In this document: piece after piece, positions 1 to 64,000 of the stretch
How the letters are laid out: every line of letters starts with the position of its first letter
How positions within the stretch are numbered: the first letter of the stretch is position 1
DNA from: Escarpia spicata
Lineage: Eukaryota > Annelida > Polychaeta > Sabellida > Siboglinidae
Length of the DNA: 64,000 bases
NCBI GenBank assembly: GCA_963995525.1
Contig: OZ023213.1
Span: 51,517,856-51,581,855, forward strand
Direction: 5' to 3'
The notes under the pieces: generated by a model
What the model was told of the DNA's origin: nothing
Databases searched by the model: none
The model's input: only the letters and a program-made list of their open reading frames with translations
Translations under genes and position numbers: made by a program

Positions 1-163
1 CTAGGCGCTACAGCATAATGTGTGACATTTTGATAACGTGACCTGATAGTTCATCATCTTGCCACCGTCGGAAACCGGCATCAATATTTAACAAGATTTA
101 ACAAGATTGTCACCCAGGTGAACAAGGAAGCCCTTTGGCTTATCGAGACTCCGACCCTTTTAT

Positions 164-2950
164 CTATGTGTAACCCGCCCTTCTGAGGTATGTGTCGATT
201 TTATTTAAAAATATATTCACGCTACTAGCACCCACACAATCAGCAGATAATCTGTTCCATTCATTTACAGTCCTTTGTGAAAATGAGAACTTTCTTATAT
301 ATAATCTACACTGCTCCTTTGCTAATGTAACTTCATGTCCTCTAGTTCTTCTATCTTTCTTAACTGAGAAAAACATATTTCTATCAATATTTTCATAACC
401 ATTCATTATTTTAGACACTTCTATCTGATCTCCTCTCAATCTCCTGGTCTCTAGTGTTGTTAAGCTGCATTTTTAGGCGTATTTCGTAACTAAGATCCCT
501 CAGTTTTGGTATCATTTTAGTTGCTCTCCTCTGCACTCTTTCTAGCACATCTATGTCCTTCTTGCGATATGGCCTCCACGCTTGAATACACTATTCTAAA
601 TGAGGCCTAACTATTATTTTGTACAACGGTATTATTAGCTCTTTTTCCTTATACGCTATGTTTCGCCTAATTAATCCAAGGATTTGATTTCCCCTTAGAA
701 GCTGCAATTCCCCACTGCTCTGTAACCTCCATATCAGCACTAATGGTTAACCCTAAGTCTTTATCTTTTACACTAAAACTTAGTACAGTACCCCTTATTG
801 TATATTCTACCTCTTCGTTCCCATGTCCTGCGTGGAGGCATTTACATTTCCCAAAATTGAACAGCATTTGCCACTTTTCAGACTATTTGATCAAGATCAT
901 CTTGTAAATGTTGTCTATCTCCATCACTTTTAATCCTTCTAAACACTTTTGTATCATACGCAAATTTCAACACCTTGCTTGTTATTTCATCATACAAATC
1001 GTTTATATATATTAAGAATAATATAGGTCCTAGTACTGATCCCTGTGGTACCCCACTAAATACCAATTTCAAGTTTGAAGCCTCCCCATCAACTACTACA
1101 CGTTGTCTTCTGTCAATCAGCCATTTTTCTATCCAGTTTATTATACCATTTCCTATGCCATGGGCCTTTAGTTTAAGCAGTAATCTGTGATGTGGTACTT
1201 TGTCGAAAGCTTTTTGAAAATCTAAGTATACGATATCTACTGGTGATCCCTCATCTACCCACTTAGTGATGTCTTCCAAAAAACATAACATATTTGTTAA
1301 GCATGACCCCAAGTTGAGATGGGTTGATCAAGTTATGTTTACAAGAAAATCCACCATGTGATCTTTAATTAGTCTTTCTAATCATTTGCAAATTACTGAT
1401 GTTAAACTCACTGGTCTATGTATTTTTTAACTAACGGTATAATGTTTGCCTCTTTCCATTCTAAAGGAACCACTCCCTCTTCTAATGACAAATTGAACAC
1501 TGTTGCAAGCGGTACGCTAATTTGTTCTACAATTTCCAATAGTAGTTTGGGCGGAATCCCATCCACTCCAGGTGATTTATTATCCTTCATAGCCCTTATT
1601 TTCTTAGCTACCATTTCCGGGGTTACAATTAATTGTTCTGAATAGTCTGAATCTGCCCCCTTGAACTTAGCCTCTGGAACTGGCAGTGAACTAATGTCTT
1701 CTCTGGTCAACACTGAACTAAAGTACTCATTCAGGTCTTCTGCCATTAAGAATCCCTCTGATATTATATTTCCAGCACTATCTTCTAGAGGACCGACGTT
1801 ATCTTGAACTTTATGTTTGCTTCGAACATACGCATAAAAACTCTTGCTGTCATGTTTTATATTACTAGCTAATTGTTGTTCATAGCTTCTCTTTGAATTT
1901 CTAATTTCAGCTGTAGCTTGGTTAAGTGCTTCTTTATAACTGTTGTAGTCTTCATCATTTCCAGTACATCTATATGACTTCCACATCATTTGTTTATACT
2001 TAATTTTTCTAATGGCTTCTTTCGATAAGTGTTTCTTTTTGGACAGTTTTCCTTGTTTTTTGAAGGGGACAAATTTATCGACTATGCACTTAATTTCACT
2101 GTTTAATATATTCCAGCATTCTGTTGCCGTCTTATTTGTCAGTGTGTTATTCCAGTCTATCATTGCTAAATACTTCCTCATTTCCTTACATCTTCTTTTG
2201 TGGAAATTTCTCCTATACTGCTTTTTACTATTCCTTTCTGAGTTGACTTTGATGGTAAAATGTACCTGGTTGTGATCGCTACTCCCCAGTGGCTCACATA
2301 TCTTGAGATTGTCAACTAATTCATTCTGTGAGGACAAAACTATGTCTAACACATTCTCACCCCTGGTTGGTTCTAGCACATGTTGAGAAAGGAAAGTATC
2401 TTGAATTAAAACTAAAAACTTGTGGTCCTCACTCCCCATACTCTGTAGAGATTTCCATTGTATATGCCCGTGGTTAAAATCCCCCATAATAATACAGTCC
2501 CGTTTGCTTACTTCCGTTATAGCGTTTTGTATTTTTTCATTCTCTTCTATGCTTATGTTTGGACTTCGATAAACTAACCCAACTGTTAACGTTAAGTTTC
2601 CTGTAACTGTGTTACACCAAACTACTTCTTTGCAATCTGCTTCTTTTTTTAACTTTATTTCATCAGCCTGGATAGATTCTTTAATATATAAAATAACTCC
2701 ACCTCCCTTTCTTCCTATTCTATCTTTCCTAAACATTACATATCCTGTCAGTCCCAATTCGGCATCTGATAAATCGGTGGTGGTCCAGGATTCGGTTATA
2801 CCTATTATGTGAGGGTCAATATCTTATACCATAATGCTTAGTTCATTTCTTTTGTTTACTATACTCCTTGCATTTAAACAAACAAATTTATATCCAGCTT
2901 CAGAAGAGTTTTCCAGACTGTTCTTTGCTGATTTATTTGTGCTGTCTTTA
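164..2950 (-). pseudogene. LINE ORF2 (AP endonuclease plus reverse transcriptase), broken
   Basis: The segment 1408-2757 encodes an EEP-type endonuclease (GGGVILYI, MGDFNHGHIQW, SSDHNQV) running into the start of the reverse transcriptase (KSPGVDGIPPKLL). The reverse transcriptase continues in another frame at 878-1312 (DFQKAFDKVPH, GVPQGSVLGP), and the tail is in pieces at 667-867 and 164-439. The active-site motif normally read as ADD is here FAYDT, so one catalytic Asp is Tyr. A TAA near 2826 cuts the endonuclease N terminus. The order and motifs fit CR1. Confidence 0.85.
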
Positions 2951-2995
2951 TCTATACCTCCAGTTTCAGGCTTTTCTGTGAGGCCCCCTGCGAAT

Positions 2996-4260
2996 CTAGT
3001 TTAAATAGATGCAACCTGCCCCACTGTCAGCAGATCGCAGCAGGTTCTCTGAGAAAACTGCTGCACCCTTTCCACTAAGATGGAGGCCATCTCTCATGTA
3101 CATATCTTCCCTCCCAACAAAGTACCCCCATAAATCTATGAATCCCACGCACTCTTCTTCACACATCTGCTCAACTAGTACGTTGATCGCCATCCTCTTA
3201 CAGTTTCTGTATGATGTCCCCCTTCCTCCCATTACTGGCAAAATTCCTGAGAGAACAACCTGTTCCACTCTTGTCTTCTTTAGCTTCCTTACTAGATGTC
3301 TGTACTTCTGAACTATCCCAGTTGTTCCCTCTTTGTCTGCATTGTCTGTCCCTACGTTTACTAATATAGACCCCCCCTTGCCATGTCCCAATACCTTCTC
3401 TACCCTGTCAGTCACATGTTCAATCATAGCCCCCGTTAGACAAACAACGACGTCCTTCCACTCGCTCAGTGTCTTGTCTGTCTTTCTCATAATGGAGTCG
3501 CCCATAAACACCCTCTCTGTCCTCATTGCCCCCTCAATCACTGCCTTAGAGTAGCTCCTTCTTTGGTTTGCATCTGTCTGGTTGTTGTCTTTTCCCCCTG
3601 TCGTCTTCTCTCCTGTCACATTCTCTTCCGATCCATTCTTACCTGTTGCTTTTTCTCTTGTCACCTTTCCTCCTGTCAGCGTTCCTTTTATTGACTTTTC
3701 TTCTATCACATTTGCTCTCACTTCCTTTCTTCCCTTCACCTTTCCTCCTGTCAGCGTTCCTTTTATTGATTTCACTTCCTTTCGTCCCTTCATCTTTCCT
3801 CCCATCTCATTTTCTTATCTCCTCTCCCGTCCCATCTTCCCTCCCTCCTTGTCTACGGTCACTTTCTCCCCTGTCACCTTAACGCTTGTCACGTTTTCTG
3901 TCGTCGATTTTCCAATTTCTTCCCCTCCAATCACCTTCCCTCCTCTCAATCTCCTTTCCTCAGTTTTCTTGCCACTGCTATTCTCCTTCAGTCTTGCAGT
4001 ATTCTCACCTCTCTCCCTGTCGTCTCTCTCCATTCGACCTGTCTCCGTGCTAATTCCCATCTCCATTGCCATCACAATATCTGTCAACCTAACTATTATT
4101 TGGTTCTGCAGACACTCCACCTTCCAACACCCAGTGCACTGAAAGGTGAATCCTTCCTCCATGGTTTATGCCTATGACTTCCCACAGCCGAACAATGCAA
4201 AATCTACCCAGCTGTGGCAGTGATCGCACACCAAGTGTCGCTTTGCCTTGATTTGCCGCT
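2996..4260 (-). pseudogene. LINE ORF1 with SGNH/GDSL esterase domain
   Basis: The open stretches 3815-4162 and 2996-3805 share one frame and are separated by a single TAA near 3815. In the same frame upstream to about 4260, two more stops interrupt a Cys/His segment (C-x2-C followed by GCWK-type residues) that looks like a PHD-like zinc finger. The middle is Lys/Glu/Thr-rich and contains a repeated KGTLTGGKV unit. The C-terminal half carries SGNH-type blocks: GDSIM, NVGTDN and DGLHLSGKG, supplying the Ser, Asn and Asp/His catalytic positions. ORF1 esterases of CR1/L2 elements are thought to help the retrotransposon particle. The stops make this a pseudogene. Confidence 0.8.
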
Positions 4261-4285
4261 TGCAAGGCGCCATACCCCTAACAGA

Positions 4286-5621
4286 ATTTATTTAATAACT
4301 TAACTAACTTACTACGTAGTCTTTATAAAGACTGTTTCCTGTGTACTACAGCACACTTGATGTTACAGATTTCAATTACACAGCCGACTATTTATCCTAT
4401 CACGAACGCTAACATTACCGGTGGTGACCTAATTTAAATACAATTAATTACGTTGCGTTAGGCTGCTTTATTTATTTAGGATACGCCGCCCAACTATCGC
4501 CCTTGCCTAATTTTAACAACAACAATGCTACCTAATCAAAATATCTAGCAAGAACTGGCTTACACATATATTATCTTATGTAAGTAGTTTGATGGTTGTT
4601 ACTTTATCTTCTATATATTCTACCACATAATCAGGTTTGTTAAATCTTGTTTACAACTTATCGAAGGCTAAGTTACCCTATTATCACTCACTATACTAAG
4701 GTGTTCTAAAATACTTTAACTAACTAACTTTAAGCTCAACTGCTACTCAATATATATTTACTGCATCTTTATGAATTATATTAATGCAATAATAATACGT
4801 ATCAATCAGTAATTCCACTAGTTTATCAACTTTTCTGCACTACCAATTTCGGCGATCTATCTCCGCCAAATATAGCCTCGAAAAAACGTATATGTTAATA
4901 TGTATACGTAATGTTATATTTCATGACGTCAGTTACCTATTTTTATAATTTAAAACATTACTGTAACGAATTTAAGCAGTATTGTCGGGAAAAAGATACC
5001 AATGGGCATGGGCGATGACCTATTCTATAACATCAGTGACCTACTTAATGACGTCATCGACATAGTTATATAGTTCATCCGTTAATCAAAAGATGGCGCC
5101 GATTGACCTAGTTTTTGAGTTCACCTTATTTCCAACAGGGGCGCTTGGTAAGCTACTTATTTTATCATCACCTACCCACTAGGTGGCGGTACTTGACAAC
5201 TGACATTTCGACCATTGTTCGTCCTCCGGAATTGATGTAATTCCTCGTTATTCATGGCTCCGTAGCTTCGGCGTCCACCGTAAACTACATGCATTACTTC
5301 TCCTAACGACAGCATAAGGTGACCAAATAGGCATACTGCGCCGTTTTAGGCAGACCATTGTCTTAGACACACGAAATCCCGTCTGTCTAATGTTCTGACC
5401 CCAGTTGTCGAGAATAATACGTTTTAAATAAACATTTAGAAGTGGTAGTATAATACAAATAGAAATATAATAATATGTAGAAGTATTTGCACCAACAAAT
5501 AAATGAGTTGTGATTTTGAGAGCATTATTTTCGATTGTTGTATATCCTATCTGTCATAATTGAGCCGTTTGTCTATGCTGCTTTTAGGAATATATATATA
5601 TTGTCTATGCTGCTTTTAGGA

Positions 5622-5657
<36 letters not shown>

Positions 5658-6096
5658 GTGTGTGTGTGAGTATGTGTATTATACATGTATGCTTTGCGAA
5701 CACTGTATATGATATATAGACATTAAAAAAAAGCTGTATACTGTTGGAAAACATGCCTTATAGTATCGTAGCATCGACTAGGTAAACATGTAAATGGATG
5801 CCGGAGAAACGCAATAATTTGATGTGTCTACGAGTATTTTGGCTTGCACTTTCTCATTATGTTTACTGTATGATAATCACACTGAGTTAATATATATACT
5901 GAACTGTTTCAATGACGTTAAGAAAATACTATTTGTAAAAGAGTACCCTTTGAGTTAACTCATCTTCTCTATATTTCTTTCAGCAATGTTTCAGGAACAT
6001 AGCTGAGCCTCGCCATCAAATTTATTAGCAAAGTATAAATGACACATACTTGAAATGATTAATATCGTAAATATGCAGTCTTATTTCAATTTTTAG
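4286..6096. other. No gene recognised
   Basis: This is AT-rich sequence with no credible ORF and no channel exon that I could find. It holds a short direct duplication at 5569-5620 (TTGTCTATGCTGCTTTTAGG twice) and a TA/TG microsatellite. The 5' exons of the channel gene that follows must lie left of the window, or were missed here. Confidence 0.5.
5619..5668. repeat. (TA)n/(TG)n microsatellite
   Basis: A run of TA dinucleotides passes into GTGTGTGTG, directly after the second copy of a 20-bp duplicated sequence. Confidence 0.9.
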
Positions 6097-22508
<16,412 letters not shown>

Positions 22509-22829
22509 ACTATTTCTCAATGGACCGTTGCAAAGAACGTGTCAAGTAACGGTTCATGTAGTTGGACGGGCGTATGAGTGGGTGGTGGATGCCATCTAGC
22601 TTCTTTCCATATACACTTTGCCTAGTTGTGTATGGAATGTGTTCACGCGTGTGCCACTTGTCACGGAACATTACAACACACGAGGTCTGTAGGCTCTATG
22701 CAGCTCGGACTAGTATATTTCTGCAAACATTGTGTTTATACATCGTTGACTGTTTTGTTATCGCTGTGTATATGTATGTGTATATAAGTCCTAATTATTA
22801 ATATATTTCAGACATGTTTTCTTGCAGTA

Positions 22830-23275
22830 GTGTATATGTTGTCCGTAGTGGTGAATACCTCTCAATTTGAAAGCTTTACGAATTCCTGTAATATCCTAGA
22901 CGCGTGTCAATATGGGTTTAGAAATTCCGTGCCAACTAACAGCGCTCTGTTTGATTTACTTGATGACATCACACATTCGCTAGAACATAAGAACTGTGCA
23001 AATATATTTATTTATGCATATCACGGCAGTTTTTTATGTTTATGTTGATTATCGACTCCTCTGTAAAATTTGAGCTTTATGGCATTAGTGGAAATGTGTA
23101 TTGTTGGATCAGTAGTTACTTGTATAATCGTAACCAATTCGAAATCATTTTCGGTTACAGTTCAAACACACAGAACTACAAGTGGAGTTCCTCAGGGTTC
23201 TTTACTTGGACCGAAACTGTTTTCAGTATATCATTGATATATAAAATGTTCCTAAACTTGTCAAAATTAATGTGA
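22830..23275 (+). pseudogene. LINE reverse transcriptase fragment
   Basis: The frame 22830-23048 reads YGFRNSVPTNSALFDLLDDI, then a frame change leads to KFELYGISGNVYCWISSYL at 23036-23275. Both are reverse-transcriptase finger/palm segments in the correct order. No active site remains. Confidence 0.65.
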
Positions 23276-24135
23276 CTTAATTCCTGAATAAACCCGAACA
23301 TCGTCTGTTCAGCCAATGGTATAAAGCACTTTGACAATACATTATGCAACGATCTGTATAAATTGCAGTTGTAATTCCAAATAAACACACTGTGTTTGAA
23401 TTAATTATAAACCGAATTATATTTTTTGGTCGAAAATGTCAAATATAACAAATATAAAATATATTAAAATGAAAAATAGACTTACAATCAAGTAAAGTCT
23501 AAACTCTCCACAAGTTTAGTATCGTGAACAGATGAAGTTAATTAATTCACCACAGTAATATGTACATGCTATATTTAATTACGTTTTGCCACATTTATTA
23601 TATGGCGTGGGATGTATTGTGACATATGTATTGTACAATCTGTTTTTAAATTTGCAACGATAACAACGTGTGTATCGTTTACGAACTCAACATGATATAA
23701 ACAGATCCTAGAAATTGTCGACATAAGAGTAGCACGACTTTGTATGGTTACTTCAATGTTTCTCTTTTCATACTGTTTACTGATAAGCTTTGTATATTTT
23801 ATGTCAACATTTGATTTGTTTGAATAAACGCTATTGACTTTGTCTTTTGACGATGTTGGGAGCTATCTAGGACAGAGCGAGTGGAATAATTGTGATGGAA
23901 ACGGGGTATCGGACGAGTTTCAACTGTGATAAGGAAGTGCACTTATTCTGTAGTAGTTTATTCCATACTACAGCCGATATAGTTTCTGGTATGTATAACT
24001 GCAATGCCATCTACATACTAATGCATACACATTAATCGCTGATGGGCGGTAAATACATACGTAAACCTAAACGTCACAAATTACAGCGCGCTGCCATACG
24101 TTATAACGTAGACATTACTTACTTAGACTTAATTC

Positions 24136-24350
24136 CTAATGTTCCTGTTGGGACATCGAGCGACGAGGTTTCGATGTTCCTCTGGTATGGTTATTTGCGA
24201 CTTCGTTGGCCTCTTTCCAGGTGATTCCCATGTCTGCCAAGACGTCTATAAATGTCTTACAATAGGTCTTAGTTGGCCTTCCTCTTCTCCTGTTACCACC
24301 GTCCGGTACCCACCCCACCGCTACATGCGCACATCTCCCCCTCGGTAGAC
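24136..24350 (-). pseudogene. LINE ORF2 C-terminal tail fragment
   Basis: The minus-strand frame reads GNRRRGRPTKTYCKTF, then ADMGITWKEANEVANNHTR, a pattern common at the extreme C terminus of RTE-like and related LINE polyproteins. Only this tail is present. Confidence 0.55.
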
Positions 24351-25006
24351 GTAGTACATGGCCAGCTACTCTCGTTGTCTACACTTGACAACGTGATACA
24401 GTCTCTCCAGACCTTCCCTCCACCTTGCTGTTCCGTTGGTGATATGTTCTCTCCATGAAATGTCCAATATGAACCGAAGGCATTCTTCCATGTCACATAA
24501 ACCTACAACTTACAATATATTGCCTGTCAGTGTTATACTGGTGGAGGCATAAATCGTGCGTCCTTATGTTTTATGCCGTGTTAACAAAAAATGTAGACTG
24601 TTTTCATACGATATCTAAATGTTAAATTTAGATTACCAAGTCCGTCAAATTTTTGCAAACAAACTGTTAGAAAAGTAGTTTTTAAATGAAATCCTTTCAA
24701 AAATAGAGCGCCGAAATCCAAATCAGAAATCTTGTTGCAAAGGCTTTAATGTTTTAATTTAAATTCTGCATGTAATCGTTTTTGACAGGTAATAAACAAT
24801 ATCAGCATAATATGCGCGATGTACTGCGATATATTGTAAAGGATGCTACCTTCGTACGTCCAGTTTCAGTTAGGCATAGCATATTTGAAAGTTGGCGTCT
24901 TTATCGAAATATGTTTGCTAATCTTAAATAATTTGATTGAATTAAAATAAATGTTCTCATATTTTTAAATTCAATCGATGAAATATAAATGTTAGGTAGT
25001 TATATA

Positions 25007-25111
25007 ATATAATATATATATATATATATATATTCAAAACCGCACATTCGGTGAAGTGTTTCTACAACTGATTTATTTTATTAGAAACATTTCACAGTAT
25101 GTGCGGTATTG

Positions 25112-25171
<60 letters not shown>

Positions 25172-25200
25172 AACCGCACATACGGTGAAGTGTTTCTACT
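25007..25200. repeat. TA microsatellites with inverted copies of a roughly 33-bp sequence
   Basis: TTCAAAACCGCACATTCGG at 25032 has an inverted partner at about 25082-25116 and a direct copy at 25167, each next to TA runs. It could fold into a hairpin or be a tiny TIR element in TA repeats. Confidence 0.7.
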
Positions 25201-25519
25201 AAAATAAATCGGTTGTGTATCATATCATTGCTTGTTGGCTTTTATGAATAAAATTGGGTATAAATTATGTTTAATCAGCAACAAAATAGAACAAATGTAC
25301 ACAGACCACATATATGAATCCCACTCCCCCACCCCCGAAAAATCCTCGCTAATGGCCTTCTGGTGATGCTAATGCGGTGTTTGAATATAAGATGAAACCA
25401 CACAGTCCAAGAACCTCACACCCCACTTTATTGTCCTTTCACCTAGAAACCCGACCCTCTGCATTATGGGGGTGAACTCACGCGTGAACACGTGGCGCCC
25501 TCTACATTGTAAAACTATA

Positions 25520-25535
25520 ACCCCACACGAGCGTG

Positions 25536-25568
<33 letters not shown>

Positions 25569-25570
25569 TT
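25520..25570. repeat. (TA)n microsatellite
   Basis: TA dinucleotide run. Confidence 0.85.
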
Positions 25571-25827
25571 AAGGGGAAAGGAGTGCCTTAAGCGGTAAGT
25601 AGTGTGCTTTAAGCTCCTACAAAAGTCATATTCATATAAGACGTTGCATTGAAGGTATGGAGCACGGACTGATGTAGGCAAACCCTCAGCTGAATTAGTA
25701 GCGTGCGTCAAAAGTGAGGTTTTTGAATGAACTAATTTGCGTCAAGCCCATTATCGCCCATTATCGCTGTTAGCAACTACCTTCGCTCCATACTCGTCAC
25801 ACCTGCCCGTGATTATATAATCGCTCG

Positions 25828-26663
25828 TTGGCCATCATGTCTGCAGGAGACAAACGAACGCATAGTAAGGCTCGGTCAATGACTAAGTCGGTTACGGATG
25901 AACGGGCAACCGGGCCGGAAATAAAGTCTCCGCGCAAAGAGTGTGTTCACAAAGAAGACGACTTTGCGGCATTTATTCGCTCGGCCGTGGCTAGTTTGAA
26001 TGACAAGCTTGATAGCATCATCACACACCAGGCTAACCTGGAAAAAAACTGTCATACATCGAAAACAGAGTCATGGGCCAGTTGACTGTGATTGCGGACC
26101 TAAGTGAATCGGTCGAATTTAATGCCCGAAACATAAAAGACCAGCAAAACTCCGTTGCGGAAATAGGCAAGGTGATCGATAAATCAATCCGCGAACTGCA
26201 ATTCGCCACCACAGCTATCGCCAAACTCGAGTTGAAACTGAATGTATCAGAAAGACACGTCCGCGGTTTCAATGTTCGTTTGCGTGGTGCCCCTGAGACA
26301 AACGAGGAAAGCTGCATCTCCATCGTAGATCACATTCTTCAAGACAAGTTTGAGGTAAAGGGCGGTGCCATTGAATATGCACACCGAAATGGTAAACCGC
26401 AAAAAGGGAAACCTCGACACATCATTGCGCGTTTTTACAGCAGAGATGTACGGGGATCAGTGACGAGAGCAGCGCGCGCGAAGCTCGCGAATACACCTTA
26501 CCGCCTCATGGATGACTTGACTAATGTGGACTTAACAGAGAAACAACGAGTTCGCCCCTACATGGAGGATCTGTTCAAGCGTAACAAAAGGCCGACTTTC
26601 CGAAATGGGAAGCTATACGCGGAGGGCCGTGAAGTTGCTGCAGAAGACATAAACCATTCCTGA
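25828..26663 (+). pseudogene. LINE ORF1 (coiled coil, RRM-like, CTD), frameshifted
   Basis: The N-terminal frame (25828-26085) shifts near 26073-26085 into the second (26073-26663). The second part has a heptad-like coiled-coil stretch, then an RRM-like core (VRLRGAPETNEES, YAHRNGKPQKGKPRHIIARF) and a C-terminal domain (TPYRLMDDLTNVDL, FRNGKLYAEGREV). These are the domains of L1-type ORF1 RNA-binding chaperones. The frameshift shows the copy is not functional. Confidence 0.8.
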
Positions 26664-27057
26664 ACAATCTTCACCAGTGCCCTGTTAATATTCATAGCCA
26701 CGTAACTATAGGACTGTATACTACAAGCCTATAATATAATTCGTTTTCATTTTATAATATTACATAATTGCCTTTATAATTTACGTCAATTTTTTTGGGA
26801 AAACACGCTCCATACCTGCGTGTTTTGTAGTTTAATGGTGCAAACTGCATCAGCATTTATGTTCAACGTTTTCATTGCTTTATTCTTCATATGTTTGGAA
26901 CAGTTGCTCCACATACGCAATCATCTGTATGACTTAGTCCCACCCTGGTGCACTATACTAAACCTTTGTACTACAGTGTATGGCGCACAATTTAAAAAAT
27001 AATTCTTTGGAGGACAGAATACTATCAAACTATGGAGGTTCGATTTAAAATAATCTA

Positions 27058-28034
27058 ATGCAGCTTCTCGGTGATGCAGATGATAAATTAGATGACTTAA
27101 CAATACTTTCTCACTCACCCTATATAGACACTACATACTTAAAAGACGCTCTCGCCGCTACCATAGATAAGTTTACTATTATCAGCTTAAATGTTGAAAG
27201 CATTAATTCAAAAGTTAACTACATCTACCCACTCTCACTAGAGTTAGTCAATAAAGACATCGGTTTCAGTGCCACATGTTTGCAGGAAAGTTGGCTTTCT
27301 GATGACGCAGACTCAATATCAATTACCAAATTACAACATCATTCATCAAGGCAAAAATGCTCCGGCCACCGAGGTTTATTAATATATTTACATGTACGTT
27401 ATTCCTATATTGTATGACAATTATATGACTCATCCGATGTTTGGGAGGGACTTTTTATTAATGTATTTGGTGCAAATCTAAATGAAAACATCACAGTAGG
27501 AAACATATACAGACCGCCTAAGCTAAATAATAATGAACAAAGAATATCCACATCTATAGAAGAATTTGCACCGATACTTTCAAAATTGGGAAAGGAAAAT
27601 GCAGAAACAATAATAACAGGCGACTTTAACTAACATTGACCTGTTGAAAGTAAACAACAAACAAAAAGTCGGCGACTATTTTGATGAATTCTGTACAAAT
27701 GGATGTTATCCACAAAATACCTTGCCGACTCGTTTCTATCTATCCAACACTTATTAACCAGATATTCTGTAAGGTATCAAATGCCACCACTGCTTCCACA
27801 GCAGGTATAATTATGAGCAACATATCCGATCATTTACCATATTTCATAATTATCGATAAACTGTTATATAAACAAAGTGCTCCCAAATGGGTGACAATTA
27901 GGACAAACAATGAAAAGGCAACAACACAATATTATGAATCTGTAAGGCAATCGTGCATCATAGATCAATTAAATCTAAATGAGCTATCTGATCCAAACAC
28001 TAATTATAACTTAATTGAAAATATACACTTCCGA
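27058..28034 (+). pseudogene. LINE ORF2 endonuclease part, decayed
   Basis: Pieces of an AP-type endonuclease are visible: FTIISLNVESINSK, CLQESWLSDDA, then after stops NIYRPPKL, IITGDFN and ISDHLPYFIII. Several stops and frame changes occur between 27417 and 27680. The last frame runs open into the Polinton boundary and continues beyond 44816. Confidence 0.8.
28029..28034. other. 6-bp target site duplication, left (TTCCGA)
   Basis: TTCCGA directly precedes the AGTAGTATATGGG terminus and recurs at 44811-44816. Confidence 0.97.
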
Positions 28035-28164
28035 AGTAGTATATGGGTGGTTTACAATACGTAATCAGGGAGGGGTATGTGCTCCCATGGTCATTTTCTG
28101 ATGACCTAAGGCTATTTTCTATGACTTCCTGTTCCGTTACTCCATAGCGCCATCTAGCGAATGT
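28035..28164 (+). repeat. Left terminal inverted repeat, 130 bp
   Basis: It is base-for-base the reverse complement of 44681-44810 in my reading. Protein-primed replication by the element's polymerase is expected to start at these ends. Confidence 0.97.
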
Positions 28165-28430
28165 AATCAGGGAGGGGTATGTGCTCCCATGGTCATTTTC
28201 TGCTGACCTAAGGCTATTTTCTATGATGTGACATCCGTTACTCCATAGCGCCATCTAGCGAATGTGGCGGGTAAAACGGGCGGGCAGGCGGGTAGAACGG
28301 GCGGGCAAAACACTAGCGCCATCTAGCGAATGTGGCGGGTAAAACGGGCGGGCAGGCGGGTAGAACGGGCGGGCAAAACACTAGCGCTATCTAGCGACTG
28401 TGGTGGGTAAAACGGGTGGATAGACGGGTA
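28165..28430 (+). repeat. Tandem copy of the inner terminal repeat plus 68-bp minisatellite
   Basis: 28165-28265 repeats the inner 102 bp of the terminal repeat (28063-28164) with a few changes. Two 68-bp units (28266-28333 and 28334-28401) and a partial third follow. Each unit ends with the same AGCG(C)CATCTAGCGAATGT sequence that closes the terminal repeat. The right end of the element lacks this expansion. Confidence 0.93.
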
Positions 28431-28478
28431 ATGAAGGTTGTTCCTCCAGGGTGACGTGGTGGACGGGGGCGGGTATTG

Positions 28479-28513
28479 TGTGTGTGTGTGTGTGTGCGTG
28501 CGTGCGTGCGCGC

Positions 28514-28557
<44 letters not shown>
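28479..28557. repeat. (TG)n/(CG)n microsatellite
   Basis: TG repeat interrupted by CGTGCG and a CG run. From 28558 to 28885 I see only three loose copies of a CTTACGGGTG..TGAACACC phrase (about 28690, 28750, 28790) and no gene. Confidence 0.9.
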
Positions 28558-28560
<3 letters not shown>

Positions 28561-28885
28561 AATGCACGTGTATGAAATAACGAACGAAACACCAAAGTAT
28601 ACGTGTGCACACGAATTTTATTGACTAAAGATACAAGCGTAATGAGTATATGAAACCGTGTTTTAGTAACCACAGGTGTGATGACACGACTTACGGGTGA
28701 GTGAACACCACGCCAGCGGTTCGTAGTAATATGATGATGATATTACGACTTATGGGTGACTGAACACCGCGACAGAGGTCGTGAGCTTACGGGTGTGTGA
28801 CCACCGCGTCATAGGCTCGAATCATATGATGACGATGATGACGATACCTGTTGTCCGTTAATGAAACACGGTATGTTGAAACATC

Positions 28886-29338
28886 TTAGTTCAATAGTTT
28901 AAGCCAGTCGAACACACGACAATCGTTTGCTACCAGATCAGTGCCGAAACCTTTCACGAATTCCTTCATAGGAAGTCCACGACAACGAAACATCAGATAA
29001 GCAACACAGTATTGTCCGCAAACATTAGATACGAGACTCTGAAGTCTCTTTGAATTATGAGTCCATTGTACGCAATGTTTATTCATGAATCGTCGGAATT
29101 CGACGTGTTGTGGCGGCAAGCCGTACCAGCAGAAGTATTCACCTTGTCTATTATCGTCCACGTACAGTGCTATCCAATGTTCTCCCGGTTTCGTTCTGTT
29201 GTGCGTGTTGCAGACGAAGGCAACTGGGTAAGTGTCTATCGTTTCGGTGAGGAGTACGTCTTTGGGTACGACCCTACGAACGATGTCCTTGGCGTACGTA
29301 TCCCGGAAGAGTAGACGGGTGATGTGCAGGGTTTCCAT
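28886..29338 (-). CDS. PRO: Adenain-type cysteine protease
   Basis: The 150-codon product starts at ATG 29338, whose A is the last base of the capsid gene's TGA (TGATG); a TTG one codon earlier is not needed. The protease family matures capsid proteins in adenoviruses and is a Polinton core gene. His54 lies in GEHWIALY, Gln100 in LQSLVSN and Cys107 in VCGQYC. The Gln-to-Cys spacing of 7 equals that of adenain. The third catalytic position, acidic in adenain about 17 residues after His, is not conserved: the segment reads GEYFCWYGLPP, with Cys-Trp where an acidic residue is expected. Glu67 might substitute, or activity may be reduced. It is the last gene of the minus-strand block. Confidence 0.9.
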   Translation of the reverse strand: METLHITRLLFRDTYAKDIVRRVVPKDVLLTETIDTYPVAFVCNTHNRTKPGEHWIALYVDDNRQGEYFCWYGLPPQHVEFRRFMNKHCVQWTHNSKRLQSLVSNVCGQYCVAYLMFRCRGLPMKEFVKGFGTDLVANDCRVFDWLKLLN

Positions 29339-30654
29339 CAATGATCGAGGATGATGTTACGATTCTTGTCGATCTCCAGGAAAGCCTCGAACTCGGCGTA
29401 GACGATGACGTTCACAGTGGTGGTCAGTGCTTCGGAGAAATGAATCTCCATGCGCAGGTTGCCCTTTTGTACCAGATGGAAGGAGCAGTCGTCGCACGCG
29501 TCAGGAGTGAGATCCAAGCCGAAGAAGGTGTAGCCGTGGCGGAAGTCGTTGCGTGTCAAATCGTTTCCTTCGTCCTGCCACAGCTTACCTGTCGAGGTGA
29601 ACATGTTGTGATAGGACCTGACGAAGAGGTCGGTGTCGAATTTGGGCTGGAAAGGTTTGGAGGGTATCTGTCGTCCGTCCACGTACACGGCCAGGAAGTT
29701 GATATTGTTGTTTTTTGCGTTGAACGGGTTTTTAGTGTAACTTCCGTTGAAGGAGTCGTTGTCGATGCAGCACAGCACGAGACGTTTTGGAAGAGTGCCA
29801 AGAAAGAGATTCTCGTGCGTGTGCGAGCGGGTACCTGTGGGAATGGAGTAGACTTTGCAGTTGACGGGTCGTATTGGGTACTTGGCTGTGGTTTTTTCGA
29901 GGGTCCTGATGTGAGCTATATGCACAGCAGGATTGAGCGTGGTCTTCTTGACGAACAGCGTGGCATTGATGATCTTTATCGTGTAGCCGGCGTCGTCTCC
30001 ATCAGCCATGAGTGCGAAGGTGTCCTTGCTGCGTACCAGACGTATCTTGACCTCTACGTTGTTGATGAGGAATTTATCTTGGAGGAAGAGGTCCACGTGG
30101 AGACGACCAATCATATCGACCACGTGACTCGTAGTCGTAAAGTTGCGTCTGGTCATGAACCCCTTGTTGGCTGCAATTCCGTCGACTATTTCGACGGATT
30201 CCATACAATCACTCGTATCCTTGTACCACAGCTGACTCGTCAGTTGCGTCTCCTTGGCGTCGGTCCCGTAACTCAGCAGCGTCTCTATGTAGGCGCGGTA
30301 CGGGTACGTGTTGCTCGACTGGGTGACGAGTGTTCCGTTCAGATAGACGTCGACCTGACTGAAAAGGGAATGGAGCCAGTTATTCACTGGACCGACGGGA
30401 GCGTCGGCAGCGAGGTCGCTTCCGTCGGCATTGGTTATTTTCGCTTGAACGTGTAGCCTCGTGCTGGCGAGATCCATGTAATCGTCTCCGGAACCGGGTA
30501 TCACGAATTCTATCGGTCCACCCGACTCGAGTGACGACATGGGTTGATGTTGCACCTCATGACTGTCGATGATACTGGTCTGAGTCGGAGGCACGGTGAA
30601 GATATCTAGTTCGCTCTTGAGTCCCTCACACGATTGTTTATGAACGAACGCCAT
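29338..30654 (-). CDS. MCP: Major capsid protein (double jelly-roll)
   Basis: The intact frame of 438 codons contains blocks typical of the Polinton major capsid protein: IEFVIPGSGDDYMDL near residue 48, then a VNNWLHSLFSQVDVYLNG stretch, YPYRAYIETLLSYG, LTSQLWYKD and C-terminal FEAFLEI. This family is predicted to have the double jelly-roll fold shared with adenovirus hexon and related capsid proteins, and would form the icosahedral shell. The start ATG lies within the end of the upstream basic-protein gene (17-nt overlap). Its stop codon shares a base with the protease start. Confidence 0.95.
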   Translation of the reverse strand: MAFVHKQSCEGLKSELDIFTVPPTQTSIIDSHEVQHQPMSSLESGGPIEFVIPGSGDDYMDLASTRLHVQAKITNADGSDLAADAPVGPVNNWLHSLFSQVDVYLNGTLVTQSSNTYPYRAYIETLLSYGTDAKETQLTSQLWYKDTSDCMESVEIVDGIAANKGFMTRRNFTTTSHVVDMIGRLHVDLFLQDKFLINNVEVKIRLVRSKDTFALMADGDDAGYTIKIINATLFVKKTTLNPAVHIAHIRTLEKTTAKYPIRPVNCKVYSIPTGTRSHTHENLFLGTLPKRLVLCCIDNDSFNGSYTKNPFNAKNNNINFLAVYVDGRQIPSKPFQPKFDTDLFVRSYHNMFTSTGKLWQDEGNDLTRNDFRHGYTFFGLDLTPDACDDCSFHLVQKGNLRMEIHFSEALTTTVNVIVYAEFEAFLEIDKNRNIILDH

Positions 30655-31089
30655 CGTCGTCGTCGAATATGTCGGCTTCGCGTGTCTTTTGTAAGCGGCG
30701 GCGGCGCTGGCGGCGTGTCTTGTTAGTCGTCCGTCTCCTGACTGTACTGACTCGATTCCTAGGGAAGGAGTGTCTTATATTCCTCGACTTACGTGCTTGT
30801 ACACCGGCAGGGCTCATGATTTGACTCAACATGTCCCTACCGGCGGCCGTAACGCGACGTTTGGCAGACGTTTTGATGTTCTCCCCCGACAGGACGTCGT
30901 CGGCTATACGTGCACCGGTCGACACCGCTCTCTTTCCAAGAGCCACGGCGCCTCTCTTGACGAGTGGCATGATGGTACGTAGTAGACCTCCGAATAGACT
31001 TCCTAGACCGTGTCCTCGTTGGTAGCGGCACCTACAAAATAGGGAAGCGCGCCTCCCGCTTGTCGTGCGTAGTAGTCGTTGTAATTCAT
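30638..31089 (-). pseudogene. Basic pVI-like minor structural protein, one-base frame break
   Basis: The start ATG at 31089 follows the penton-like stop by one base. The first about 22 codons (with YARQAGGALPYF) lead to a TAG at 31005-31003. The rest (RGHGLGSLFGGLL, VKRGAVALGKRAV, then a strongly basic Arg-rich tail) is one frame away and open from before 31020 to 30638. The change of frame falls around 31021-31036. A GG pair followed by an amphipathic Gly/Leu-rich helix recalls adenovirus pVI, which adenain cuts after Gly-Gly. The role is inferred as an internal, DNA- or membrane-contacting capsid component. The break may be a real mutation, a sequencing error or programmed shifting. Confidence 0.65.
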
Positions 31090-31090
31090 C

Positions 31091-31897
31091 TCACTGAAAC
31101 AGTGGCGTCCGTCGTCGTCGGAAATGAAGTGTCGTCGTCAGTTTTCCACGTTCGAATGGCACGTGTCGACCGGCATCGTCTCTTATATCTATCTCTATCG
31201 TACCAAAGTCTTTGATCAGAACGGGTAGGTACTGGATCTTGTCGAAGGTCATCGACACGGTGTCGCTTTGTTTACCCCTCACCGGAACTATACGTAGCAG
31301 TGGAACGTGGCTGTCGCCAACGATTCGAGGTTCGATGACGCCCGTGTAGATGTAGAGTGATTCGAAACCTCGCGTCATGTCCACCACGGAGTCGGCATCG
31401 ATCACCGTTTCCTTCATCGTCTTCATCTTCCTCATATCTCCGTATAGTATGGTGTGACGGAATCCTAGAATGTTCTTAAATATTTCTCCGCTCACTATGG
31501 CATTCGATAGCAACACCACAAAAACCTTGTGCGTGATGGAGCTGTAGTATAGGCGCACGACATTATTTGGTAGCACTTTTGTTATAGCTTTGTTTATTGC
31601 TTTGACGAGATACTGTGGTCCCTGATAATATCCGCCTTCGATCTCTGTTTTCGTCGTAGTCATCTCGATCTCGTCATCTATATTTCGTAGCGCTATACCG
31701 AACCACGTGTCACTCTCTCTCACATTGTACCAACTATGAGGATAGATTATCTCCGCCAGACCACACTCCCACTCACCCCCCACCAAGTTGATACGTTGCG
31801 GTAGCGTCGTGATGTAGTTGGTCAACGTGTTGTCGGGATGCGTATTCATGGAAGCGTTGCTAGGTAGCGTCAGGTAGAAATCACTGCTGGTGGTCAT
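31091..31897 (-). CDS. mCP: Minor capsid protein (penton-like, single jelly-roll)
   Basis: The intact 268-codon frame begins with SDFYLTLPSNAS and contains DNTLTNYITTLPQRINL, WECGLAEIIYPHSWYNV and, near the C terminus, FGTIEIDIRDDAGRHVPFE then TTLHFRRR. This block order is that of the conserved Polinton minor capsid protein, predicted as a single jelly-roll occupying the vertices like penton base. It lies between the small membrane protein (17-nt overlap at its start) and the pVI-like gene, within the capsid module. Confidence 0.9.
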   Translation of the reverse strand: MTTSSDFYLTLPSNASMNTHPDNTLTNYITTLPQRINLVGGEWECGLAEIIYPHSWYNVRESDTWFGIALRNIDDEIEMTTTKTEIEGGYYQGPQYLVKAINKAITKVLPNNVVRLYYSSITHKVFVVLLSNAIVSGEIFKNILGFRHTILYGDMRKMKTMKETVIDADSVVDMTRGFESLYIYTGVIEPRIVGDSHVPLLRIVPVRGKQSDTVSMTFDKIQYLPVLIKDFGTIEIDIRDDAGRHVPFERGKLTTTLHFRRRRTPLFQ

Positions 31898-32180
31898 CCT
31901 GTTGTTGTTGTTCTTGTCGCAGCGTCGGATTGGGTAGCAGGTAACCCAACGAACTACTCAACAGGGCCGTCCACAGAGTTGGGTTCTCGTGTCCGACGGA
32001 TAGGTTATAGATGCTGACCAAGATGACACTGTACAAGACGATAACCTGACACACAAAAACGATCTCCTCTTTGGGACACGCAGTACCGAAGATGTGCCAC
32101 GGAGTCCTCTCTTTTTGTGGTGGTGCATCGACTTCTTCTACTTCTTCTTCTTCGACAACTGTTGTCGTCTCGTTCGTCAT
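31881..32180 (-). CDS. Small two-helix membrane protein
   Basis: The 99-codon product has an acidic N terminus (Glu run, residues 10-17) and two hydrophobic helices (about 40-60 and 67-83; VFVCQVIVLYSVILVSIYNL and LLSSSLGYLLPNP), then a Gln-rich tail. The arrangement with the LSSSLGYLLPNP block is, to my knowledge, recurrent in invertebrate Polintons between integrase and minor capsid genes. The function is unknown; virion membrane or release roles are guesses. The start overlaps the end of the integrase coding (ATGA). A 67-bp piece of this gene recurs at 43411-43477. Confidence 0.75.
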   Translation of the reverse strand: MTNETTTVVEEEEVEEVDAPPQKERTPWHIFGTACPKEEIVFVCQVIVLYSVILVSIYNLSVGHENPTLWTALLSSSLGYLLPNPTLRQEQQQQDDHQQ

Positions 32181-33312
32181 GAGTGGATGAATGACATCTC
32201 GTCGGACAGGTGACTAGTCTTTGTAGTCCAACGAGACCCTTGGCATCAATCCAACTGTTGAATTTCGAAGGGTATCCAAACCATTTCACCAACACCTCCC
32301 TTCGCCTTCCTACCTTGCGTCTCTGCACTATCGATTCCACGCGGTACAGTTTATCGATCGGAACCGTCACCTTCTGCAACTCCGGCTCGTAGAAGGTACC
32401 GTCCAGTGTCTCTCCGAGATCGTCCGTTAGACGATAGACGGGTGGATCGGATGGATGCACCTCGCGTATCGTGAATATTTCCTCTGTCCAATTCGCCATG
32501 TAACCTTTGTCGAACCGTCTCTTGACCTTGCTGATGCGTACGCGATCCCCCACGTGGTACTTGGGTACGCCCTTACCGTGATGACCACCGTACAAGGTCT
32601 GCCACACCTCTTCCTGATTAGTGTCATCCACCTGCGACGGAGCCATCTCGATGCTACGGTGGGGTGTGTCGTTGTACGTCCGCACCAGATCCGGAAGAAA
32701 CGTGGCGATACATCGATATCGCCACGTTTCTTTGTGTGTCAGGTATCGCCACATCCGCGTCTTTAGGGTGCGATTGAAGCGTTCCACGACGCTCGCCTTG
32801 GTCTCCTCGTTGTAGGTGGAGAAGTGTTGGATACCGTACTTTTCCAATACATCTCGAACGCTACGATTAAAGAATTCCAGACCTCTATCGGTCTGCAACA
32901 ACAGCGGTCGAACACCGTCGTTGGTGTAGAGTCCTTCCAGCGCCTTCGACACGGACGTCGCAGACTTGTTCTTCAGGGGAACGCATCGGGCGACTTTCGA
33001 GAAGACATCGATCACCGTGAGTAGGAAGGTCGTACCGTCGTTTTCTTTTTTCAGACTGGCCACGTCGACGAGATCGGCTTGCCACTGTTGATTCCGGCCT
33101 CCGACGACCACGCGTCGCCTGTTGAAATGAACTCTGACCGGTTTGTGTAGAGTATAGGCGTTCTGTTCCGATAGCCATTGTTCAACGATCTTTCTCGGTA
33201 CACGTTGTATAGGTCGGAAGTCGACTCGTCGCAAAGACGCGAGACCCCCGTAACTCCCTACCTTAGTAGGATCGAAGTAGACTTCCTGGAGCTTTTTCCT
33301 CTGAGATGCCAT
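32005..33312 (-). CDS. INT: Retroviral-type DDE integrase with chromodomain
   Basis: The 435-codon frame has the RNase H-fold catalytic residues Asp80 (QWQADLVDV), Asp142 (LLLQTDRGLEFFN) and Glu177 (KASVVERFNRTLK). An SH3-like region (YHVGDRVRISKVKRRF) and a chromodomain (about 322-362: YRVESIVQRR, EVLVKWFGYP, NSWIDAKGL) follow. It joins element ends to host DNA, producing the 6-bp duplication seen here. Residues after about 363 look non-native because they overlap the membrane-protein gene in another frame. In the neighbouring frame coding continues HLSDEMSFIHS and stops at the ATGA of that gene, so a one-base shift near 32,215 is likely. The catalytic part is intact. Confidence 0.93.
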   Translation of the reverse strand: MASQRKKLQEVYFDPTKVGSYGGLASLRRVDFRPIQRVPRKIVEQWLSEQNAYTLHKPVRVHFNRRRVVVGGRNQQWQADLVDVASLKKENDGTTFLLTVIDVFSKVARCVPLKNKSATSVSKALEGLYTNDGVRPLLLQTDRGLEFFNRSVRDVLEKYGIQHFSTYNEETKASVVERFNRTLKTRMWRYLTHKETWRYRCIATFLPDLVRTYNDTPHRSIEMAPSQVDDTNQEEVWQTLYGGHHGKGVPKYHVGDRVRISKVKRRFDKGYMANWTEEIFTIREVHPSDPPVYRLTDDLGETLDGTFYEPELQKVTVPIDKLYRVESIVQRRKVGRRREVLVKWFGYPSKFNSWIDAKGLVGLQRLVTCPTRCHSSTHDERDDNSCRRRRSRRSRCTTTKREDSVAHLRYCVSQRGDRFCVSGYRLVQCHLGQHL

Positions 33313-33416
33313 AGTCGTATAAGATAGTCGACGGTGATTCCGGTCACGATGTGAAGCGTGGCGTAAACGATACCGCTAAACAGACGAATGCTCCACGTCA
33401 TCATGCGTCGTCGTCT
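33313..33416. other. Intergenic gap upstream of integrase
   Basis: About 100 bp between the Ala/Pro-linker protein stop and the integrase start. On the minus strand TCTTATACGAC lies just before the start. No clear promoter can be claimed. Confidence 0.3.
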
Positions 33417-34208
33417 TTAAAGATTCTCCCAATACTGTGTCTTACGTGCTTCCGTCGGTGGTGTAGGGAAAGGGGTAGACGTCGAGTCCATCCGTTTACG
33501 ACGCGTGAGGGGTGTCCACTGCAGGGTTCGTCGCGCTCTACCGAGCGATCGTGTGGCCGCTGCCGCTACCGCACTCTTCTTTTGCGACTGCTGAATGTGT
33601 CTTTTCCTGTCCTGGTTATCCACCAACTCCATGGGTACGTTCGCGTCACCGAGTTGACGCGCAAACACCTGCCATCCCGTCGGATTACCGGTGGTCTTGC
33701 GCTTGCGTAGAACATCGTTTACGAGATCAACCACGTTACTTCCGCCTACCGCTACTCCTCTGTGCATGATCTCTCCTCGTGCGTTCCACTTGACGTCTCC
33801 TCCTTTGAGACGTTCCATCAGTTGCGTAGCTTTGCTTCGAAGGGCCTTTGGAACGCTGTTGACGACTTCCGTTTCTAAACCGCCCGCCCCCGCCGCAGGC
33901 GGGGGCGCCGGGACAATTGCCGCCGCCGCCGCAGCAGTGGGCACTGGCAATGATGGTTGTGGCGTGTCCACCACGTTCATCACGCGCACCGGTTCTCGCA
34001 TGCGACGATCGGACAACGCGTTGTAGCGTTGCAACACTTGATTATACATGATGACCTTGTCTCCGTCGCTGATATCCTGTCTATCGAGTATACCTTTCAT
34101 CTCGTTATCGAGGTCGTGTACCTTCCGCTCTAGGGTATTCGTTGGTGGTGCGCGAAGACTGTCCAAAAGTCGCGGATCTACCAAGGCCATCTTCCGTGTG
34201 TGGTCCAT
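33417..34208 (-). CDS. Conserved Polinton accessory/structural protein
   Basis: The 263-codon frame starts MDHTRK or, six codons later, at MALVDPRLL, the more family-like start. An N-terminal helical segment (DNEMKGILDRQDISDGDKV) is followed by an Ala/Pro linker (residues about 88-108), a conserved core (VPKALRSKATQLMERL, then WNARGEIMHRG and VVDLVNDVLRKRK) and a basic tail. I recognise this as a recurrent protein of animal Polintons placed between ATPase and integrase. Its function is not known; the capsid-gene neighbourhood suggests a virion component. Confidence 0.75.
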   Translation of the reverse strand: MDHTRKMALVDPRLLDSLRAPPTNTLERKVHDLDNEMKGILDRQDISDGDKVIMYNQVLQRYNALSDRRMREPVRVMNVVDTPQPSLPVPTAAAAAAIVPAPPPAAGAGGLETEVVNSVPKALRSKATQLMERLKGGDVKWNARGEIMHRGVAVGGSNVVDLVNDVLRKRKTTGNPTGWQVFARQLGDANVPMELVDNQDRKRHIQQSQKKSAVAAAATRSLGRARRTLQWTPLTRRKRMDSTSTPFPTPPTEARKTQYWENL

Positions 34209-34213
34209 GTCGT

Positions 34214-34654
34214 CTACTTGAGTAACACCTCTTTGAGCAAGGGTAGAATGATCGAAGTAGCCAACGGTGCTAGCAAAGCACCCAGGAAACCACCGGTCTG
34301 GTTCTCTTCGTCCTGGTTATTATTATTATTATTATTATTACCTCGTTGACGACGACGACGTCTCCCGACCGGTACGTTTCTTCGTCCCAAGCCCTGCAGC
34401 AGAATACGACGTCTCCTATCTGCTGTCTGACCTCTCTCTGACAACTCGCGCAGTTTTGTTTTGTATTTATTCAAACGTTGTCTCTGTACGGGAGTCAAGG
34501 GAATGTTCTTCTTCAATATGTTGTAGGCACACTCAGCCAATGCACACAAGAGATCAGCGTCAGCGTTGTTGATGATGGCTCGTCTCAATTTCGTGCTCTT
34601 GTATCTGTTGAGAGCCTGTATGCATAGGATATGTCTCTTCACGAGCTCGGACAT
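34214..34654 (-). CDS. Conserved basic Polinton protein with GG-hydrophobic tail
   Basis: The start is taken at ATG 34654 (MSELVKRHI); an in-frame ATG at 34723 lies inside the end of the ATPase gene and adds non-family residues. The 146 residues hold a conserved N-terminal block (ADADLLCALAECAYNILKK), a Lys/Arg-rich centre, an eight-Asn run from a TTA microsatellite (34318-34341), and a C-terminal GGFLGALLAPLATS hydrophobic segment. The Gly-Gly before the hydrophobic tail could be a protease processing site. The function is unknown; a packaged DNA-binding or membrane-active peptide is a guess. Confidence 0.75.
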   Translation of the reverse strand: MSELVKRHILCIQALNRYKSTKLRRAIINNADADLLCALAECAYNILKKNIPLTPVQRQRLNKYKTKLRELSERGQTADRRRRILLQGLGRRNVPVGRRRRRQRGNNNNNNNNQDEENQTGGFLGALLAPLATSIILPLLKEVLLK

Positions 34655-34691
34655 CCTGCAACTGAACAGACGATGTCCATGCGCAGTCGTC

Positions 34692-35315
34692 TTATAGCTT
34701 GGGTTGGTACACGTACTGAACACCGTCGTCCGGAAAGATGGTCGTGCGCAGACGCATGTCTTCAGGTGTGTCCTGTTTCAGATCAATCAGGAGATAACCG
34801 TATGGTAATGACGTGGCGTCTTTGAACGCTTCCTGTACAAACTTCAGCTGTCTCGGATACATCTGTCGTGCCAAGTGACCTATCTGCGACGCGTCGCGTG
34901 GATTCTTGAAGAGCACCATGTATTGCGCGTTCAGACTGATCGTGCGACTCTCCTTATTTTTTGGAAACAGGTTCTGCACGAGATAGAGAACGGAGGTGTT
35001 CTGATGATGACTCTTTTTCGTGAACAAGGTCGTGACCCTTTCATCCGTTTCCGCCATCAGATCGTCTATGACCACGAGGTTTCGCGTCGATGCATCGAAA
35101 TCACCCTTCGGCAAACCTTCCTCGAATCGTATCAAGTCGTTATCTATGGATGCGTAGGCGTTCTGCCACTCTCCGTAACACCACGTGATCTTCTCCGGAG
35201 GTGGATCTATCATCGTTGCAGCGTGACGTAGAATACGCGTCACGAAGGTACTCTTACCACATCCTGTTGGTCCCGCGATTATACAGGTGAAGGGATGTTT
35301 CCATCGCGTATCCAT
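34692..35315 (-). CDS. ATP: Genome-packaging ATPase (FtsK/A32-type)
   Basis: The intact 207-codon frame has a Walker A motif at residues 15-23 (GPTGCGKST), a Walker B at about 80-86 (LVVIDDLM) and a downstream QNLFPKNKESRTISLNAQY block. This matches the A32/FtsK-like ATPases that pump DNA into capsids of Polintons and NCLDV-type viruses. It is flanked by a small membrane protein (14-nt gap) and the GG-tail protein. Confidence 0.95.
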   Translation of the reverse strand: MDTRWKHPFTCIIAGPTGCGKSTFVTRILRHAATMIDPPPEKITWCYGEWQNAYASIDNDLIRFEEGLPKGDFDASTRNLVVIDDLMAETDERVTTLFTKKSHHQNTSVLYLVQNLFPKNKESRTISLNAQYMVLFKNPRDASQIGHLARQMYPRQLKFVQEAFKDATSLPYGYLLIDLKQDTPEDMRLRTTIFPDDGVQYVYQPKL

Positions 35316-35329
35316 GATCGTTCTAGTAT

Positions 35330-35524
35330 CTAGTAGACGGTTGCGTTCTCTGTTACGTTAGATGATAATACGACAATACCTCCACCACATGGAGAGCGAA
35401 GGGGAACGTAGAACAACTCGTATAGGATGTACAGCAGCAGCACTCCGATCGTTCCTAGTGTCAATGTTCCTACGACCACTCGCGTCCGTGACATGATGTT
35501 CTGTGACGATGGATTGCGTGACAT
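35330..35524 (-). CDS. Small single-span membrane protein
   Basis: A 64-codon frame lies between polymerase and ATPase genes. Residues about 15-38 form one hydrophobic helix (VVVGTLTLGTIGVLLLYILY), with a basic N terminus (MSRTR) and two N-glycosylation-type sequons in the short tail. The tight spacing to the ATPase start and the non-random hydrophobic profile support coding. The function is unknown. Confidence 0.6.
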   Translation of the reverse strand: MSRNPSSQNIMSRTRVVVGTLTLGTIGVLLLYILYELFYVPLRSPCGGGIVVLSSNVTENATVY

Positions 35525-35586
35525 CTATCTAAGTAACTTTTTTTTTGTCTACTGTCTGCCTACTAACCACGTGACAGCAAAGTGGT

Positions 35587-35621
35587 GCCTATAACCCCAA
35601 CTAACGTAGGGGCGCATTTCC
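35587..35621. promoter_or_regulatory. 35-bp repeated element, copy 1 (3' of PolB)
   Basis: This copy matches 40477-40511 at 32 of 35 positions. The core is ACCCCAACTAACGTAGGGGC with CCCC/GGGG able to pair across an 8-10 bp loop. It lies 48 bp after the polymerase stop and 63 bp before the small membrane gene. It could be a transcription start, a 3'-end signal or both. Confidence 0.5.
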
Positions 35622-35668
35622 GCTTTGTGTCAGTAGTGTTTCGGCGTAGACCACAGCAATCGTCACCA

Positions 35669-38600
35669 TCACACATCCACAGGTCCCGTTGTGACTCCGT
35701 CTTCGTGGACCACGCGCTTGGCATAGAAGTAGGTCAAGGCTGCGCGTTCCTGCATGTACGTCAACACAGACGAGTGATTCACCTGGAAGCCACGGTTGTT
35801 TCCGCTTCCGCTCCGTCGATTGGTGAGCACGTCCAGGAACACCTGCTTGTTGATGGTGTTGAGTCGCTTGTTTAGACCCTTGGTGCTGTATTTATCGACC
35901 GTACCCGAACAATAGTAGGTCTTGCTGCACATACCCAGGAAACAGTCGCCTGACCATTCGACCTTGAAGAGTCCCGGTGTTCTCTTGTCGTACGCCCTGC
36001 GCGTCTCGCAACACGTCTCGGTACCGTCCCACACACGTCCAGCCAGTCGACAGCGTACGTACTCGAATCGATGATCATCGCAACATTCGGACGGTAGCCA
36101 TTCGGAACGGTTACGAAAGTAGTCTTCGCGTAGTGTCGGGGTCACGAGGTCGTCGACGGACTCACCTGCTAGAGCCAAATAGGCGCTGTCCGTATCGGTT
36201 TCGCAGTACTCGAACAGAGGACGTTCCACGTACCTGACCATGAAGTCGTAGTAGAACTCCAACATGCGCAGTTTGGCCCACTGCAACACGAATAATCCCA
36301 CGTGTGTGGGCAGGGTGTATTTGATGGTGTGCTTGTGCATCTCTATCTCGTACGCATCGTTGGTCACGACGTCGAGTTGCCGGAAGCGACGATTGTTGAT
36401 GACCATCGATGCCCTCTTCTCTGTACAATAGCTGACTTCACGGTGCCTATCGACGTTGGTGATAAATTTCCCATAGGAAGAATTGCCCATCAGTTTGTTG
36501 GTGTCCGCGATCATGGCCTTGTCGGGGTGGACGTCTCCTTCGCGACGCGCAGTGGACACCGCCTCACCGAATCGTCGGAAGCAGGCGATCGGTGTGTATT
36601 CGATGACCTGATAGATGTGGGTCACCTCCAGTCCGTGTTCCAGATACCATCGCAAGAGAGGTGTTGCGAGCAAGATCTTATCTCCACGATAACTTCCGAT
36701 GAGCATGCGACGCGGGGTTTTCTTGATATCGTGTTCTTCGGCGTATCGACGCATATACGGTCCGAGGTCATCGCGGGTCATGTGAATGTTCTTGAAGATG
36801 GGCTGCATCTCGGCAAAGTGCGCGCGCAATTCCTCCGGTACGTGAATGTCGCACTGAATCATTCCGAAAACCCTGCCATTACGTACCCCTGTCAGGATCT
36901 CTTGTGATGTCATCTTCCATGGCACGTCGCGTCGACGACGACGAAAGGCGGCGTTCAGAAACAGTTTCACACACGGATCGCGTTTCGTGACCTTCCACTC
37001 GCATTCCCACATCTCGACGACCTCGACAAAGTGACGAAGGTAGCTCGTGTTCTTTCGTGTTTCGTCGAGGAGATGAGCCATGGGTTTCCCGTTGACCTTG
37101 TTGACGTCAAGACCGGTGCACGGACATCCGTGATAGAAGCATCCGTGAAACTGATAGGCTGTGTTTATTTCGCTGCACCAACCGTCCACCAGGAGTTTAC
37201 CGATGCGCTTCTCTCGTCCGTTGGACTGGTGACGTATGACGCGTCCCGTGCTTTCGGACTCCCACGACAACCATTCGGAGGCCATCTGTCCGGTGGGCTG
37301 TGCTGCTTCCGGTCGGAAGTCCTTCTCTTCTCGTCGTCGTGTATACCATCCTGTTGGCATGTCCTGTGATAGAGACCACAGATAGAATGCATTCGCATCA
37401 TAGCCGACAATGGACTGACACGTTCGAGCTGCATCACCGTAATCCTTCCGACGTATCTTCGTGACCCCTTTCTCGTGATGTCTGGTGAAGATGAGCGAAG
37501 GTCCTCCAACGATGTTATCTCTGATCAGTTGATGGACATCCTTGTTCGTCTCATTGAAGAGGGTGAAGAAGGTCTTCTCCGGTACATAGTTGAACAGGTG
37601 GCTCAAGGTCAAACCGGGTATACTGATGGCTTGTTTGAACATGTCGAGACCACGTTGTTGGTAGAAGGCAAACTGTTTGTCGATGGCCTCTAAGAACGGT
37701 ACAACATCTCTGTTGTTGTACCAGACGAGAAAATCTCGCAACGTCTTCATGTTGTTGTCTCGCCACGCCTCTTGACATCGGGTATAGTCCTCATCGGAAA
37801 TACCTTCGTTCTTCAGTCTACTGAAAAAGGTCTCTATGGGAGGTAGAGCGGTGTCGTCGAGTCTCTCCAACCTGTCCATGTATTCGTACGGGAAGTGACC
37901 TTTCGTAACCTCGCAACCGTACCCTTTCAGGTACTTATCGTACGAGAATCCTGGGGCGATATAATGAGTCATATCAAGGAATTTCAGGTTATCCGTCGAT
38001 AGACACATAAACGTGTTGCCACGTTTGATGACGTGAAAGTCTCCAGGATCCTCGTTCTCTTCCTCCTCCTCCTCCTCCTCCTCCTCCTCCTCCTGTATCT
38101 CCTCGTTCTCTTCTTCTCTTTCTTTTGGTGTGGATAGGAAGTAGGATATCAGGAACTGTTTGATGACGTTCAGATCGTACCTGCTCGAGTTGAATCCGAT
38201 GACGGGTAACTGATGAAGCCAACCGTACAATTGACCCATGAGTGTCTTGTAGGGATTGGTTGGTTTTCGCTTAGACTCCTTGTCCTCCTTCACCGATGCC
38301 GCCTCGTTCTCGTCCCAGGTCGCGATTTCTAACGCGAGTTCTTGAAGGACGCTCTCGTAATCGTCTATCATGATTTCGTAGGCAGCATTGCTCATAGACT
38401 GAAGCATGGACATCATGTCGGACACCAACTTGTTGCTATCACCATCAGTGATAAGACATCGCGCTTCTTCGAATCCAGGCACGTTACTCGCCAGTGACAC
38501 ACTCAACGGCACGTGACGAGACACCCAATGAACCTTGTTGCTGTCCGATGGAAGGTGTGACGTATCGAACCAGGACTCGAAGTCGAAGGTAGCACGATAG

Positions 38601-40168
38601 GGGTAATACCGTAAGGAGTCGGGGACATGAATGTTTTCGTCGTCCAAACGCTGGAAGACTGTCGGCGTCGGATGGTAGACACCACCGGGATAGATTTTTC
38701 GCACGCCACACTTACACCTACGCTCGTGTCTCTCTAGTTGATACGCGTCTTTCCACAACGAGTCACCACATTTCCTACAACGATATGAGTGACAGTACAT
38801 GTTGATGTCTTGTATATAGGAAAAGTGTGTCTCGTACATATTGATGTACAAGGTGTCGGAATAGTGACACAATGAACGACGTACGAGTTCGGCGGTCACC
38901 TTTCCACCTTCTACTTCCGTTGGTTCGATGAGGGTGTAGACGCACACATTGATCTCAAAGGTGGTCTCGATACGATAGAGGTCGTCCATTGTCACTCCCT
39001 CAAAGTCTTTCATAGACACTCCTCCTCCTCCTCCTCCTCCTCCTCCTCCTCCTCCTCCTCCTCCTTCGTCTTGCTGCTCGTACTTCTCGTAGAGTACCTT
39101 CACAGTGGGTTCCAGGTAACGTGGGTCACATCCACGATGCAGAGCCAGACAACGGAAGAAGCACAGATTGTCGGTGTACTTCTTGTTGTTGTTGACTTCT
39201 CTTTCTAGACTGATGATGGCAAAGTTATTCTTGATGTACCTGGAAACGGTGATGTCCACGCATCCTATAGGATGGTCTACGATGTGGTTGACGAAGAAGG
39301 TGACGTTCGTGACCCTCTCGCATACCCATTGACTGTTCGGACGTTGATTGATAGCCCACTGCAACACGTCTGTTTCTCGGATACGCTCCAGAAATACATC
39401 AAAGTCTTCGGTGTTGGTAATCAGACACGGTTCATCGAGGTAACGTCCACAACAGTTACTTGATGAATGATAATATCTATACCTATTGGTGATCTTGTTC
39501 CTCAGCACAAATCCGTAACTAAGATTAATCTTAAAGGCGTGTTTCTGTTGACGAAACATGATCTTCAAGGATGGTTCTAGATGAGTCGTGTCCGGTGTCG
39601 TCACCCTGTAATTGAAAGTGGATTGAACGGGTCCTCTGTTCACGTGACTTCTGATGGTTGACCAGTGGTTTCGAACGACATCTTGCAGATGATCGTTGTC
39701 CAAGAGGGGAGGTTGTATGGGATCGATGTTGTTGTCGTCGTCACGTGGTGGTGGCTCTTCGCGTCTCGTTCGCTTGGTTGACTTCCTCTTGTTCCTCATG
39801 ACTTCTTCTCGTCTTCTACATACCTTGATATGACGTAACAAGTTGTCACGTCTTGTGAATTCACGTGCGCAAATCTCGCAGCGGTGGATATCGTTTTTCT
39901 CCACAGGTACCTTACCACATGACGTCTTCGTGTGACGTAACAAGGTGTATCGTCTCGCGAACTCTTTTGAACATACCTGACATCGATGGGTGGTTCTTTT
40001 GGATTCAGAAGATGGCGCCACTCGCGACGGTCCTTTGTTGTAGTAGGCATGATCGTCTTCGATAACTCGTGGTGGTGGTACCGATAAATGACTTAGATGG
40101 ATGTGACGTTGCAAATCCTCGTATGTATCGCTGACGATACCACAGTGACGACAAACGTGCTTCTTCAT
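35669..40168 (-). CDS. POLB: Protein-primed family B DNA polymerase with zinc fingers and OTU-like segment
   Basis: The intact frame is 1,499 codons. Three C2H2 fingers open it (CRHCGIV..HIHLSH, CQVCSKEF, CEICAREF; residues about 5-115). An OTU-like segment follows, with TDNLCFFRC (Cys about 333) and HFSYIQDI (His about 448), then another zinc-binding stretch. Exonuclease motifs are DFES (about 527), FNSSRYDLN and YNNRD. Polymerase motifs are GYDANAFYLW (A, about 920), NKLMGNSSYGK (B, about 1,226) and DTDSAY (C, about 1,323), then KYSTKGLNK. It copies the element from its protein-primed ends. Two in-frame triplet expansions give poly-Gly (39014-39064) and poly-Glu (38056-38091). Confidence 0.97.
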   Translation of the reverse strand: MKKHVCRHCGIVSDTYEDLQRHIHLSHLSVPPPRVIEDDHAYYNKGPSRVAPSSESKRTTHRCQVCSKEFARRYTLLRHTKTSCGKVPVEKNDIHRCEICAREFTRRDNLLRHIKVCRRREEVMRNKRKSTKRTRREEPPPRDDDNNIDPIQPPLLDNDHLQDVVRNHWSTIRSHVNRGPVQSTFNYRVTTPDTTHLEPSLKIMFRQQKHAFKINLSYGFVLRNKITNRYRYYHSSSNCCGRYLDEPCLITNTEDFDVFLERIRETDVLQWAINQRPNSQWVCERVTNVTFFVNHIVDHPIGCVDITVSRYIKNNFAIISLEREVNNNKKYTDNLCFFRCLALHRGCDPRYLEPTVKVLYEKYEQQDEGGGGGGGGGGGGGGGVSMKDFEGVTMDDLYRIETTFEINVCVYTLIEPTEVEGGKVTAELVRRSLCHYSDTLYINMYETHFSYIQDINMYCHSYRCRKCGDSLWKDAYQLERHERRCKCGVRKIYPGGVYHPTPTVFQRLDDENIHVPDSLRYYPYRATFDFESWFDTSHLPSDSNKVHWVSRHVPLSVSLASNVPGFEEARCLITDGDSNKLVSDMMSMLQSMSNAAYEIMIDDYESVLQELALEIATWDENEAASVKEDKESKRKPTNPYKTLMGQLYGWLHQLPVIGFNSSRYDLNVIKQFLISYFLSTPKEREEENEEIQEEEEEEEEEEEENEDPGDFHVIKRGNTFMCLSTDNLKFLDMTHYIAPGFSYDKYLKGYGCEVTKGHFPYEYMDRLERLDDTALPPIETFFSRLKNEGISDEDYTRCQEAWRDNNMKTLRDFLVWYNNRDVVPFLEAIDKQFAFYQQRGLDMFKQAISIPGLTLSHLFNYVPEKTFFTLFNETNKDVHQLIRDNIVGGPSLIFTRHHEKGVTKIRRKDYGDAARTCQSIVGYDANAFYLWSLSQDMPTGWYTRRREEKDFRPEAAQPTGQMASEWLSWESESTGRVIRHQSNGREKRIGKLLVDGWCSEINTAYQFHGCFYHGCPCTGLDVNKVNGKPMAHLLDETRKNTSYLRHFVEVVEMWECEWKVTKRDPCVKLFLNAAFRRRRRDVPWKMTSQEILTGVRNGRVFGMIQCDIHVPEELRAHFAEMQPIFKNIHMTRDDLGPYMRRYAEEHDIKKTPRRMLIGSYRGDKILLATPLLRWYLEHGLEVTHIYQVIEYTPIACFRRFGEAVSTARREGDVHPDKAMIADTNKLMGNSSYGKFITNVDRHREVSYCTEKRASMVINNRRFRQLDVVTNDAYEIEMHKHTIKYTLPTHVGLFVLQWAKLRMLEFYYDFMVRYVERPLFEYCETDTDSAYLALAGESVDDLVTPTLREDYFRNRSEWLPSECCDDHRFEYVRCRLAGRVWDGTETCCETRRAYDKRTPGLFKVEWSGDCFLGMCSKTYYCSGTVDKYSTKGLNKRLNTINKQVFLDVLTNRRSGSGNNRGFQVNHSSVLTYMQERAALTYFYAKRVVHEDGVTTGPVDV

Positions 40169-40270
40169 GACGCCGCGTCTCCATCTACAACTGAAGGACG
40201 AAGGATCCTTGTCTATCTATATATGTAAACAGGGACACTATGTGATGACGTGGCTACGTATAAAAAACGA

Positions 40271-40313
<43 letters not shown>

Positions 40314-40476
40314 CCGCAAAGTCACTCTTTGAAACGAAAGAACAACGGACAAGCAAGAAGGCTGTTACATGTACCTTTATTTCTATTATACTATCAATTA
40401 CAATATTAAAAAAATCGAAAAACCTACTACTACTACTACTACTACTATGATTATGTTAAGTATACTACAACGAGGC
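40169..40476. other. Polymerase upstream region with microsatellites
   Basis: It holds a (GT)n run at 40271-40310 and a (TAC)n run near 40423-40446. On the minus strand a TA-rich CATATATAG about 50 bp before the polymerase ATG is a weak TATA candidate. No gene seen. Confidence 0.5.
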
Positions 40477-40511
40477 GCCTCTTACCCCAACTATCGTAGG
40501 GGCGCATTTCC
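40477..40511. promoter_or_regulatory. 35-bp repeated element, copy 2 (5' of PolB)
   Basis: The second copy of the 35587-35621 element, same orientation. It lies 30 bp after the stop of the 40541-40771 ORF and 309 bp upstream of the polymerase start. Confidence 0.5.
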
Positions 40512-40540
40512 TCCTTGTTATAGTACACACACACACACAA

Positions 40541-40771
40541 CTAATTTGTGTCAACAAAATCTACATGACTATATAGTTCTTTGCGGATGATTGACATCAT
40601 TGCGTCAATATATTCATCTTTTATAATATTTGTCGCAATCGAAAGACAACAGTCCTGCACTGATCGTTTAAGAGTGCGTGGTGTCGATGAATAGAGGGCG
40701 TTCGATAGACGCATAATGTCTCTTTCTAGAGAAGCTATAGCTGCAAAAGGTTCTCTGTACCCCAGAGACAT
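40541..40771 (-). CDS. Unknown small helical accessory ORF
   Basis: A 76-codon frame from ATG 40771 is helical by composition (ASLERDIMRLSNALYS, IDAMMSIIRKELYSH). The same frame stays open upstream to about 40840, reading CNGHVIWATFLDC, and begins right after a TAG that could be a splice acceptor. The coding part may therefore be a 3' exon. No family recognised. Confidence 0.45.
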   Translation of the reverse strand: MSLGYREPFAAIASLERDIMRLSNALYSSTPRTLKRSVQDCCLSIATNIIKDEYIDAMMSIIRKELYSHVDFVDTN

Positions 40772-40850
40772 ACAGTCTAAAAATGTCGCCCATATTACAT
40801 GGCCATTACATGGCCATCGGGGGATAAAGCGAATATCGATCTATCCCCCT

Positions 40851-41189
40851 TCAGTTCTTCGTATTCTGTTGTTGTTGTTGTTGCGTCGTCGTCGTCATCA
40901 TCATCATCTCATCATCATCATCACAGGTCATGTCTAGCTGGATGATGTCATCATCATCACAGGTCATGTCTAGCTGGATGATGTCATCAGGAGATGATTT
41001 TGACGCGGTGGCGTCATCACACGACATGTCCAACGTTGGTGTGTGAGGGTGCTGCTGTTGTTGATGACGCTCGTTATGTAACAGCTCAAGGAGACGTTGA
41101 TGTAACGATACTTCAACACGTAATCGACGCGGGATTTTCTTTAGTGGCGGCGGCGTGTCATAATCATCATCATCGTCGTCGTTATTCAT
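40851..41189 (-). CDS. Unknown acidic, low-complexity accessory ORF
   Basis: A 112-codon frame has an Asp-rich N terminus, a basic KKIPRRLR segment, then two tandem 36-bp units encoding DDIIQLDMTCDD, and a Met/Thr/Gln homopolymer tail from ATC, ACG and TTG triplet runs. No domain is recognised. The repeats may have inflated the frame, but the start and the charged middle look coding. Confidence 0.4.
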   Translation of the reverse strand: MNNDDDDDDYDTPPPLKKIPRRLRVEVSLHQRLLELLHNERHQQQQHPHTPTLDMSCDDATASKSSPDDIIQLDMTCDDDDIIQLDMTCDDDDEMMMMTTTTQQQQQQNTKN

Positions 41190-41328
41190 ATATGCGCGAT
41201 GTATAGACGCTAATCCGACACCATAATCATGTTCCTATAAAACAAAATAAAAAAAGGACAAGATTATATCATGATAAGTATACGTGACTCTTCTTTTTTT
41301 TTTTTTTAAATATATATCTCGTTAGATA

Positions 41329-41470
41329 CCATTGTTAATTAACACACAGGTGTTCTCTCATCAGACACCAGTGTTAATAATAATAATAATAATAATTAAC
41401 ACAGGTGATCACTCGTCGGACACCAGTGTTAATTAACACACAGGGTATCTCTCGTCAGACACCAATTAAT
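41329..41470. repeat. Three iteron-like palindromic repeats
   Basis: Three copies of TGTTAATTAACA-type palindromes are each followed by CACAGG, CTC(A/G)TC and (A/G)GACACCA. The middle copy is expanded by an (ATA)n run. They sit between two accessory ORFs, just 3' of the 178-codon ORF. Protein-binding sites or a byproduct of tandem duplication are both possible. Confidence 0.75.
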
Positions 41471-42002
41471 AGAAAGGGTCGTCAAAGACATGGTGCCTCT
41501 CGTCACACGCCAATCTTACGTCGTGAGTACGCAGGATGGCTTCGAGACGTGGTACAGTATTATCACGTAACCACTCTTTCACACGTGGGATGGTATAGTC
41601 ACCCCACTCCGGTGTATGCGATGCATAGCCGATTTGGTCCACTGCCACATTCAATGCATGCCACATCTTGGGCTGATCCACGCTGTACAGTGACTTGTTA
41701 ATGGTTTTGTACTCATGACATAGTATCTTGGATGCGTACATCACACAGGCGCTGGACATAGTGCACATAAATACATCCTCGTCTATCATCTCCTCCGTGC
41801 GTCGTTGAATGGCATTGATCTTCTCTACACTCTCCCGTAAATCACTACTAGTGTGAAGAACATCATCGTCATCATCATCACTACTCCATTTACACGAGCC
41901 ACATAAAATGACACTTGCATCATCATCGCTGTCATCCGGATGACTCCTTTTCACAGTTTTAGATCCCACAGGTGAATTGAAATGGCGACTATCATCGTCC
42001 AT
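41466..42002 (-). CDS. Unknown accessory protein, acidic N terminus and helical C terminus
   Basis: A clean 178-codon frame starts at ATG 42002, 74 bp after the RPA-like stop. Residues 24-47 are Asp/Ser-rich around an ILCGSCKW pair of cysteines. The remainder is predicted helical (SVEKINAIQRRTEEMI, VKEWLRDNTVPRLEAILRTH). It has no motif I can name. Its position beside the RPA-like gene suggests early, host-interacting or replication-accessory expression, but that is inference. Confidence 0.6.
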   Translation of the reverse strand: MDDDSRHFNSPVGSKTVKRSHPDDSDDDASVILCGSCKWSSDDDDDDVLHTSSDLRESVEKINAIQRRTEEMIDEDVFMCTMSSACVMYASKILCHEYKTINKSLYSVDQPKMWHALNVAVDQIGYASHTPEWGDYTIPRVKEWLRDNTVPRLEAILRTHDVRLACDERHHVFDDPFY

Positions 42003-42076
42003 GCACTCGCTGAGGTGTTCAAACTACAACATAGGAAATTACAGAATGGTCATTTCTCGGTGGTGACTTGCTGCAA

Positions 42077-42565
42077 TTACTGTCGCAAGACTTCAAGTAC
42101 TGTCACGGAATAGTTCACGTATATTCCCTTTGATGTCTTTTTGATGGTCACCATAGCCTGTTTGCCATGCAGGGTGGTCAGTAGTCGATAACGGTCTTCG
42201 TCTGTTTTCAGTGACATATAGTCGTTGGCCGATACACCACCTACAGCCCGCTGGGTTATGGCGTCAAATGCAGTGACCCAGAGTTCAGTGCCTTTCCGGT
42301 CACTCAACAAAATACCCATACAATATTTATAAACAGACGTGCCCTTCTGTTTGCCGTGGACCGAACATGCGAGGGTACCATGGTGACCTTTTGTCTCAAT
42401 CAGAATGACTTTGCGGTTACAGGTATGACATGATGCATAGCATACATATTTCTGATTGAGAGCACATGTTACAATATTTAGTGGTCTGTCAAAAGCATAA
42501 GAGCCATCACTTACAGTTTCTAGATCTTTCAGGTTGATAGTGTTGTCAGAAGAAGCAGACGCCAT
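42077..42565 (-). CDS. RPA70-like OB-fold/zinc-ribbon ssDNA-binding protein
   Basis: The intact 162-codon frame starts MASASSDN. Residues about 22-60 read GSYAFDRPLNI, then YASCHTCNRKVILI. Further cysteine/histidine residues (ACSVHG) complete a zinc ribbon, and KYCMGILLSDRKGTELWVTA supplies OB-fold strands ending W-V-T-x-F. This order matches the C-terminal DNA-binding domain of RPA70-type proteins. A homologue, broken, lies at 17681-18288 in the 5.9-kb element. The inferred role is coating displaced single strands during protein-primed replication. A TATA box (42655-42664) precedes it on the minus strand. RPA-like genes are not, to my knowledge, a standard Polinton gene. Confidence 0.75.
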   Translation of the reverse strand: MASASSDNTINLKDLETVSDGSYAFDRPLNIVTCALNQKYVCYASCHTCNRKVILIETKGHHGTLACSVHGKQKGTSVYKYCMGILLSDRKGTELWVTAFDAITQRAVGGVSANDYMSLKTDEDRYRLLTTLHGKQAMVTIKKTSKGIYVNYSVTVLEVLRQ

Positions 42566-42654
42566 CTTGTTGTCCTTGATTCACGATGAATGCTTGAAAA
42601 TATACGAATAGTTGAGAGCGACAGTTGTTATGCTTTCTAAACGATTTACCCGGG

Positions 42655-42664
42655 GTTTATATAC
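42655..42664 (-). promoter_or_regulatory. TATA box candidate for the RPA-like gene
   Basis: On the minus strand the sequence reads GTATATAAAC, about 90 bp upstream of the RPA-like start codon, beside a GC-rich CCCGGG block. Confidence 0.6.
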
Positions 42665-42682
42665 ACACAAAGTGCTCAGTCA

Positions 42683-42870
42683 TCAAACTTGTGACTGTTA
42701 GTCAGCTGTCAATCTTGTGACTGTTAGTCAGCTGTCAATCACCGGAACAAACAAAGAAAGAGACCAGCGATTGGTCTTGTGGTTGTAGACGGATGGGGGT
42801 GGTGGTGGATGTAACGGGAGCAAACAAAGAAAGTAACCAGTCATCATTCTTGTGACTGTGAGAGGATGTT
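42683..42870. repeat. Short direct repeats in the divergent intergenic region
   Basis: CTTGTGACTGTTAGTCAGCTG occurs twice in tandem (about 42687-42738) with a partial third near 42848. GCAAACAAAGAAAG-type phrases occur at about 42747 and 42820. The region separates the minus-strand RPA-like gene from the plus-strand spliced gene and probably contains both promoters. Confidence 0.65.
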
Positions 42871-43209
42871 AGATAGACGATAAGGCAGGTGCAGGATGTA
42901 GCCATCTTTTCTTACGGAGCATTTTCCTGTCTTTAATAAGATGGCCGGGATGTTGCATCTATTTTTACGGACTAGTTTAGTGAGGACAAAGAAAGACAGG
43001 ATATACATCCTTTAACTGGTTCGTTAAAAAGAGGAAGACTAATCCGAGACGGAACGTCACAAGACGCCCTGATAAAACTAACGTAGTTACTGTTACACCG
43101 AGGGAACTAATTAGGTGTCTCGTTATGACACAGGATGTTGACTGGCTATCTTGAAAGTTCGTGTGTTAAGTTTTCAAATCATTTCATAACACAACAACAA
43201 CAAAACAAG

Positions 43210-43650
43210 ATGGCTGAACGTGGAGTTATACCCTGGATTAAAATACGAGAGGAATGGAAAGAGAAACAGAGAGAAATAGAAAGGAAGATGTGAGTATCTA
43301 TTATTATTATTATTATTTACTTTGATGTCAAGTAATTACACAGTGTTCTTAGAAGTTGTTTATATTTAACCGCTAGTTCTGACACATATATGAAAAGTAT
43401 ATAGTTACCCGGGTTCTCGTGTCCAACAGATAGGTTATAGATGCTGACCAAGATGACACTGTACAAGACGATAACCTATCATTATTCATTTATCATATTT
43501 AACAGTTGTCTATCATCTTTTTTTAAGCGCTGCTCGAGAAGGAGCTACAGATGATGAAGAATACGAGGAAGAGGAGGAAAAAGAAGAAGACACAGAGGAT
43601 TATAAAGAATCAACAAAAGAATCGGACTTAGAGTGCACGTAAGTGTTCAA

Positions 43651-43686
<36 letters not shown>

Positions 43687-44433
43687 TGTCTCACTCTAGG
43701 TTGGTTGGTTGGTTGGTTGGTTAGGACTGTGTACTTTTATATTTCCTCAGATAGAGAAGCACCGTGTATACATTATTCATAATGACCTTATTCTTTGACA
43801 AATTCAAGATGGTTTCGCTGTCAATTCATAGTGGTTCTTGGCAACTTCCTCTTACATGAAACAAGACGCTCGTTAATGACAGGATTTTACATAATAAATA
43901 TAGTCGCGAGACAGGAAGTATGCAGACACAAGACACTTCATTAACAGTGTAGGACGGGAAGTATGGAGACACAAGACACTTCGTTAATGTTACATAGTGA
44001 AAAAATAGATGAGTGTTTTCAAGATTTTGTTTATGTGTACAATTTTAATTCCTATACATACACAAACTAGTTCTAACCAGTTCTGATCTGGGGGACTTCC
44101 CTTCATCCGTCCACACACACAAAAATAACTTGTGGTTGCCTAGCAACGCTCTGTCTGGTTATAGCAACGCTGTGGTTATGTAAGATTTAACGTATCATTG
44201 CTGCTATAGTTTTCAAAGTTTTTTTATACTTACCTTACAGAGAAGAAGAGATCCAGGATGAGCATCATTGTCATTTCTATGCGAGTCTCCGTGAGATAAA
44301 GAAAAGACCTCTCATTGAACCGGTATCTCCATGGTATGAACCGACTCCATCTCCCGTAGATACCGGTGATAGACAGGTATTTTGTTGTCATACTGACAGC
44401 GAAGATGAAGGCTGTTGTCATATGGATATGTAA
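43210..44433 (+). CDS. Three-exon LxCxE-motif accessory gene
   Basis: Exons 43210-43289, 43528-43638 and 44241-44433 join in phase to 127 codons plus stop. The donors are GTGAGT and GTAAGT; the acceptors are TTTTTAAG and TTACCTTACAG. Read without splicing, each exon meets a stop at or next to its donor, so splicing is required. The product has a Trp/Lys/Glu-rich N terminus, a Glu-rich tract (about 37-47), LECTE at residues 61-65 (an LxCxE motif coded across the exon 2/3 junction) followed by more acids, a Pro-rich stretch (SPWYEPTPSPV) and C-terminal VFCCH and GCCH cysteine pairs. LxCxE binds retinoblastoma-family pockets in E1A, E7 and large T antigens. A similar cell-cycle role is inferred. 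No sequence homology to those proteins is claimed. Confidence 0.72.
43411..43477 (+). repeat. 67-bp internal copy of the small membrane protein gene
   Basis: It matches 31981-32047 at 65 of 67 positions. It lies inside intron 1 of the LxCxE gene, oriented so that the intron RNA is complementary to the membrane-protein transcript. Confidence 0.95.
43645..43722. repeat. (TTA)n and (GGTT)n microsatellites in intron 2
   Basis: A TTA run is followed by GGTTGGTTGGTT. Another TTA run sits at 43297-43318 in intron 1. Confidence 0.9.
43905..44000. repeat. Tandem duplication in intron 2
   Basis: GGAAGTATG.AGACACAAGACACTTC(A/G)TTAA occurs twice about 47 bp apart. Confidence 0.8.
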
Positions 44434-44457
44434 ACAAACTAACAAACAATCAAACAC

Positions 44458-44634
44458 TTTTCCTATCGATTTGGAATATGTAACAATAAATAAATAAACA
44501 GTTTCTACTTTGATTATATGTTGTTTGTTGAGTTATTGAGACGATCTTTTCCTATCGATTTGGAATATGTAACAATACATAAATAAACAGTTTCTACTTT
44601 GATTATATGTTGTTTGTTGAGTTATTGAGACGAT
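44458..44634 (+). repeat. 88-bp tandem duplication carrying polyadenylation signals
   Basis: The unit starting TTTTCCTATCGATTTGG and containing ATAAATAAACAG occurs twice. The first copy has AATAAATAAATAAA about 50 bp after the LxCxE gene stop, a fitting poly(A) signal. Confidence 0.9.
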
Positions 44635-44680
44635 TAGAGACACTTCTCATCACTAGAGGCGCTTAGGTCAACAAATGATG

Positions 44681-44810
44681 ACATTCGCTAGATGGCGCTA
44701 TGGAGTAACGGAACAGGAAGTCATAGAAAATAGCCTTAGGTCATCAGAAAATGACCATGGGAGCACATACCCCTCCCTGATTACGTATTGTAAACCACCC
44801 ATATACTACT
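44681..44810 (-). repeat. Right terminal inverted repeat, 130 bp
   Basis: The exact reverse complement of 28035-28164, ending CCATATACTACT. Confidence 0.97.
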
Positions 44811-44816
44811 TTCCGA
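44811..44816. other. 6-bp target site duplication, right (TTCCGA)
   Basis: TTCCGA directly follows the element and matches 28029-28034. Confidence 0.97.
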
Positions 44817-46942
44817 CTATATGACTATCATTTTCCTGCAAAAACTGTTAGATATATTAAGTACAAATACAACAAATCAAACTGGATAACCATTGGAATA
44901 ATCAACTCAATAAAACATAAAGACAAACTGTATCGCAAATTAAAACAGACTGCGCAAAATGACATACCTTACAATGTGTCATTGATAAATCTTCCCGTTT
45001 ATAAAAATATCTTAAATAGAGCTATCAGAGAAGCGAAACGTATTCACTACATAAACCTATTCAATCAATATAAATCTAGCATAAGGCAAACTTGGGATAC
45101 CATTAAACAACTCTTAAATAAAAACCATAAGCAATTTGACTTTCCTAATTTGTTTTATATAAACCGAGTACATATCTCGGACAAAAGGGAAATTGCGCAT
45201 AAAATTAATGAATTTTTTGTAAATATTGGCAATAAACTGGCAGAAAAAATATCCTTTAATAGACAACGTAGGGCATTTACCAGCTATCTAAAGGACAAAT
45301 CTCCGTTCACTGTTATATTCAAACATGTTACAGGAAAAGATATATTGTCAGTTGTAAAGGACTATTCGACCTAAAAAATAGTGCAGGACATGAATCAATC
45401 GTCATAAATTTGATAAAGAAAATCAGCCCGCTAATTGCCAAGCCTTTGTCTCTCATAATTAACCAATCGCTCACCACAGGAATTTTCCCACATAAACTAA
45501 AAATTGCAAAAGTTATTCCTCTGTATAAGAAAAACGATAAAACGATGCTAGATAATTACACGTCAATCTCGTTGCTGCAGTCTATCTCCAAAGTCTTCGA
45601 CAGAATTGTGTATAACCAACTATATGAGTATTTACCTACAAATGATATATTATTTAAAAGTCAGTACAGTTTTAGAAAAGCACATTATACGGAGATGGCT
45701 ACACTGGAAATGACAGACACTCTTTTACAAAGCTTAGACAAGGGTAATATTCCTATGTCCATTTTTGTAGACCCCTCAAAAGCATTTGATACACTAGACC
45801 AATCTATTTTATTTAAAAAACTTGAACACTGCGGCATAAACAAGACACCGTTACACTGGCTAATCAGTTATCTTACAAATAGGCTCCAATTTGTACAATT
45901 CGGTGATGTAATATCCAATAAATTACCCATCTCTACAGGTGTCCCTCGGGGTTCCATATTGGGACCATTGTTATTTATCTTATATATAAATGATATTCAT
46001 CACGCTAGTGATACATTTAATGCGATATTATACGCCGATGACACTACCCTAATTGGTCCACTCTGTTCTTTCCAATCTACTTCAGATGTGTTTGATAACA
46101 TTACTTTAAGCATCAACATAAATAAGGAATTTGAAAAAATAAGTGAATGGTTATCATCAGTAAAGAAACTGTCTCTTAATGCTATCAAGACTAAATATAT
46201 GTTGATTCATTTTCTACAACGCAGCACCGCGCGTATCGAATTAACGCTAACAATAGATGACCATCACATTGATCGTGTTCAAGAACTTAACTTCTTAGGC
46301 ACAACTATCCATGAAACATTAGATTGCACAGCTCACATTGATAAAATTGCCATCAAAATATCACGAATTCTTGGTATATTAAATAAGTTAAAGCACTTCT
46401 TACCTACATGTGCTCTAAAGATAATGTACAATTCCTTAATTGCGCCACACTTCAATTACAGTATTTTATTGTGTGGCTTTAATTCAAACAGAATTTTGAA
46501 ATTGCAGAAAAAGGCGATGAGAACTATAACCCACAGTGAATATAATTCCCACACAGAACCTCTAATGAAATCACTAAACTTATTGAAGGTCGACGTAATT
46601 TTCACGCAAAAATGTCTTATATTTTATCACAAATTTGTGAACAGTATCGTTCCTTCTTACTGTAAATCATTTTGTTCACTAAATACCACATACTATGGCC
46701 ATCACACTAGGCAAAGTCATTACATCTTTATTCCGTACAGCCGTACCTACCGAGCCAGAAAGTGTAAAAGATACTACCTGCCGACTCTACTCAGAAACAT
46801 GCCACCTAGAATTACGGAAAAAGTCAATATTCGTAGTCTTCACGGTTTCTCTTTATATCTGAAGAAATATATCTTGGATCAATACCAAGAGACTTGCACA
46901 ATTACAAATTGGTTTATATGTAGGCAAAACAATAATTTGTAA
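44817..46942 (+). pseudogene. LINE ORF2 reverse transcriptase part, continuation past the Polinton
   Basis: The frame entering the Polinton at 28034 resumes at 44817 and runs to 45374, then changes frame to 45410-46942. The reverse transcriptase motifs are good: VDPSKAFDTLD (A), STGVPRGSILGPLLF (B) and YADDTT (C), with a C-terminal domain of ANTHER/Crack/L2-like type (HFNYSILLCG, KLQKKAMRTI). One frameshift near 45375-45410 separates finger and palm. This fixes that the Polinton landed inside an already inserted LINE. Confidence 0.9.
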
Positions 46943-47759
46943 TTTTTGAAAGTGAATACTTTTTATTATAAAATAAACTGCCTACATGCTTGTATTTGCA
47001 TAAATTGATTCGAAATCACAAATATTTCTTAATCGTATCCTAATATGCTGATTTCCAAGTGTATTCCCGAACCAGACCAGCCCTGGTTATGAAGATCTAA
47101 CCTGCCTCCGCTTATACTAACCTTTTACTATTTGTGTCGTGTCTCGTCTTTCATAATGTACGAAGCAATTGCGACTAAAAGCAAACTATATTTTAGTCTA
47201 AACCGAGCATGGTATTCTGTTCTCCAAAGTGCTTTTCTATGAAATGAAACAGCCATTGATAAATCACATGTAGGCTCATAATTATTGTGCTGGATTATGG
47301 CGACCCTGTGTATATTCTACCAAATCACTTCATATTTTTACGGTGTGCACCACAGTGGGAGAATACGGATATGAATGACATAAAAGTAGTCTACTGAATA
47401 ATCATTTACTATGTTTAATTGACTAATTGCAGTAAATATTCTTTTCCCGTGGGTGGCTCTCCCGCTAGCGGCTTTTGAGCCTTAGTGAGAGTCTCCCGAC
47501 ATAGACTAACTATTGTAAAAATGTGTGTTGCATTGTGTGCTTTCGTTTGTTTATTGTCGAATAAATTGTTCCAATTCCAATTCCAATATAAAAACGAACT
47601 ACTACATAACTAAGAACTATTCTACATATTTACCAAGTTCCGTTCTTTTATTACCTATTTCACAATAAGTTGTATATTTTTTTAAACTATGACACCCACT
47701 ACTAACAGTATAATGTAGTTCAAATTTCAAGCAAAGTCCATGTACATATATAACTAACC

Positions 47760-47790
<31 letters not shown>

Positions 47791-47930
47791 TATAAAGTAA
47801 TATACGCAAAGTCGCGTGGGCGATACTTAAAGAAGTCATTATACTAGCCGACTTACTCGGCGTTGCCCGGGGAAAAACAAACAAACAGAGAAACCATAAT
47901 GTTTTATATAATATATCGATACCATAAGAG
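46943..47930. other. LINE 3' region and AT-rich DNA
   Basis: The LINE 3' untranslated region ends somewhere before 47,600. A (TA)n microsatellite is at 47758-47795. No gene seen. Confidence 0.5.
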
Positions 47931-47941
47931 GTGCACTGCAC

Positions 47942-48355
47942 CAAACCATTGGAGCATTGCGACCAGGGCGTTATCACATCAAACCCCGGGGTAATGGTCG
48001 GAATGCACCTCTGCCACTTTGGTGGGGCATTGCGACCACCCCATTGGAGCATTGCGACCAGGTCGTTATCATATCAAACCCCGGGGTAATGGTCGGAATG
48101 CACCTCTGCCACTTTGGTGGGCTTTGCGAACACCCCATTGGAGCATTGCGACCAGGTCGTTATCATATCAAACCCCGGGGTAATGGTCGGAATGCACCTC
48201 TGCCACTTTGGTGGGGCATTGCGACAACCCCGTTGGAGCATTGCGACCAGGCGGTTGGGGCATTGCGACCACGCGGTCGGAGCATTGCGATTAGGCAGTT
48301 GGTGCATTGCGACTGGTGCATTCAGGCAGAGGTGCATTCCGACCATTACCCCGGG
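47942..48355. repeat. Tandem array of about 105 bp with inverted end, seeded by LINE sequence
   Basis: Three main units contain GAGCATTGCGACCAGG, AAACCCCGGGGTAATGGTCGG and TGCACCTCTGCCACTTTGG, followed by degenerate GCATTGCGACCA repeats. At 48328-48358 the CCCCGGGG block returns in inverted orientation as the natural continuation of a LINE endonuclease frame. Confidence 0.88.
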
Positions 48356-48853
48356 GTTTGCTGTAAGTACAAGGTCAAGGATGTTTCCAGAGTCTAGTCG
48401 GGTCGGTTCATTTACCATATTTGTTAAACCATATTCACTGACTATTTCAAGTAGTTTGTTGTGTTTTGTTGCTGTGTATTGGTTCGTTGTACAGAAGTTT
48501 TCCCAGTTGATGTCTGGTAGGTTTAGGTCCCCGGCGATTATAACTGATGGAGGAAGTTTGCAGCCACGGTAAAGGATAGCCAGGGATTCATGTAGGGCTT
48601 CCAGGGATGTTGTATGATCATTTGGGGGTATGTAGTAGGATGCCAAATAGATGGCTTTGTTATGGAAGAAGTGTATTTTAGTCCAGACTATTTCACATGT
48701 AGTATTCAGTTTATCTTGGGGGTCTGCAATTATGTCATTTCTCAGTGCTATTAGAACACCACCTCCATGAGTGTTGCGGACCTTTCTGATTGCTTCATAG
48801 TTTGTGGGGAGAAAAGAATATGTGGGGATGCTTGAATCAAGTTTGGTTTCCAC
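48350..48853 (-). pseudogene. LINE endonuclease fragment
   Basis: The minus-strand frame reads THGGGVLIALRNDI, YYIPPNDHTTSLE, VIIAGDLNLPDINWENF and DSGNILDLVLT, an EEP-type LINE endonuclease. It then runs into the tandem array, where the downstream reverse transcriptase is missing. Confidence 0.8.
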
Positions 48854-48859
48854 TAGGAA

Positions 48860-49840
48860 GAGTATGTCAAAGTTTGTTGAATTTAATATCAGTGATTTTT
48901 ATAAGACAAATGTTCAACAGAATGTATTTACAACAAATTCATTTAACACACCAACACATTCTGCCTTGAAATGTTATTACAAAACATTTGGATGGGGTTT
49001 AGCGACAATTCCAGACTTTTCTGCCCGGTGACGTTAATCAAAGTGCTATATTATCGCTTACGCGAATTGATTGCCGTTAACTTTTGCTAGTAGTCGGCTT
49101 TCTTCTAGTCTTCAATGTGTCACGTAGTTCTAGATTATTTCCAGCATATCTATGCCTTTGTTCACGCGGCCGTGATACTAATCAAAGTAAGACCAAGTAA
49201 AATAATAATAATAACCGTCATATTCCCGGTGGAAGGCAGGCATTCCTCAAAGCCAGAGCCGAGGCTAAGTCTGTCTGAGGTTCAGTTCCTGCCGACACCA
49301 TTCCAAAACTAGAAAGTTAACTAACTAACTAACGTATATAACGTGAGATCCTGTAATAGGAAATAGTACAAGATTGTCATGTATGTACTAGATACTCAAA
49401 ACTAACCTTCATGTGATCTGACTTCATTTGGCAGCGCGCTCGACGGAGAATGTGCGGCGTTTCGACGGCTGTGGTCTGTAACTAAATATCGTCGGCATTG
49501 CTCCAAGCTTCAAAACCCGACGTCGCCGACGTTTCGACGGGTCTTGTCCCATTAATTGATGAAATACATCCACTTCGAAACACGTTTCTTCAAATTGAGC
49601 CGAGCAGAATGAACTTTACAGCGTATGCCGTAACATGTGTACATGTGTTGACAACATTGCTTACGTCATGGGAACACTATGATAAAAATAATGCTTCTCG
49701 TTTATTGGTTGCTTTTGGTCATGCCGCCGCGTCGTCAGTAAAATGGCAGCCTTCGTGTTATCGAAGATTTCATTAGAACTTTCACTTTTAGGTAATATTA
49801 CCAGTAAACCACTAACGTTAAAAATGTGGTTATAGTTCGA
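48860..49840. other. No gene recognised
   Basis: Mixed sequence with small open frames of no recognisable family. Confidence 0.45.
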
Positions 49841-49845
49841 AATAG

Positions 49846-51146
49846 TTAGTTTGCAATAACTCTGTTAGTTGCATCACACCAGACAGTTCCCATATATTTC
49901 CCTTTAAGTTTTAAATGGTTTTTAGTCAACCGTACAGCCACTTCCGCAACACACAGTTCCACCTTAGCCAGTGCCGCCACAATTGATTCATCTCGTTCAA
50001 CCGTGAGGTAGATTTGAATGTCATCAGCATAACAGTGATGCTCCATGCCGTGTTTAGCAACAATATCTCCGATAGGTTTGATGTACATGCAATACAAAGT
50101 AGGGCCCAACACCGACCCTTGGGGGACGCCACACGCCAAGATTGACTCAACCGACTCGGCACTTCCCACTACCACTTTCTGATACCGTTCGCTAATGTAT
50201 GATTTCAGCCACGCAAGCACCTTATCGGTGATACCGAATGTGTGATGAAGTCGTGTCATCAGCAACTCATTGTCGACTGTGTAAAACGCGGACGATAAAT
50301 CAAGCATCACGAGAATTGTTGTACATTTCCTATCCAGTGTCGCAGCAATGTCATTCTTGACACGGAGTAGCGCTGTTTCTGTCGAATGTCCACGACGGTA
50401 TGCAGACTGAAAAGGGTCGTGCAGAGCATGTTCATCAACGTGCGTGCAAATTTGTTTTGCAACGACTTTTTCAACTAATTTCGATACAAATGGCAAGTTT
50501 GACACTGGCCGGTAGTCGCTCAAAATGTCTTTATCCAGCTTAGGTTTTTTTTCAGGAGTGGTTTAATGATTGCATGCTTGAAGTCAGCAGGTACATTTGA
50601 TGAGATAAGAGACGCGTTTATCGTAGCGGTGATTAATGGAACTAACTCATGCGAACATTTCTTTAGCAGCCACGTCGGTACTGAATCTAATTTACACGAC
50701 TTAACCGGAACGGATGCAACTAATCGTTCAACGTCCGATTCAGTGACTGTCTCAAAGCAGACTAGTGGGACACCATTGAATGTTGCATCGTTACTCATAG
50801 AAGCCATTGTAATTTCCGAACGATCCTCACCGCAGTCGACAGTGTTTTTTCTGATGTTAGAAACTTTCTCAATAAAGTGATCACCAAAGCGTTGCGCCAT
50901 GTCCACCGGACACACATACGATGGCATTGTCGTTAGGCCACTATTGCCCATGAGGTTTCTTGTGATACAAAATAGTTGTTTTTGGTCAGTTTTGCAGTTG
51001 TTGGCGATGCATGTAGTAATTTTCCTCTGTTTTAACCAGCATGTTGTTGAAGACCACGCATTGAGCTCGATACGCCTGCCGATGTACCTCAAGACGAGTT
51101 TGCAGCCATTTGCGCTCATCTCGCCGTCGACGCTGTTTCTCGTCAA
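49846..51146 (-). pseudogene. LINE reverse transcriptase, active site mutated
   Basis: The frames 50520-51146 and 49846-50523 give KSCKLDSVPTWLLK, YRPVSNLPFVSKLVEK, FQSAYRRGHSTETALL, ACGVPQGSVLGP and YADDIQIY. Motif A reads SSAFYTVD instead of AFDTVD, so the first catalytic Asp is Tyr. Confidence 0.85.
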
Positions 51147-51177
51147 GAAGCTCGTCAGTGTACCACGGAAAGTCCGG

Positions 51178-51966
51178 TCACAATGTTATGGTCGTCTTCC
51201 GCAGTGGGGTATGTTTGTCAACAAGCCGACATAAACCATTGTTATATGTGGCAACCATGTCACTAACGGATGCCTTACTGTTTATGTCAAGTAGAAAAGA
51301 GGTAATGTCACGTTTGAAATCAGGAAGACGTATATGACGCAATCGCCGAAAAACTATCTCTTTACGCATTCGAGCAGGCTTTGTGGCATTTACACAGAAC
51401 GTGATGGCTATGTGATCACCGGGTGGATTTCCATGTGTGTCGCATAAGCACTGGTTATACACACTCGGTCGTGTAGTAACTATTGCACTGTTCTTTCGAA
51501 CGATAACTACATCCAGGAGGTGACCTTTATTGTGCTTGGCATCTGTAATTATTTGGTTCATGCCCCGGTCAGCGAGAGTCTCAGAACAACGCCGTGCGTC
51601 AAGATCTGATATAATGTCTAGATGGAAGTTCATATCGCCGGTAATAAAGGTGTCATGTGGGTCCAGCATCACGGTGTCCAAGTATGCTGACCATTGCTCG
51701 AAGAAAACAGACGTTGTAAAGCCGTTTCGTTTAGACGATGGCGGGCGATATATAATACCCAATTTGAACTTGGCGCCACGTGTCGTAATATAATAGTCGG
51801 CATGTTCAAAATGGGTGAATTTAGGCCTATTATGACTTAATGACACATTCTCAACTTTCATGCCGGATTTATACATTAAGCCCACTCCACCGCCGCGCCT
51901 CTGGTTTTGGCGCGGCATCGAACTTGTAGCGAGAGGTATTTTGAAATGTATAGCCAGATGGCACAA
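51178..51966 (-). pseudogene. LINE endonuclease domain
   Basis: Motifs are RRGGGVGLMYK, KLGIIYRPPSS, TFITGDMNFHLD, LLDVVIVRKNS and PPGDHIAITF, an AP-type endonuclease. The N-terminal strands continue upstream to about 52140 in shifted frames. Confidence 0.82.
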
Positions 51967-52540
51967 GTTCTTTTATCACCTGATTGTCAGTGTCTGTTCC
52001 AAGCCAAGTTTCTGTCAACGATAATACGTCGATGTCCCTGGAAATTACCGGGTCTGCCAGCGACAGAGCTTTATTTTGAACTGATCGAGCGTTGAGACAA
52101 CATATCGTCAGTGGAACGTCACGCGCATGATGTTTAATACAGTGTGAACTTACCAGATGGGCTGCATTATTTGCTTTGGCAACATTTGCAGCTCGTGTAA
52201 CATACTCAAATGGTCAGTAATACGCGTTGGGATCGCGCGAAGTTTGCGCGTGCCCCCTCGTTTGCCACGCAAGGTTGGACGTGTCGCAGACAGTCCCAGA
52301 CGTCTTATTAAGGAATATGTCACATCGGGCAATTGGGGAGTGACACCCCTTAAGCCAGGCCAAAGAGCCCAAATGAAGCACATCGTCGCACAATTACAGT
52401 CTGCCAAATTATGTAACTCACGGGCGTTGTCAGGTCTGCAGGACCTGAAGTCGACCACCAACTTCGTTAACGCCACGGTTGGCTGGCGGTATTCATTCAT
52501 AACATGTACACATCATAGACAACGTACACTGTCTTGACGT

Positions 52541-54130
52541 ATAAAAAGAGTATTGTGAGAATCATTGTAGTTTCACGTAGAAATAATGGTATTTGTGATC
52601 CTCAGTGCAACGTAAATCCATTGAAAAACACGATAATTCCCAGAGAACAATTTGGCCTGCTGCCTGTTAGGCGCTGCCGTAAGGTTGTACTTACGTAGCT
52701 TCTAGAATTATAGTAGGCTGTTATAATAGCAGATGGTTTCTTTAACGAGAGATGACCCACATTTTTGTAGCTAATCCATTAAATTAACATACAGGATTAC
52801 TTGAACCTATATATGCTTGTAATACTCAATAGTTCGAAGCAATAAACAATTAAACATTGATCCACAAAGGTTCGCATCGCTTGTCACATACAATACCCAT
52901 TCTCAGTTCACTCTTCAAGGTAACACATTTTTTATTTCTTCGACATCATTCAACTCGACATTAACTTATACTAGACTAGCTTGTAAAGTACAATATGAAC
53001 ATACGCTGTATGTTCATAATAATTATGTGCATATAATTAACACTAATTATTGTATTATTCAATACTTCGCAAATAATCATGCACACAATATCATACTCAC
53101 TCCCATAGCCTTATTATAAGTAAAGATATAAAGGATTAAATAAAATAGTTGTAAATATTACAAACAGTTCTTAAATTACGCAAATGAAAAGCCATTGTTA
53201 TGGGAATTGTAATGCTACTGGGTAATTTTAATAACGATACTAAGTAACTAATATCTGAAACACATGTATTCAGATACTGTGAATATCGAATGTATTGATT
53301 GTGTAGGGTAATCCCTACTATAATGTGTTATATTTGATACACTATGACTGTTTTGGACTTGTAGTATATTTTCATTTGTTCTATCCATTGTACCTTTTTA
53401 TCACTTCAAATTCAGGCACATGTGGAGTAAAGTATGTTTTATCGAATAATTTTGTATTCCAAACGAAAGATCAGTGAATAACGTTTCTAGTGTTGTTTGT
53501 TGCTTTACTTGGCTGTAGGTCTGCATGCAGGCAGAATAACCTTTTTGCATTTTAGTGAGCACACGGGACAACTGCATAATATTTTATATTTGATGCCTTA
53601 TGACCTTGTATGGGTTACTGGATGGTGAAACCTACTGTATATATTAACTCATTCAATAAATTGTAAATAGTAATGATCAAAATACTGCAATATTCATGCA
53701 TTTGTCTTTGGCTTTGGTGTGATAATGTTCAGTTTTAACTTCAAAAGAAACAAATGAATCGCGAAAATATAATTTAAGTAATATGAATGCAAATAAATGC
53801 TTATTTTAGTAAATGTAATAATAACAATGATAACTATGTCTGTTCAAGGTAAAATATACTTTATATCGACTGTAGCAGTGTAGTTGATCATCGTCAAGAC
53901 AATGACCTTTTTCGGCTGTCAGCACTCTCGTTCTAATACGAATTTTCTAATTAGATTCTAGCGATTGTGTATTTCGACTTACCTTATGTATTTGTCAATG
54001 CAACATGTACAAACAAGTTTTGAATGTGTTAGTACTGTTACGATTCGCAGTCAAGCCTGAATTTATGCACCCACGATCGCGTATACACGGCTGAAAAACA
54101 ACAAATAACAGTTTGATTTAGGTAAGTTCG
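52541..54130. other. No gene recognised
   Basis: AT-rich sequence without recognisable coding, RNA genes or element ends. Confidence 0.5.
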
Positions 54131-54339
54131 CGCAACAGATGTTCGCGCGATTGCCGCGTGCGCTTGTTTACTTGTTAGCAACCAATCACAGCGCAGATAG
54201 CATTGCTACCACAGCGCTAACAACATTTGTAAGTGACAAGGCGAAGTCGCTTTCGGACGTTCCGGGAAATTACCACATTTCACGGACTGCGAAATGTGTC
54301 TTTGTATATACCATCTTTTCCTTCTTTGTATTGAAATTT

Positions 54340-54780
54340 GCGAACGAAAAAGGAAAAAGAAAACAATGTTCGTTTTTCGTTTTCATATTTGAAGTACGAA
54401 AAACGAAAAATGAATACCATCTACTATTCGCGGTATTTCTAATACATGTTAGAAAAACTAAATAACGATAAAACAAACCGTTTTTCGTTTTCACTGCATC
54501 AGAACGGAAAACGAAATACGACTACAGCGCAATCACGAGACCTACCGTTATTTGCTAAACCGTTTGAAAAATACATAATGAAAATACGAAAACGAGTTTC
54601 TTCCTATTTTCGCTTAGTAATGTTCAAATGGGTAAACGGTAAAACAGCAATGAAACCGTTTTCCCATTTTGTCTTTTTTGAAAAATGAAAATAGGTAAAC
54701 GATAAAACGGTATATCAACCGTTTTCCTATTTCTGTTTTATTCACCACAAAAACGAAAAACGGAAAACGAAGTGTTGTGC
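54340..54780. repeat. Degenerate inverted AAACGAAAA/TTTTCGTTT repeats
   Basis: Many copies of CGAAAAACGAAAA, CCGTTTTTCGTTTTC and GGTAAACGGTAAAACGG occur in both orientations, so the region can fold extensively. Short ORFs across it are repeat artefacts. Confidence 0.75.
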
Positions 54781-55439
54781 TATTACGCATGCGCTATGGA
54801 AGTGAGCGTTTCGCAACAGTGACAACTTACTCGTAATCCTAAGACACCGGACACGGCGAAAATGGCCTCGCCGCAGGGAGCTTGGACTGGCTACTATAAC
54901 AATGTAACCCTTGGAATCCACCAGTGACAGTGTCATAGCTTTCGTGGATTAACTATATCAAATCAAATCAAATTTATTTATACACCACATATCTCTACAA
55001 AGCAGATTCAGGGGTGTTTACAAACTAAAACATGATGTAAGAATACATTACTTGTCGTTATAATATTACAATACATGTGTTACATATGCTAACTCAACAA
55101 CACATTTTGATTATTATGTGGGCCATATATAGCATTAAGATGTACATGTATGTATTTAAAAATACAATAAATTACGAAAAAGCTTGATTAAAGATAACTG
55201 TTTTCATGTCTCTCCTAAAACGCCCAGAGTCACGTTGGCTTCTTAGCTCTAGTGGAAGAGTAAATATAACACCCATATCCCTCCAGTGAAATTTGTTATG
55301 AATTTATGTGACATGAAATATAGTGAATGTGATCACATGGCCGCTATGGTCTTAGGTCTTAGGTGATTTATTCCAAACAGCCCAAACTTGAGCTAACGCA
55401 GGTGCTTGTTTGTGCGCATGCGTTGAGGGTAGTTTGTTT

Positions 55440-56387
55440 GTTTGTTTATTTTATAGGCACTTTAGGTGATTGGGGTGGTGAAAGGGAGGTTTATGATTGC
55501 TGTTTGAAATGCTATGGGGTTTTCTAGTTCAGTAATTTGTGGTGGGATCATATACCAGATTTGAACTGCTCGGGGATAGAAAGAGAACACTGCTGCATCG
55601 ATGCGGCACCTAGGGGCTACGTAGTGGCCACGGTTTTTTGACTGTGTTAGTAGACCTGGTGAGGGTGTGATGTTGATTATGTTATTTAATATTTTGTGAA
55701 ATGTCATGGCTTGTTTGATAATGCGTCGTCGTTCAAGAGTTGACCATCCAAGCGTGGCTATTAGGTCTGCTGAGTTTGTTTGGCGTCTATGATCATTTCT
55801 GACAAATCTGGCAGCACAGTGTTGTACCCTTTCAAAGTGTTTAATTTGGGTGGTAGTGTGTGGATTCCATATGGGATAAGCATACCCGAGTTTTGGTCTG
55901 ATTAGCATGTTATAGGCTGTTTCTTTTACATCGGGTTTGCATGGTCCGAGGGTTCGTTTGATCATGTCTAGGACTTTTGAAGATTTGGAAGCTATGTCAG
56001 TGATATGGTTTTCCCATGTTAGTTTAGAATATAATTTTACTCCAAGATATGAGTGGCTAGAGTTGGTTGAGTGTGGCACGCCAAAGAGTGAATATTAATG
56101 TAGTCTGGGATTGGTTTTGTTTGTTATTGAGAGATGCACACATTTATATATGTTATATTCCATTTGCCATTTGTCAGACGATGTCTGGAGTTTGATCAGG
56201 TCGGATTGGAAAATTTCGTGGTCGGTTTCGGATGTGATTTTGCGATATATAATGCCGTCGTCTACAAAGAGACGTACGGGAGATTGGACATTGTCGGTTA
56301 TGTCGTTTATGTAGGGTAAAAATAGGACAGGTCCTAGGACTGAGTCCTGTGGTACACCAGATGTAACATATGTTCTGTCCGTCAAGG
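55440..56387 (-). mobile_element. LINE 3' fragment abutting the 63-bp satellite
   Basis: The reverse transcriptase from the GVPQ motif to the C terminus is kept on the minus strand. The 5' side is cut exactly where the 63-bp satellite begins. Confidence 0.8.
55462..56385 (-). pseudogene. LINE reverse transcriptase C-terminal half
   Basis: 56095-56385 reads TSGVPQDSVLGPVLFL and LFVDDGIIY (motif C with Val before DD). 55462-56079 follows in another frame with YLGVKLYSKLTWENHI, YPIWNPHTTTQIKHFERVQ and ATLGWSTLERRR, the thumb and tail of Jockey/CR1-like elements. The upstream part is missing. Confidence 0.83.
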
Positions 56388-56389
56388 CT

Positions 56390-58268
56390 CTATTGCCTAA
56401 GTGTTTCGTTTGTACAACTAGTTGGTCTGAGTTCGATTCGTGTCACGTGTTGGTCAAACTATAGTGTTTCGTTTGTACAAATAGTTGGTCTGAGTTCGAT
56501 TCTTGTCACGTGTTGGTCAAATTATAGTGTTTCGTTTGTACAACTAGTTTGTCTGAGTTCGATTCGTGTCACGTGTTGGTCAAACTATAGTGTTTCGTTT
56601 ATACAACTAGTTGGTCTGAGTTCAATTCGTGTCACGTGTTGGTCAAACTATAGTGTTTCGTTTGCACAACTAGTTGGTCTGAGTTCGATTCGTGTCACGT
56701 GTTGGACCAACTATAGTGTTTCGTTTGTACAACTAGTTGATCTGAGTTCGATTCGTGTCACGTGTTGGTCAAACTATAGTGTTTCGTTTGTACAACTGGT
56801 TGGTCTGAGTTCGATTCGTGTCACGTGTAGGTCAAACTATAGTGTTTCGTTTGTACAACTGGTTGGTCTGAGTTCGATCCGTGTCACGTGTTGGTCAAAC
56901 TATAGTGTTTCGTTTGTACAACTAGTTGGTCTGAGTTCGATTCGTGTCACGTGTTTGTCAACGTATAGTGTTTCGTTTGTACAACTAGTTGGTCTGAGTT
57001 CGATTCGTGTCACGTGTTTGTCAAACTATAGTGTTTCGTTTGTACAAATAGTTGGTCTGAGTTCGATTCGTGTCACGTGTTGGTCAAACTATAGTGTTTC
57101 GTTTGTACAACTATTTGGTCTGAGTTCGATTCGTGTCACGTGTTGGTCAAACTATAGTGTTTCGTTTGTACAACTAGTTGGTCTGAGTTCGATTCGTGTC
57201 ACGTGTTGGTCAAACTATAGTGTTTCGTTTGTACAACTAGTTGGTCTGAGTTCGATTCGTGTCACGTGTTGGTCAAACTATAGTGTTTCGTTTGTACAAC
57301 TAGTTGGTCTGAGTTCGATTCTTGTCACGTGTTGGTCAAATTATAGTGTTTCGTTTGTACAACTAGTTTGTCTGAGTTCGATTCGTGTCACGTGTTGGTC
57401 AAACTATAGTGTTTCGTTTATACAACTAGTTGGTCTGAGTTCGATTCCTGTCACGTGTTGGTCAAACTATAGTGTTTCGTTTGCACAACTAGTTGGTCTG
57501 AGTTCGATTAGTGTCACGTGTTGGTCAAACTATAGTGTTTCGTTTGTACAACTAGTTGGTCTGAGTTCGATTCGTGTCACGTGTTGGTCAAACTATAGTG
57601 TTTCGTTTGTACAACTAGTTGGTCTGAGTTCGATTCGTGTCACGTGTTGGACCAACTATAGTGTTTCGTTTGTACAACTAGTTGATCTGAGTTCGATTCG
57701 TGTCACGTGTTGGTCAAACTATAGTGTTTCGTTTGTACAACTATTTGGTCTGAGTTCGATTCGTGTCACGTGTTGGTCAAACTATAGTGTTTCGTTTGTA
57801 CAACTAGTTGGTCTGAGTTCGATTCGTGTCACGTGTTGGTCAAACTATAGTGTTTCGTTTGTACAACTAGTTGGTCTGAGTTCGATTCGTGTCACGTGTT
57901 TGTCAACCTATAGTGTTTCGTTTGTACAACTAGTTGGTCTGAGTTCGATTCGTGTCACGTGTTTGTCAAACTATAGTGTTTCGTTTGTACAAATAGTTGG
58001 TCTGAGTTCGATTCGTGTCACGTGTTTGTCAAACTATAGTGTTTCGTTTGTACAACTAGTTGGTCTGAGTTCGATTCGTGTCACGTGTTGGTCAAACTAT
58101 AGTGTTTCGTTTGTTCAACTAGTTGGTCTGAGTTCGATTCGTGTCACGTGTTGGTCAAACTATAGTGTTTCGTTTGTACACATAGTTGGTCTGAGTTCGA
58201 TTCGTGTCACGTGTTGGTCAAACTATAGTGTTTCGTTCGTACAACTAGTTGGTCTGAGTTCGATTCGC
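56390..58268. repeat. 63-bp satellite, about 30 copies, with 13-15-mer higher-order structure
   Basis: The monomer contains TGTTTCGTTTGTACAACTAG, GAGTTCGATTCGTGTCACGTG and TGGTCAAACTATAG. Because 63 is divisible by three, a 650-codon open frame runs through it; I do not regard it as a gene. A series of variant monomers starting at 56500 recurs at 57319, 819 bp (13 monomers) later. A second marker pair (56956 and 57901) is 945 bp (15 monomers) apart. Confidence 0.97.
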
Positions 58269-58430
58269 GTCTATTTTCCTGAAAAAGAAGTAATTGACGC
58301 GATAACACGTCTATTTTCCTGAAAAAGGAAGGAATTGACGCGATAACACGTCTATTTTCCTGAAAAAGGAAGGAATTGACGCGATAACACGTCTATTTTC
58401 CTGAAAAAGGAAGGAATTGACGTTTTCCTG
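58268..58430. repeat. 41-bp tandem repeat, about four copies
   Basis: CTATTTTCCTGAAAAAGG starts at 58271, 58311, 58352 and 58393, each followed by AATTGACGCGATAACACG. Confidence 0.95.
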
Positions 58431-58489
58431 TTTTTGATGGAATCTTACGCCGTAACCCGTCTATTCTGATGTGCCATCCGTAGTCTCTT

Positions 58490-59045
58490 GGTGTATCTCG
58501 TCCATAGTCTCGTCTCTTGTCTCGTCCGTACTCTCATGTGATGTGTCATCCGTAGTCTCGTGTGATGTGTCATCCGTAGTCTCGTGTGATGTGTCATCCG
58601 TAGTCTCGTGTGATGTGACATCCGTAGTCTCGCGTGATGTGTCATCCGTAGTCTCGTGTGATGTGTCGTCCGTAATCTCGTGTGATGTGTCATCCGTAGT
58701 CTCGGTGACGTATCTCGGCCGTAGTCTCGTGACGTATCTCGTCCGTACTCTCATGTGATGTGTCATCCGTAGTCTCGTGTGATGTGTCATCCGTAGTCTC
58801 GTGTGATGTGTCATCCGTAGACTCGTGTGATGTGTCGTCCGTAATATCGTGTGATGTGTCATCCGTAGTCTCGTGTGATGTGTCGTCCGTAGTCTCGTGT
58901 GATGTGTCGTCCGTAATATCGTGTGATGTGTCATCTGTAGTCTCGTGTGATGTGTCGTCCGTAATCTCGTGTGATGTGTCATCCGTAGTCTCGTGACGTA
59001 TCTCGGCCGTAGTATCGTGCCGTATCTCGGCCGTAGTCTCGTCTC
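58490..59045. repeat. 24-bp tandem repeat, about 23 copies
   Basis: The unit is GTCTCGTGTGATGTGTCATC plus CGTA, with GTCGTC, GACGTATCTCGGC and AATATCG variants. Open frames on both strands follow from the 24-bp period. Confidence 0.96.
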
Positions 59046-60340
59046 TTGTTACTGCGCGTAGCAGTTTAATGATGTCATACAGGGTACGCGCACTTACACA
59101 CGCGACAACCAAACATGTCCAGACAGGTCTCGAGTACGGATTTTATAAAAGACACGAATTTAAAAGGTGAACAATGTAGATAGTGAGCACTGCGCTGTCT
59201 TGTATTGATATATGATCTTTGGCATCAAGGCCGTTGAGTTGACATTGCGCATCGCACATAGCGTGTTTATTTATTTAATAATGATGTTGAACGCAATTAT
59301 ACACATACGTACATACGTACATACGTACATACGTACACACGTATAGGTTAAGAACATCAACATGATAAAATGCTGAAACAGTATTGTTGGTCTCTAGGCA
59401 CAGATGAAATACAGTTGAGACTTGAACAGCCTTCAACAGGGAATATCCCTTCAAAACAGTACAAACAGGATATCCACTGTGACCGTTGGTAAGTACTATG
59501 ATATTCTGACAAATACTGTTACATGACAAACAGTTTGACCAAAATATTACACAGATAGCTGGTAGTTTGAATGTTTTAGCAGATAAGTTCGTATAATTCC
59601 CTATGACTTAACACGGGACAAATACTCGGATGATTTTTCAACACACAGTCACAGTCACAGAGCAGCCATTACGAGTTCATACCAGTTCATACCGGTTAAC
59701 AGGGAAATGTTTCACTCATTATAGTATGTCAGTGTTTTTTAGTTGTGTATCAGTGTTTGTAAGTTGTTTGTCAGTGTTTGTAAGTTGTTTGTCCGTGGTT
59801 ATGCACTGTAGGTCAGATAGCCTTTAGCCCCTATGGTTATGCTTTATCAGGTTTGGACATCTGTTTTTGGACCTATGTAAATGTATAGGTTAGGAGAGGC
59901 CTACACCTAATCAAATGGTCCACAACCTATGCCAGATAAGAAAAGACACCATCGTCCATCAGGGATGATGTTTGTAGTTCGTCATCTAACCGTCAGGGGA
60001 CTCCCTTGCACGCAAGCTTACCAGAGACACGAATTTTGACAGTAGTAATATATTTAACAAATTCCAAGAGATCGCTCTGTTCGAAACAAAACGAGGCTAC
60101 ACGTTCTGATTTAACGTAGCCCTATATGTAGTCTACATTTCGTATACATTACTTCAGACAAAACGGTCTCCTCTGAATTTATAATCCTTTTGTTATACAT
60201 TACGCCTTACTATAACACCACATATTGGACACGTCATCGTTATCCAAATAACGGCTCGGTCCCTAGGCGGAGCTTCGGCCTCCGGGTCAAGCAATTTCGT
60301 GTGTGACATATTCAAATGATATTCGTTATATGTTATTTTA
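59046..60340. other. No gene recognised
   Basis: This includes a short GTGTTTGTAAGTTGTTTGTCA duplication near 59750-59795. No other structure supported. Confidence 0.45.
59290..59345. repeat. (ACATACGT)n microsatellite
   Basis: CATACGTA repeats on a short stretch. Confidence 0.85.
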
Positions 60341-60365
60341 TTCAAAAAGTGGTCGCATACCTTTA

Positions 60366-60690
60366 CGATAAAATTCCCTATGCTTTAACATGGGATAAAA
60401 ATCCCTATCCTTTAACCCGGCCGTCGACTATGAGAAATTCCGTCGTTGTCGTTTACAAGTTTTGGTGGAATCCCTATCTCTCCCATGTTAAAAATCCCTA
60501 TCTTTAACCCGGCCGTTGTCTGAAGGAAAATCCGTAGCTTGAAAACCATTTTGTGACTACTTTCGTCAACGAGATTTGTCGTTTACAAGTTTTGAAGGAA
60601 TCCCTATCTTTCCCATTTTAAAAATCCCTATCTTTAACCCGGCCGTTCACTGGCGCGGTCAGAAGGAAAATCCCTATCTCTTAACATGGG
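60366..60690. repeat. Diverged tandem repeats of about 125 bp
   Basis: AAAATCCCTATC..TTTAACCCGGCCGT occurs three times, with GTCGTTTACAAGTTTTG and GGAATCCCTATCT between copies. No coding evidence. Confidence 0.8.
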
Positions 60691-60940
60691 CTTTCCACCG
60701 GGACGCGCCAACATACGCGGTAAGGGACATACATTACTACTTTACTACTAAGTTGTCCTGCGATAAATTTAGATGTCTAAGTTGCTTGATGACGCTGCAC
60801 ACACCAAATTGACCAAAGGTCATTACAAATATATATCCGTGAACCGGTACACTAACTGTTGTGTGAGGAATTGGTTGCTCGTGTTATAAATAAACAAATT
60901 CACACATAGTTTTATAAAAAAAATTCTGTTTGCAAACAGT

Positions 60941-61675
60941 ATGGATAATCTGAGTATACAACTGCACAAAAAACAAATCGGTTGTAGTCTTGGTAACATG
61001 GTTGTTAATTACCTTATATACGCCGATGATCTACTTCTGTTTGCACCTTCTGCTAAAGGACTACAAACACTACTAGACATGTGTTACTCATATGGATGTG
61101 AGCAGGATGTGCAATACAATGCGGGTAAATCCCTGGTCATGTACTTTGAATCTAGAAAGTCAAATATGTCTAAAGAAATGACATTACGAGGAAAGAAGTT
61201 AAACTTTGCCACCTCTTGTAAATAACTTGGACATGTCATTTCTAATAACTTGTCTGCTGAGTCTGACATGCAAGCCAAAGTGAGACTTTTGTATGCCAAG
61301 AGTAACATGTTACGTCAAAAGTTTCACTTTTGTTCAACTGCTGTAAAAAATAAGCTATTTACAGCGTATTTTGGTAATATCTATATGTGTGCGTTATGGG
61401 TGAACTTTAGAAAAGTAAATTTTCATCAATTCGTTGTTGCATATAACAACTCTTTCAGGATATTGAACAATTTGCCCATGACATGTAGCGCTAGCCACAT
61501 GTTTGCTACAGCTAATGTCAGCTCGGGTAAATGTGTAATCAGAAAGGCTATTTTTAGCTTAATGAATAGGATTGACATGTCTTTGAATCCCATTATTTAT
61601 AGCATTAAAACTAGCGACGTGTATTGTACTTCGAAACTGCGGCACCAGTGGGTCCGGGATTTATATAATGTTTAA
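60941..61675 (+). pseudogene. LINE reverse transcriptase C-terminal fragment
   Basis: 60941-61225 contains NYLIYADDLLLFAPSAKGLQ and NAGKSLVMYF. A TAA after SCK separates it from the in-frame continuation 61250-61675 (LGHVISNNLSAESDM upstream of a helical tail). The 3' end is followed by a TTATTATTATT tail near 61770. The 5' two thirds of the polymerase are absent. Confidence 0.8.
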
Positions 61676-61789
61676 ACATATTGTTCTTATCGATGTATTT
61701 TTATATTTATTTACATACTTTTATTGATGTATTTGTATATATGGACATGGTAATTGTAAAAATACTTTATTATTATTATTGTTATTAGT

Positions 61790-62900
61790 ATGTTGTGACA
61801 TGGACATTTAAGGGTTACTTTCATACGTAAACCTCTTTATGACTAATTTACTTTATGTAAGAGCTCGCAGCTTACATATGGAACAGAAGATAAAAAAGCT
61901 AGCATACCAGTAGAATGTAATTTGAGCGAACTTCATACACATGTTAAACAATATATAAACATTACACTTGGTGGTGACGCTGGACACGTGATGACGCTGA
62001 ATACGCAGTTATGAGAAGGTGTTTTCTTGCGTGCAATAATATTAATGACTTTTATACAAATTGTATGCCTTCCGCAATCAACGTTCTACGAAACGCTAGT
62101 ATGCTTACGCCATGCCTACGTTATTTTTATGAATGACGTACCAAACCCTTAAAAGCATGAAATAAGAAAGGCCCACCCTGCCCTTGCATGTAGCACTTTT
62201 GTGAGCGGCGTAAAACAGCTCCATCTTGACAAAGTGGACAGTGTTCTTCAGACGTCACTTGGAAAGGAGTCAGACAGGGAACAAGGTCGCTAATAAGTTC
62301 CAGCTGGACCTCAACAAGCAGCATCTCGCATGACAAAACACAAAGCGTAGGACGGTCGTTTACAGTTAGTAGTGAGATATAAAGAAACAGCTTCCAATCC
62401 CAGTTCCTGCCATGAAGACGTTTGCGGTGACTAATGATAAGAAGAAGAAATTGTAGAAGGCAAATACATGTAATCGTCAATACCTGCATGCTAAATTGTG
62501 TGAGGAAATTCCAAATACCAAAATCACATCCGGCTTGTTTTGTCAGCCAAAACTCAACCATGATGTTATGGTACGCTTCAAAAGCAATAGCATCTGTTTA
62601 CTCAACATACAACAGAACGATCCTGTGAAACTAAGATCGAGCTACGTATGATAACCAGTCCAGACATGTTGTGTAACCAGAGTATCAGGAAGAGTTTATA
62701 GATGATTACTTGAACAGTTTGGAAACAACCATAGCCATGTTGCCGAGTAGCAACGAATGGCCATTGTGCTGTCAGGTGGCACGTACATAAAGCGGATACA
62801 GCAAGTATGATTGAGGTACTTCTACAAACCCTTCACTGGCGATAAGATTATATTAGCCGAGCATGTGACACGTGTGAAAACACAATGTCCACAAACTCTA
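61790..62900. other. No gene recognised
   Basis: One 144-codon minus-strand frame (62127-62561) has no family signature and no splice context that convinces me. It is left uncalled. Confidence 0.4.
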
Positions 62901-62907
62901 GACTTAC

Positions 62908-63119
<212 letters not shown>

Positions 63120-63269
63120 AAAGTCATAATGTTATAATATACAGTGATTCAGTCCAGCTAGTTCACATGGGCCCGTTAACAAAATCTCTACAATTGTATA
63201 TACTTTTTATCATGTAATTGTCGATGTTAAGAATACGTTTTCTAAAACAACAATTTGCGCAATAGGGCA

Positions 63270-63330
<61 letters not shown>

Positions 63331-63352
63331 CTGTATATATATATATACATAT
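63270..63352. repeat. (TA)n/(CA)n microsatellite
   Basis: TA runs with a short CACACACAC block. From 63353 to 64000 I see nothing recognisable. Confidence 0.93.
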
Positions 63353-64000
63353 ATTTCTAACGGCAGCATAGGCAGACCAAATATGCATGGTGCCTAAAAG
63401 CGACGCAGTATGTGTGCATTTCCAAGAAACAACACTGAGCTAAAACTATCCCCAAAGTAACCATGACGTGAACAAATGTTTCAAATATATATGGCATATA
63501 TACTAAATAATTCAAGAATACTTTTCCATTTACATGTAATTTTAAATGCTCAAATTGTATGTAGTATAATAATTGTTCGTCCATGACACTGGACCCGCAA
63601 TGAAAATCAAGTTTGACTTCAACTGTCATAACAAAAGTAACATATTACTTTGAACTATTTATGTAAAATATGCCTCTATATATGTATAATAAGAAAGTAT
63701 TGCTAAATTGTTTAGAATCAAACTGTTTTGGACCTAGTTGTACACGATTTGGAACAATGCCCCTCAAGTTGGCCAATATGTTCCACGCATAACGCTAGAA
63801 TATTTTTAAAAGATCGATCTGATCCCTGAAGCTATATATATTACAATAAGCATGAAAGTAAACAGTTCTAAATAAAGCTAAGTACCTGTATTTTAGTTAT
63901 TATGGTGTCATTATTGTGTCTGAAATTACTGGTGTCAAATAGATGGTGTTCTGAACTAGGCCTACACAAATACAAAAAAATTGATTTGCCGCTTTAAAAT

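What the first reader, a model, noticed from the sequence alone, without database searches (positions are those of the whole stretch)
43210..44433. Spliced LxCxE gene in the right arm of a Polinton
Three exons with consensus splice sites join in phase. Unspliced reading hits stops at or next to each donor. The joined product carries LECTE (residues 61-65), coded across an exon junction, within acidic sequence, plus C-terminal Cys pairs and a Pro-rich stretch. LxCxE is the retinoblastoma-pocket motif of E1A, E7 and large T. This is also the only plus-strand gene of the element, facing the minus-strand block, as expected of an early host-manipulation gene. The effector role is inferred.
Basis: partly seen in the sequence, partly recalled or inferred. 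Interest (0 to 1): 0.87.

Follow-up and report, generated by a model that had tools for sequence, protein, structure and literature searches.

The report
Spliced right-arm gene of tubeworm Polintons
A virus-like transposon of what is probably a deep-sea tubeworm carries a real three-exon gene, one of a large family in that genome, and the tumour-virus-like LxCxE motif noticed in it occurs only in some lineages of the family.

Summary
The element is an end-to-end Polinton (28035-44810, 99% TIRs, 6-bp TSD) of what is probably a vestimentiferan tubeworm.

The same genome gave 150 scored exon-3 relatives. Exon 3 evolves as coding sequence, and 20 of 40 divergent loci keep the RPA-like gene upstream on the opposite strand. 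The gene is real.

LxCxE is not conserved. Of 22 divergent loci with a read junction (of 40), 3 have LxC; the others read LEY, EEC, EEEC, SEC, SEY or SEW. Of 100 listed exon-2 ends, 22 read DLEC and 32 DLEY. Rb binding in this lineage stays possible; the host has Rb-family exons. The Cys pairs are not conserved.

Rb-motif "oncoid" genes of adintoviruses are in print; this is a spliced, fast-changing variant.

The parts
28029..28034 (.). left target-site duplication TTCCGA
28035..28169 (.). left terminal inverted repeat of the Polinton, begins AGTAGTATATGG
41466..42002 (-). neighbouring ORF (178 aa, unknown function; holds a chance LACDE)
42077..42565 (-). RPA-like gene (Rep_fac-A_C), divergent neighbour, kept upstream in 20 of 40 divergent loci
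43210..43289 (+). exon 1 (26 codons plus AT)
43290..43527 (+). intron 1, GTGAGT..TTTAAG, with a 67-nt copy of the integrase 3' end at 43411-43477
43528..43638 (+). exon 2 (C, 36 codons, AC), acidic, ends DLEC|T
43639..44240 (+). intron 2, GTAAGT..CTTACAG
44241..44433 (+). exon 3 (A, 63 codons, stop): helix, then a disordered tail with the family motifs SPWYD/E and P[IV]DTGD
44676..44810 (.). right terminal inverted repeat
44811..44816 (.). right target-site duplication TTCCGA

Best explanation
It is a genuine three-exon gene of a recently inserted tubeworm Polinton. It codes a small acidic protein, one helix and disordered stretches, that most likely works as a host-interaction protein through short linear motifs. 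Shown: gene structure, large family, coding selection on exon 3, kept neighbourhood. Inferred: that the partners are host proteins, and that expression is early. The family's common function does not rest on LxCxE, because that site turns over (LEC, LEY, EEC, SEC, SEY, SEW, each followed by T-E). In the lineages with DLEC|TE, this one among them, the site may dock on the host Rb pocket; I put that at about 0.4.
For: Intact exons and borders; 150 scored exon-3 relatives in the genome; AG acceptor in 64 of 70 loci; median dN/dS 0.34 over 245 usable of 946 pairs; differences by codon position 180/171/325 in 21 disjoint pairs; RPA-like neighbour in 20 of 40 divergent loci; one helix then low confidence in the exon-3 model; junction states; DLEC also in two lineages whose exon 3 is 52-70% identical (L037, L042) and DLAC in L068; Rb-family exons in the host.
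Against: No transcript. DNA of introns and flanks matches the divergent loci about as often as that of exons. Two named close pairs have dN/dS near 1 (0.93 and 1.10), and in 3 of 21 disjoint pairs the third position is not the most variable. In 18 of 40 divergent loci no junction could be read. No relative outside this genome was found for this gene (at most chance-level).
Confidence: 0.55

Rival explanations
1. The LxCxE is incidental. The junction scaffold x-E-[C/Y/W]-T-E nearly always ends in E, so LxCxE needs only L and C at two changeable positions; the conserved job lies in the exon-3 helix and the SPWYD/PIDTGD tail.
For: Junction turnover; 3.3% chance from composition alone; an LxCxE-type string also in ORF 41466 that relatives do not keep; conserved columns lie in exon 3.
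Against: DLEC or DLAC is kept in four lineages of one half of the tree (ours, L037, L042, L068), and the Leu is kept also in the DLEY forms.
Confidence: 0.3
2. Rb binding through LxCxE is the core function of the gene, an E1A/E7 analogue.
For: DLxCxE in acidic context; 26 of 30 close loci keep it; Rb-family exons in the host; adintovirus oncoid genes as precedent.
Against: Only 3 of 22 divergent loci with a read junction have LxC; 22 of 100 listed exon-2 ends are DLEC.
Confidence: 0.12
3. Not an expressed gene: decayed or chance open frames near the terminus.
For: DNA conservation of introns is similar to that of exons; no transcript evidence.
Against: Codon-position bias and low dN/dS; recurring exon borders.
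Confidence: 0.03

Closest known systems
Oncoid genes of adintoviruses (PMC11071296, PMC10812802, passages read; Starrett et al. 2021 seen only as a citation)
   Same: Accessory gene of a PolB- and integrase-bearing animal element, named for short motifs such as those of Rb-interacting tumour-virus proteins
   Different: Here three exons, the motif coded across an intron, and a family in which the motif changes between lineages; no sequence comparison with published oncoid proteins was possible
Adenovirus E1A, papillomavirus E7, polyomavirus large T (recalled)
   Same: LxCxE in acidic, mostly disordered sequence; E1A and large T are spliced
   Different: No sequence relation found; no conserved zinc-binding Cys pairs; LxCxE not kept in the family
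Polintons/Mavericks
   Same: TIRs, 6-bp TSD, PolB, integrase with chromodomain, ATPase, protease-like and capsid genes on one strand
   Different: The spliced right-arm gene family, for which and 87 of the held library showed no description

Membership tests
Polinton (the element) | TIRs and 6-bp target-site duplication | tested here: met
   136 nt at 99%, TTCCGA on both sides
Polinton (the element) | PolB, rve integrase, packaging ATPase, protease, capsid | tested here: met
   PF03175, PF00665 and PF02456 over cut-off, capsid with 3965 homologues; protease only below its cut-off (PF00770, E 0.0027)
Adintovirus as defined in PMC11071296 | integrase with C-terminal chromodomain | tested here: met
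   PF00385, E 1.5e-8
Adintovirus as defined in PMC11071296 | PolB with N-terminal OTU-like domain; hexon recognisable by BLASTP against the references | tested here: inconclusive
   No OTU family in the Pfam scan of PolB; reference hexons were not at hand
[quoted passage not shown]
   LECTE in this copy; absent in most divergent relatives that could be read
E1A/E7-like Rb-binding protein | LxCxE conserved in homologues | tested here: not met
   3 of 22 divergent loci with a read junction; 22 of 100 listed exon-2 ends
E1A/E7-like Rb-binding protein | physical binding to a pocket protein | not testable with these tools
   RB_B exons exist in the host; binding needs a bench test

The most novel reading that the evidence does not exclude
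Within one animal genome a Polinton gene family has repeatedly switched a host-docking site, coded across an intron, between a Rb-pocket motif (LxCxE) and aromatic forms (LxYxE, SxWxE): a record of an arms race over changing host targets, with palindromic non-autonomous elements carrying parts of the gene along.
Probability: 0.2. Interest if true: 0.68.

Novelty: new variant of a known kind. Interest (0 to 1): 0.45.

Why it matters
If the LEC forms bind Rb and the LEY, EEC and SEW forms do not, one genome holds many natural variants of a viral host-docking site side by side, and gain and loss of a tumour-virus-like motif in a Polinton becomes directly testable. If none bind, the case shows how easily LxCxE arises in an acidic scaffold, a caution for gene classes defined by motif alone.

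Tried and rejected
Scans of viral contigs with the RPA-like protein, the capsid protein, PolB and the alignments A1 and A2 found no relative. A protein search with exon 3 alone found none; by its length rule it could reach only proteins of about 35 to 110 residues, so full-length relatives were not tested. Genome contigs gave one related element, an Escarpia contig binned with its symbiont (L001), which ends inside PolB and lacks the right arm; another contig of that assembly has an RPA-like gene but no exon 1 or 2 was found on the part held (L002), and exon 3 gave only chance-level matches there. Rejected: a zinc-type domain in exon 3 (Cys not conserved; helix plus low-confidence tail); LACDE/ILCHE of ORF 41466 as a second conserved motif; a sister copy of the gene at the second TIR pair 14308-20210 (no exon match elsewhere in the window). 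PDB and Pfam gave nothing of weight for exon 3: best PDB E 2; two Pfam families, one member each of 27, best E 0.044. The 2021 adintovirus paper is not held.

Full report
Claim.

Check. The sequence statements hold: exon lengths 80, 111 and 193 nt, split codons AT|C and AC|A, stops at both donors, LECTE across the exon 2/3 border. The element is complete by its ends: TIRs 99% alike over 136 nt, beginning AGTAGT, with TTCCGA on both sides. On the minus strand it carries an integrase with chromodomain, an ATPase, an RPA-like gene, a protease-like gene below the Pfam cut-off, PolB and a capsid protein with 3965 homologues. LxCxE alone has a 3.3% chance in shuffles of this composition, so relatives had to decide.

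Host. The nearest capsid relative with a name is on an Escarpia laminata symbiont contig (79%); others come from Lamellibrachia satsuma (67-76% in the listed rows) and Ridgeia piscesae (63%); most listed rows have no name. The window lies in an assembly of 1.06 Gb in 1097 contigs. I take the host to be a vestimentiferan tubeworm; the species is not told.

Relatives. Exon 3 as query gave 150 scored matches of 619 candidates in the same genome, from 100% to 37% identity, most of them starting at residue 1, that is at the exon border. I studied 30 close loci (L003-L032) and 40 divergent ones (L036-L075); the remaining 80 matches were not fetched. The AG acceptor stands before the split base in 64 of 70 loci and in 34 of 40 divergent ones. 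An exon 1 of the type IPWxx[LI]R was found by regular expression in 10 of 40 divergent loci, with further variants seen by eye. The RPA-like gene lies upstream on the opposite strand in 20 of 40 divergent loci.

Selection. Of 70 loci, 63 have at least 45 open codons in exon 3, giving 44 different proteins. Of their 946 pairs 245 have dS between 0.1 and 1.5; the median dN/dS is 0.34 and 98.8% lie below 1; pairs are not independent, and two close pairs stand at 0.93 and 1.10. In 21 disjoint pairs the differences by codon position are 180, 171 and 325 over 1285 codons; the third position is the most variable in 18 of 21. Against this, DNA of introns and flanks matches the divergent loci about as often as that of exons.

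The motif. Among the 30 close loci the junction reads DLEC in 26 and was not read in 4; one of the 26 (L031) has a stop in exon 2, two (L027, L028) have stops in exon 3, and in L003 exon 2 is displaced. Among the 40 divergent loci it was read in 22. LxC: L037, L042 (DLEC), L068 (DLAC). LEY: L036, L038, L044, L051, L052, L055, L056. EEC: L039, L049, L061, L072. EEEC: L066. SEC: L053 (no clear donor), L058, L067. SEY: L047. SEW: L050, L060, L071. L055 has in addition a DLEC exon 2 further upstream. A pattern for the exon-2 end found 121 places against 14 for its reversed control; it requires the middle E, so DLAC-type ends are missed. Of the 100 places listed, 22 read DLEC, 32 DLEY (19 in one tandem array), 19 ASEW, 7 VSEC and 20 other strings, some of which will be chance.

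Tree. An exon-3 tree of 43 loci (24 near-identical close loci and 3 with early stops left out; weak backbone) puts LEC, LAC, LEY and most EEC in one half and SEC, SEY and SEW in the other, with L039 (EEC) the exception. L003 was labelled LEC after its identical relatives. Among the 26 rows with a state, LxC against the rest needs at least 4 changes, and finer states need 9.

The protein. Exon 3 is modelled as one helix (residues 2-20) followed by a low-confidence tail, mean pLDDT 71. D40 is invariant in 27 sequences; E1, H8, F12, P27, W31, P38, G42, D43 and D55 nearly so; no Cys is among them. The host has 4 RB_B matches over the cut-off; two of the exons were translated and resemble the Rb B box (likeness recalled). 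A target for LxCxE therefore exists.

Mechanism. I think the gene makes a small, mostly disordered adaptor that docks host proteins by short motifs, from a promoter region shared with the RPA-like gene. Host action and early timing are inference. Rb docking in the DLEC lineages is possible and testable, but it is not the family's common function.

Known kind. PMC11071296 (outline, section 16 and passages; [quoted passage not shown] PMC10812802 (passages) says that adintovirus oncoid genes resemble retinoblastoma-interacting proteins and cites Starrett et al. 2021, which is not held. Other searches, seen as listings only, showed nothing on this gene: adintovirus with LXCXE, no paper; polinton, LxCxE and retinoblastoma, none of the 20 listed holds polinton; adintovirus, oncoid, polinton and maverick, 40 of 144 listed; polinton with oncoprotein, one paper, the one above; polinton with tubeworm, none. 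The kind is known; the spliced, lineage-variable tubeworm family appears to be a new variant.

Noticed in passing
L076 (G000 C15:35706000-35714000), centres L077-L094: Between outward-facing pairs of exon-3 matches lies palindromic DNA: in L076 two arms of 3870 nt are 100% complementary around 166 nt, and no protein of the window's Polinton matches inside. 17 of 18 other pair centres match L076, and 8 of 18 show inverted self-matches of 100 nt or more. Of 33 neighbouring matches 3-20 kb apart, 23 face outward. They look like non-autonomous palindromic Polinton derivatives; some keep exons 2 and 3 (L011, L013), others have L076-like DNA to within 0.3-0.7 kb of exon 3 (L063, L073, L075).
   Followed up: partly
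G000 C3:52174097-52243747 and C3:60103502-60158512: Tandem arrays: exon-3 matches on one strand about 17.2-18 kb apart, and DLEY junctions mostly about 2.9 kb apart.
   Followed up: no
window 43411-43477 and 31981-32047: A 67-nt, 97% direct repeat puts the 3' end of the integrase gene region into intron 1. It is near exon 1 or 2 in 22 of 30 close loci and in none of the 40 divergent ones, so it looks like a recent copying event.
   Followed up: partly
window 14308-20210: A second pair of inverted repeats (132 nt, 90%) with AGTAGT-type ends, perhaps a small or decayed Polinton-like element.
   Followed up: no
L001 (QGON01000029.1): A contig filed under a bacterial symbiont of Escarpia laminata is an animal Polinton, 89% identical to the window's element over 28542-39969: host contamination of a MAG.
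   Followed up: yes
window 40851-41189 (-): A small acidic ORF with the tandem repeat IIQLDMTCDDDD, no Pfam family.
   Followed up: no
G000, whole genome: 987 candidate places for the RPA-like protein, 150 scored: a heavy Polinton load.
   Followed up: no
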